Below are positions 1 through 64,000 of a stretch of 64,000 nucleotides of DNA, in pieces (the first letter of the stretch is position 1; each line of letters starts with the position of its first letter). This DNA comes from Haliclystus octoradiatus (taxonomy: Eukaryota; Cnidaria; Staurozoa; Stauromedusae; Haliclystidae), in assembly GCA_916610825.1 (NCBI GenBank), contig OU744450.1, forward strand, positions 26,518,350 through 26,582,349, given 5' to 3'. The notes beneath the pieces are model-generated. The model searched no databases. It was not told the origin of the DNA and was given only the letters and a program-made list of their open reading frames with translations. The position numbers were made by a program, and so were the translations under genes.

Positions 1-1168
1 AAATGTAAGAAATGAAAATGCTTTAACCTGCAAAGAGTTTGTGAAACCCGTGAAAACATCCATATACACTTTATTAAAATGCGAAAATGCAATGAAAGCG
101 ACCATGAAATTTCACAGTATTTTTCATGGATTTGTTTTCCATCCCAAAATTGAGTTGGTGTGAATCAGGAGCAGTCGGCGTGTGTTGGCGAAGCAGTTTG
201 AAAATGATTAGAAATTTAGCCAACTGAGGCCAACAAGCTATTGCTCTCAACCTTATTCGAAGTTGTTTGAAAAATCTAAAAGTCAATTGGCCAACTCATG
301 CCATCCTGGCTGTTATATACAGGTTTCACTTTGTTCTCTGGAATTAACCCTGTATATAAAGGTCACCTGTCTATAGTGGTCAATTTATCTAGTTGGCTGC
401 TATATACAGGTTTCACTATATTCTTTCGAATTAACCCTGTATATAAAGGTCACCTGTCTATAGTGGTCAATTTATCTAGTTGGCTGTTATATACAGGTTT
501 CACTGTATTCTTTCGAATTAACCCTGTATATAAAGGTCACCTGTCTATAGTGGGCAATTTATCTAGTTGGCTGTTATATACAGGTTTCACTGTATTCTTT
601 CGAATTAACCCTGTATATAAAGGTCACCTGTCTATAGTGGTCAATTTATCTGGTTGGCTGTTATATACAGGTTTCACTATATTCTTTCGATTTAACCCTG
701 TATATAAAGGTCACCTGTCTATAGTAGTCAATTTATCTGGTTGGCTGTTATATACAGGTTTCATTATATTCTTTCCATTTAACCCTGTATATAAAGGTCA
801 CCTGTCTATAGTGGTCAATTTATCTAGTTGGTTGTTATATATAGGTTTCATTGTATTCTTTCCATTAACCCTGTATATAAAGGTCACCTGTCTATAGTGG
901 TCAATTTATCTGGTTGGCTGTTATATACAGGTTTCACTGTATTCTTTCCATTTAACCCTGTATATAAAGGTCACCTGTCTATAGTGGTCAATTTATCTAG
1001 TTGGTTGTGATATATAGGTTTCATTGTATTCTTTCCATTAACCCTGTATATAAAGGTCACCTGTCTATAGTGGTCAATTTATCTAGTTCTTATAGGTGGC
1101 TGTTACATACAGGTTTTACTGTACCAGTATTATTTTACTATCATATTTGATATCAATTCTTTTCGCAG
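1..1168. other. Intronic sequence upstream of the first visible VPS13 exon
   Basis: No coding exon was found here. The stretch ends in a pyrimidine-rich acceptor (AG at 1167-1168). Most of it is the 87-bp tandem repeat listed separately; 1-300 shows nothing recognisable. It is inferred to be intron because the first exon begins mid-codon. Confidence 0.7.
306..1090 (+). repeat. 87-bp tandem repeat, about nine copies
   Basis: About nine head-to-tail copies of an 86-87 bp unit. Each contains TATACAGGTTTCA, CCCTGTATATAAAGGTCACC and CTATAGTGGTCAATTTATCT. Because 87 is divisible by three, one frame stays open for 199 codons as a 29-residue repeat, which is an artefact of the period. The unit is the interior of a dispersed TIR element found elsewhere in the window (for example 21276-21457 and 29590-29768), so the array is a local satellite-like expansion of that element. 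Confidence 0.9.
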
Positions 1169-3748
1169 TGAAGGACCTGTATTTCATTCAGCCATTGCAA
1201 ATCAAGTCAAGGTTGAATTATCTCTCAGAATTATTGAGATCCTTGTTAGCGTGTCATTGAAATCAGAAAGCAAAGAAATGTCAAATGAAACAATGCCATG
1301 TATTGCTTTGAAAATTGAAGATGTACGCTCTGAAGTCAAATTACGTCGTTGGGATCTTTTCGTAGATGCGAGTATAGGTAGTTTGGTTTTGAATGATTTA
1401 TCTGTCACTGGAGAAGATGGTCCAATTTCATTATTGACAACACCAAAAGATGAAAACATGCTGCAAGTCAAATATAGAAAAGTAAGTAGTCAAATGTTTT
1501 TAATGGATTTTTTATTTGTTTGTATTGTACTGATATAGAGGTAATATCCAAGTGTCAACACAAAATATTAGGTATTTGCTCAGATTGCTGAAACAATTTG
1601 AATTCAGATCTGAACGACTGTGGATGAAATACCCCCCAAAAGGTCAACTCAGTGAGTCAACATTGAATGAGTCTCATCTTCAGGTCTGGGATGGAATGAT
1701 TCAGAGGGTATTGAATTATGAAGAGCTTCGGCATACTGCTTCTCCTTTTCAATCAAGGCATATCTGCCATGAAATCTGTTAAAACTGATCTGTAGTGTCG
1801 CAACTGAGAGCAGTAAAGAGCATTTGTAATCATTGATCTTAGCGGAAAGAGCCACTCCTATAGAAGCAGGAGAGTTGTACACACGTCTTTGATGGAGCGC
1901 TACTATTTCTTCAAATGTAATCATGTCATCAACCAAAATCCAAAATTGAGGTAGTGTAAGCAAGCCATGATACTACCAAGAATGCACAGTACAGTATTTG
2001 AGTTTGGTGTAATGATTATGTTTCTTTCATAAATTTGATAGTTTGTCAGGTTTATGTTTTAAGTGGGTTTAACATTGATAACATTTTCAATACCTTCTGA
2101 ATACATTCAGATATCATGTAATCATAGAATATTACTTTCAAACATCATACCCATCATTCAGCATTGCACACACATCGGTATAACGTAAACAAGAAATGTG
2201 TTTGATTTCCAATCTAAGAGTTTAATTTATCATGGATGGATGGACTGTTGAGGGTTGTACTTAACATAAAGTAAACATTTTGTTGTTGTTTCTGTTGTCG
2301 TAGTGTTTCTTCAATGGATTTCTTGCCCTTGGGCTGGATTGGATTGCAACTGACGAGGTGATATGAGTTTTATTATTTATACGTCTATGCTACTTTGACA
2401 TTTAATACAAAGATGTGAATTTTATCAATGAGTGTTATAAAAAATAAATTGCTTTCAAATGAATGATTGGTTGTGATGTATAATAACTAAACAAATTAAT
2501 TGGTCAATGTTTGATGCCGATCTGATGAGAAATCATGGTTATATTGATGTTTCAATAAACTCATTCTGCCATTCGTAGATTTTAATTTTTAATATTTTAA
2601 TTATATTAAGAGAAATAATTGAATAATGACGTCACAGAAATGTTCAATAGAATAAACATATTTAAGCATTGACATCTCCGTAATTTTTTATCAGCGTCAA
2701 ATTTTGACCAATCAATTCTTTTTGTTATTTCACTTCACAGTTGATCATTTATTTGAAGGCATGGTTTTCATTAGAAACCCTTTTCTAAGGTGTTAAACAA
2801 ATTGAAAAATGTGATCACAGCACAGCTTGAATGAATCTTTAGATTTTGATTTTATACTCTTACTACTTGAAATGGATATATGTAAATAATATTTACATAA
2901 CAGTGTAGCAGAGGTTTTTCAAGGACATATTACAATGCCTAATTGAAAATAATCTAATAAATCTAATACTGTACAGTGTTTAGACCCGCTTAAATGCAAG
3001 CCGAATATGGCAACGATTTCCGTTGCATTTCTCCGAAATGGTTTATCAAGGATTTGACCAGAAAATAGTTTAGAGGGATTCAAATTCAGGTTGCAGTTAA
3101 TCCTGTCAAAGATTGAAACCAAGTCCTTACCAGTAAATGTACCCTTAAGAATTATGATTGAGTTCATGATTGATAAATGGTCTGTTTTTCATTGAATTTT
3201 TGTTAAACTGTTCATGAACAGCTCGTGATATTTGGACATCTAACGTTCATGGACTGTTTTTACAGAGGAAACCCTCAACACGGATCATGATAATTAAATA
3301 ACTGACTTTTCTTATCTCTATACTTTTAATCTTTTTGCTGTAGGCAAAACGAGCGACTATTCACTACCGTGATGAGTTTGATGCTACCGACCAATTATTG
3401 AATGTTCATTTTGCGATGCTTGCTATTGTGTTACATCAAGAAGCACTCCTTAGTATAATGAATATGGCTGATCAATTCCAGAAACAATTAGCGTATGTTG
3501 CTGTTTCCAATTAATATTATTGTTGTTATTGTTGTTGTTTTTGTTGCTGCTGTTGTTGTTGTCATTGTTGATGTTGTTGCTGTTGTTGCTGTTGTTGTTG
3601 ATGTTGTTGTTGTTGTTATTGTTATGTTGTTACTGTTGTTGTTGTTGTTGTTGTTGTTGTTGCTGTTGTTGTTGCTGTTGTTGTTGTTGTTGTTGTTGTT
3701 GTTTTTGTTGTTGTTGTTGCTGTTGTTGTTATGTTGTTACTGTTGTCA

Positions 3749-3787
<39 letters not shown>

Positions 3788-3799
3788 TTATGTTGTTAC

Positions 3800-3848
<49 letters not shown>

Positions 3849-6800
3849 ATTATAATAATAATAATTATTATTATTATAGTGAGCATGCAATGGATGCAAA
3901 AGAGCATCTCAAAGCAGCTAAGCGCAGTGCAAGTCGTCTTAGTCTCAATACTATTGAAGAAACAAATGAAAAGCGACGTCCATCGTCCACGATTGCTGAA
4001 CTCAGCAAAGATAGCAAGAAGGCGATTGCCTTTGCAAGTATGAAATACGTTAACAGTAGTACCACTTTGCGTACATTTTGATTTTTAAACCATTTTGCAT
4101 TTTAACATCTCATGATTTGTTTTTCAGATTTGAAAAGTACAGCTGGTGTTGATGAAGAGATACAGTTATTGCTGAAAGCGGAAATGGACGGCTTCACAGT
4201 CAAATTAACATCATGCACAAATGACTTAGCAACAATTTCTGCGCAAGGTAAAAATTAATGATATCTCTTTCTTTGAAAGATATTTGTTTAGTGTGTCATT
4301 TGAAGTTGCAGATAGCTATGACAATAACATATCTAATGTGCTATTATTTCTGTTTTATTCATTAGGGTTAGCTAGCAAGGTGCAGATCAAATCTGGACGG
4401 ACAGAAGTTATAGCAAGGTGAGTTAGCAGAATTGAAGCATTCATCGCATGAGCATTTGCAATGCATTCATGTTTTATTTTAATTACACTATGTGATTTCC
4501 TTGTATAGTGTTGTTCATTATGGACCTGTACCTTACGCCCATGTATCTTATGTACTGCAATTTACAAAGGATGTTTCTTATAGGGGACACGTAGAATTTT
4601 AGTTCATGAGTTGGTGCGCTTATTTGATAAAATCACAATGAGTAGGCCTAATTACAGCTTAACATATATGACGTTTATTCTATCATATTTGCATTGTCTC
4701 ACATGTAAATGTCTAAAGTGGCCTATTATGTTCTATTTGTAGTATAAGTGCATATTAGGATGTTGCTTTTATCAGTGCATCACTTCATTTGCTAGACTGT
4801 TACAAGGCTCAGTTGTAGAGTAGCGGAATAGTAAGAATAGTGGAACTAGCAATTGGAAGCAGGCATTATTCATTAACTCTCACATTCATGTTTGATTTTC
4901 AGCACAAGAGATCTTCACATCACACATTGTGCCGAGACAAGTCACAAAGAAGTAAAACATTTTTTATTTTTTTATTTGTTGATAGTAACAGTTTTGATAA
5001 TATTACAGAGGTGTATATAATGCTGCTTTTTGTTGTTGTTAGATTGTTTCAATGGAAAAAGATCAGGTTTTTAGCTTAGAAGTAAGTTGTCCTAGGTTTA
5101 CCGCAAAATTAAAACTGCCAGGCTCAGTGCTATGATATCAATTGAAATGATTATATTTTTCATTTTTTAAATTCTGGATGGGATTTGGAAACTGATCTTT
5201 CAAAATTGCTGCCATAGTTACTAATAAGCTGCGGTCTAAATTTGATATCTACACAGTCTTCCAATGATAGCTATGTTTACAATTTAATAGTAATTGCTAA
5301 ATTTGATATTTCATCATTTACTTGATTTTGAAATATTCTTCGTCTTAGGTGATGCAATATGCTAATCCATTATCAATGGGTCCATTGCATCCTGACGTTG
5401 AAATACGTTTAAAATTTGGACAAATTAAATTGGTTTTGCTCCAAAGATTCCTCACTGACGTTATGGTAAGAATGAATCGAACTTTGTCTTTTCTACACCC
5501 ATTGTTTGGTATTGATGCTTGGATGGTGATCTCTGTTTCTTTTGACTTGTAATCGATACGACCTAATTTTTCACCAACACCAAACAAGCACCAGTCTAAC
5601 TGCTAAGCCAGTAGAAATTCCTATATACTAGGAGTTGGAGGAAGGGAAAATAATGCCCCAACGCTGAAAAACTTGTATTTGGACCGAGGTTATTAGGAAA
5701 ATAACAAAATATTGCCAATTAATCACTGTTATCGCTGTCATTTATCTCAAATTTAATAAGTAAAAATTTATTAATCAGATTTCAAATTTTTTTTCTTTTT
5801 AGGATTTTACTCAAGACTTCACAGAAGCATTAACAGCAATGAAATCAGCTGGAAAAGTTGTTGCTGATACTGCAGTCGTCAAGGTAATAAATGTTCATAG
5901 AATTGCCGTATTATACCATACATGGTTTGTTGTTTGTTTGTTGTTTAAAAGGAAAGACATGATCACGTACAATTGGCGCGATTGAAAATGAAAAGAAGAA
6001 AAAGCATTCAATTTATTTTTCTTAATTTGGAGACATTAAAGAGAAAGCCTATTACGCATGCAAAACTGAAGGATGTTTAAAATAACAATGAATAATTTCT
6101 AGTGTACCATTTAAAAATACAAATTTATAATGGTTGTGAAATGTCTAGAGATTAGAGGTGATCAAATTGGGCATTAGTAATCGGAATAATGTGTTTTAAT
6201 TCAAAAAGTATCCAAAATATTTGGATTCTGTGTTGGGAATCTGATCCGACAGAATCTAGATCGGAGTAATGAATCATCTTCTACTCTATTTATGATCATA
6301 ATGATATCAACAACAATGAAATAATTTTAAAAATTTGTCTAAACAATAGCCCAAATAACTCAGCATATAATACGTTTGTTTAAAAAAAGCTGTTAAGATC
6401 CGATCCGAAGTGATCCTGGAATAGTCCGATCTGATAATTTAAGAAATCCAATCCGGAAAACATCCTGTCAGATCGGATCGTTCTCAGATTTCTAGTCCAG
6501 ATGTGATCAAATCAGAACAAATATTTTGCATTTTTATCTCTTTACAATCAAAGTTGCTTAGTTTTTCCCGTCTTAATATCCCATCTTGCTAAATACATCC
6601 CCATAAACTCTCATATCCTACTTCCCTCACAAACCCATTTTCAGCTGCACTTTTTTTTTATGGGGGGATGGTATCATTGATCAAGTTATGAAGCTCAACT
6701 GTTTCAACATGTTTTACGCATTTTCATATGTATTTATTCGCAGGTTCAAGATTACAGTCAAACAAGTCCTAAAGTTAAATTTGCATTGACGTTAAATGCT

Positions 6801-9800
6801 CCTATCATTGTCATACCTACGAGATCAGATTCGCGTATGGCTTTGGTAGCTGATCTTGGCTGTCTTAAATTAAGCAATGAATTCACGCAAGTTGATAAAA
6901 CAAAATTAAAAGATGATTATAATCAATCAATGTTTGACACAATTATACAAGATGTCATGGCGATTAAACTACAAGACATCTCATTATTTAAGTAAGTAAG
7001 GTATCACAGTAGCTATGTTACAGCGACAAAAACTAAATACTGCAGTGCTCACCCTAGTTATTAAAGTTCAATTATTTCTGCAGTATTGCTTTGTATCATC
7101 TTTTAAGAGAAAACAGGAATAATTATGCATATGTTTCAAAGTATAAATAAATGTTGTTTATCACAGAACAATATATCAAACTCTGAAAAGTCTTGTTTCC
7201 ATAACCAACATTTTGTAGTCGTGATGCAACCATGTATACAACGATCAACTGCCTATAATGACCACCTGTCTATAGTGGTCACATTCAGCATTGATATTCA
7301 TACCGGTGTACTATGCAATCAATACTGTATCTAAATACCACCTTTAGATAGAGGTCACTTCTGTATTGCTTGAAATTGTAGAATTCTATTAATGGATTTT
7401 ATGGAAATGAAATGCGCCATGTGTTTACAGCTGATGTTTACTTCTGTGTTTAGGGCCTTGTTAAATGAGAAAGGCAAAGTTCTTGAGAAACGTCTTATGA
7501 TGGAGCCGGTTAATCTTGCACTCGACGTCACCCGCAATCTAACACCGTTATTTCATGGCATTCCTGATATTGATGCCAAAGTAGCAATGCCTGATGTGAA
7601 GGTAACACTTTGAAGCACCGTATCGTCTGTATCTGATGTGTTATGACTTAGAATATGTTTATATAGATATGTTCTGTCTCACACAGGTGAGATCTCACTG
7701 CTCGTCAGGTGAGATCCTACCTAGGTGGGCTAGCCTGGAAAACATATAAGAGCACCACAGTAGAACAATAGAAAACAAATTTTGAATGTCAATCTCTCTC
7801 AAAGGTATCGCCTCATTAATTGGTTGGCTTATAATAGTAGTGTAGACTGTCACATTACGTCCTTCTTTCACCAAACATCTTTGCTACACAAAGAACGCCA
7901 CAAATCATGGTGAGACAGCTGACAAAGAAGCTTTACGAAACATTAGAAAAGATACTACTTGCTCATATCCCCGTTGATACTTCCCCTTCGGTTGCCAGTG
8001 GTTGTGAAGCATACGACTTTCATCTCAATATTAGGCCTACCTACATATCTCTAAGAAGTAGGCTTATGATTATTGGGCTGTAGAAATTAAACTGTGGTTT
8101 GTAACTTGTACTGATTGTACTCATTAACTTTATTTCTCTGTTTTTTTTTCTTCATTTATATGCATAACCACTGTTTTGGATATCATTGAGCTTGTGTTCA
8201 TATTTCAGCTGACAATAACTTCATACAAAAGGCGTTTTTTCTTTTCCATGATCATATTTATATTCATTATTAATTTTATTATGTTACTTTGTTTGTAAAA
8301 ACACGTCACATATTTTTAAAAACATTATTGAGTTACATGATGCTTAAGACAGATTAAACAAACAAAAGTTTTAGTTTCTTGTAATCTTAGAACAGTTCAA
8401 CTTGTTTCTTCCGGAAGTATGGCCTATAAATCAAACATTATAAAATTTCCTCTTAATTTGCACTGGCTTTCTGGGTTCTGAGATCCCTGTTTTTTTTAGT
8501 TTGACCTTGGCTTAGTAATTGTTGTTTTAATCATATTTGAAGATTATATCAATATTATCTCATGTTTCTTTAATTATCTTGTTAACTGCTTCTATTTCAT
8601 TTCATCCTTGGGATCATGTAGTTTTTGTTATGAAATTCTCATTTTTATTTATTTTTATTATTATTTGTCTATGATTTTTGCAGCTATCAATTAGTCAAGA
8701 TGATATCCAATTGATTGTTGATGTTGTTTACGGCAATTTTAACGAAGGAGCGTCCAAACAAGCTGAAATGGAAGGTCAGTATTAAATGTTTGTTTGTTTG
8801 TTTGTGTGTGTTTGGGAGTATTAGCTCAGATGGCAGAGCAGCCGAGCTTCATATTTGATCACGTCTGATTGACTGTGGTTCAATTCCCCCGGAAGTCAAC
8901 TCAGCCTTGACTTTATCCAATACATCGAATGAGCACTATCTAAGGATATCGGAGGGATTGGTTGAGAGGGTATTGCATTGTGAGTTGCCGTAGAGCATCG
9001 TTGCGCAATGACAATCGATTCCCATCTGCCATGAAACCTGTTGAAATTGATTTGCATTGTTGCAGCTGAGCGTCAATAAAGAGCATTTAACATCATTGCT
9101 CTCAGCAAAAAGTTGGTATGGGTGCCTTCGGTTTTGGCAATACTGTGTCAATTACTATTGTGTGTATCATATTGTAACTTGGATTTAAGATTTAAACATC
9201 TGTCTTTTGACACACAGATCCATCTGAAACATTTTTAAGCCGGACAGCATCACCCAGCAATAATGAAATGCAGTCATTGAACGTCGAGGAAGAGAAACAT
9301 GACAGTAAGTGTTTGCTAATTATTCTACAATTTTTATCGTAAGACAATTCTGTGAATATACCAGTCAAGAAAAGTCACTTTTTGGATAAATGGTTTGATA
9401 ACTATTCTATGCAACCTGTCTATAACATCCAGCGTTGAGATGTAGATAATCTATTTTATTCATAGGGCTTTTATATACATGGTTGATTCAATAAAAAGTA
9501 CCATTTCACACAATGCTAGAGTGACCATTGTAGACAGGTGGACACTATAACAGGTTTGATTGTATACTTGTTTATTTGTTACAAAGTTGAATTAAGTATT
9601 ATTCTGTTTGTTTGTTTTTCAGCTATTGCTGATGCTGGAGTCTTGAGTAAGGAAGACATTGATGTTTGGATCAAAACTGTATTTTCTTTTGAGATGGGTC
9701 AAATTTCGGTTGCTCTCTATCAATCCTCTACTGATGCGGTAATGATGAAGTTTGTGATACACATTTACAAATGTTGTCATTTGATGTTAAAATAAATTGT

Positions 9801-12800
9801 TGTGTATACATTTTTAACATTATAGGAAGCTGATGAGTTTGGTGAAAGACGGAAAGACGACTGTGTGACAATCTTTGGCCTGGGACATGTTGGTGTCGGC
9901 GGTGCATTAAAATCTGACAATTCCATGAAATTATCTCTTAATTTAGATCGAATAGATCTTGATGATGTCAGGAAGCAGAGTAGCCAATCAGTTGCCACCA
10001 AGTATGTATAGTTGAATCTAATTGGCTTCCAATTACTACTGTAGAGTGAAATGTATAGGTATATAACTGCTAGCTATGAAAAGGCAATTCTAGCGAAGGA
10101 GCGTCCAAACAAGCTCAAATGGGAGGTCAGTATTAAATGTTTGTTTGTTTGTTTGTGTGTGTGTTTGGGAGGATTAGCTCAGATGGCAGAGCAACCAAAC
10201 TTTTAGATCCGATCATATCTGATCGACTGTGGTTTAAATCCCCCAAGGTCAACTCAGCCTTGACTTCATCTAAAATATCAAATGAGTACCATCTGAGGAT
10301 GGTGGATAGAATAGTGTAATCCTGTTAATATCACTATTGCTAATATGACAATCCGCTTAAAATCAATAATTTTGGAAAACCAATTTCTAAAAACTCAACT
10401 ATTTAACTCCGTTTAATATCACAACCTGATTATTATCATAATTTTGAGCTGCCCCAAGACAGTTTATTAACGAGGTTACACTGCACTATCTTCTGATGGT
10501 GGATGGAATGGTCCGGAAGGAATTGCATTGTGAGCAGCTGCGACGCATTGTTGCTCACTGAGAATCAAGGCCTATCTTTTTTTTTTGTTTTTGTTTTTTC
10601 AAGGCCTATCTGTCATGAAATTTTTTGAAATTGATTTGAAGTGTAGATCAATAAAGAGCATTTAACATCATTGCTCTTAGCAGAAAAGAGCCACTCTAGA
10701 AATAAAATAATGGTATGGGTGCCTTCGGTAAGGCTATACTATCTCAATTACTACTATGAGAGGTAGATAAATTGACCACTATAAGAGGGTGACCTTTTAA
10801 TAAGGGTGTATTCAATAAAATACACTATTTTAGACATTATGACAAGAGTGACCACTATAAACAGGTGGCCGTTGTATAGAGGTGACCCTTTTTTCGTTTT
10901 GTGATAGAATGCTACAATTTCAAGCATCAACAATAGAGGATGAGGAAGTTCAAAAAATGTTATCAATTAATTTTGAACAAACAAATAATACGGATAAATA
11001 CGGTAAGTCTACATCCTTGTTTCTATTTTTTGTCTATCAATTATCTTATCTAAGCCAAGCTAAAGATTTTTTGGTTCTTTGAAAAGTTCAGAAAAAAAGT
11101 TGAAAATGCTTACCTTTTGTCAAACATTGTAACTAAACTGTTCTTTGCTTGATTAAACGATTATATGGTAGTTCTTATGTGGCATCAGTGTGCACTGGTA
11201 GCTCAATGGTAGAGCATTCAATGCACTCGGTGCGGTAGGCCGAGGCTCGATTCCTCTTCGGTGTACACACATTTTCTGCAATATGAATTGTAATTGATCT
11301 CATTGTTAGTTCGAAATAACACGTCCCTCAAATAGACAAGCATTTGTGCTTAAGATGTGTATGTCAGTCGTATGTAATAACATTCAAACTGATTAAAATA
11401 AAGATTAATATTGTTACATTTCACTGAGATTTCAACTTCAATACTTGTTACATTTCATCAATCATAACAAAAGTATTAACATTGTTTTTCAGTGGATATC
11501 AAACTGAGAAGTCTTGCCATTGTATTAAACATTGAGTTTTTAATGGCCATTTCTAACATGGTAACTGCTCCACTGCCAAAATCAACAACAGAAAACACTC
11601 CTTCAAAATCAGCTACATCACCCCTTGCAGACACATCAGCCGGGGCCCCAGCACACTCTACTGCTGTGACAAACGACAGTGAATGGCCAACTACGAGGGT
11701 ACATCTTGTATGTCATCATCCGCGTGTTATCTTGCTTGCCGATGCACGGGATGTGAATGCAAAAGCTTTATTCCTTGAGGTATAATTAGCAGAATTAAGT
11801 ATAATTAGCATAATTAAGTATAATTAGTATAATTGATTGTGATGATAAGCCTGCTAAAATAAGCCTGTTTAAATAAATTAAAAATTATTAATTATTGTAA
11901 GCTTGCTGTCGTGATCATATCCTGCTCATTGTCGTGACCAGAAATTAGACACGCTCCGTTTTTTAAGATTTTCAAGTGTCACTTTTTCAATCGCTTATTT
12001 CACAAAAACTACTTATCTTTTTGTCGTAAATATTTGAATGTAGACATTAGGGTGAAGTAAAAATTTTGAATTTGAGTTTTTCATGAATCAACCCTTATTG
12101 TGAAATTCAGACTGAATATTATAGTATTAATTTCTCTTCCAGCAAACTTAACTGCATTCCCCAAGAATAATAACCGGGGATTTACCCATGAAAGTTATAT
12201 AATAAATGTAACTCAGCTACAATCACTATATAACAACAATTTATCTTCTAGTCTGAAATTAATTTCACATACTTTGAGAAATATGGAAATCAGAAGATGG
12301 TTGCTGTGGTATCAGAAACAGAAATCACCTGTTCGTCCCTTGATAGAATCAAATGTGGTAAAATGGGATCCAAGGTAAGCTATACTTTCCGCATGCTGTC
12401 AACATTCACACATTGTCTGGTGAGAGTTGAGAGTGATGAAGATAATCTATGTTCAATAAAAATTTCTCGCATTCAACTACTGACTATCAGGGATACCATA
12501 GTTGCCAATCTTGGACATGTTTTGCAGAATAAAGATATGTGAGCGTAAGTTAATAGATAGAAGAATGAATAAGTATAGATTGATAAAAATATTAGATTTA
12601 TCAATTGAATTGAAATAATGAACCGCCTCATTTGTTGATTTATGTGTAACAACCTGTGTGAATGGATGATCTGTGGAGATTGAAAATTATCTCTAATTTT
12701 ACTGTAAATGAGACATTCCCAGCATTAATGATGCATACTTGTTGCTATCGTAATTGAGTAGAAAAAGCCCTTCTTTTGATAATTTGCAGTTTGGAGCTGC

Positions 12801-14057
12801 AAGAGAAAGCTGTGGAATAGATTTGATTTGTTCTGCTACAAAAAACATAAACCGAAAATAAAAACAAAACCTCTTTTGTAACCTGGTTTAAAAACCAGCG
12901 GTTCTGATGATACCATTAACAAAATATTTGGTTAAAAACTGACAAATAGAGAGATGAAGATACGATTTTTGAAGCTCTCTTTTATATGTTAAGATTGCTG
13001 TCACACAACCTTACGTGACCTGGAACATTCAAAAAGTCAATTCCAACTCATTATACATAGTTTGAGATAGGTTTAGATTTCAATATACGTAAGTCTACAT
13101 TTCTCAGATTTTTAAAAAGTTGATTTTCTGTAATTACATTATGCATGTATCAAATTCTCCACCTGATCAAAGTGACCAGCAGACATCAACGTGGATCTTA
13201 TCAACAGGTTTCACTATAATTCCAGGTACTTTCACTTGCTCAATTTGATTTCCATTGTTCGATCCCACCAAAAGGAAAACCTCATGTAACATTATCAACC
13301 ACTAAGATTGGTATCAATTTATCACCTGCAACAATCCATACAATATCAATGGCTGTCAAAGAACTACCAGCCAAAAAGGTAATTTCCAACAACGCTATAA
13401 TAAAATTATAATAATATTCCGTTTTTAATTAACCCCGTAAGCACAGGTGTTTGTTTATTGGGTGACGTTAACAGACAAATATAAACATGTATTCACCAAC
13501 GAAGAATTGAACCAGCCCTCCCGCAAATTGCAAATACTCTGCCACTGAGCTACCAGTGTAACAGTTATCGGCCAACCACGTTCATCATTTATTCATAATC
13601 AGAATACGGTTTTCAATTGAAATTAGACACTGTGCCTTTAATCAACACCATTATCAACTACAGTACTTCGATCCTTCCTTTAAACTATTGCATTTGTATT
13701 TCCTCTTTTCCGTATAATGTTACATCATGCACAGTATATATTGTATATCAGTTCTTACCGTCTCATGTATAAACAGAACCTAACATCACATCACAGTCAG
13801 CTTATTCCTTTTTTTTAAACAAATTTCTATGAATTAAACTGTTTAATCCTAATTATTATCACAGATGTTGGCTACAAAATTACATGAAGTTACATGAGAA
13901 GTCAGTTATCTCCGATAGTCTGTTAGATGAATGACTTATATCATATTTTATGTTTTACAGGCTGAGGACCCAGCTGAACAACCAAAGAAAGATCTTTCTA
14001 AACTTTGGGAAATAGAAACTAGATCTGAGGAAAGTAAACCTTGGTATCTTGGTCCAG
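1169..14057 (+). CDS. VPS13: VPS13 exons 1-20: lipid-groove region before the insert
   Basis: Exons: 1169-1481, 3344-3492, 3880-4037, 4128-4247, 4366-4417, 4903-4951, 5043-5081, 5349-5465, 5803-5883, 6744-6991, 7454-7601, 8684-8774, 9218-9304, 9623-9738, 9826-10001, 10908-11002, 11493-11779, 12252-12374, 13226-13378, 13961-14057. They encode about 899 residues of alternating beta strands and polar loops, as expected for repeating beta-groove modules. Recognisable family stretches include [35 protein letters not shown] and [19 protein letters not shown]. The block ends with [19 protein letters not shown], matching the conserved LW...WYLG linker of VPS13A/C. The final exon ends in phase 1, where the Tudor-like block joins. 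Confidence 0.93.
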
Positions 14058-17000
14058 GTAAGAATTAAATGACAAAGGAGCGGTAGATATTTTTTCTGTG
14101 AAAAGAATATAAAAATTTCATAAGCCATTCATAAATAAAAGGTGACAGGCACATGTCGACTTGTTCATTGTAAAGTTCTGGCATAAGTGATGTTGAGAGA
14201 CATGATCGAGGGTAAGGGGAATAATTGAGCTGCAAGCAAGCTTATTTTACCTGCCCGAGTGGCTTCCAGCATCCCAAGTGCTATTTTTTTTAATGGAGTA
14301 TGGCGAAACCAGTCATGAACACTTCTTCAAAATGGTAAACATATTTTTATAATATCATGTCCGAAATTGAAATTGGTATGTCTGCCGTTTGAGTTGTTTT
14401 GAATTTTTGTGTGGGTTAATCAGAAATGTGGTTCAACTTCATCTGTATTTCGTATTGTATTTCTTTCTTGTCTGTATTGCATGCTCAGTCAAGCAATCAA
14501 CTCTCTATTAATCCTTTGATAGTTTTATGGTTTTATGTAAATGTTTTAATCACCTTTTATCAAAATGTACATTTGAAATCGGGTAATTTTATGTTGATAA
14601 CATTTTTTGTTGTTCCTTTTTTCGTTTTTTCCGTTAAAACTAGGCCTGAAGAATCAGGCTTCATGAAATCCAATGTTTAATTTTTCTGAACGGTTCACCA
14701 GCTCTTAAACTTTTCGCAGAGGACTTTCATCAACTTTGATTATTTATTTTATATTTATTTTCAGTTGACGATAGTAAATTGATGCCTGGTAGCATGGTAT
14801 GGTGTCGTAATCGCCTTGGTGATTATGAATGTGGCTTTTTATCTCAAAAAGACACCCATTGTACTGTACTATTTCACCCTGAAGGTCAAATTATGCATAG
14901 CTGTGCAGAAATTAATGCTGTTCTACTCGACACAAGCGCTCTCAAAGATCAACCACAGCAGCATGAATTTATTGTCGGTGATAACGTTATTGTACATCAT
15001 CCAGATTCAGACAGTGGCATTGTAGGACTTGTTAAACAAAAATGGATTAATGGACAACAGGATGTTTTAACAATTGATCATCAGGGATCAGTTGACAGTA
15101 ATGGTAGTTTGTCAACAGAAATTGATGGCAAAGAAGAAGCAAGATATTTAATTGATTTGTCGAAAAATGGAAAAGAAACATGGACAGATGAAAAGGATCT
15201 GGTCTATTTGCCATTTCCATCATTACAAGGTAAACCTATTTTTGATCCTTTTTTTATACAAATTACAGCCTAAGTGTAATGGTTAGGGTTATGAACCTTT
15301 GGCCACAGGGTTCTGGGATCAATCCCTGGCAGAAGCAACACTATCTTTTGTTTTCTTTTTTTTTCATTTCAGTGGTGCCTGGTGTTGGAGCTCTTGTTTT
15401 TGCCAGATGGAAGACTGGTGTTTACCATAGAGGAAGAGTTCGCGCTCACAAAGATTTCAAATGTATTGTTTATTTAACTGACCTCGAAGAATCTCTTTCT
15501 CATGATCTTGATGACCCGTCAGCAATTGTTGCCAATGCGTGTCCCCCTGTGGAAAGATTGAAACCTGGCGTGAGGGTGATATGTTCAAAGCAAAATTCAA
15601 AATGGTAACTTTTCTGTTATAATCATCACCTTTATTATTATCAATATATTGTTATTATACAGATGTTGAACACTTTCCGTAAAATATGGGCTGTATAATA
15701 TAAACAACACAAATATTGTGTCATGAGACACAAGAAAGGCATGAAAAAATCAAATCGTAAATTATAACGAATATTGTGCAATATGATGCAAGCTTGAATC
15801 GTTGAATCATGATTCATGATTACCCTGGTTACCATTCATACCCTGGTTACCGTAGTCCAATTATGACATTTGATTTAATTTCAAATCACAGATTGAAGCT
15901 TATTTGTGTATTGCTCTATTGACAGTGTTTCACTTGTAAACAATTCACTTGTAAAAAATTATATTATAAAATAGATTGAGTGAAACTTTCATTAAACCCA
16001 GAAGTTTCAGTTCCTCAAATCATTTTGTTGAAAATGTGATAAAATGTCTTAAAATTTATGGAGGCTTGGTACTAAGGTTCTTATAAAAATATGATGATTG
16101 TAAAATATAAAATATAAATTTATATAAAAATATAAAAAGTATGTATTTTGACATATGGTGATGTAGGCTATAATGAAGAATGCAAATTTCCTGATGAGAA
16201 AATGTCTATTATGATTAAATTTGACATAAATATCTGTAACAATTTTTACTAATGTTGAAACATTTTTTAGATGCACATACAATATCTTTCTTGACCATTT
16301 TCAACTAATGTTTTAATTGGTTTGTTGTACGTTTAAGGTTCTATCCTGGTCTTTTACGCTCAATTCAAGAAGATGATAAACCTGATAAGTATGTAGTACA
16401 TTTGGATGACGGCGATGCTGTTGCTGTGTCATTGGGAAAAATATGTCTATTACCAGCTCCTAACGCAGACGGTATGTGTCATACATAACTACAGTCAAAC
16501 TCGGTTAATATCCCCTCTTTTAATATCTCACCTTGCTTAATATCCCTGCATAAAACTGATTTCTATTTTCCTTTCTCCATACAAACTCTCATATTCCTAC
16601 CTCGCTTAATATCCCACCTTGCTTAATGTCCCGCTTTTCATCCGTACCAGAGGGGGGATATTGAGCAAGTTCGACTGTATTTAAAATATTTATTTTGATA
16701 AACATATTTGTATGAATTTCCGATTCTTGTTTGTTTATTTTATAAACATTTTACAGTGAATCCCGTCTATAACAACCAGTTATAATGAGAAGTAGAGAAA
16801 TTGACTATATGCAGGTGTTCTTTTTATAAAAATTACAGTAAAAAAGACACAATTTCTTCCTATTGGACAGCGAAATGTTTAAAACAATACCAGTCTTAGC
16901 AATTAACCCTTAGAACACATAATAACCTGTAAATTTAACATTGTAACAATCGTCTATGTATCCAAATAAAATCACATTCCATGTATGCTAGTATCTTTTT

Positions 17001-20000
17001 TACGTTGGAGTGAGTGTGTATGAGTTTGATGGCCGGATGCCTTTTCTGACGCCAACCAATAGTGCTTCTGCCAAGGATTGAACCTCATACTCTGCTGACC
17101 GAGGCTGAACTCCCTAACCACTACACAAAACACGAAGGTCCCATACAGACTGGTGATCATTTTAACATGTTTGTGACTATGTTTTCATTCCAGTTCCACC
17201 TGGTGTTGGATGTTATGTCTATGTACGTGTTGCAAATGGTTCACCAAATTATGAGAAAGGTGTTGTTCTTGAGAGAGAAAGAAAAATCTTGGTGAAATTA
17301 ACCAGTAATGGACAACGGTTATCGATTCCAGTCACAGACACTGATGCTATTGTATGGAATATTCCGCCATCTCTAAGCGAATTGAAACCACGTGTTGAAG
17401 TAATTGCAACCCGTGAGCAAAAGAGTGCATGCATGTCACGTGGAGTAGTTCGTGAGATTAACACCATGAATGTTGGGAAACCGCTTTATAGAATTGAATT
17501 CTGGGATAATAAGTTGCTATGGGTTTCCAAATCAAGAATTCGATTGGTACAATCCGCCGCAGGTATACCTTGAATTTATCCTCAACTTTTGGCTCATATA
17601 TACTTTAGAGATTGTCGGTGCTAACTCGCAACTTTTTCACAAACTGAACCAACTTGATTTGATAATAAACATTTTCAATGAATTTTATGTGTTGAATATT
17701 TTATGTGAACCTTTCTACCCGGTTAAATGATAACGCTGGCTACATTAAGTCCAAAGATAACAGGCATGAAAAAGATACTCCAATCAGCACATTTCTCCTT
17801 TTGTATCAGCTCCAAAACAAATAAAACACTGATCTAGCTATTGTCTTAATCGGGGTTTTTGTTTCTTTACTTTATTCTCATGATGAATAAGGTTCATGGT
17901 GAATAGCAATGATTTACCTTGGTTACCGTTCGTCATAGCCGAATTATAACATCCAAATTCATTTCCAATCACAATTTGAAGAGTGTTTACGTGGCATTCT
18001 ATTGACAACGTTTTGATATTAGGGTTTAATAAAAGTTTCCCTGGTTCTATTTTATAAAATTCAGTATTCAACAGTCTTGTCATTTTCATTTGTATCTGTT
18101 CATAGATGGAAATGCTGCGGGAGATGAAAATGAAATTGGTGTAAGAAGAGAACAGGTGTGCAACGAGATGTAGGCCAGATTTTCAGGATCATGATGTTTT
18201 GGTCATGTTTAATGTTTAATGTAGGTTAGAAGGGCAACAAAGCTGATTCATACAAATGTATTTAATGAATTTAATGTTCAGAACACACCAAATTCAGGAA
18301 ATCCCTCCGATTATGAAACATGAAGTATTTATTCATGCCAGTGTTAATAAGTGAATAATAAGGGATTACATCACTCTTGTGAGTGGGTTATCGGAATTTA
18401 GATCCACGAGTTCACTAACAACAAACAAGAAATCCATATCGTAAACTCGGCGGCCTCGTTTACGATATGGATTTCGAGTTTGTTGTTAGAGAACGAGTGG
18501 GTCTAAATTTCGATGGCCCACGAACAAAGAATGATGTAATCATTTTAATAATCATGTAACATAACCTTTGTCTGGAACATCAATTATCTCTCATCAATTT
18601 CACTACAACAATGATTTGTTTTGGCTAATTTAATGTTTCATTGATTTTTCATTAAATGCAATTTGAATGAAATTGTTACGAATATCATTTAAAAATATAA
18701 CGCGAAGAATTCAATATGTTTGCAATATTAGAAATATACAATAATTACATCTGAATAGCAAATCCCAAGTTGTTACTTTGTTTAATTTCTCAATTGAATT
18801 TTCAATTACAGAGTATACATTTAAGTTGATTTTATGAAAAAATATTCAATCTGTTGCAGCTAGTAGCCATTTTCAAAACATGTGTTTTAATTGTTTGGCT
18901 AAAACCCGTGCAGGTATAGGTCTATAACCGCACACGTGCGGGTATAGACCTATACCTGCACGCTTTTAGGGGTTGCCATGGAATTTCGTGGGTTGTCTTG
19001 ACATAACTGCTAAACACGTGGTACAAATCCACCAATCATGATACAAGTTTTTTTCAAGTGATTATTAATATATAATTACAAATTTTCAGTTTATTATGGA
19101 TATTGCTGGCATCAAGATTCGCCTAGAAGGATATCTTGGTGCGCAAATTGTCCCATTGCTTCAAATCGACACAAGACTACACGCTGAAGTAAAAGATTGG
19201 TCTTCAAAGGTAATATTTAGACTAGCAATAGAAACTGTTTGTAGTAATTTGTAGTTTAACTTTTCTGCAATAAAAATCAATAAACTGCCCTGTGGCTGTG
19301 GTGATAATAGTCAGCCCTGTTTGGTATTGCTTCTGGGTGCAATCACTAGCTAACAATGCAGAACTATTAAGACAGTCGTTGAAGATTATCTTCTTGAGAT
19401 GATCACGTGATGTGCCACGTCGTATGTATTAATGATGTCATTGTCAAACTATCACCTAAATAATATAATACTGTAGAAGGATGTAGTCTTCTTCAGTGTG
19501 CCTCTAACTTTGCATAATAAATATATAAACGTATAAACATATAATTAGCAGCATTATAATTTCTCAAAAATGCTACAGAGACAACCAATATGCGTACATA
19601 CTTTTATAATTGATATCCTCTCCCGCTTTTAATGTGACCCCCTCTGCTCAACTGAGTATGTACTTTGAGTATGGTTGGCCCCTTTTCTTAAGTATGTTTC
19701 TGATTGAGATGTATTTTGTTATTATCTTGTTTAGCTTGTTGCCAGAGCTGATGCAACACTGACAGCCAGTTACTATAACGAAACCGTTGCTGAATGGGAG
19801 TATTTACTAGAACCAGTTGAATGTGGTACTGGTCAAAGACCATGGGAATTAGCATTTCAGGTAATAATAGACATTATGCTGCATTATATGCACTATGAAG
19901 TAGAAATTCTCACACATATTGTAAAAGATTTCTGTTTCTCTAAGCTTGGTAACTAACGTATACAGGAGCTGCCATTCAGGAAAATAAATCGAAATCAGAG

Positions 20001-23000
20001 CGTAAAATATACAGAAACAGACATTTGCTACATATATTACAATTTATTGCGTTATGTGTAGTGCTTTTATCTATTAAAACTTGATCAAAATAAGGTTTTG
20101 ATATATAGATTTATATCAACCGAATAGTTATACTATCATTGTAATCTGATTGTTGTTAATCTACATCTTCCGTATCAAGCTAAGCCAACTTAGAGTATTA
20201 ATAAATCATAGATGGTTTGGAATATCAGAAATTATTTCTTAATAAGAGATCAGCAAATGAATTGGCAAAGCTCTTTCTCGAATTACCCAATAAGAACTCA
20301 CCATATTTCGCTAGGCGCAGGCACACAACCAATATCGAACTCAGTTTGCAAGAAGCACCAAACACTTCAAGTGCAAACAATTGAAAATTCTCCCTGGGTT
20401 CTCATTCATCCATTGATAATTCAATTCAATATTTATTAATATTATTTGATTAAGGTTGAGACTGCATCGTCTGAGTTATCATCAGATTGTCACGACGATG
20501 AAGCATCAGCAAATGACTCTCAAATGCTATTACAAACACCATTAACAACAGTCAAGGTGGAGTCATTTGACATTGCAGAGATTACATTTAGTAAACGAAG
20601 TCTGTTAATCATGCAAAATCTTGGAAGGGTAAGTAATTCTATTGTTTAGTACAAATACGTAAGGTGGAGCAATAAGATGCATAGTTGCCACATTAAATAT
20701 TTGTTTGTCTTGACAACCAGAGGGTAAGTTTACAGAATGAGTTCCGGTACTGTCTTCTAAAATCCCAATTTCAAGTTACAAACATTAACAGATTAGTGGC
20801 AAGTAAAAAGTTCTAAGGGACTGTTTACATGATATGGGCCAGCCCGGCTAGGTGAGTTGACACATTTAAATGAGATTGACATCCACTGTTCCTCTCTATT
20901 GTTCTACTGCACTGCGTTTAGATGGCTAGCCCTCCGAGTTGTGATCTCATCTGATGATAGTGGGATCCCGTCTGGATGAGATAGATAATCTTCATCAAAA
21001 CAATTACTTTAGTGGGTCAGCTCAGATTGTCGTTCCATCTGCGCAAGTTCATGATGATTACACTAATGACTAAATGCTTAGTTTCATTGCTGCTTTGAAT
21101 ATTAATTGGTCTTTTAATTTTGTCCCTGCGACATTGCTGAATTTTTCTATCAGCGACATTTTCTTTTTTCTTTTTAGTTATTTTCAGATGCAATGGTGGC
21201 TGTTGATTCACCTACTGACAGTAAAACAAGGCCGCCATTTGTAATCAAGAATGAGGTATGTCTTAGCATTTTCACTACAGAGAAACCTGTATATAACAGC
21301 CACCTACTAGAGGTAGATAAAACTGACCACTATAGACAAATGGCCTTTATATACAGGTTTGATTCAATAGAAAATACTATTTTAGACATTGCAAGAGTGA
21401 CCACTATAGACAGGTGGTCGCTGTATAGAGTTGACCGTTATAACAGGTTTGACTGTACCTATATTTTCATCATATGCGGCTTTTGGTTGAAAGTCTTATT
21501 TTTGACCATGACAATTAAGTTCCTTTGAAAAATATTTGAAAATCCTTCAATCAAACAAAATATTCTGAAAAGTCAAAAATTAGTGTTGTGTTTCTGTAAA
21601 ATATGCAAGTAACTTGGTTGCTCTTTCTAAAATGTGTGTTTTGTTGACATTAGTTTCAGTAACGTTTAGTATATTGGGCCTAGAATATTCTAATGGACCA
21701 TGGCTCATGTATCTATGTTTGTTTTTGTTTAGCTTGGTCTTGGAGTAGAAGTCACTCCTGGACAATTACTCAAGGTAAGTTCAGTTTTAACCCTGTTAAA
21801 AATTGAACTTCTGAAATCTTTTCCGTTTGCAGATAAATAAATGACTTGTCGTTACTCATAGTCATTACTATTACACTACAAATAGCCTATACTCTCGGTT
21901 GCTGGGAAAACAATCAACTAGCTCCAGATCTCTAACCCAAGACCGTGCAGGCAATGGCCCAATCTTTAGCTACTACACTATGATCACACCGAATCTTTTC
22001 ATGATTTACCTATGAATTGTTTATGGAGTTTGGACTGTTGAATTTTGACGGCCCTGAATAGTTTTCACAGGGTTGATTTACTGATCTAATCAATAATTTC
22101 ATTTAAAATAATTCTAATCTCAATCAGTTGAAGTTTGTTGTTGGATTTGGCAGTTATTATGTTCCTTGAATAATTGTGTTTACAGGTTTACAGGGTGACT
22201 ATTAGTCATGACTTCGTAGTTGTTTATGCTGATAAAATTGTAAATGTAAGATTGCTGCTATAGATTTTCAATGTCATTATGTGATAGTTTATGTTGCCTG
22301 TGAGTAATATTTGATGATGCTGATGATAATGGGGGAATATTTTCTCTTTTGTACTCATCATTATATTGATTGAACTCTACAAGTAGTCAAGCTCTTCGTT
22401 GCATGGAATACTGACATATGGAATTTCATTATTCTTATCTACAGACTGTATCATCAGATCGTTCAGCTTCTCGTTTGTCAAATGGCGAAGTTTTGGATCT
22501 GTTCTCTAACGATCCAATTGTAGCTGAGGATATCCGATCACCAAGTCTCCGCCGACCAAATCCTGGTTCTTCTCCAGCAATGCCAAGTATCACGTTCCAG
22601 GTAATTCATTTATTCTGACAATAAGATGCTGTTTGCTATTGCTTTTGACAACAGACAGACTAAAGACCTGAGTATACGCTTCTTAAGTAGAACACAATTG
22701 ATCCCTTTACATATAGCAAGAAATCAGAAGGAAGAAAGCATTCCTATAAATTTTATGAAATATAAGAACACGCAACTATTATTTTTTCTAGGGGTGACGA
22801 TTATAACAGGTTTGACTGTATAATAATTCAGCGCTTATAGTCCGTATGTCAGTATGATTTCTTAATCGAATGGTGATATAAAAGAGTTTCAATTAAACAT
22901 TATCCCAACTGTTTTGATTTTCATCATGAAATACAGCCAATTTTCAATCTGAAAATGTTAACATATCTCTGTTATGTTTTATTCTTACTCGTTTTTTTTT

Positions 23001-26000
23001 AATTCCAGGTTGAAGGTTTCCATGCCATAAAAGATGTGTCAATCAAGCGTCAACGTTGTGTCATTTATGACTTAATTCCACTCAATGTAAGTGGAACGAT
23101 AACATCATTAAATAATATTTATTTAATAATATAACTCACAATGTAATTTACCTATGAAACTTTGAAAATAATCTCTTTGTGATGTCGTTACATCAAATTG
23201 TTACTTTATTCAGTTATTATCATCAAATGCAACATATTCCGTGGTTGTTCAAGTCGATGCGTCTGACGGACAACGTGTTGTGGTTGTGCGTTCACCTCTA
23301 CAGGTCAGTATTTACCTAATCTATACTTTTAAATGCTAATGTCTTTGTGCATGTGTGTTTGTGATGGTTTTTCACGATTTTCTCAGCAATTTCAAAACTA
23401 AATGAATAAAATTGCATATCATCTGATAGATAATTGCAAAAAGTACCCAACCGTCTTTGTTTTTTCGAATTTTCCCTTCGCTTTGCGTATCGAAAGAAAA
23501 TTTCATTTCATGCACTGATGTTGTTTTTCCATTTGAAACCGCCATGTTACGACATGCGTTTCTGGTTGTTTGTTTCTATTAAAATTCACTTGTTCTCTGA
23601 TTTCATTTAGAAAATTTGCCACATTAAATATTTGTTTGTCTTGACAACCAGACAACGTAAAAGCTAGTTTTAATTCTGCCAAATGAATTCGGCAACGCGG
23701 GTAAGACAATGTAATCAGAGCATTTATAGAATGAGAGTCAAAAATGAAACATGCTAGATCTAGTGTAATCTATCATGTTTCATTTTTGACTCTCATTCTA
23801 CGCCATATTATCCATTATTTTCTTAGTTTTGGAGGCTCTGTCAAATTTGGAGGCACTTGCCATTGATGATAAAATGTTGATTTGATTGAATCAATCATAG
23901 CTTGGATTATAATTAGAAAGGAATGAATTAGAAAAAACTGTTTCGATTATTAAGACAATATCTGTTTCTGTATTCTGACAAGATTGCAACCTCAATGCTA
24001 GCCCACCTGTATGCGGTGGTCAAGTTATCTACCACTTGCAGCTGGTTGTTACATGCAGGTTTCACTGTATGATCTTCTCAAGCATTTCATGATTAAATTT
24101 TTCTCTTTTATTATGGAAGATTTTCTAATTAACTAAAACCATTCATAAGCATTTCATAAATTATATTTTGCAGATTTATTCTAATTTATTCTAGTAGTTA
24201 TGCTAATTTATAACTGTGTTTCGTTCTCTCTGTATAGGTCTACAATCATTTTCCAATCCCGATTGACTTGCATCACATGGTTGACAATGAAGTCAGTGAT
24301 AAAGATGTAACAATTGAGCCAAAAACATCATTTGCAGTTCCATTGTCTATTGCATATCATTCAAAATTAATTCTTCGTCCATCTGGTCATGGGTGAGTCT
24401 CAAGGAAATAATTATTAAAAATGATAAAATAATGGTGTCCTTTTTGTTCTGTTTTTCATGATTTTCACAGACTTAATATCAAATTTGTGGTCTCGCCTGC
24501 GAGGTTACTCCGCAGAAACATTGTTTTGATTTTTACTTAAACTCAAAACAATGTCAATTGTCAGAATGTCATATTTTTTCCGATGTCGATAATTCCAATA
24601 TGATCATAAATCAAACTTATAGAAACTAAAAATCAATGATTCTCCAATAATTAGATACGGTAGATTGTATTCTAGTGTTCATCTGCAAAAAATTCCTAAT
24701 TTATGAGCTGTAGGCGCCGCTTATACACAGCCGTTTAAGAGTAGCAAACAAATGAAAACGAAATTAGAATACATATCAACACAAGGCCTAAATACAACAA
24801 TGCATGAAGTGTTTATGAATAGGCGGTCATAATCAGAACTGCCCCAACGACAAGCAGTTTAGGAGTTCATGAACAGTTCATGCACTGCTCATTTAATGGT
24901 TCATGTACGGGTTGCCATGCTTTATCCCAAAATTTCTTGCATGAGTGATGTTTTGGGAGGCACTGATGAAACATAATGAATAAACAATTCGCAGGCGAGT
25001 TTATGCTAGTTTCCCGACCCAGTGTCAGACAACATCCAGAGTAAATTACGCTAATACACTTTCTCAACAATTTCGTTACTGTAAAACTAAATCAGCCCGA
25101 ATTAACCAAGCAACGAGGGAGACTCATTGCTAGTTACATTATAATATACAATTTGCAAGGTGCAATGGAGGTATTGAATCGTTCAAACAATAGAATCACA
25201 GCATGACAAATTTTACAAGGGCAGTGATTGTACGGTCAAACCCTTCTTAGCTCAAATGCATATATAAAATTGTCATAGAGACAGGAAAAAGATTACAAAA
25301 TTCCTATATGATGTCTGAATTTTTATATATCACGATTCCATTCTCAACATACGAATCGGACTTTCAGCGAAGTCTTAAATGAGATTAGTATGTGCTATAA
25401 TTAGCAAAGGTTTGTACTAGAAGTGTTTGGTGCTTCATCAAGACTTCCAGCTGTGTGTTGGTATTGGTCGCGTGACTGCGCCTTGCGAATTGAGTTAATG
25501 GTCATATAGGGTGAACGTTACCGTTATTTTATTATTTTATTAATGTTATTTTATTTTATTAGATATAACCCTGCTGTTGATTATCTATCTTGGAATGAAT
25601 TTACAAATGAAAACCGTCAAAAGACCATTCAATGTAAAAATGCGACCAATAGCGATTCAGATGCATTCTATTTTGAGGTATTTAAATAGTCACACATGCA
25701 ATTATTAAGAGGAACAGTACTGTTGATTCAGAAGGCACCGGAATGGAAATTACCAGGCTTTACATATTTTTTATAAATATCTACAGGTAGTCAGAGAAGA
25801 ACAATCTTATTCTTCATGCCGTGGTGGTCTTCTATCATATGCACCTCGTTATACCTTTCACTGTCATCCATCGCTTGTACTGCGTAATTATTTACCATTC
25901 AGCATGGAATATAAAACACAGGTAGATAATTATGTTTACTCTTATCTTGAATAAAATATAATAAAATAATTTCATATTTAATTTATAATCTGATAACCGG

Positions 26001-29000
26001 TGCCATCCTATAAGTAGCATCAAAAATACAAAATAACCCTGACAAAATACAAGATTTTTTCTACATGACTAATTACAATATAAAAGAATAAAGAATCTTA
26101 GTGTAATGGTTGAGGCATTGCACCTTGGTCGGCGGGATTGTAGATTCAATTCCTAGCAGGAGTATTTTTGGTTTGTATCAGAAAGGGTGTCAAGCCATCC
26201 AATTCACACACTCAAAATAGGCTAACCAATCAGCCAATGAAAAAGCTATCTTACCTGGTTTGTTATAGAATGATAAATCCAACAGCATCAGAAGTTAGCA
26301 TAACAAAATATGACATTGTATTTACAATTCAAAGTGAAGAAGAGTTAATCATTTATGCTACATTACTTCCTACTTGAGGGGATGCTCAAAACTTTATTGG
26401 CTTATTTTAAGTTTTGAGTATCCATGGAATACGAAAAGGATAACTTGTAGATTATAAATTAGAAAATAAAGTAAACAAATTGATTACAAATTTACTCAAC
26501 TTCATACAATATTGCGAAAATGAAAATTGTAAATTATGTATAGCGTATTACTACGGTAAACACACTGTAGCTACTGTAGTGATTTGAACATAGGTTCTTC
26601 TACTGATGTAAACATTTAAAATTTTGTTTTTGATGATTTCAGGGCATGCCAGTATTCCAAACTTTGAAAGGAGGTGACAGCTGGCCTCTTTTTGCTGTAA
26701 ACCATTCAGAGAAACCAATCATTGACATCAAGGTAAGTAACTCATAGGTAATCAATTACTTCTGTTTAATCTTTTTTTAAATAATTGTTGTACTGCCGTC
26801 AAATGTTCATGAACTTTCCCCACAGGAATTCATGAAAATGAAATTGCCCAAACCTTCATGAACTGCTCATGGAAGTTCATGAACAGAACAGTTCTAGAAC
26901 AGAACATAAATATTCATGAAGTGTTCTTCAAAAGTTGGGCAATTTCACATTCATGAACTCATTAATTTACTATTATTGTTTTGCATTACAGCTTTGTAAA
27001 TACAAAGGGCAGGACTGGCTCGGTCGATTCACAGCTACACCTCGTTCTGTTGATCAACCAATCGAAACGTTTACTTTATCTTCAACAACTAATCCTGATC
27101 TGAAACAGGTAACTATCGTTATCAATTTATGAAACTTTCTATTTCTGAGGTAATTACAGGGATTGAAAAATTGCCATTATAAAATGGTGATCATTATGCA
27201 GAGCTTTGTCTCAGTAAATCCATTTCAATTTCACTAATGAAATGATTGCTATAGACAGCTGACCTTTCCTGTGAAAACAGTTTGTTAATATTAAATGGCT
27301 AAGTTTTCATGGAGTGTCTTTATGGACTCATCTTGAACCTTTCGTGAACTGTTGCAATGTTGTACTCATTGACTGTCTGCAGAGTATGTAGAGCAGTGCT
27401 CTCTGGTTTCTGGTTTTGAGGGTTTAGCATACAGAATTGTTTGCTATTGTTTGAATTTGCTACACTCATGCTGACAGCTGGAGTGATGGATATTCATGAT
27501 CAGCTAAGATTTCAAAAACTTACTTCGATGTGGAGGGTGAAGAACAAAAATGTGCCTGATTATATTTGATAAAAATTGGAAAAATTGTCTTGTCCATCAA
27601 CACTGGCATTTAGTAATGAGAAGTTTTATTTTCAAAATGCCATTGGAGGTCGTTTAGATTTAGTGGAATTTGTGAGTGAAACTCTCTCTGTTCTGATATC
27701 AGAGCTACCAAAAAGTGTTGACAATTTCAAATTTATCTCAAAAAGGTTTGTAAATAAATTTTGATGGTTATTATTGATATTCTTCATATATTTTTTTATG
27801 TTATAGGAGGTGGTTGGCTATATAACATTCTCTGGTTCTTTATCGATCACAATCTATTCGCCTTATTGGTTGGTTAACAAAAGTGGGAAAACATTAGAAT
27901 ACCAGGTAGCTTTATATTATAGCTTACACAGAATGTTTTTGAGAACTCCTGTTCAAACTAGGTATTCTCATTTGTGATGTTAGGTTTGAATTTTGAAATT
28001 GATTGTGTTTTCGAACCCAGTTTTACTGTGGTGAATTGGTGTCATAACTCTAAACCAATCAGATTCATGGAATCAATTTCGTCATAATACAAAACGCTTT
28101 AGCACAAACTCCCATATTACTGATACAGTTATAAGTTTAAATTTGTAACTTTCTATGAAATTTTAAACAGCAATATTTTAATTTATAAAACTTCTTGGAT
28201 GTTGTTACCTAGATTGAGAAATTAGAACTGTTCGATATGTAACTAATGATTTACCTACATTATTTATTGAAGATTCCTGGTGAAAACAACATCTTTGAAC
28301 ACGAGGGAACAGCAACAGAGCCTTTACTACTTCTTATCACCGGTAACAAGAAAAAGGTAAAATGTCTGATATCCTTGATTAATATTTAATTATACCAATG
28401 ATTTATGAAGGATAAAGACGACTGCTATACATTTACTAAATAATAAAGGAAGCTGAATACTGTAATAAGTTGATTTCGATTACTTTTTCATAAATACTAT
28501 ATCTTCTTCACTGTATCAGTATTATTATCATTGTCAGACCAGTGGACTAGCTGGACATGTGATGTGTATCACTCAGAAGGACTCTGACGAATCTCTTTGC
28601 AGTAGCAAAACAGATGTCAGGCCTTATCATTAAGTACCACTGCAAAAAAATAACTGAGTTCATGAACTGCTCAAAATGTGTTAATGAATTTACAAATGTT
28701 CATGAATACCTTATAAATAGCTCATTATATTTTCTGATAATAAAGCTTGTGATATTTTAATGAACAATTCATGAAAACTTCATGAATAGTTGATAAATAG
28801 TTTATGGACAGCTCCTTATCTGCCTGTTAGCATGTTTCATGAATCATTTAATCGTTCGTGATCAGTTTATTAGAATTGGGTCATTTATAGCACACAGACT
28901 ATTTTCATAGAGGTCTTATTGCCACATTTGAGTATTGTCTTAATTTTGACAACTGTTTAGTTTTCATTTGGTTGATTTATCCAATTAGATGCGACTACGT

Positions 29001-32000
29001 GTCAAAGACTGCGAATGGTCAGAGGCGTGTCCGGTGGATACAATTGGAAGTGGAGGATCGTTAAGCTCTGTTGGGAAACGAGGACAGAATTTTGAGGTGA
29101 CTAATTAAATAAGGTTGTAATACTGTGTAGCTAACTCTGAATAGCATTAATTCGCAACCAAGATGATCATGTTATTATAAAAACCATGATAAACTATCTT
29201 AATCAAGCAACTGTTTTCTGTTTTCTGCTTTCTATCGTTATCGGTTATTCAATTATTTACAATGAGTTCACTCAGTTAATGTTACAGTTAGATTTCATCA
29301 TTTTTTATTAAAAATAAAGCCACCAGGCTCACTCAGCTCTGTTTCCTGTTGCTTCTGAATTTTGTTTGCAAGCTTGTTGAAATTATTGGCTTTAAGGATA
29401 AATTAAACTGGAAAATGATGTTTTCCGAATTATTGGAAAACGTGTAATAATGATTGACCCTATAATAAATATATATTGAAACTCGAACCCCTTGTACTTG
29501 TTGTTACTGATTGTGCTCCTAGTTGATACAGTATAAGTACCTGACCAGTAAAATAGTCGAGGAGTCTAGCTTTGCCTACAATTTCCGTGTAGTGAAACCT
29601 GTACATAACAGCCAGCTACAAGAGGTAGATAAATTGACCACTTCACACAGGTGGCCTTTATATACAGGATTGATTCAATAAAAAATACTATTTTAGAGAT
29701 GTCAAGAGTGACCACTGTAGACAGGTGGCTGCTATATAGAGGTGACCGTTATAACAGGTTTGACTGTATAATACTCTCTTCTTTATTCTCGTAGATTGGT
29801 GTTGATATACAACTGTCATATTTTAGTTTGACTAAAATTGTCATGCTCACCCCTCGGCATATGATCTCAAATCACACTGCGGTATGGTATTATCAACGTC
29901 TTACTGATTTATGAATATTATTTAATATGATGATTTGACTTCTTTATACTTTGTTTCGATGGTTTATAGGTTAACATTAGTTTAGCAGAATCTAAAACTC
30001 CCAGTACAGAATGGCACAACATACCCCCTGGCGAGGTTAGTGTGTTACTATGGTTTAATTCAATATTACATGTTTTTATTTTGATAAAATCAATGAACAG
30101 TTCATGGACAGAATAATTCATGAAAACCTGTAATAATAATAAATATTTCATGAATTCAGTAATTGTTTTCAGAGAGCAGCAGATCAAAGTTGTTTATGAG
30201 ATGCTGTATATTTTATCATGTTGAATTTTTCTTATTTTCAAGACTGTTCCATTTTGGCCTGGATCTGTTCCACCTAAGAATCTTTTCGTCAATGTTTCCG
30301 GAAGAGAATCTGTCAATTTTGATCCACCAGTTGTTACTAGTCTACTTTTGAAATTGGATAATGAGGTGGGTTGTTTAACAGTCATTGTATAGCCCTTGGA
30401 GATTCTGAGTAACGATGGCAGATTAAGATATACCGTAGGATAAATCGTTACTAGGACATGCACATAGACGAGACAGTGTTGAATCGTGTTTTATGTCTTA
30501 TTGTGATGACGGTAGGCAGATATGTGATGTTTTATTACAACTTAATTGAATGACTAGATATTGTTATGCATGAAAGAGAGGCTTAATGATAAAAGAGGCT
30601 AAAATATTATACGCTACAAGATCTATGGTTGAATCATGTGCCTTAGAAATTGTTCATTGCTAAAATAATTATATGTTTCAAAGTATAGCTGATATGGACA
30701 TTATGTTTGTGACTAAGGGTATTTTTTTCGGTTAGTCATCAATATCAATTTCTATTTGTCTCTGAGAAACAAACTGCGTTGTTTATTGGATTTGAGAACC
30801 TGATTCAAATAAATATTTATTGATGCATTAACATGAAAATCAATAATAATCTGGTTAACAATGTTATATGCAGAATTAATAAAGTAGAAGGAGGATATAG
30901 CTACCCAATAATTGTGCAATAAGGCTAGATTTTGATCTTGAAATGTCCTGGGTAAAGACTGACTATAATTTGTAATTTATTTTAATTTCAGTATGGCGGC
31001 ATATGTGCAAATTACCAACAAAAAGATTCTGTCAGTCTTCTTTCTTTCTCACCTTATTTCCCTGGTGCTGCCCCCGTTAGAATTGAAAGTCATTGTCAAC
31101 ACGTTGGACTAATTTCATATCGACAAAGGTAATTGTGACGAAAACAAAAAATAGATAAATTGATTATTATTGTGACTATATATAATTGTAGGCAATGAAA
31201 TAACGTATTAATTTTGCTGAAGGTTGACTTTCATCAGACAACCTTTTTTCCAATTAATTTTGACAAAAGTGTGTCCATATACTAAAAATTCAAATTACCT
31301 ATCAGAATAGAATCAGAATACCAATTAACCGATACCCTACCCCTGCGACTACAGTTCAGGAGTTCATGAACGTTCATAAACTGTTCATGAACTGCCTGTG
31401 AGGTTCATGAACTGTTCATAAACAGTTCAGGAAAATTGGAGCCATTTAACTTTCATGAACTGTTCATGAACTGTTCATGAGCTGTTATAGAACTGTTCAT
31501 GAACTCCTGAACTGTTTTCAAAGGGGTAGTAACTACTTTAACCTGCAATAGACAGTTCTCTGAAGGTTTATGTATGTATACCATATGGATGTTTGATGTT
31601 TTTTATGATTGTAGTTCCAGTGAACGATCGTATGTCGTGTGCTATGGTCAATCTGTTCTTTACACATGGGAAAAACCAACAGAAGAATTACAACTCACAT
31701 GCTCAATTGTAGATGCCGGCAATGATACAGCCACACCTATTTCTGTTGATAAGGTCAGTCAACGATAGATCACTTTATTGCAGTTTGGTGGATTTGGTTA
31801 GCCAGTTATCCACTATATGATAACCACCACGGCACATAACACTCTTGTATGTAAATTACGGATCTCAGACTTGACAATGCAGATTATTATTTAGAAATAT
31901 TTCATGGCAGACCGATAATGCAAAAGGCTTGGTAAAGCAAAATTAACTCGCCCATCACAATTTGACATGGAAATCTGGAATACAGTGCTCTTCCATTTTG

Positions 32001-35000
32001 ACTAATCTCCTAAAGCTCCATATAAAATAAATTCTACGTACCCTCTAATGCCTGGCTCTAATATCACCTCATATGTGTGTAGTATCTTATACAATCTTTG
32101 CAAACACAAATAATATACCCTGAAAAAATATTTAACTGTCAAAAGGCTTATATCTAATTCCTTGCTGAGCTTACTACTTCATAGAATTTATTATTGCATA
32201 TTTCCAATAAATTATTGTAAATTTGTAGCTGTTGATAATATTATTTTTTCCATTTTAGAATGAATTTGGACGAGTCTGTGGTGATTCTGAAACAGCAGTG
32301 TATTGGGTCAGCTTCTTAGATGGGCTACAACGTGTTCTTTTATTCACAGAAGATTTCCGTGTTGCGTATAGGGCCAGCCAGGTACTTTATAAATGAAAAG
32401 GGCTTCAATTTGAATGATAAAGAGTTTCTACAATGCACACTGCATAGATGTGATATTTGATGAAAGGCGTGTTGCAATATTATTCAACTGCGATCCAATC
32501 TTTCTGCTTCTTTCAAGCTCTAAACTGAAATTTTAGGTCAAACTTACCATCATTATCGACTTGAAATCCTCTTCAAAGTTCGATATCAGCAAGAACTGTT
32601 TTTTCAAAGAAAGCACATCAGGTTTACCCAAACAAGTAAATTATTCTTACATGTTACCCTCACAACAGTGAAATCCAATATTTCAATCGATATAAGCAAG
32701 AAGTCTGTTCTTAAATTTAGCAAAACAGGATTTCCAATCATGTAAAATATTCTTACTCAAGCTATCACAGAATAATCAAGATTTAATATATACAAGAATT
32801 TTATCTTATTTTTAACTTACCTTGTATGACTTACCGTAATATATACAAGAATATTTATCTCAAAAAGCAAAACAGAACTTGGAAATAAGTGAAATATCCT
32901 CACAAGATATCCTTCAAGAGTAAACTTTTTGAGTTGATATGAAGAAGAAAGATCTGTTTTCTCAAAACAAGAAAAGCAGAACTTGAATGAAGTAAAATGC
33001 TCTTACAAAAATAAAATTCTAAGATATTAAATAAAATTCCAAGATATTAAATAAAATTTAAATATATTATAAAATCAAGAATATTTTTCTAAAAAATGCA
33101 AAACTGAGATAAAATCAAGTAAATATTCTTACAAGATGATCAATTAACAGTTTACATATTTTAGGAACAAACTTTACGTCCGTCGCAAGAAGTTGTTGTC
33201 GAATTAGAAGGAATTGGTTTGTCTCTTGTTAACTCTGATAAAAAGTTAGAAATTGCTTATGTTGGTATCAGGAAGTAAGTTTTTTTAGCTGCTACCATTG
33301 TTTGTATATTGTACGCTTCGATGTTTGTGCTTCAATTTTAATTTTCTATCCTGTGATTAAAAGGAGTGATGTTGTTTGGGAAGAGAAAGGCAAGAATCGA
33401 TGGAAGGCAATGAGTGGTAAGTTATGTGTTGCCTTAGAAACACAGTTTCAGAAAAAGCAACTGAAAGAATCTGGCTCAACTGAAGAATTCTCACGAGTAG
33501 CAATTGAAAACCTAGAGGTATATACTACGAGAGAAATAACATTATTCACACATTGAGTATCATTTAGCTTGTAATATTATGTTCTTGTTATTTGAAAGGT
33601 TGATTTAAATCGGATGGTAATCACTCGTCCTAGTAAAGGTCGCATAAGACGAACATTTCATAGTGGCTTATCATTGAAATATATCATTTCACCAAATTTG
33701 ATGCAGTTTTATGCTAAAATCAATGCTGTTCAGGTTGGTATTAATAATTATCGCCATCTAAAACTGAATATGTATTGTTAATGAGCTATCACGTTTGAAA
33801 CTTGAAGGCAGCATTCACCAAAAGCATGCATTCAGCTTTCAATTGCCTGCCTCAAATCTAAATTGAATAATAATGATAAAGAGTCCGTATGGTTACACAT
33901 TTGTGTTGCTCAGACTTTCATACTTTATGCAATCTTCAGACAGAGAACGCATGAACTTCTGAGTAACACAGCTAAATTCACTGTGGTCATTGACCCTATT
34001 GAATCATCAAAAATCGGCACATTCCTTTGTTCGTTCCCCCTCCTTGTTTCCAGTTAATTACTATATGATCAAAAATACGATTTTTATTTTATTTTGTTTG
34101 TATTTTTAGATTGACAGTCAGATTCCTGGTTCAATATTTCAAACTGTGTTACATCACGTTGCACCTCCTAAATCTATTGCTGCAGAAACAGGTAAACTTT
34201 TTAATATGATTTTTTTATATTTTATTCAATATTTGTGAGACATGTTGTTCATATTGTGTTTGACTCTACTCTTTCAGCACCAAAACCTCTTTTGGAGTTC
34301 AGTTTAACATCGCGAGTCAGCGATAAGAAACATGTAAACGAGATCAAGTAGGTTCTCATTGTTGATAAAATGTACGATTTCTCAGCTACTATACAATGGG
34401 AGGTGGGAGTGGGTAACACCAGCTCTATGTGGACGGAAGTGGGGGTGCCACATTTCCATCGCCACAACAATCATGTGAATGCTACCCAAAGCCAAAAAGT
34501 TTCAAACATTTTTTAATTTTTAATTTTTTTTATAAATTTCACCAAAGTTCATAATCTACAATTTGTGATTAAAAAGGATTTTTGTCAGCTGGAATATGGA
34601 GTCATAGACCCAAAAAAGTGACATATCCCCACCCATTCTATTGCTTGTATATTTTCCTTCACATAGATTTAGTAGCATTTTGAAATTAAGTTTGATTTAT
34701 ATTTAAATACATTTTCTTTCTCGTGAAGTTTATTTATTTTTATATTTTTATTATGCTAGTTATCTGAAATTGCTTGTACAAGAGATGGATGTCCGAGTTG
34801 ATAAAGGTTTTTTATTGGGTATTATTGACTTCTTTGGTAGTCAACAACAAAGTCTAACTGATGTAAGTTGCCGATCGTCTTCGATTTTGTTCTCTATTGA
34901 ATATACTGTATAATCTTTATATTTGTTACAGGCTGAAAGATATGAATACGATATGACAATTGTCAAACAAAAATTAGAAAATAGTAATGATTTCCATGTA

Positions 35001-38000
35001 TGTATATAAAACCTCCTTCACATATATCAAACTTATTTAATATAATAGTGATATAATTTTATCTGACGTTTTATTTTATTGCAGGCTGCTCAGCAAAGCT
35101 CTCGTTACTATTTTGATTACTTCCACATGTCACCTTTGAAGGTATTGTGGCACTACTTGTATTATCTACCAGAGCATAGCCTTGATTTGTATTTATCCAA
35201 ATTTAATTTATTTCCATCCTTTATAGAATAAGAAAATGATTCCCTTGAATTTCAATCTATTATGATTTCACGTGTTCTCAATTTGAAACCAGCAATTTGA
35301 AATTTATAGGAAATTACTTTGGTTATTTACAGATTCATGTTAGTTTCTCAATGGTCGGTGGCGCATCTGCCGATCTTCTAGGAGCTGATGCCTCACAATT
35401 ACATACAAATTTCTTAAATCTGCTGATGCAAAGTGTTGGTGTGGCATTCACTGAAGTACAAGACGTTGAATTCAAGTACGTATTATCAACAAGTTTCTCT
35501 TTGTCATGTATTATTTATTGTAACAAACACAAAATAAACCTGTATTTCATTACAAAGTTGTCGCTTAGAAGCACGGCAAAATGATAGTGGCCATTAAGAT
35601 AATTATTTTTATTATTAATTTATTTTAATATTTTTAATATAGAAAGGTGATGATTCAAAGTAAATTGTCATACTGTTTTCACTTTTCCCCAATTTAAAAT
35701 TTTCAAAATGTAACAATTTGACTAATAAATATCTCTGTGAAAATAGTTCATTGAATGTTCAATCATCCAATGCTTATGAACAGTTCTTGAACCTCCATGA
35801 ACACCATATAAACAGCACCTCAACGGCTCATACAAAACTCCATAAAAGTTGGACCAATTAATATTCATGAACTGTTCATTCATAACATGTATATGAGTTT
35901 CATGAACAGTTCATGAATTTTCGTAAAGTTTGTGAACTGTTCATGAACAGTTCAGGAAGTTCATGAACAATTCATATGAACAGTTCATGAACTCAACAGA
36001 TTTTTTCGCAGAGGCAATCCTCCACAATTTATTGCAACAAATTTCGTAGTTTATACATACATATAAATTTTTTATATAGACTTGCTTGTTTTGAAGTTCA
36101 ATCCATGCTATTATCACAACAACAATTAACTGATTCAGTTGCCAAACATTATCAACATCAGGTATAGAAACAAACTCTTTATTTTTTGCCTATCAATCTC
36201 AATTCTCCCATGATTCGGTTTTATCTAAATTTATTTTCTTTTTATGTAGTTTTTGAAACAGCTCTATGTCTTGGTGTTTGGTCTCGACGTCCTTGGTAAT
36301 CCTTTTGGATTGATCTCTGGTATCACTGTTGGCGCCAAAAACTTTTTTTACGAACCATACCAAGTATGTTCTAATTCTAGCCTGCATGCAGACTTCTATT
36401 GTTTAGTAGTAGACGGTTTGCGTAATACTGAACTGATATATCAGTAATATAGCAAGAAAAAAATCAATATATAGTTTCTCCAATTTATGTTTTACCGATG
36501 CCTACCTATCATACAATATATATACTTACAATCCCGCTAAACATAGTTCATTATTTTATCATTATTTCTATACTTCTCTGCTTAATTGTTTCGTATCTCT
36601 ATTTATAGGGTTTCATTCAAGGCCCAGAAGAATTCGCTGAAGGTCTAGCTCTAGGTGTCAAGAGTTTGGTTGGTGGTACAGTCGGTAAGCAGAATAATCC
36701 TCATCAACTGTTAATGATTGTCAATTCACCTTTCCTCGTTTAAAAAGGACACAGAAAATTTTGTGCTTGAAATAACACAATATCTATATAAAACTAGCAT
36801 ATTTTTGCTTAAAACAAGAATATAGACACTTTTCCACATAGCTAGAAAACGTTTTCCTATCTTAAGTGCAAATTTTCTTAAATTTTGTTATTTTGACCAA
36901 AATCTTTTCAAGTAAAGAAAATGTAAAAAATATCAATTTGAGAAATTTTTGAGCAAAATGATAAAATCCGCTAAGGGTTTAAGAAAACTTTTACTCATGA
37001 CTTACTGTTAAGTAAGTTCTAGTTGTTCTTGATTAAAGGGAGAATTTATTTTCTTTCAAGAAAATATTAAACGTTTTGAGAACAAGGATTTTCTGTGATA
37101 CGGACACAACATATTTGTGCTTGAAACTAGATAATATTTTCTTTGAATAAAATATTTTTGCCTGAAACAAGAAAATACACACTTGTTCACATAGCTAGTA
37201 AAGATTCTCTTGTTTGAAGTACAGCATTAGTTAAATTCTTTCGATTTTGACCCGAAACAGTCTCAAATCAAGAAATATATCTACCTGGCTATTTCATGGA
37301 TTGTCTTTTGTATAATAATACGAATCATTTGTTGTTATATTTTATGTATACAGGTGGTGCTGCTGGAGCAGTTTCTCGGATAACAGGAACGTTTGGTAAA
37401 GGCCTTGCTGCCTTAACCCTTGATGACGAATACCAACAAAACAGGAGGCGAGAAATGAGCCAAAAACCAACAAATGTTGGCCAAGGTCTTGTTAAAGGTG
37501 GCAAAGGGCTTGTCAGGGTACGTATAAAATTGATTGCTTGGTCATCCATATGAATTGATTATTTTATTAGGTGTTACGTTTGTGTGCCAAGTTCCCTAGA
37601 TGGAAGAAATTCAATTATATATAGATATATATATCTTACTTTTTATTTTAATAGATATATATATATAAAGCAATGTTTCTGATAGTTAAGGATAATGATG
37701 AATTTTAATTGTGAAAATTTCCTTTTAAATATACACTTTATATAGTAAATGGATTATCTAGCCAATAATATTGTGCTTTTTGCTATATATTTCCTGCACC
37801 TTTTCATAATTGACGTCAACTTGTGAAAGGAGGAAAGGGTTTTGTGAAAGTTGACGACCTGCATTAAACGTTCAAAACCGCTACAAGGAAGTTGACAATA
37901 GGGTCCCAAAGTTGTCTGAAAATTGATTGAAGTCAATTGTGAATGGTCCCTAACAACTTTTTTATATTATATTATAAAGCTATATTATACGACTTAATCT

Positions 38001-41000
38001 ATACCGTTTGTGCTCACTGCCTCTTGCGGCATATTGAGATAACTATTGTACTTTGTGGTTTCACTTTGTAGGGCGTTGTGTCTGGTGTGACTGGTATCGT
38101 AACAAAGCCTGTCGAAGGGGCAAAGAAAGGGGGCGCAGGTGGCTTCTTTAAAGGCGTTGGGAAAGGATTAATTGGTGTAGTTGCTAGACCCACTGGAGGC
38201 TTAGTTGACTTTGCAAGTAGTACTTTTGAGGGAATTAAAAGGTAAGCGGTGTTTATATGACCATTTAAACTTATTTTATGTAACCTCTTGTACTGACTAA
38301 CCATTCTATATAGTTACAAAACTCCCCTTGCCTGTATAGTTAAAAAGGTTCGTTAAGCAATATTTACATCAAATTACCTAGTGTACTGTTGTGATATTAA
38401 AAACTTTAGTGATACATTTAGAAATGATAAATTGATTGATTACATGAAATGGCATTATTTATTCTTATAGTACTGCCGGTGGTTCATCAGCAGTTGTGAA
38501 GTTACGGTCACCTCGTGTCTTTCATGCCGATAAGGTAATCTATTACTGCATTTTATTAATGCCCTTTATTGAGTGATATATTCACAGTTAATGTAGTACT
38601 TGACTGACCTAAGTCCTGCTTTCTTTTGTCTGCCTCGGTTTCATGATTGGATAGATTAAATCCCTGTCTTCTGTTTCTTTACATCTGCCATTTTATCGTA
38701 ATATCAACTCTACATAATTCATTCGTATTACTATTGACGCATTGCTGTCCTCAGTTATCGTCATATCACGTGATCTTCTTCTGCCAATGAGTGACTGGAG
38801 TTTGTTCATAATGCTCTTCTTTCATATTTGATATTGTATATAGTACGCAAGCTATCGATTGATAATATGTTATGTACATCATCAAAGGCATTCCCATGAA
38901 GCTACAATAGAAAGTTCCTAGCTGTTCCGTCATTACAATAAACTAAAATATCGCCGTATTTCTTGACTTTTCACAAAGATTCCTATTGCATTCGAAGTTT
39001 ACTAGCCTGCGCGCAAACCTTACTTTAAAACCTTTCTTCCTCGTTAGTACTTTCTTACTAACGAGGAAGAAAGGTTTTCAAGTAAGGTCTGCGCGCAGGC
39101 TAAATTTTACAAGATAGAGCATATTTTGTCCATGGCATCCCGGATGTTCCCATGACCATGAATGAGTAAAACCTCAGCACACATTTATGAAGAACACATT
39201 AGCTCACGACAGATTGTATACTACTATTGCGTTTCAATTTATGTTATAGTTATGTGTTAATTTTGATTTTTCCATTCAGGTTTTACGACCGTTTCACGAA
39301 TATGAATCAACTGGATACAACATTCTTCTTGTAAGTCATCAATAAATCTCATCAAATATTTTTTGCGTTACTCCATTTTACTGATCTTTGCTTGAAGTTG
39401 TTGAAATGACTCGACGGGGGTTGGGGAGGACTTCACAAGTTTATAATGATCATAAGAAGCCTTTTTTAATGCGATCCTCATTTCTTTTATGTATCAATAA
39501 AACGTCACGGTTAATTAACATTGTCTCGTTGATATGTGTCTGTTTAGTAATGATTTATCCTATCACCACTTCAAAGACATTTGCAAATTTATGCGCATAC
39601 TTTAAAATTCATCAGTATTGTTCACAAAACACAAGAAATCGCTTCACGATAACAGATCATTTGAAAATACCCATGCATGTTGTACCAGACTGCGTAACTA
39701 TCGTAGTTTTAACATAACGCTAAAGTGCTTTCGGGTAAAGCTAAGATCCAAAGCCGATTAGTAATGTCACCTACTCTATAAGAGTGGATTTTGTTTCATT
39801 ATGCTAACGTTGAGGAGTGACATGGCCTAGATTGAGAGTACTGTAAAATTATTCAAGCTGCGATTTTTGTGTCTAATTATTCCAGCATTTTTTTATTCCT
39901 TTCCACAGGAAGTTGACAAGGGTCGTTTTGCTGGAAGTGGTCTCTATATGGCGCATGCGCAAGTTGACAACAACAACATCGTTTTAGTAACCAACCAGTA
40001 AGATCATTATCATTGTTGTCATAGTGATCTTGATTTATCATTTAGTATGTGGATACGATTACGATTGGAAGGATTCCGAAGGAAACAACGCTTTTTGTTT
40101 GTCATTTTGGCTATAAGTTGACGTGTAATTTTTCTACATACTTGTACATACTTCTAATTAGTTCAAAATGCAAATATTCACATTGCGTTTCACGAGATAC
40201 GTTGAAATAGGGTCACTCTCAATAAATATCACTGTATTTTGGAACTGTATTAATTTATTTTCGAGGAACAAATGTCATGAAATCCGATGTTTTCAGGATA
40301 ACTTGTATGAGTTCCAAATGTTCTCATTTGAGGCACTCGCAGACTCCTACTGTTTCCGACGCCTTACTTTCATTTGATTTGAGATTTATCGTTGCAATAA
40401 CAGTCATTATAATTATGTTATTTCCATAATTATAATCAAGAGAAGTATAATATAAGCTTTACTGACTTTCCTATAAAAGCTAGGAGTAAAAATTAATTTG
40501 ACAACAGGTGAGAAATTCATCCTTTTCATATACATCTGTGTCATACACTTCTTTTAATTATGTCAAATAAGCCCCCAAATGTTGACAAGATATAATGAAT
40601 CTAATTGTTTATTTTATTATTTTGTAGGTATGTTATTTATGCTTCGAAGGGTGATATCTTATCAGAATGGACATCAAAATGGTTTCTTGCTTTCCGTGAA
40701 ATGCGTGATGATGTTGATATTAATAACAATTCATTAACCTTACATCTTGTTGTAGCTGTAAGTATATATTTTCTATTTTAATAATATCACCTATTAATGA
40801 TACTCAGTAGTCAGTACAAACTGAATAGTATAGCCGGGGTCCGACAAAAGTACGAATGCTGGAATCCTAGATTCTGGAAGGTTAGTGAAAATTCAGAAGA
40901 AAATTGATATTTTTATGATTTATTGGTCAAACGTCAACAACAAAAAATCAGAGGAAAATGCTGAAATGCCTTAAGGATCCCAGAAGGCTGAACCTGTTGT

Positions 41001-43721
41001 CGGACCCTGAAAATAACATAAAACACGCAGTCTACATACAACCCATATGTACCCACAGTGAGTCACGGATGTTTTATTTCTCGAGAACCTGGTATAATCA
41101 TTTCTTCAAATCTTTGACTTTAGCATGCTCGAAAACCAGGACAATTAGGTCCCTTAATTATCAATTAATTAAGCAATTAATGGTTTATGGTGAATGGTTA
41201 GCATCTGTTTCGAATGGAGACTGTAGGAATCTCCGTTCCGAATCAAAATTCTTTGGAAATTGATGCTCTGGTTGCTATGGGAATTTTGAACATGTTAATT
41301 TTTGTTCTGGAAATGAATGTTTTTGTAATTTTGGTAGTCAGTTTCTACTAAACATAATGAGACACCTAGCCCTCGTTGTCTACAGTCTTGAATAGTCAAT
41401 TCCACAGACCCCATTGGTTATTTGATGGTAGACAACCAGGTATCGGTGTCTATTATAGACCTAGGTAGCTCAGTCAATCAGGATACAGAGCATGGAATTG
41501 AACACCAGGGCACCGACCGAATGCGTCAGAGTAAATAAGCCAATGACTTACTGGTACTTACAAATCAACTAGACCACCGAGTGAGACGTGATTAATCCAG
41601 CTGCGTTGTACCCTAATACCCCCCCCCCCTGGGATTGCCTTTAGAATAAAAGATTGAATGTGCATTGTTCTTATATCTCTCTAGAGGTTTAAAAACTTTG
41701 CGAGTCAGTGAAATTGAATGGATTTATAAATGATCGCCAACACTCGCTCGTATAATTATAGATTGTTTTTATATCTTCCAAATAGTTTGTCTGGAAATGG
41801 CAGCAAGCACCAACCGAAATTTTGTTGAAAATAATTCACTTCTAGTGATTTTTGCTTAACTAGCCGATATATAAAATCAAAATGATCTTGTTTTTGCGAC
41901 CTCAATATAGCTACAGATATATATATATATGGTATATGTATGATATATGTATGTATCTGCACGGGGCAGCTGAATATATATGATATCATTAATACAAAGA
42001 ACGTGATTGGGACGTATCGCCCTACCAAAGGCGCCCCTGTATCACACTCCTATTTCTAGAGGAGTGTATCTTTTTGCTAAGAGCAATGGTTGTAACTCTT
42101 TATATGATCTCAGCCGTGACACGCGTGTCATGAGGTGGGCCTCGATTGTCAACGTGCAGTGATACACCGCAGTTACTCACACTACCATTCATTGGCCATC
42201 TGCTGCCATCAGATAAAGTAAAGCCAGGGCTGAGTTGACCTTCGGGGGATCGGAACTCTATATTTAGGGATAGTTTATTCTGATAAATTTTGACAGTGTC
42301 GACAGGATCAATTCCTTACATTTTCAGTTTGATTGAACTTGTTATCTATTTAAACTCTCACTACGTCCATGGAAAGGATAAAAGTACTAATTTAATACTC
42401 AATTATAGATCAACAACAATCTGCTTGACATCGATCAGTCTGTAACAATATCATTTTGGATAGAGTGAAAATTATTTGGAATTATTCTAATTCAAAACTA
42501 TAACACTTCATAATATGAAAGAAATCGTCTAAAACGGAACACTTATTCTCAAATATGTATTGTATAATTAGTAGTACTATATGTATAGCGATTTCAAATT
42601 CTGTACTCTGAAAGAAAAGCATTTACCTTGGAATGCGAACATGGCTGCTGTAACAGATTTAAATTCCCAGGTTTTAATTTTATAGCTGTATTTTGCTGTA
42701 CAGATGTATAAAAAATAAAATAAGTGATGTACATAACTGTGATGTTTTTATTTCTTTAGAAAAAGAAAGAAGGTCTATTTTCACGGGCGACCACATCAAA
42801 ATCATTAAAATTTGAAAATCAGAAAACTGCAGTCGTAAGTAGTATATACAGAGATAGGAACGTTAACATTTCATGTTTATCATCGCATAACAGCTGGTAG
42901 GGATTCAAGCTTTCTTTCACGAAGATTAATTCACAAACACAGCATTCAACATGTAAAGCTTGCAGCGTGCTTGTTTAGAACGTTATTCCTTTCCTATCCT
43001 ATCCCAACATTGTGTAGATATATGTCGGATACTATAATTGATTGATATAGATATGTAGTTTATAATTTCGAATCATCATGTGATCATTAAAACTCACTTG
43101 TGACATATAGACGTATGGAATCTGATTAGGGCCTCATATAGGGCTCAGCGAGATAGCAAACCATGTTGAGTTTTGATCCCCTTAAATCCGTAAAATGAAA
43201 CCAAGCATTAATATATTATCTACCACTCTGTTACTGCTAATTATTATTATTCTTTGCATCGAGTGCATTGTAATATATAAGTACAATCTAGTACTGTATA
43301 TATTAAGATCTCATTGCTGACCCCAGCATGCTAAATCAGCTATTGTTCTTATCGTTGTCTCCGACTTGAATATTCGGAAATCCGTTGGAATATATAGGTA
43401 TATAATATCAAGAATTGAGAAATCTATGGGTTCAGATTTATTTTTTTATTCTCGATGTGGAGAACGCAATTGTTACACGTTACGAACTAACATGTTTATT
43501 TTTTAGATATTTATAATTTTTAACACAATTATATTGTAACAAATTATACTATTAAAACAAATCTATAGAGTAACAATTAACATGTATGCTAAGTCAAAAA
43601 GCAGGTCATACAATGACATACCACGCACTATAAGCAATACTTAATTATTGTATAATTTTTGTTATTTTTATTTATTTCACAGTGGTTCGCTCGTAAACTC
43701 AAAGAAGCAATCATGCTGTAA
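1169..43721 (+). CDS. VPS13: VPS13A/C-type bridge-like lipid transfer protein, 3' part (67 exons)
   Basis: VPS13 proteins are rod-like proteins at membrane contact sites with a hydrophobic groove that moves bulk glycerolipid between organelles. I read 67 exons with matching phases, totalling 8,365 coding bases (2,787 residues plus stop TAA at 43719-43721). The N-terminal Chorein_N part is upstream of the window; the first exon starts in phase 2. Order seen: lipid-groove (RBG) segments, a 400-residue Tudor-like insert, more groove, the VAB repeat domain, further beta segments, the helical ATG2_C-like region ([62 protein letters not shown]) and a C-terminal PH-like domain. These motifs are of the VPS13A/C group, not VPS13B or VPS13D. 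Identity is certain; the choice between A and C is not made. Exact exons are in the block entries. Confidence 0.95.
1482..3343 (+). other. VPS13 intron 1, with SINE remnant
   Basis: A 1.86-kb intron between VPS13 exons 1 and 2. It contains a degenerate member of the long tRNA-derived SINE (about 1630-1965), with the body phrase CTGCCATGAAA and an AAAGAGCATTT-like tail. From about 3200 to 3255 there is a short run of the palindromic GTTCATGAAC motif. No coding exon was seen. Confidence 0.6.
3498..3877 (+). repeat. (TTG)n microsatellite filling VPS13 intron 2
   Basis: About 340 bases of nearly pure TTG/GTT trinucleotide with GTTATGTTGTTACTG interruptions, followed by an AT-rich (AAT/ATT)n stretch that runs to the splice acceptor at 3878-3879. 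The 387-bp intron between exons 2 and 3 is essentially one microsatellite. All three frames appear open as poly-Leu, poly-Val or poly-Cys, which is not coding. Confidence 0.95.
8732..9165 (+). mobile_element. tRNA-derived SINE, copy in VPS13 intron 12
   Basis: The SINE head begins around 8815 with an A box (TTAGCTCAGATGG at 8821-8833) and a B box (GGTTCAATTCC at 8877-8887). A unique body follows (GTCAACTCAGCCTTGACTTT, CTGCCATGAAACCTGTTGAA, AATAAAGAGCATTTAACATC) and it ends near 9165. The left part (8732-8774) is the 3' end of VPS13 exon 12, included because it is shared with the second copy at 10083. Confidence 0.8.
10083..10318 (+). pseudogene. Duplicated end of VPS13 exon 12 plus SINE head
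   Basis: This stretch of intron 15 repeats the last ~40 bases of exon 12, its donor site, the (TTTG)n run and the head of the adjacent SINE. Shared phrases are GAAGGAGCGTCCAAACAAGC, GGTCAGTATTAAATG and TTAGCTCAGATGGCAGAGCA. Divergence is low but real (for example AAATGGGAGG instead of AAATGGAAGG). The copied exon fragment has no acceptor and is not needed for the reading frame. Confidence 0.85.
10318..10490. mobile_element. Short TIR element inserted inside the second SINE copy
   Basis: The SINE body of the 10.1-kb copy is broken by about 170 bases whose ends are inverted: GTGTAATCCTGTTAATA on the left and its near complement TATTAACGAGGTTACAC on the right. The SINE resumes at about 10485 with CACTATCTTCTGATGGTGGA and continues to about 10770. 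The ends resemble the element at 16490-16680, so it belongs to the same short TIR family. Confidence 0.65.
10490..10770 (+). mobile_element. Continuation of the interrupted SINE
   Basis: Body and tail of the SINE copy that starts near 10165. It shares AATTGCATTGTGAGCAGCTG-like, CTGTCATGAAA and AATAAAGAGCATTTAACATC phrases with the intron-12 copy, then CTCTAGAAATAAAATAATGG and a final GGTATGGGTGCCTTCGGT. Confidence 0.7.
11188..11275 (+). mobile_element. tRNA-like SINE fragment
   Basis: tRNA-like segment with D-arm GTAGCTCAATGGTAGAGC and B box GGCTCGATTCC. The acceptor ends (TGTGCAC and GTGTACA) nearly pair, but the anticodon arm does not form a proper five-pair stem, so I do not call a working tRNA. 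An inverted relative occurs at about 13495-13565. Confidence 0.5.
11780..11836 (+). repeat. Short tandem repeat beginning at a splice donor
   Basis: Three units of GTATAATTAGCAGAATTAA type (17-19 bp) start exactly at the donor of VPS13 exon 17, so each unit begins with a donor-like GTATAATTAG. Confidence 0.7.
13495..13570 (-). mobile_element. tRNA-like SINE fragment, reverse orientation
   Basis: On the minus strand: ACACTGGTAGCTCAGTGGCA followed by GAGTATTTGC and the B box GGTTCAATTC. Same family as 11188-11275. It lies in VPS13 intron 19. Confidence 0.5.
14765..15229 (+). CDS. VPS13: VPS13 exon 21: first Tudor-like pair of the insert
   Basis: A 465-base exon, phase 1 at both ends, joining exon 20 as CCA-G|TT. 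It encodes two Tudor-like modules. The first begins [18 protein letters not shown] and the second begins [20 protein letters not shown]. The second module ends with [17 protein letters not shown], the equivalent of the Y-x-V-x-F-DDG and I-x-LP strands of Tudor folds. A loop of acidic and Ser/Gly residues lengthens the second module. The pairing and spacing resemble the double-Tudor DUF4537 type found in VWA3B-like proteins; this is by pattern, not by a profile search. Confidence 0.8.
15272..15345 (+). mobile_element. tRNA-like SINE fragment (GTGTAATGGTTAGGG type)
   Basis: A box AAGTGTAATGGTTAGGG and B box GGGATCAATCCCTGGCAG inside the 143-bp intron between the first and second Tudor-like pairs. 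Relatives are at 26096-26165 (+), 17005-17145 (-) and 63575-63720 (-). Confidence 0.55.
15373..16471 (+). CDS. VPS13: VPS13 exons 22-23: second Tudor-like pair
   Basis: Exons 15373-15604 and 16338-16471 join as TG|G (Trp). The unit is phase 1 at both outer ends. The first module has [20 protein letters not shown]; the second has [20 protein letters not shown] and then [13 protein letters not shown] and ICLLP. The second module is the clearest Tudor match: an aromatic WFYPG turn, a DDGD turn and a hydrophobic closing strand, the places where Tudor aromatic cages form. Whether a methyl-lysine or methyl-arginine cage is really present cannot be judged without a structure model. The intron at 15230-15372 contains a tRNA-like SINE fragment. 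Confidence 0.8.
15800..16010 (+). repeat. Dispersed repeat, copy 1 of 3
   Basis: About 200 bases containing ACCCTGGTTACC, TCACAGATTGAAG, GTATTGCTCTATTGACA and TTCATTAAACC. Related copies are at 17860-18070 and 56390-56570. No coding capacity and no clear terminal repeats were seen. Confidence 0.65.
16486..16680. mobile_element. Short TIR element with TA flanks
   Basis: Ends are TA-CAGTCAAACTCGGTTAATATC and GATATTGAGCAAGTTCGACTG-TA, imperfect inverted repeats flanked by TA. The interior is pyrimidine-rich with repeated CTTGCTTAATATCCC phrases. A related degenerate piece occurs around 6560-6700. The TA duplication suits a Tc1/mariner-type non-autonomous element. Confidence 0.75.
17005..17145 (-). 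mobile_element. tRNA-derived SINE with conserved core, reverse orientation
   Basis: On the minus strand: GTGTAGTGGTTAGGG (A box), GGTTCAATCCTTGGCAG (B box), then TTGGTTGGCGTCAGAAAAGG and GCATCCGGCCATCAAAC. The latter resembles a core found in SINEs of many aquatic animals. It ends close to the acceptor of the third Tudor-like exon. Confidence 0.65.
17194..17562 (+). CDS. VPS13: VPS13 exon 24: third Tudor-like pair
   Basis: A 369-base exon, phase 1 at both ends. It encodes [16 protein letters not shown]...NYEKGVV, then [13 protein letters not shown]...[25 protein letters not shown] and RLV. The repeat of PG-V-x-V-R...G-x-V followed by L-K-P-x-V-x-V...G...Y-x-I-x-F-x-D...V...I-R-L matches the pattern of exons 21 and 22-23. 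Exons 21 to 24 total 1,200 bases, so the whole block could be skipped in frame. Confidence 0.8.
17860..18075 (+). repeat. Dispersed repeat, copy 2 of 3
   Basis: Contains TTACCTTGGTTACCGTTCGT, ATAGCCGAATTATAACATCC, AATTTGAAGAGTGTTTACG and AGGGTTTAATAAAAGTTTCC, shared with 15800-16010 and most closely with 56390-56570. Confidence 0.7.
18106..19860 (+). CDS. VPS13: VPS13 exons 25-27: groove resumes after the insert
   Basis: Exons 18106-18155 (or ending at 18140), 19090-19209 and 19735-19860. Exon 25 is a short acidic linker ([12 protein letters not shown]). It has two possible donors: GTAAGA at 18141 is the better match to consensus and GTGTGC at 18156 is weaker; both keep phase 0. Exons 26-27 return to canonical VPS13A/C sequence: [56 protein letters not shown] and RPWELAF. 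This shows that the Tudor-like exons lie inside one VPS13 reading frame rather than between two genes. Confidence 0.9.
18364..18541. mobile_element. Snap-back MITE, about 178 bp
   Basis: Near-perfect long inverted repeat. Outer ends are ATTACATCA and TGATGTAAT. Inner arms contain AGAAATCCATATCGTAAACT and its partner GTTTACGATATGGATTTCGA, with only a few bases between them. It lies in VPS13 intron 25 and would form a strong hairpin in the pre-mRNA. Target duplication is not clear. Confidence 0.85.
18908..18961. repeat. 54-bp palindrome
   Basis: Arms GTGCAGGTATAGGTCTATA and TATAGACCTATACCTGCAC meet at a CGCACACGTGCG centre, with one mismatch over about 26 paired bases and no real spacer. The centre contains CACGTG. 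Confidence 0.85.
20455..32381 (+). CDS. VPS13: VPS13 exons 28-47: VAB repeat domain and its approach
   Basis: Exons: 20455-20628, 21178-21255, 21733-21774, 22445-22600, 23009-23086, 23214-23303, 24238-24392, 25563-25677, 25787-25921, 26643-26732, 26992-27108, 27807-27905, 28273-28356, 28989-29096, 29795-29881, 29970-30035, 30243-30365, 30992-31128, 31615-31753, 32259-32381. They encode about 730 residues. Typical VAB features are [62 protein letters not shown] and [14 protein letters not shown]. The VAB domain binds Pro-x-Pro adaptor motifs and positions VPS13 on organelles. Most exon joins here are phase 0, unlike the phase-1 Tudor block. Confidence 0.92.
21276..21457. mobile_element. TIR element with TA flanks (CAGTCAAACCTG family), full copy
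   Basis: A 182-bp element in VPS13 intron 29. The left end is TACAGAGAAACCTGTATATA and the right end is TTATAACAGGTTTGACTGTA, inverted and flanked by TA. The inside holds repeated GACCACTATAGACA phrases. This is the intact relative of the 87-bp satellite unit at 306-1090. Confidence 0.85.
23728..23799. repeat. Perfect 26-bp inverted repeat with 20-base loop
   Basis: Arms AGAATGAGAGTCAAAAATGA... (23728-23753) and its exact complement at 23774-23799. The loop contains CTAGATCTAG, itself a palindrome. It lies in VPS13 intron 33 and would form a strong RNA hairpin. Confidence 0.9.
24855..24912. repeat. GTTCATGAAC palindrome cluster
   Basis: Several copies of the self-complementary word GTTCATGAAC or close variants (GAGTTCATGAACAGTTCATG). 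It lies in VPS13 intron 34, a 1.17-kb intron with no other recognisable content. Confidence 0.7.
26096..26165 (+). mobile_element. tRNA-like SINE fragment
   Basis: TTAGTGTAATGGTTGAGGCA (A box) and TAGATTCAATTCCTAGCAGG (B box) in VPS13 intron 36. Same family as 15272-15345. Confidence 0.55.
26805..26965. repeat. GTTCATGAAC palindrome cluster
   Basis: Multiple GTTCATGAAC-type words (TGGAAGTTCATGAACAGAAC, AATATTCATGAAG) ending just before the acceptor of VPS13 exon 38. Confidence 0.7.
28650..28870. repeat. Diverged GTTCATGAAC cluster
   Basis: Degenerate copies (GTTCATGAACTGCTC, ATGTTCATGAATACC, CATGAAAACTTCATGAATAG) in the intron between VPS13 exons 40 and 41. Confidence 0.6.
29590..29768. mobile_element. 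TIR element with TA flanks (CAGTCAAACCTG family), full copy
   Basis: A 179-bp relative of the 21276-21457 element. Left end TAGTGAAACCTGTACATAAC and right end TTATAACAGGTTTGACTGTA, with paired GACCACT...ACAGGTGGC blocks inside. It lies immediately before VPS13 exon 42. Confidence 0.85.
31345..31530. repeat. Dense GTTCATGAAC palindromic array
   Basis: At least eight GTTCATGAAC words or one-base variants in about 180 bases (CTGTTCATGAACTGTTCATG repeated). Every unit is self-complementary, so the stretch can fold in many registers. It lies in VPS13 intron 45. Confidence 0.85.
32520..33150 (+). repeat. Diverged tandem repeat in VPS13 intron 47
   Basis: Roughly 100-base units with the recurring words ATACAAGAA, AAAGCAAAACAG and AAGTAAA.TATTCTTAC. 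Units are too diverged to count exactly. No coding exon was seen. Confidence 0.55.
33165..35141 (+). CDS. VPS13: VPS13 exons 48-55: beta segment after VAB
   Basis: Exons: 33165-33274, 33364-33517, 33599-33733, 34110-34191, 34278-34347, 34760-34862, 34932-34997, 35085-35141. They encode [79 protein letters not shown] and [12 protein letters not shown], all recognisable in the VPS13A/C family. Exon 49 contains an internal consensus donor (GTAAGT at 33418); using it would shift the frame into exon 50, so I read through it. Confidence 0.9.
35333..38534 (+). CDS. VPS13: VPS13 exons 56-62: ATG2_C-like amphipathic helical region
   Basis: Exons: 35333-35475, 36080-36161, 36250-36363, 36609-36684, 37354-37517, 38072-38241, 38471-38534. 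This is the best conserved part: [106 protein letters not shown] and [11 protein letters not shown]. In the family these Gly-rich helices associate with lipid droplets and mitochondria and may contact scramblases. Confidence 0.95.
35745..36005. repeat. Dense GTTCATGAAC palindromic array
   Basis: Many GTTCATGAAC words and variants (GAACAGTTCATGAATTTTCG, GTTCATGAACAGTTCAGG, ATATGAACAGTTCATGAAC) in VPS13 intron 56. Same family as 31345-31530. Confidence 0.85.
36725..37290 (+). repeat. Imperfect internal duplication in VPS13 intron 59
   Basis: Two related halves, starting near 36748 and 37123. They share a TTTGTGCTTGAAA phrase, an ATATTTTTGC.T.AAACAAG phrase and a CACATAGCTAG phrase. They resemble the A/T-rich units at 32520-33150. 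No coding exon was seen. Confidence 0.55.
39004..39101. repeat. 98-bp snap-back inverted repeat
   Basis: Arms of about 46 bases: AGCCTGCGCGCAAACCTTAC, ACCTTTCTTCCTCGTTAGTA and their complements, around a six-base loop, with two or three mismatches. It lies in VPS13 intron 62 and is a probable short foldback element. Confidence 0.88.
39280..43721 (+). CDS. VPS13: VPS13 exons 63-67: C-terminal PH-like domain and stop
   Basis: Exons: 39280-39330, 39909-39997, 40628-40757, 42760-42834, 43683-43721. They encode [73 protein letters not shown] and the closing helix [12 protein letters not shown] before TAA. The protein ends directly after the PH helix, without the short basic tail I recall from vertebrate VPS13A. 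The stop lies 78 bases from the stop of the convergent coiled-coil gene. Confidence 0.9.
40758..42759 (+). other. VPS13 intron 65, 2.0 kb
   Basis: Holds a poly-C run near 41620, a reverse SINE copy (about 42010-42255) and otherwise unique AT-rich sequence. No exon is needed between exons 65 and 66, which join in phase 0. The 101-codon open frame at 40958-41263 has no recognisable features. Confidence 0.6.
42010..42255 (-). mobile_element. tRNA-derived SINE, reverse orientation, tRNA head truncated
   Basis: The minus strand carries GGTCAACTCAGCCCTGGC, the GATGGCAGCAGATGG-like body and the AAAGAGTTACAACCATTGCT tail of the long SINE seen at 8815. It ends with TACCAAAGGCGCCCC at 42025 on the plus strand, the complement of the GGTGCCTTCGGT tail. 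Confidence 0.7.
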
Positions 43722-43799
43722 CGAAATTTATTTAACAATTCAAAATATTACGGTGAAACTCAAGAATATAGTTCAATTATAAAGATATACATATATATA

Positions 43800-44591
43800 T
43801 TATGTTGCTGTCATAGAAGACACATTCGTGCTTCTAAATTGACCTTGCACCATTCGTGCTATAACTTTGTCCGTGACAATTTGTCGCCATTGTCGACGTT
43901 CTCGTTGTTGGCCAGCGTGTAACTCAATTAATTCATGTTCATGCTCTAATTTTTGTTCTTCTATAGCTTTATTACAATTTCTCTGAATATTATTAATTTC
44001 ATATTTCATAACGTCTATCTCTCTTTGGTAATCTCGCATTATATTTTGCCAGACTTTCTGTTCGTTTTCTAATTTGTTGTCATGATCTTGTTTCATTGTT
44101 TCAATAATTTGTTTTTTTTCCAAATTTAATTTTTCTATTTTGTCTTGTTTTTCCGTTTGCATTATTTCAATTAATTCAGACTTTTGTTGTCTAAAACGTT
44201 CACTTAGTCTTTCAATTTCTTCGACATACCTTTCTTCGATATCTTTAGCGATCCGGTCATGATTTGCTTCAAAGGAACAGTCGAAATGTGATTGATAATC
44301 ATTCTCTAATTTATTTGTTTCTGATATTAATTCATGTGATTTCTCAAACTGTTTCACATTATCAACTAATGTTTTTAATAAATGTGCCACAGGTCCAAGG
44401 CTTACTTCATCATTTTCAACATCCGACACCTTTGCTAATAAACTTTTCAACTTTGTAAAAACTTCTTCCAGTTCTCCGTGAAAACTACCAAATTCAAAAT
44501 GATTTACTTCTTCACCAATACCACTATCGCTTCTTATTTGTCTCGGTTTGCTAAGTGTATCATTTGCTTTTTTACCTTTTCTATAAAACAT
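43800..44591 (-). CDS. Single-exon coiled-coil protein, unidentified
   Basis: 263 residues, intronless, starting MFYRKGKKANDTLSKPRQ. Residues ~90-250 are rich in Glu, Lys, Gln and Arg with heptad-like spacing (ERYVEEIERLSERFRQQKSE, EKLNLEKKQIIETMKQDHDN) and are expected to form one long coiled coil. The N-terminal 90 residues carry a Ser-rich segment (RSDSGIGEE), a possible phosphodegron, and an acidic helical part. No family was recognised. It converges on VPS13: a plausible AATAAA on the minus strand lies at 43727-43732, so its 3' UTR reaches the VPS13 stop region. The upstream interval to 45990 contains no exon that joins it. Real coding is inferred from length, composition and charge pattern. 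Confidence 0.75.
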   Translation of the reverse strand: MFYRKGKKANDTLSKPRQIRSDSGIGEEVNHFEFGSFHGELEEVFTKLKSLLAKVSDVENDEVSLGPVAHLLKTLVDNVKQFEKSHELISETNKLENDYQSHFDCSFEANHDRIAKDIEERYVEEIERLSERFRQQKSELIEIMQTEKQDKIEKLNLEKKQIIETMKQDHDNKLENEQKVWQNIMRDYQREIDVMKYEINNIQRNCNKAIEEQKLEHEHELIELHAGQQRERRQWRQIVTDKVIARMVQGQFRSTNVSSMTAT

Positions 44592-45990
44592 ATTGAAGGT
44601 TGAAGCCGTTAAATATTCAATCTATTGTCATTAAACCAGCACTTAATTTGTGTGATTTCTCCGTCAAATAAAGTTCTTTTGTCGACCTTTTTCTATCTCC
44701 ACCCGTAAAACTCCACGCTTGAATGATTTATTTAACCAAAATACTCAACTTCTTTGCTTTTACTTTATATTCAAAATTCAAAATTTCTCTCTAAATATAA
44801 GTTTGTGTTTTTGACTAAAACTAAATCTCAGCTCCTCGTCTCCTGCGTGTATATTTAACTATAAAACAGGTGCTTGGTATTCTCTCGAAACACGTGGCTT
44901 GTCCTCTTTGTTTATATCGCGTCTAATCTCCGTTAAACAACAGAACACGCTACCTTCTTATTATCGCCTTTTCATTGACAATATAAATGAAACAAAACAA
45001 GTCTGATGGAATAAATCAGAAAGGAAATTTGTAAAAAAATCAAAACATTACTTAATAAATATCAATTTGGTAACAATTTCCTTTTTAACCGATGAATTTT
45101 TTGGTATTTAGTTGTGTTGAAAATTTTTGCGTATTTGAAGCTTGTCGTAATGAAAGCGAAAAACGGGGAGTGGTTTTGGACCTAGAAACAAGTGTTATTT
45201 GTGCAGAGAAAAACAGCGCATAAAATATTCTTAAAAGGGTAGGAGAAATGTTTGTGGGTATGTTTTATTGGATTCGTAGACGAACAAATAGGAGTCAAAT
45301 CTAGGATTCGAAATACACGGAATCTAATTGAATAAATGCGTCGAATAAAACAAACTCGCAACATTCCTGGCAGGTGTGGCGGCTTATTTCTCTGCATCCG
45401 AGTAAAGTTGAAGAGTCAGTTGTTCCATATAAAACTTCATGTTTTTAAATGCTACATAAGCTGAACTTGTACGTCTTTGTAGACCCTTGTATGATATAAT
45501 ACTTGAGGCAAAACAATAATCTTTAAGTAAAAACTATCATTGGTTATAATAGAAATAATCAGAGATAGAGATATAGTCCTGGGTATATACAATAATGGTG
45601 TGACATTCTTGTCTTTCAAAGAAAAGGTAAAATTGTTGACCATCTGCAAAGTGATACCCCAAAATTTGAAAAACCCGAAAAACTTCAACATTCCATTTTT
45701 CAAATTATCACAGGTAATCGATTGATTTCTCCAAACTTGAATTTGATACCCCCCCCCCCCCCCAAAAAAAAAAATAATAATAATCCTAATTCAAAGTGGC
45801 ACGTCCTCGTAATAGCAATCGCATGGAAAATTTCACAAATTTGAATCTATATTGAAAAATTGCATTTTTTAATAAAAGTAGATATATAGCCGATATTTAC
45901 AAGCAAATTGAAATTATTTACAAACATAATCTTTGTCCCGCATATAAATATCAATGATATCTATCTATGTCACAATTTACAAAATTCAAT
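44592..45990. other. Intergenic: promoter of coiled-coil gene and 3' flank of Ras-like gene
   Basis: About 1.4 kb with no gene seen. A homopolymer junction of 15 or more C followed by A-rich sequence (AATAATAATAAT) lies at 45750-45783. Open frames here are short and lack any pattern. Confidence 0.6.
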
Positions 45991-48900
45991 TCATTTGATT
46001 CTTGATAACAGCGTTTTGATTGTACTCATGGCGTTACTCTGCCTACGACCTTGTAAACTCATACGCAAACTACCTTGAATTGTTTTTAAAAAATCATCAA
46101 TACTACATGAGACATCAATATTTTCTGCTGTTGAAATTTCATTAAACGAGCAAGTATATGTGTTAGCTAAATTTAAACCTTTAGCGTGATCAACTTCTCT
46201 ACCTAAACACAATTCAATTTTGTTACCAAGTAACAGAATTGGGATCGGTTTGGTATTTTGAGACGTAGAACATCGCACGGAACGAATAATATGTTGGGCT
46301 GTTTCAAATGACTGTATTGACGTGATAGAATACACAACAATAAAACCATCGGCTGGATCAACAAATTGGTTCCAATCCTTAAAAAAAGATCAATAAAAAC
46401 AAGTTAAAAACGGACAATTCTATCGTCTAAATAAGACTGATATTGAAACAGCTGATTCATATAAGACGGATTGATACTATATCGGACAATGCGAACATGA
46501 AAACAAGGATGGTTAAATCACAGCTCGATATGCATAGGATTTCATATATATGTCATGGCATGTTGAATATTTAAAGTTCAGGGAGATGTCTCCCATCCGA
46601 CAAGCTCAGAACTTTCGAAAATAAAATTTACCCGAGAACCTACTTTTCATACTAATGACAACTCAACATTTCCCTGCGCATTTTATGGTCTATAGTGAGA
46701 ATATGTCGAAGATTCCCTCAAATTGTTGAATTATATGTTTATGTTCTCGTTCTGAGTATATATCCTCGTTAAAATGTCCTCGCTATACTTCACCTATATT
46801 TGGTCAATTATTAGTCAAATTGCTTTAGTCTATATGATTAACGGAAGAACTCGATATCATCGAGCAACACGGGATAGGTAATCAAATTGCTGGACATTAA
46901 ATCCATTTTTACACTGATTTCATGGAGTTTTGTATCATCTAAGGTAATATCATGTCTCTGACTATTCATATCCCTTCTATCGTAAACAAGATATATTATG
47001 TGATTTCAAAACCATCATATGCTTGGATGGATGAAACTGTTTATTTTTTAGTTTTTGTACAAACCTTTTGAACAGTATCCCACATTTTTACTTGAATATT
47101 CTCACCATCCAAAACAGCTATCCGCTCATAACATCTTTCTAAGTAAAGATCCATGTCAAAATAATATTATTGTCTATAAGAAAATGGAGTGGATATGTTC
47201 ATTACTGCCATGTTCTGTTCCACGGAGTATTCAAATGACCCGTTTTTAAGGAAGGTGCAGTCAAACTTACAATTTGCCCGGGTTGACATGGTAACATGAT
47301 CAAAATTTAATTTCTGGTCATTGAGTCAGTAAATTGGTTATTCTTTGAAAATATTTTATACAATGGAATTTAGAATTTTACTCAAATGCTGAAGCATAAA
47401 ACAATTCAGCATTCTTATCACAATTGGAAACCAATTGTCAATTTTGAATGCATCCTCTCCTCAGAAATGACTCTTAAATCAATTTCAGACAACGGAGATG
47501 GATAATATACCGAGACTGTACAGATTACAGATCGTAAAGATACACCTTACCTGACGTTACAGGCAGCTTAGCTACTGATCCAGTAAACTAAATTCTAACA
47601 ATGCAGAGTCCTGACGATCTGGTCGATATACGGTGTGTATGACCCACCATACGCTGTGGTACCTACACCTATATCATCCCTGTGAACGGAATGGGTTATA
47701 GTTATATTCAACACTATAGATAATCTATATATCTGCCAAACGAATGAGGTATAGCCTATAGACAACACTATCGATTATTTTAAATTTATTTTGTTGAACA
47801 TTCTATAATGAACAAAATAAAACATGTAGAATTCTGAATGACGTGAGTATGTTTTATTGCTTGCTGTCATTATTGTTATACACGTATCAGAGTCATCCTC
47901 TCCCTGACAGTGACCAACCTCCATCAACATTACATCAAATGAATATATTATATTGTCAATACCAGTTACGTAGTCACTCATTATATGTTACACTGGTACT
48001 AACGCAATCACCCGCTCCACCCTTGCAATTTGTAAGTTTGACAGCACCTGCCACTTTTTTGGTTCAGCTGAGAAAATACCTATTTGGTAGGAAATTTCAG
48101 AATCTGGGACTGTGAGTCTCCTTTTTTTTGACCTTCTATAGAGAACTTCGAAATTAGAAGAACTTTGAAAAAAGCATTGATTTTTGGAGCCTTTTAGGGC
48201 GGTGAAGGAAAACCGATGTCAACATCTTTAAATGATCGATGTGTGGCTACATATTAGAGTTGATAATGGATAATGGTCTTGATTGGCGGTGCAGGTTGCA
48301 TCCAATCAATGTTTATATATTACCCCCTGCAATTCAATAACAATATTATGTGATAACATCATTATCTACCACCCCCTTAGTGTCCTTATAGTGTGATATA
48401 GAACATGACTTACCAAGGAATGGGTCATACTCGTGAAGATATCTGTTTGTTACGTAACGTACTGCAATTGCTGTGAAGACAAAACCAATTCATGTTCAAG
48501 ATTACAATAAGATGCAGTAGCCCTACAGTATTCTAAATTAATAATTGAACATCAGTCAAGAGCTCGTTTATTAACCAAATAAAACTATATTTTTGAGGAT
48601 GCATGAATATACGCCGTGACAATATATAGCCATCATTTACAGTATAATTCAAATAAATACAATTTCATATTACGCAATATTATCTAAAGATCGCAATCAA
48701 TTCAACGCGTGAAAGTCTGAGTATGGAGTAACGAAAAAAGGCTTTTGCCTCATCTTAAATATCTCTTATTCTATTATGCAATGAATATATCATATAGCAA
48801 ATTCAAATTAAATTACAAAAACGATAAGAAATTTCTTTTTCTTATTAACAATGCATGCTGAAGTGACTTGCCAAGGCGCAGTTATGTGCCTCAACACGGA

Positions 48901-51187
48901 TAATCCAGTTCTCTTCGAGGGCTTGCCGCTTTGGATATACAATTTAACTAGAATTGCATATTTGCTGAGTTTACAATCATTTCACATTTGGAAAAGGCGG
49001 CAACCTCTGTGGCCATACTGCTTATATATACTTCAAAGATGATAAACTACTGCACTTAACTAGAATGAACTGAGCTTAATTTTGACAGGTGTTCCCCGTA
49101 AATCACAACAACCGGTGGTTTACTGCAGCTTATCTGACTTGAAATATATAGCCTATTACATATAGGGTGTGTAACACTCATAGATATAGTACGATGAATT
49201 ATATTCTTATATACTCTTACCGGGCTCTTACCCCGGACTCATGCCTGCCTGTTATGAATATAGATTCCTGGAGGAATATCGAAAACGATTAATGACAATT
49301 ATACAACTTATGCAAACCAACAAATCTATATACTATTCGATCTTGTCTCAAACTCAACTTCACAAACGTGCGCCCAAAGAAGAAACCTCAATCTATAAAT
49401 CTTGGCAGTCTGCTATTGTAGCTTATATCAATGATATCATCATCATCATCATTATTATTATTATTATCTGGCTATAGAAATAAAAACTAGTATCATATAT
49501 CATTTATAATATCCTATCTGTTATAATGTCTTTTTTAGTTGTGTCTGCATATGTGGCCTTATGTGAGAAATTGAACTTGATAAATATTTATCAAATCGTT
49601 ATTGAAAGCCACACTTCATTTCGCGACCTTGCAATTGTAAAGTTGACTCATAATAATATGAAATTATGTAATGACGAAATTCCTTATCATCTAAAGTCAC
49701 GATCACTATTCATAAACGCCGTTATACATTCTCAGGGGACACTAATCAGGGGATACAGCTCCATGTCTGGGATACTCTGCCTCCTAGCCGGTGAAAAGTT
49801 ATTGACTATCGGGGGAATTTTTCGTACTTTTTCAATCAATGTTTCAAATATTTTCTATGAATATAGTCCCCCTCATTCATGTAGTTAGCCCCCTTGTCGG
49901 TGAACTGAGAATACAACAGAGTGATTTCAAACTTATTACAGGATACAGAAATACCACAAACTCCCCCTTCCTAGAAATTTGGAAAGCCATATAGCAAATA
50001 TTGGAGCATCTGTACCCGTGTACCACTCTCATGAAAACACGCACCTAACCATGATAGATGCAACAAAGAGATGCACAAAAACCCCTTATGCATACAATTA
50101 TTCTATCTCTTGTGGGAATTCATATTTTAAATTTTTAAATTTTAAGATTCCTCAATATAATATCCAACGAAGTAATATATGCCACCTATATGCTATATGA
50201 ACCTCTTATTTGAATGACCGCAAACGGTAAGAGAATATTAATAAATAAATATTTATCGTGCCTTTCCAACCACAAAATGATACAATATATGTCATTCATA
50301 AATTATGTAAAGGTCATTTTTACGAATGAAATACATCGTTATATGCAATAGAAAATTCACTCTATGTGCCATTATAATGTGATTGATTCAATTCAAATAA
50401 AAATTTTTATCATCGGAAACTCTAATTATATTTTAAACTTCTAGACTGAGAACTGTACTTTGATACCTTCACAGCTACAAAAAAACTTCTAACGGTAGTA
50501 GCGTGAAATTCACAGAACTTAAATCATAATAATAATCAATTATTCAGAATCCACTGTCAAAAACTTTGAAGAAACGTAGGCTGCGTTTTCAAATTACCTG
50601 TGCAGAATATGATATCTAAATGCCATGATGTGATTTATGGAGTCCATGAAAGCATGAAAGCGTATTATAATTGTGGCAATTACACCAGCACAATTAATAG
50701 TTCAAAATTGTCGCTGATGAAATATGTATGGTGACATTAATGAAGTAGTGACTTAAACTGTCAAATTCGTTGCAGCGTATAATTAGTTCTTGGCACCCAT
50801 ATCGGGAAGATTTAAAGTATATGTGACTATGAAATTATTATGAAGTTACATAGCTATCGGAATAACGTCATCGAGTTGCAAGACCTAGATACATTATCAA
50901 TTTCTATTTATCGGTACGTAGCCGTTTGTTCGTTGTACAGGTAATTATCAAAGCAAGAAAAATGTCATTCAAAAAGCTTGATGCTTCTATTAATTGTTAG
51001 AATATGTTTCTTTACCTGTTTTTCCAACTCCTAATTCTCCCAACAACACAAGATTATACTCGACTGAAGATGGCTTTCTCCTTCGTATCAAAGGTGATCT
51101 TGTTATTAGAGAACCACTTGCATTATTATTGGAACGAACTTTCAAAGAGAACATGTCATCGTTATTACTATCCATCGTTAGTTTCAT
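45991..51187 (-). CDS. Ras-like small GTPase, RERG/RASL11/RASL12 type, four exons
   Basis: Exons on the minus strand: 51187-51016, 48470-48414, 47138-47065, 46377-45991. Together they make 690 bases, 229 residues plus stop, with all phases joining (57 codons +1; 57 bases; 74 bases; 387 bases). Motifs: P-loop GELGVGKT (residues 50-57), switch I with HEYDPFLERCYE (the EYDP-LE signature of RERG and RASL proteins), VKMWDTVQK at switch II (93-101), VVYSITSIQSFE, LLLGNKIEL (149-157) and FNEIS near the end. There is an extended Ser/Arg N-terminus and no CAAX box; it ends SRIK, as in RERG-type proteins, which are not prenylated. Oddities: the DxxG glycine is Gln, and NKxD is NKIE. It may bind nucleotide weakly or hydrolyse it abnormally. 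Exact orthology is unresolved. Confidence 0.88.
46378..51015 (-). other. Introns of the Ras-like gene
   Basis: Three introns: 46378-47064, 47139-48413 and 48471-51015. Donors and acceptors are GT-AG on the minus strand. The 2.5-kb first intron has several open frames on the plus strand (for example 49526-49888) with no family resemblance, and (ATC/ATT)n runs near 49435-49468. Nothing else was identified. Confidence 0.6.
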
Positions 51188-53006
51188 AAAGCAAAATATC
51201 TCAAATATACCGTCCCGGAACTTGAATAAATTCCGTCCTTCTAAGTCAACTTGTATATACAGAGTTTAGAAATATTATGAAATCGACAAAATCGGATTGT
51301 CAACAATATAGTTAATGATTTGCTACTATTTCTAGTAAATCTTTTCAGTTGGGAAAGAAAAAGAAATAGCAATTACAAATCTGTTGGCTTTTTGCTATCT
51401 TATCAGAACGTTCTAAAAAGGTTAACAATATTACATTTTGTATTTAAAAACTGATTGATGTGGCCCGTCTCCCATAAATTATATCCTATCTTCAACATAA
51501 TATTGTTATATAACTACCATAGATCAATAGATGGTTCGTTTTCTTGGTTGCATAGATTTTGTGGTTATTATTCCTTTGTTGAGTCCTCTTTCTTTAAATC
51601 TTCGGTTCTGATTGCGGTGTTATATCAAGGATCTAAATTTCATCTTTCTAATGGATGTCAGATCAAAATATCGACTTTTAAATTCATTCAGAACTTTTTG
51701 TTATACACGTTTTGCTATTGTAACTAAAAGTTTCACGCTTTAGTTAATCGTATATACACATTTAAATTAATCAAAGTATTCATTGCTATTGGATAGTATC
51801 CATATTTCTTCTTTATAATATAAAAGTAGTATGAAAATACTTATGTAGTTTTTGCTGTTCTAATAGTGCTCGATGACATATCAGTGCAGAGCTATTTTAT
51901 AATAATAACTAAATTTAAAAACAAGACATTCAAATTTACTACTATATATAGCCTACAAACTGCCTGCTTTTCGCTAAATGCGTCAAACTATTTTTTATGT
52001 TTTATTTTCTATTATTTTTTATTATCTCATAATTATATAGTTACAACAAATATTATTTATATAAATGGTGTAAAAATACACATTTTAATCGAGTGCCATA
52101 ACTCTATCGGGGAAAGTTCACACGATGCGATTATCAAACAGATACTATTAGATGTATCTTGATTCAATTGTTAAGTCCATTTTGATGTTTCAAAATAATT
52201 TGTCAGAAAAGATCACTGAGCTTCCGAGGGTCCTGTCGTTATTAGATTTGCGAATAATCCTATATATTGACTCCTCAATTTAAAGTTGATGAAGTTTGAT
52301 GTGAGATTATTTTAAGCTGTATACCGACCGAGTATTTTATAAGCCATAAATTCTATATTAATAACCTTAAATCAAGTACATTTCACTCAATTTCAAGGGT
52401 TTTGTCTTTTGATGAATTGAATTTGTTTCTACAGGACTAATTTACTTCCACCAGATAAAAAAATTGCCTACGGTGAAAGTCCATGAAGTCATATATGCAT
52501 GTATGAACAGTCAGATTTGAGAAGTGAAGTAGATAAACAGACCACAATCGGCAGGTGGCCGCGGCCGACAGGTAACCGCTTCTGGTTGTTCTTTTTAACT
52601 TTGGTATCTCATTATTCCTAACAATTAACTTTTGCGCACTTCAGCAGTTATTTTCCCCTGGCCAGAGATATATATTAGAAAAATCGAATAAATGATGATT
52701 GTTGCGGTGGTAACGGATGTCTCTGTTCCAAATTGCTGCACACGAGACAGTATCATGAGGATAACGTCCTGTTTGGACAAAATCGATTTGTCAAACCCTT
52801 CTATTTACAATTACTGCCAACTCTGCTTCTAGCTATATCAGATAACGCGACCTACGTTTCCTAGTGCTGATGCTAATGAATTATTATACAGTATTAATAC
52901 ATTTATTTAAAATTTATTTTTAAATAATGTTACGTTAAGTTTACCTTACGTGAGCTTTCTCGGAGGAAAGATTCACCCGAACTTTGCCTAGTACTAAAAA
53001 CAAAAC
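51188..53006. promoter_or_regulatory. Divergent interval between Ras-like gene and GORAB
   Basis: 1.8 kb of AT-rich DNA that should hold both promoters. A fragment with ACAGACCACAATCGGCAGGT around 52535-52580 resembles the dispersed TIR element. No strong TATA or coding exon could be assigned. Confidence 0.45.
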
Positions 53007-56000
53007 ATGTCTGGCTGGTCCGGTTTTACAGACGAAGAACTATCACGCATCCAAACAAATAAAAAAGAAAGAAACACCGCTGCAGGAAAAAGTACGTCTT
53101 TGGGGGGAAACCGCAGAGCAAAACCAAAAGAAAAACTCGTTACGCTTTCTCAAAAGAAGAAACAAACAGAAGCGATAGAATCTGAAAAAAGCAGCTCCCA
53201 ACAAAGCGTCACGGTTACTCCTCAGCAGACAATTGTGAAGCATTCTACAGAATCTGCAATGCCAATTACTGATAATAAAATGAAGCACGCAGATCAAATA
53301 AAAATGAAAGAGAATGAAGATGATGCTATGCCTGGAATTCTATCTGATGAAAGGTGAATAGATTAATTTCTAAAGCTGATACAGTGTTTATCTGCGGTGT
53401 CTGTAACTTGCGTGCGTGCGTGCTGCGTGCGTTTACAGGAAATACGTCAGAATTTATCACCTAACAATTCTGGCTTGGCTAAATTTTGCAGTTGATGTCA
53501 TGTTGTAATTGTCAGGGACTTTACTCCAGACTTGATTAATTTATTAATATTCTGATTTATTAAATATTCATTGTTCGACCTCAAAATAATGCTATTAATG
53601 ACAGCTATAACGTTTTATAATATTACCGTTTTATATACAGTATTAAACATATGTACCAATTTCAAATAAAAAATTGAAAACTTATTTTCAGTAATTTTAA
53701 GTCAATGCATGTATCACATTGATGATATTGATACAGACTTCAATAAACATTTCAGAATTTTCTAACCCCTACAAGTAATTGCGTTTTCGTGTGATGGATT
53801 TCCTGCCAAATCAAGCTCAACAGTTCATGGGAAATTCTTAGCTATACGACTTTACTTTTTAATCTCTTAACAGATTAATTAAGTCTAGAACTCGGTCTGG
53901 AATAAAGTCTCTGTCTATTATGACATGACAGCAACTGCCAAATTTAGCCAGGCCATTACTTTTTTATAACATTGAGAAGCTAAAATTCGTAAGGGAAGGT
54001 CGTAGTCAAAAAGGTGATAAATTATGGCGTAATTTCCTGTAAACGCATGCAGCACGCACGCAAGTTACAGACACCGTGTCTGTCTGTTTGAAATGATATC
54101 TCCTACTAAATATTCTTTACCTGTTTATCAATTTGATTGGTAATGTCAAATGTAAGGCTACTAAGTGATCCTCGAAAAACAATAAAAACATCATGTCATT
54201 TGATGGATGGACCCCAGTTTGCAGTTAGTATGACTCAGTTCTCAGAGTACGACAAAGCCGCCGTCGAGATAATATTTAAATTCTTTCAATACGCCCGCAA
54301 AAGCTTTTACGGAACCCCTTTAACCCCTATATTCTTAGAAATAAATTGAGTTTGTTGACTATTTATTTGAACTGCCTGCGAAGAAAGCAAATATCTTTGC
54401 CCATGTCTGCGGACAAATATTCAACGGGCGCCATTAAGATCTTGTTGAAGATCTCCTTTCTCTACAGTCTGAAGATAATGGCAGGGTCACCCTTGAAGTA
54501 GTATTTAAAATCTATCCGCCTGCATTTGTGTTGTGCGGAGGGAGTTATAGGCCTATCCTTGTTACAATACAGTCTGGGATCTATCACCTATGTTTTATAG
54601 TGAAACCTGTATATAACAGATTATATGCCTTAATATACAGGATTGGTTTGATAGAACATACTATTATAGACCTGGCAAGAGTGACCACTATAAACAGGTG
54701 GCCGTTGTATAGAGTTGGTCACTATAACATATTTATCTGTATTACTGTCCTGTTTGCATGACGGCCTTCAATAAAAAATACCTACTTGACAAATGATCCC
54801 AAAGTGAACTATTAATTTCCAAATCGACGAGAATATTACAAACCCTGAATGCATCCTTGACAATTGTTTGCTTTAAGTAGCATTTTCATTGGAAATCATC
54901 CATCATAGGCTACCCTGTCTCTTTAGACTGAATTTAAAACCTTAAACCTTAGATTGCTTAGCCCCTAAGTTACTCAACTCATCAAAGTTGTGTTATGTAG
55001 TAAAAGTTGTGTCAAGGTCACACATACGATCAAATATTTATTAAAATTGTTGAGGAATTTTCTCACCAGAGCTGCGGAAATAGAATTATCATCTCTTCAG
55101 TTGATGCAGAAGAAACAGAAAGAAATGGAAGCTCAGAATATGAAAAAGAAACAACTAATAAAAAACACTATTAAAGAAAGGTAGGATAGATAAATAGCCT
55201 TCAATCTATATATAAAATTTTGCGGAATTTATGTTGAAAAGTTCATGAACTATTCTGAAGTGTTCACGTAAATGTATTTTATTCAATTTAATGAAATGTT
55301 AATTTTTTTATAAACTTATCATCAACTGAACTCAAGATTATTAGTAATTGACATTACTTCCCGATTACTTTACGAAATAATTTATTCCCGGTTTATTTAC
55401 CAAAGATTAATTGTTTTGTTATTATGAAGTAGGCATAAATGTTTTCAGTGCGATATTGTTGAGCCTGTCATTGTGAAGTCCCAAATGATTGTTGTTTGTG
55501 TGAGTTGGTTATTGTTTCTAAATGTTCTGATTTTGGAAATTATATTAGCAGCAGCAAGATTTTCGTAATAAACTATTTCATTGTTTACATTTCTATTATG
55601 AAACTTCTATTGTTCAAAGATGAAAATGTCAACACATTTAGAGTTGATGAGAAAAACATTTCCATTTTTTTGACTTGTGAATGAATAATTTTATCGATAA
55701 AAAACTCATAATCTTTGCAACAATTTTTTCGCTAGCAAAAATCAGCTTCAAACACAAAAATTGACAATGAGATTAATCACATTAATCTGACCAAACTATT
55801 CGGATAAAGTTCATTTATTTTGCAATTTCTTTTTTACCTAGTTATTGTTTGGTCGTTCAAAGTTTTGATTATTTCGATGTTGTTTGACTATGGTTCAGCT
55901 ATAGACAGTAGGCCTAAACATATTATAATAAACCCTTTCTGTCTAGCCTAAAATACAATTTTGAATCTTTACAAAATGTTTTGATAAATATTCCAAAAGT

Positions 56001-57409
56001 AACAAAGTAATTAGTAATTAATTACTTTTTCGGCGAAGTAATTAGTAATTAATAACTTTTTTTGTAAAAGTAATTAGTACGGTAATGTAATTTTTGAATT
56101 TTTAGTGAAAGTAATTTGTAATCTAATTAATTATATTTTCAAGTAATTCTCACAACACTGAACAGGAATGATATGCGACACACAATAACATAAGTGGCTG
56201 CTACAGGATGACTTTAACTTGAGAGTAATTGTAAAAAAAGTTGATGGAAAGTGACAAGAAGTCACTGAGCATCCCTATTAAATAACAAATGAATGAGTGC
56301 AAGCGTGCTTGTATGATCACACAAACTATCCAATGTGGTCGTGAACTATCATGCGTATCGTTCAATATTTTGAGAAAAGCTTGAATCGGCGAACGGTGAT
56401 TTGAACTAATGTTCTACTTTACCCAGGTTACCATTCGTCAAAGCCTAATCATGAAATTCAAATTCAATTCGAAACACAAATTGAAGAGTGTTCGTGTGGC
56501 GTTTTATTGACAGAATTTCGATATTAGAGTTTTAATAAAAGTTTCACTAATTCTATTTTATAATAGTAAGTATCTAGCATGTGTTGTTATTTTTATTTTA
56601 ATCTTCTGCAAGGTATCAAAAGGCTCAAGCTGAGACACAAGTTCTCCAACATGTACAAAAGGAATTGGGAAAGTTAGATCAACGCCTAGCTAGTGATGTT
56701 GAATTACTGCGTGTTAAAATTGAAGAATCAAGTATTGACTATCACCATGCACAGTAAGTGTGTTATCACTCATTGTTGCTTAAATTGCCGTTCTTACTTA
56801 AGTCTTACTTCTTCTCACTTATGGGGCTTACCACTTATCAAATTGCGGCATATCAGACTCAGATTAGTTGACTGTCTTGCAACACATCAATGAAAGTTAA
56901 ATTTTCTTCTAAATTTACTAATCATTTCTTTTGGAAAGTTCATGCAGACAAACCACTTAATAGTGATGGACTTCTCAGATACTGTTTCTGGAATATTTAT
57001 GAATTTATTATTATTCTATTCTTGAAATTATATTTTCCACCATTCAATGATTGTATTTATCCATAGGAAACGATATGAGAAAGCTGAAGCTGAATTTATT
57101 GCCTCAAAAATGGATTTACATGCAAAGAGTGAAGTAAAAGATGACCTTACGCATCATCTATATACTATTATACAAGAAAATGAAGAAAGGAAAGCTAAAA
57201 AATTAGAAGAAATCATGACTAAACTTAGTTTAGATGGAGATTATGAAATCCCATCAAGTCCCGTTGAAAAGGAACCTCCGACTCATAGGCCTACACCAAT
57301 TCAACACCCAGTAGTGTTACCTTTATCAAAAATTGAGAATGTCGAGAAGGCAGATGACGCAATTGTCAAAACAGACACATCTCAAACTGAAATCAAAGAT
57401 TTAACGTGA
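53007..57409 (+). CDS. GORAB: GORAB (RAB6-interacting golgin), four exons
   Basis: Exons 53007-53353, 55070-55180, 56613-56753 and 57067-57409 make 942 bases, 313 residues plus stop; all phases join. In the family, GORAB (SCYL1BP1) is a trans-Golgi golgin that binds RAB6/ARF and scaffolds SCYL1 for COPI recycling. Signatures: N-terminal GWSGFTDEELSRIQ (family GWAGFSEEELRRL), a basic low-complexity linker, and the diagnostic coiled coil LQHVQKELGKLDQRLASDVE, LRVKIEESSIDYHHAQKRYE, KAEAEFIASKMDLHAKSEVK and LYTIIQENEERKAKKLEE. The variable C-terminal tail is rich in Pro and Glu. A probable AATAAA lies at 57712-57717, inside the gap to the convergent PM20D2 gene. Length is close to vertebrate GORAB. 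Confidence 0.95.
53394..54076. mobile_element. Non-autonomous TIR element, about 680 bp, in GORAB intron 1
   Basis: Long terminal inverted repeats of about 65 bp. The left starts CGGTGTCTGTAACTTGCGTG and runs through GCGTTTACAGGAAAT to AATTTATCACCT. The right starts AGGTGATAAATTATGGCG and runs to CAAGTTACAGACACCG. Both arms carry alternating TGCG/CGCA purine-pyrimidine runs. The interior is AT-rich with no transposase. TCTG flanks both ends but a clean target duplication is not obvious. Confidence 0.85.
54598..54741. mobile_element. TIR element (CAGTCAAACCTG family), diverged copy
   Basis: Starts TAGTGAAACCTGTATATAAC and ends CACTATAACATATTTATCTG, with the inner words GACCACTATAAACAGGTGGC shared with 21276-21457. 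It lies in GORAB intron 1. Confidence 0.75.
56390..56570 (+). repeat. Dispersed repeat, copy 3 of 3
   Basis: Shares TACCCAGGTTACCATTCGTC, AATTGAAGAGTGTTCGTGTG and ATATTAGAGTTTTAATAAAA with 17860-18075 in VPS13. Located in GORAB intron 2. Confidence 0.7.
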
Positions 57410-57916
57410 TCAATTTCAGGTATGAAATAACAAAGCAATTCAGGCATAGTGCAATATTTATTGGTGTGAGAAAACTTTGTTTTATTATTAGTTTTCAATT
57501 TGCTATACAACATCTATCTCCATTTATTTTTGTGTCGCCGAAAACTTTTTGAATGAACTGTTGAATATATATTGTAATAACAATAGCATCAAGCTACAAT
57601 GAATGATCCCATAAAGCTTTGCAAAGTTGTAAAATCAATAACAAATAGATTATGAAAAATGATAGAAGTAAGCATTTAAAAAATTGTTTGAATAGTTTTT
57701 ATATGTCAGTAAATAAATCTATAGTTAATCAGTACTCCTGGTCATTGAGGAAAACGATGTGTGCGTTTCGTATGTGAGATAACTGCGACAAAAAAGTCAA
57801 TATATTTATGCATGGCATTGTAGAATAAGGCTGATAAAAATTTAAATTATGCTAATTTATAGGCTAATTTATTAGTAAAATGAAAATTTATATTATAATT
57901 ATTATTCAAAAATAAT
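57410..57916. terminator. Convergent 3' interval between GORAB and PM20D2-like gene
   Basis: 507 bases holding AATAAA for GORAB at 57712-57717 and AATAAA on the minus strand at 57868-57873 for the PM20D2-like gene. No coding sequence was seen. Confidence 0.6.
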
Positions 57917-59137
57917 TCATTCAAATTTTTGTTTTGAATCATTGAATTCTTGTTTAATTTTTTCAACAAGATTTTTATTTTTAAGAATATCAATTCCTGT
58001 CATAGCTAATACTTTTGCAACATCAAGTGTTGGTATTTGAGCGGATTGATTAGCTGATCCTTTAGCAAATTCTCTCGTATGATTGGGTCCTAATGTCAGT
58101 ATGGTATAAGTAGGATGAATAGATGGTAGATATTGAGAAACATTTCCCATATCTGTAGATGCAGAAAATGTTTGTAATCCTTCAAGTGATGATTGTTCTG
58201 ACAAAGTTATAAATTCAACATCGAAAAGGCTTGCATTTTTTTTAAACATCTTTGATATTGTTGAATTAGTTAATAAAGATGATCTTTTCGGTGCTAATCT
58301 ACTTGTTTTGAAATCACATCCAGTGGCTGCAGCTGCTGATCTAGCACATTCAATCATTTTTCTTTTTAATTGTTCGACTTCGTAATCATTGGATGCACGC
58401 ATATAGTAGTGTAAACTGGTTTTTGAAGGTATCTTCTGATAATCTGAGGTATCATGCTTCTTAATTACGCCGTGTACCTTCCATGATGCATGGAATTGTT
58501 GACGCAATGCACTAATGGATGAATAGAACAATATAGCAGCATCTAAGGTATTAGATGTGTTTGCTTCAGAATATATTGTAGTATTTTTTTTACTGTGAAA
58601 ATCAATATGAATTTCTTCAATTGATAAACATATTGGATCAACTAGATTAGCAGTATAAGGATGTACCATCATGCATACATCAACACAATCGAATGCCCCT
58701 TTTTCAATCATTAGCACTTTACCAGCTGCCCCTTCTTCTGCTGGGGTACCAATCACAACAACTGTCCCACTTAACCCTTCAGTTTCTTGTAGAACATGTT
58801 TTAAAGCAAGGCCTGCTGCAATACCTGTTTCAGCTATTAAATTATGCCCACATGCATGCCCAATATCTGGTAGCGCATCATATTCACAAATTAAACCAAC
58901 ACGTGGCCCTTTTGATTTAGAATATGTTGCAACAAAAGATGTTTCTAATGGCCAACCACATTGCACAGTGAAACCATTTTTCTTGAGAAATGTTGTTAAA
59001 AGTTGATGGGCAAAATGTTCTTTGTAGCTTAACTCTGGGTGATTCCAAATTTCTTGACTGATCATATTAAAATCATTCTTTCTGCTATCGATATATGAAT
59101 TCGCTAACAGCTTTATATCACAAATGTGTTGCTCCAT
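57917..59137 (-). CDS. PM20D2: PM20D2-like M20D peptidase, intronless
   Basis: 406 residues in one exon, close to the usual PM20D2 length (~430). PM20D2 hydrolyses beta-alanyl-lysine-type dipeptides and helps proofread carnosine synthesis. Matches: CEYDALPDIGHACGHNL (84-100) with metal ligands Cys96 and His98, GTPAEEGAAGK with Glu134/135, MVHP with His159, STDMGNVS (328-335), and PNHTREF with His353 near the end. The lid region where the family has GKASHSA reads SKKNTTIYSEA (182-192), so the conserved lid histidine is missing. The following N-x-IP motif is YQKIP. The two-metal centre looks intact, so the protein may fold and bind metal but with altered or lost substrate handling. It is divergent from YEATS2 and has a minus-strand poly(A) signal at 57868-57873. 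Confidence 0.92.
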   Translation of the reverse strand: MEQHICDIKLLANSYIDSRKNDFNMISQEIWNHPELSYKEHFAHQLLTTFLKKNGFTVQCGWPLETSFVATYSKSKGPRVGLICEYDALPDIGHACGHNLIAETGIAAGLALKHVLQETEGLSGTVVVIGTPAEEGAAGKVLMIEKGAFDCVDVCMMVHPYTANLVDPICLSIEEIHIDFHSKKNTTIYSEANTSNTLDAAILFYSSISALRQQFHASWKVHGVIKKHDTSDYQKIPSKTSLHYYMRASNDYEVEQLKRKMIECARSAAAATGCDFKTSRLAPKRSSLLTNSTISKMFKKNASLFDVEFITLSEQSSLEGLQTFSASTDMGNVSQYLPSIHPTYTILTLGPNHTREFAKGSANQSAQIPTLDVAKVLAMTGIDILKNKNLVEKIKQEFNDSKQKFE

Positions 59138-59611
59138 TTAGGATTGAATAGCGTCCTAGCTCCTAGTCTGTGTTGTCTCCACTAACTTTTTTACGTGGCA
59201 ATATCTGAAAGTTTCGCAAATCATTATCGTACCGTAATTATTGCGGTGCATTGTACTAGGCGCATTGTTGACATGTCTCTTTTGGAAGCCATGTTGTAGA
59301 TGACTCGTCTGGAATATTTTAGAGTTCGACGAAAGATGAGTTCCAACGAGTGATTTGCGAAAGGAAGTCACAAAGATTGAGTATGATTTTTGTCTTATTA
59401 TTGAAGGCCTTTGAAAGGTAAATGCTAGTATCTTCTGCGTTTCAGTATACTACTCTTCTAACACATTATAAACATTTATCAATTTGTAATTCTTGAAAAA
59501 GGAATGTTGAAATTCGGCAAACTATGAAGCTGCAACCTTGAGACTTTTGCTTTGAGTTGAGCATGCTAAAATATCAACAGTCGATCGCAACCCTGAAGAC
59601 GGCAGACAGCA
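59138..59611. promoter_or_regulatory. Bidirectional promoter interval, PM20D2-like / YEATS2
   Basis: 474 bases between two start codons in head-to-head orientation. No TATA box is evident. ATGs in the interval are not in frame with long coding sequence. The 71-codon open frame at 59156-59371 (-) has no family pattern and may lie in a leader. Confidence 0.55.
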
Positions 59612-61663
59612 ATGACGAAAAATACAACAGTGGATTCGATTGATCCGGACTATTCTCAAGAAATAAGATCAAATACATCTACAATCGCACAAGACCACCA
59701 CGATGAATCAAATATCCGTGCAAAGTCATTGTCAAAAATTAGAAGCATAATTGAAAGAGAATTCACTGTCGAAGTTGAAAGGAAAGAGAAAGAATTAGCT
59801 ACAATTGATCATCGTATTCATCAAACTAAATCATCTTTAGATAAATTACGTTCTTATATTTTAGCTGCATATTTCGGCTCTGATGAATTAATTTATCCAA
59901 AGGCAAAACGAAACAAGAAAATAAGTCGTAATGTGATTGGTGGATCTACTAATCATGTGACAAAGATTGACACATTAATGGACCATTGTTATATCAAAGA
60001 TACTTCATCAAAACATGAAGATATCAAGAAAAAATCTGATTTATTAAATGATATTGAATTTGATCCTGTAATTAAGTGTGAAACATTAAATGCCGAAAGT
60101 AATGATGACAACTCTACAGGCCTACCTGAACAGAAATCAATGAAAAGTAAAAAGCACGATTCTGTTAACCGATTTTATTATTATCGCAATATAATTGTTG
60201 GTAATATCTCAAAATATATTTCGTTAGACAAGCGAGAAAAAAATGATCAATCTACTCATAAATGGATGGTGTACGTACGAGGTTCTAAAGAGAATCCAGA
60301 TGTTTCTGATTTGGTTCAAAAAGTCGTCTTCTTTTTACATCCAAGCTACATACCACACGATATAGTTGCTGTAAATCAAACACCATTTCATTTAACACGT
60401 AGAGGATGGGGTGAATTTCCTGTCCGTTTACAAATTCATTTTCATGATGAACGGAATAAACCTGTTGATATAATCCATTTATTAAAGTTAGATGAAACAT
60501 ACACTGGTTTACAAACACTCGGCTGTGAAAAAGTCATTGAACTACGTTTACATCGTCATACCGTTGCTGAGGAATTAGCGAGCGTTCTACTATCAGAGAT
60601 ATCGTCCACTGAAGGTGATATTTTGAGTAATAATTGTATTGAAACTGAAGTTATATCTATGGAGGTAAATCCATCTAGATTTTATGAAAAAGAAGATTGT
60701 GAAAGGATTAAAGGTATTGAAATAAGTCCAATAGAGGAACAAAAATTAGATCTTACCAAAAATGAAAATAGTATCAAAGAAGTTGTTTGCGATGAAAGAT
60801 CTACGCTTATCAAAGTCGTATCCATGTTCCCATTGATAAATTCTGCGGCAGACGAAAGATTATGGTATGCTGCCAAATCATTTGATGAATACTCAAAATG
60901 GCCATTTTTCAAACGACGTGCCGCTGAACAACAACGCGCCTTTACAATGAAAATGTATATTAATGAACAGGGTAATAAGATTCCATCACAACTTGAAGAT
61001 TATTCAACTGGTAAGTTTTGGTTGTGGTGTAGACGTCATGGATTTAATCCTTCAGAATTAAATGGGTCTGTTTTGAAATCACCACCTGATAATGCAATTG
61101 TCTCCTGCAAGCTGTGTGGACATTATATCGGAACAAAAACATCAAAGATGAAGCGAAATAAATTATGTGCATCTTGTTTGTCTAAAAAGATTATTGCCGT
61201 AAATGAATCCATAACTGAATGGACCCTCCCTAGTTCAGATGATAATTTTTATCCCAAAACTGAAATTAATCATTCTAAAGTAGATTCTGCACCAGAGGAA
61301 ATCATAGATATTTCTGGATCACCAGAGAGACTAATTAAACAGGAACATAAATATGAAATTCACAGTCAGCCTCTAGATGATTGGATTTATCATACCGCTA
61401 GAAATGTTAACGTAACTCTTGACCCACACGTATACTTTGAATGTAGAGGACCTGTACTACAAGAAATGCTTGGTGCTGCGTTAAAATCGTTTGTACGTGA
61501 TATACTTTCATCGTCATATAGTGCAGCAAAAGGATCTTCGCAATCGTTACAACCTATCAGCATTACAACACTTCATATAAATCAAGGTATTAAATCAATA
61601 CCTGAATTTGACTTTTTAACAAATGAAGGACTAGGAGTAAATTATAAAAAACCTGATAGCTAA
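59612..61663 (+). CDS. YEATS2: YEATS2, ATAC-complex acyl-lysine reader, short and intronless
   Basis: 683 residues in a single exon; human YEATS2 is about 1,420 and split by many introns. YEATS2 reads acetyl/crotonyl-lysine on histone H3 for the ATAC acetyltransferase complex. Order: N-terminal helical segment ([20 protein letters not shown], 47-66) as in the family; YEATS domain ~188-316 with [41 protein letters not shown] (Tyr246), [13 protein letters not shown] (Trp266) and YTGLQTLG, so the aromatic pocket residues are present; a conserved block [12 protein letters not shown] and [14 protein letters not shown]; a C-x2-C-x16-C-x2-C motif (499-522) that could bind zinc; and a C-terminal helical segment from [14 protein letters not shown], consistent with the histone-fold that pairs with NC2beta. 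The long Ser/Thr-rich middle of the vertebrate protein is missing. Confidence 0.95.
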
Positions 61664-61873
61664 TATAATACAGAAATCGATTAATTATTTTGGAATCAAA
61701 AGTCTAGTAGAAAGTATTGTTTGTTGTGGATAAATATGTTTCTTTATTTTAGTTTCTTTAGAATTTCACATATTTATAAATGAATTTACTCTATAAACTG
61801 TTGCGTATACTTTAGTTTCAAGGTAAATGATATTCAGTATTACTAATTTCTTCATTTCTTACATTTTAAATTT
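61664..61873. terminator. Convergent 3' interval between YEATS2 and COG7
   Basis: Only 210 bases separate the two stops. A minus-strand AATAAA at 61743-61748 would end COG7 transcripts within the YEATS2 3' region, so the 3' UTRs probably overlap. Confidence 0.6.
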
Positions 61874-63877
61874 CTACACTCTACGAATCTTTGCCAAAGA
61901 TGTTTCTAATTTTGGTTCAACTCGGCGTTTTTCTGCGATGTCATGGAAACTGAAACACGGATGATAAAACACAATTTCAACACAACAATGAAACACGTAT
62001 TCAACAGTCACCTGTGAGATCTGGTTAAACTGACCACTATAGGCAGATAATTAAAGTTATTGAGTGTGTATTGCCCTACCAAAGGCACCCATACCATCCT
62101 TCTATTCTTAGAGGAGTGGCTCTTTCTGCTACGAGAAGTGTTTGTAAACATTCTTTACTGATCTCAGCCACGACACTGCTGATCAATTTCAACATATTTC
62201 ATGGCAGATGGGGCCTTGATTGTCAATGTGCAACGATGCGCCACAGCTACTCACAATGCAATTCCCTTTGAACCATTTTATCCACCATTAGAGGATGGTA
62301 CTCAATTGATGTTTTAGATACAGTTAAGGCTGAGTTGACCTTCAGGTGATTTGAATCACAGTCGATCAGATATGATCATCTGAGCTACCACCCTTTATAG
62401 ACATGTGGCCTTTATATACAGGGTTACAGGTTTGATTCAACATAAAATATTAATTAGCCATTGCAAGGTGACCACAATAGACAGGTGGTAACGTGGTTGT
62501 TGTATTAAAGGGGCAAAATTGACCGGCGACCGCTGCGAGATCAATTTGAATTTATGCTTAGCGTAATTCAACCGTCTCGCTTTGAAACTATTGTTATACG
62601 CAAGCCTAATCTGTAATAAATTCATGTCAACAATGAACATTGTGTTATAAACAATAAACATGCACGTGATCCTAAGTGAGTAGCGCCTGCCGGTCATTTT
62701 TGCTCCTTTAAGGTGAACAATATAACACATCTAGTGTGATTGTACTAATTTCTAACTGTCTTAAAGTGACAATGAATATTTTACCTTTCAAATGATGCCT
62801 CAAGCAAGGCTTTGGTGTCTTGTAAGTCTTTTGTGAGTATTGTTTCAAGGGCCTCTAAGACATTGCAAAAATAATCTGAGGATAAAATAAACCAATTATT
62901 ACGTTATAATTAAACATATACAAAAAGTGGATGAAATTCAGACACATGGTTTCATAAAATATTTTTCCTTCTAAATTTCTTAGGGTGATTTCATTTAATT
63001 GGTTGTTATCACTTTTCTTTTATTTTATAGTTATCACATAATTTAATGGTTATATTCACACGGTTATTGTCATAAAAATATGATGATAAAAACTGCACAG
63101 TTTTACGTCTCTTTATAAGAAAAGAAAGCATTGATTTTTTTCTGATTAAAAAACTTGAATATAACTATTTTTTCCCTTTCCTTCTGAATTTGAGCTAGCC
63201 TTCTGAGACTCTCAGTCCAAGAATCCTTCATTTTATCGAACCACTGGTCAGACATGAGAATACACATTTAAAAAAAATCTAATATATCATTTGTATGGAT
63301 TTCAATGGGAAAATACAACAACTAGAGTCCACATGGGTGGAAATAGTCTGACATCCATTAAATGTCTGATTGAATGATAAGATTTCTGAGAAAAATGTGG
63401 CGAATCCACATTAATGCATTTCAGGAGTTTGCTTGCAGGGGTATGTCGTACACCTGACATCAGCGATGTTTTCTTTGGCCATCATTCATTTTAATATAGG
63501 AATCAATCTTATCTACCGGTGCATATACGTGAAGGAGGGCTGTAGGGCCAAAATTGGCTTTGTTTGTTAGTTTTTTTCAACCGTGTGTGACAGTGTGAGT
63601 TTTAATGGCTGGGTGTCGTTCTTGACGCCAAGCAATAATGCTTCTGCCAGGGATTGGACCCAAGACCCTGTTGGCCAAGGTCTAACACCCTAACCAATAC
63701 ACTAATGTCCCCAGGATAGTTTTCCTGTGTGTAATTACATACCTAAATCAGCTAGCAATTGTTTTGTGGAGTGTGTTGTGACTTCAGGAATCAAAAGAAT
63801 ACTTGATTGAACTAATTCCATTGTTCCTTTTGCAAATCCTGTTAACCATATATGGTCAAACTGGTCCACGTCATCAT
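61874..63877 (-). CDS. COG7: COG7, last three exons (partial; continues beyond right edge)
   Basis: Minus-strand exons 63877-63743, 62875-62785 and 61949-61874. Joins are phase 1 (G|AT) and phase 2 (AG|T); the stop is TAG at 61874-61876. COG7 is a lobe-B subunit of the conserved oligomeric Golgi tether for retrograde intra-Golgi vesicles. The C-terminal pattern is WLTGFAKGTMELVQSSIL, IPEVTTHSTKQLLADLDYF, NVLEALE and the ending EPKLETSLAKIRRV, matching the family's W-x-x-x-A-x-GT...IPEL...QL-x-D-x-x-Y-x-x-NV and closing L-x-x-x-x-A-x-x-R-x-V. The N-terminal part is outside the window. It is inferred from about 100 residues only. Confidence 0.82.
62062..62400 (-). mobile_element. tRNA-derived SINE, reverse orientation, in COG7 intron
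   Basis: The minus strand carries GGTAGCTCAGATGATCATAT near 62392 (head), TGTGATTCAAATCACCTGAAGGTCAACTC-type B box and linker, the CTGCCATGAAATATGTTGAA body and an AAGAATGTTTACAAACACTT tail, ending with TACCAAAGGCACCCA at 62076 on the plus strand. Same family as 8815-9165. Confidence 0.75.
62400..62495. mobile_element. Fragment of the CAGTCAAACCTG-family TIR element
   Basis: Contains ACATGTGGCCTTTATATACA, GGTTTGATTCAACATAAAAT and CACAATAGACAGGTGG, the inner words of the 21276-21457 element, directly next to the SINE. Confidence 0.65.
63575..63720 (-). mobile_element. tRNA-derived SINE with conserved core, reverse orientation
   Basis: On the minus strand: TTGGTTAGGGTGTTAGACC (A box region), GGGTCCAATCCCTGGCAGAA (B box) and TTGGCGTCAAGAACGACACC. 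Same family as 17005-17145. It ends just before COG7 exon 63743-63877. Confidence 0.65.
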
Positions 63878-64000
63878 CTAAGTAAAAGATGAAAACATTT
63901 GATATGAAATTAATATTAATGTCAGAAAATCATTTTAGCTAAAATCTGCTGTCCATTATATTACTACGTTGCTATGGTTAAACATTTATGCTTTTTAACA

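Follow-up and report, generated by a model that had tools for sequence, protein, structure and literature searches.

The locus lies on chromosome 5 of the stalked jellyfish Haliclystus octoradiatus. A tunicate origin is contradicted by the mitochondrial COX1, in which TGA is read as tryptophan; among its five AGA/AGG codons, the two located in the portion compared with two solved oxidases align with an arginine in both (LLTDR) and with an arginine in one and a lysine in the other (NMR/NMK), respectively. The window analyzed, a stretch of 64,000 nucleotides, contains a gene of the VPS13A/C type, whose product transports lipids between compartments of the cell; the gene appears to start outside the window and is interrupted by four exons encoding a 400-residue insert (Table 1). 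The insert is organized as three pairs of modules, the first and second members of each pair being denoted A1 to A3 and B1 to B3, respectively.

Table 1. Window positions of the insert exons and of the VPS13 exons used to place them
Feature	Position	Strand	Phase	Content and basis
VPS13 exon 20, upstream of insert	13961..14057	+	ends in phase 1	ends KPWYLGP plus 1 base; alignments across the join, gene finder
Insert exon 21	14765..15229	+	1-1	pair 1 (A1 + B1); acidic, charge -13.3
Insert exon 22	15373..15604	+	1-2	A2 and first part of B2
Insert exon 23	16338..16471	+	2-1	rest of B2 (FYPG...LDDGD), the module with the best Tudor match
Insert exon 24	17194..17562	+	1-1	pair 3 (A3 + B3); basic, charge +7.5
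Small linker exon	18106..18140	+	1-0	without homologue; predicted from splice sites and phase
VPS13 exon downstream of insert	19090..19209	+		first strands of the groove domain preceding the VAB region; human alignments
Exon aligned to human VPS13A stretch SDVVWETKPKKKARWKPM	33364..33517	+		alignment to 9yg5; used for VPS13A/C placement

The exons surrounding the insert match human VPS13A and VPS13C. With the insert omitted, the exon that follows it matches VPS13A (2.7e-10) and VPS13C (4.3e-9), and alignments spanning the join score 51.5 bits to VPS13C and 53.2 bits to VPS13A. The exon preceding the insert aligns, in the correct order, to residues 2225-2253 of VPS13C and is not significant on its own (-2.3 bits). 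The profile of the VPS13 middle region (PF25033) scores 93 bits, against a cut-off of 50, on a 1371-residue mosaic of exon pieces from the window, and 40.5 bits, below the cut-off, when the 178-residue flank is the only query; downstream of the insert, the VAB adaptor region (PF25036) is recovered with 32.6 bits against a cut-off of 22.6. The exon further downstream, which is without a Pfam match, aligns over SDVVWETKP...RWKPM with the human VPS13A stretch SDVVWETKPKKKARWKPM, which we take to be the WWE domain, a feature of VPS13A/C proteins in the groove domain that follows the VAB region. Judging from these alignments, the insert would occupy a loop between two groove domains, roughly one groove domain before the VAB region.

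Exon structure, coding signal and origin of the insert

The four insert exons are real. All have AG/GT borders and are joined in a single open frame of 400 residues, as proposed in the initial annotation, with 0 stops whether the exons are all spliced in or the block is taken out entirely; at the stop-triplet frequency of the introns, 400 open codons would arise with a probability of ~9e-13. A splice-plus-codon gene finder applied to the + strand of bases 1001-38600, to which the insert exons had not been supplied, chose all four with their exact ends, and exon 21 received the top summed coding score among the chosen exons, its length contributing to that score. The finder over-predicts, its chain of 3278 residues containing 1 internal stop and several exons of doubtful status: 2 in the interval from exon 20 to 21, 2 from 23 to 24, and 3 from 25 to 26. 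The in-frame codon scores of the insert exons range from 0.12 to 0.24 bits per codon, compared with a mean of -0.23 and a maximum of 0.08 for the 100 pieces of introns that served as background.

Pair 2 is encoded by exons 22 and 23, which jointly run from phase 1 to phase 1, as exons 21 and 24 each do singly, and any of the three pairs can be left out without a shift of frame. The earlier view that VPS13A/C sequence continues in frame on both sides needs one amendment: the flanks match the human proteins, and an extra linker exon is required after the insert, because the phase must change from 1 to 0 before the FIMDIAG exon. This linker may end at 18140 or at the alternative donor 18155, which also keeps the frame and is the choice of the gene finder.

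No donor gene was found in the same genome, where the insert yielded 4 matches, all of them to its own exons. Searches of this genome found 1 place for DUF4537, 1 for DUF4819, and 3 for BAHCC1-like domains, the insert being among the last 3; exon-by-exon searches of this type evaluate top candidates only and overlook domains that are split, and the DUF4537 search missed the insert itself. Among viral contigs scanned for relatives of the insert, 7 pattern matches were obtained and 0 were confirmed. Introns 21 to 24 contain dispersed repeats, which are uninformative on the origin of the insert because such repeats are common.

Relation of the modules to Tudor domains

Tudor domains, members of the Royal family with a five-stranded SH3-like barrel fold, are otherwise typical of chromatin proteins. 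Profile comparisons support the proposal that this VPS13A/C protein carries an insert of the Tudor/DUF4537 type. Three Tudor-type Pfam families exceed their cut-offs on the 400 residues: DUF4819 (32.5 bits, cut-off 27), BAHCC1-like_Tudor (29.4 bits, cut-off 28), and DUF4537 (PF15057; 29.5 bits, cut-off 27). The best stretches fall on B2 or, for the two-module DUF4537 profile, on B2 and A3 (residues 222-323). When the pairs were searched individually, pair 2 passed for BAHCC1-like_Tudor (28.5 bits, cut-off 28) and remained below the cut-off of 27 for DUF4537 (22.1 bits); pairs 1 and 3 produced nothing above cut-off, and an NCBIfam scan gave a single match, far below cut-off. BAHCC1 is the best solved relative, matched at 9.8e-7 by a profile made from pairs 2 and 3, with the B modules as the aligned region. 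Of the BAHCC1 tandem Tudor (8ye8), B2 retains the YPG and DDGD elements. In hhalign comparisons with a four-Tudor profile, B2 and B3 matched with E values of 9.8e-12 and 4.5e-7, and pair 1 did not match (E 0.15).

The same genome has a tandem Tudor gene (L010, C1:11305708) with which pair 2 aligns colinearly over both modules (z 10.8, reached by 0/1000 shuffles; hhalign E 3.3e-6). Likeness to a same-genome DUF4537 gene (L005) is weak, the scores being reached by 5/1000, 133/1000, and 556/1000 shuffles for pairs 2, 3, and 1, respectively. Pair 3 is also not significant against L010 (85/1000) or SETDB1 (47/1000), and the z of pair 1 does not exceed 2.5 in comparisons with five Tudor sequences. 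The MAFFT alignments labeled A1, A3, and A4 were poor and were excluded from the conclusions. Judged by sequence, B2 and B3 are clearly Tudor-like, and colinearity and the internal repeat point to a Tudor relation of A2 and A3, A2 being considered Tudor-like because it is colinear with the tandem Tudor gene; pair 1 is linked to Tudor domains weakly.

The initial description of six related modules holds in part. When the 15 module pairs were compared using 2000 shuffles each, A2-A3 (score reached by 0/2000), B2-B3 (1/2000), and A1-A2 (2/2000) stood out, followed by B1-B2 (33/2000) and A1-A3 (37/2000); the figure for B1-B3 was 1973/2000. For whole pairs, the scores were reached by 0/2000 (pairs 2 and 3), 10/2000 (pairs 1 and 2), and 69/2000 shuffles (pairs 1 and 3), and the kinship of pair 1 to the others is seen for A1 only, in the A1-A2 comparison. 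The literal DDG motif, previously listed as part of the repeated pattern, occurs in B2 only.

Aromatic cage and alternative readings

A methyl-lysine-reading Tudor has a cage of three aromatic residues together with an acidic residue. At the three aromatic cage positions, each of the six insert modules has at most 1 aromatic residue; for A modules, the third position was assigned manually, using the L010 alignments for A2 and A1 and the alignment to A2 for A3, because the cage alignment was misaligned past their first half, and the A1-L010 alignment used is not significant (226/1000 shuffles). The counts are 0/3, 1/3, and 1/3 for B1, B2, and B3, compared with 3/3 in BAHCC1 Tudor2, SETDB1 TD2, and L010 Tudor2, 2/3 in L011, 1/3 in L005, and 0/3 in L010 Tudor1. 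Most cage aromatics of BAHCC1 and L010, each of which has one tandem pair rather than three, are lost in the B modules of the insert. With at most 1/3 of the cage aromatics in any module, docking to a methylated partner, as suggested initially, is not supported. Recognition of methyl-lysine or methyl-arginine on a partner, which would direct the lipid bridge to a protein carrying the modification, is in our view highly doubtful: substitution of any one cage residue in PHF20L1 Tudor1 is described as strongly reducing or abolishing binding, even though the closest solved relatives, BAHCC1 and SETDB1, are chromatin readers and a tandem Tudor may have no cage in its first module, as in L010. Also in favor of methyl reading, the Tyr of the FYPG motif is retained in B2, as are the two aspartates lining the BAHCC1 Tudor2 pocket, which are named in PMC13285377 and were matched to the DDGD motif of B2 by spacing.

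It is rather improbable that the block is normally absent from the protein, whether as a nested gene or as exons that are skipped or confined to rare transcripts. VPS13 does stay open when all four exons are skipped, and a stop 3 codons past exon 24 makes a separate short product conceivable; however, an early stop past a donor is expected by chance and is found within 1 to 14 codons at 4/4 insert donors, both outer junctions fit the VPS13 phase with acceptable splice sites (acceptor 7.4, donor 5.1), and the insert and four other VPS13 exons have similar coding signals. An assembly or annotation artefact is barely conceivable, for although a single assembly was analyzed, it is of chromosome scale with a consensus quality of 56.6 (PMC9975415), the 4 genome matches are the insert's own exons, and the frame is intact across all four. 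Alternatively, the arm might act in cis, lying across the groove or on the VAB region and gating lipid flow, or serve as a mere spacer, with no outside partner. Inter-groove loops are reported to cross over the groove (PMC7613979), the site would be about one groove domain before the VAB region, which in soluble VPS13C obstructs the end of the bridge, and the opposite charges of pairs 1 and 3 could allow them to pair together; we nevertheless regard a purely cis role as unlikely.

Proposed role and comparison with known VPS13 proteins

Taking the position, frame, and exon modularity of the insert and the Tudor relation of pairs 2 and 3 as established at the sequence level, we lean toward viewing the insert as a true accessory part of this cnidarian VPS13A/C protein, namely a folded side arm that docks a protein partner without methyl reading. 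Inter-groove loops of VPS13 are known to carry accessory domains, which have been proposed as partner sites (PMC7613979). Three tandem Tudor-type units, two well supported and one diverged, would be placed in a loop between repeating-beta-groove domains, and close to the acceptor-membrane end the arm would bind a protein partner, recruiting the lipid bridge or holding or releasing the VAB region. The role is probably that of a protein-docking arm, not of a methyl-mark reader, and a scaffold function, raised in the initial annotation, is the reading that we prefer. The phase 1-1 borders of every pair would let splicing include or omit pairs with the bridge left intact. A bolder version, in which a lipid bridge acquired chromatin-type tandem Tudors as a recruiting or switching arm beside the VAB region, with splicing setting the number of units and bulk lipid transfer being tied to a modified or ribonucleoprotein partner, appears quite improbable. 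Our literature search found no report of Tudor modules in VPS13, nor of lipid transfer tied to a modified or ribonucleoprotein partner for any VPS13.

Partner sites on lipid bridges are almost all unknown (PMC7613979), and accessory domains are thought to supply some of them. A concrete test of whether a loop insert can retarget or gate the bridge is offered by this natural VPS13A/C, whose additional arm would lie about one groove domain ahead of the inhibitory VAB region. The main text of Levine 2022 (PMC7613979), in which the word "tudor" appears 0 times, describes an HHpred set of 8 organisms, none of them a cnidarian, along with some broader searches; surveys of few organisms may, as the present case suggests, miss the variety of accessory domains in animals.

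The jellyfish protein has in common with human VPS13A and VPS13C (PDB 9yg5 and 9yqp) the homologous groove domains around the insert, the VAB region, and the C-terminal match. In human VPS13C, ~26 residues (2254-2279) separate the aligned segments, the left edge resting on the weak upstream alignment, whereas the jellyfish protein has 400 residues plus a linker of 12 or 17. Accessory inserts described by Levine 2022 (PMC7613979) include UBA and ricin lectin domains in VPS13D, WWE in VPS13A/C, and a discoidin-like domain in VPS13B, as well as PH, C2, beta-tripod, and beta-helix domains in plants. Like these, the jellyfish insert would be a folded, mostly beta domain in a bridge loop; it differs from them in fold family and site.

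Exon structure and host gene

The four exons (exons 21 to 24) that the initial annotation had assigned to an insert in a VPS13A/C gene are borne out, with AG/GT borders at exactly the proposed positions and a single open frame of 400 residues. The frame is also continuous, as claimed, to the VPS13 exon downstream, although a small linker exon on the way was missing from the proposed exon list. At the intron stop rate, 400 open codons would arise by chance with a probability of ~9e-13. The insert exons score 0.12 to 0.24 bits per codon in frame, similar to four other VPS13 exons (0.09 to 0.48) and above every one of 100 pieces of intron (mean -0.23, maximum 0.08); the gap to the introns is partly built in because the pieces were taken from the background introns. 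A simple gene finder, based on the codon use of two other genes of the window and on general splice-site frequencies, retrieved all four insert exons with exact ends. Numerous small exons of doubtful status were added as well, among them two each in introns 20 and 23, and the predicted chain contains 1 internal stop. We regard the insert as a real feature.

Three phase 1-1 units make up the insert: module pair 1 lies on exon 21, pair 2 is split over exons 22 and 23, and pair 3 lies on exon 24. Removal of exon 21, of exons 22 and 23 jointly, of exon 24, or of all four leaves 0 stops; the frame is broken by removing exon 22 alone (10 stops) or exon 23 alone (15 stops). Phase 1-1 pair units are typical of modules spread by exon shuffling, and the design would permit regulated inclusion of units.

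With the insert omitted, the flank downstream of it aligns to human VPS13A at 2.7e-10 and to human VPS13C at 4.3e-9. The upstream exon can be aligned, in the right order, to VPS13C 2225-2253, and the 26-residue VPS13C gap (2254-2279) is soft at its left edge because the score of this exon on its own is not significant. A 1371-residue mosaic of exon pieces from across the window matches VPS13C (1.3e-122) and VPS13A (1.2e-95), with stretches crossing the join at 51.5 and 53.2 bits, respectively, and lies above the cut-offs of the VPS13 middle-region profile and of the profile of VAB, the adaptor region downstream of the insert. A VPS13_M search of the genome at E 0.01 yielded 2 places, this gene and one on contig C10, among the 49 of 533 candidates that were scored. 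The insert site is flanked by the end of a groove domain on one side and by the first strand of its successor on the other, with VAB about one groove domain further downstream. According to PMC7613979, the sixth element of every groove domain is a groove-crossing loop, and loops between groove domains hold several other VPS13 inserts; from this paper, we infer that the site corresponds to the RBG9/10 loop of VPS13A.

Features of the window (empty cells, not given)
Feature	Position	Strand	Remarks
Tandem repeat	307-1088		Nine 87-base repeats, 94% matches; directly upstream of the gene finder's first long exon
First long exon (gene finder)	1169-1481		
Triplet repeat	3520-3848		~110 copies, TTG-type; between predicted VPS13 exons
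Rfam tRNA match	11192-11265		Separate from the dispersed element; resembles 13488-13558
Exon before insert	13961-14057		Ends KPWYLGP plus one base
Exon 21	14765-15229		Insert
Exon 22	15373-15604		Insert
Exon 23	16338-16471		Insert
Exon 24	17194-17562		Insert
Small linker exon	18106-18140 (or to 18155)		In phase to 19090-19209
VPS13 exon after insert	19090-19209		[17 protein letters not shown]
Dispersed element	15273-15337, 17018-17129, 26098-26214, 63593-63705		~65-120 bases
Second dispersed repeat	15839-15999, 17913-18097, 56418-56604		In two introns within and after the insert
Ras-family GTPase fragment	45991-46389	-	
M20 peptidase	57917-59137	-	Single long open frame
YEATS-domain protein	59597-61663	+	Single long open frame

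Repeats and mitochondrial codon use

The shorter dispersed element, which we read as a tRNA-derived SINE, occurs at at least 40 places in the genome, the query included; ARAGORN found no tRNA in the window. Copies of the second dispersed repeat at 17913 and 56418 are 79% alike over 187 bases and 68-69% alike to the stretch from 15839.

In the mitochondrial COX1 (G000:C33:3135-4475), TGA encodes tryptophan. Two of its 5 AGA/AGG codons lie within the stretch compared with two solved oxidases, one on an arginine in both and the other on arginine/lysine. AGR remains arginine in non-bilaterian animals, and the codon use fits such an animal.

Relation of the modules to Tudor domains

Three Pfam profiles passed their cut-offs on the 400 residues, DUF4819 (206-260), BAHCC1-like Tudor (216-273), and DUF4537 (222-323), the best stretches lying mainly on B2, the second module of pair 2, and the DUF4537 stretch covering B2 and A3. 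When pairs were scanned singly, only pair 2 exceeded a cut-off (BAHCC1-like Tudor, 28.5 versus 28); pair 3 reached 19.7 bits with DUF4819, under the cut-off of 27, and pair 1 gave no useful match. Among solved structures, the closest relative is BAHCC1 (8ye8), at 1.5e-5 with pair 2 and, over the B modules, at 9.8e-7 when pairs 2 and 3 are combined in a profile; SETDB1 comes next. A four-Tudor profile matched B2 (9.8e-12) and B3 (4.5e-7) and did not match pair 1 (0.15).

Both modules of pair 2 are colinear with L010, a tandem Tudor gene of the same genome (z 10.8, 0/1000). Pair 3 scores significantly with BAHCC1 Tudor2 and the Tudor gene L011 (0/1000 each) and not with L010 (85/1000), the DUF4537 gene L005 (133/1000), or SETDB1 (47/1000), and pair 1 is significant against none of the 5 Tudor sequences compared (30 to 556 of 1000). 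The six modules had been described as related and arranged in three pairs, which stands for pairs 2 and 3 (z 18.3, 0/2000) and for A1 with A2 (2/2000) but not for B1, which lacks a convincing relative among the modules (33/2000 with B2, 1973/2000 with B3). These profile, L010, and within-insert comparisons give good support to two predicted tandem Tudor units and make the first unit probable through its first half alone.

In L010 (G000:C1:11305708), the second module has the full set of three cage aromatics and the first has none; L011 (G000:C5:12801993) carries 2 of 3.

Methyl-lysine cage and possible mode of action

The initial annotation proposed that the insert docks VPS13 to a methylated partner, a reading weakened by comparison of the three aromatic cage positions. 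These are W, Y, F in BAHCC1 Tudor2, Y, Y, F in SETDB1 TD2, W, Y, Y in L010 Tudor2, and W, L, Y in L011, versus K, Y, L in B2, R, S, F in B3, and H, I, L in B1. The A modules (third position read by hand) have W, H, L in A2, V, E, L in A3, and N, E, F in A1; since their counterpart, L010 Tudor1, has L, A, L, a cage-less first module is uninformative, and the cage argument rests on the B modules. B2 keeps two aspartates that match by spacing D2022 and D2024, named for the BAHCC1 pocket in PMC13285377. Any one cage substitution in PHF20L1 Tudor1, according to published work, markedly reduces or abolishes binding. Given this sensitivity and the cage residues, canonical methyl-lysine reading by the insert is unlikely, less firmly so for B2.

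Along the chain, the insert lies near VAB, which blocks the bridge end in soluble VPS13C (PMC13430412). A folded arm at this place might serve to bind a protein partner or to recruit the bridge, or might act on VAB. With charges of -13.3 in pair 1, -0.4 in pair 2, and +7.5 in pair 3, the units could contact one another or acidic surfaces.

Among the papers retrieved by full-text searches of the open-licence literature, none describes Tudor modules in a VPS13 in its title or abstract opening; the word Tudor is absent from PMC7613979 and occurs only as an author name in PMC12081312 and PMC9213790. Tudor with VPS13 is an unusual domain combination, and the insert is a new case of a known VPS13 habit, that of carrying accessory domains in loops.
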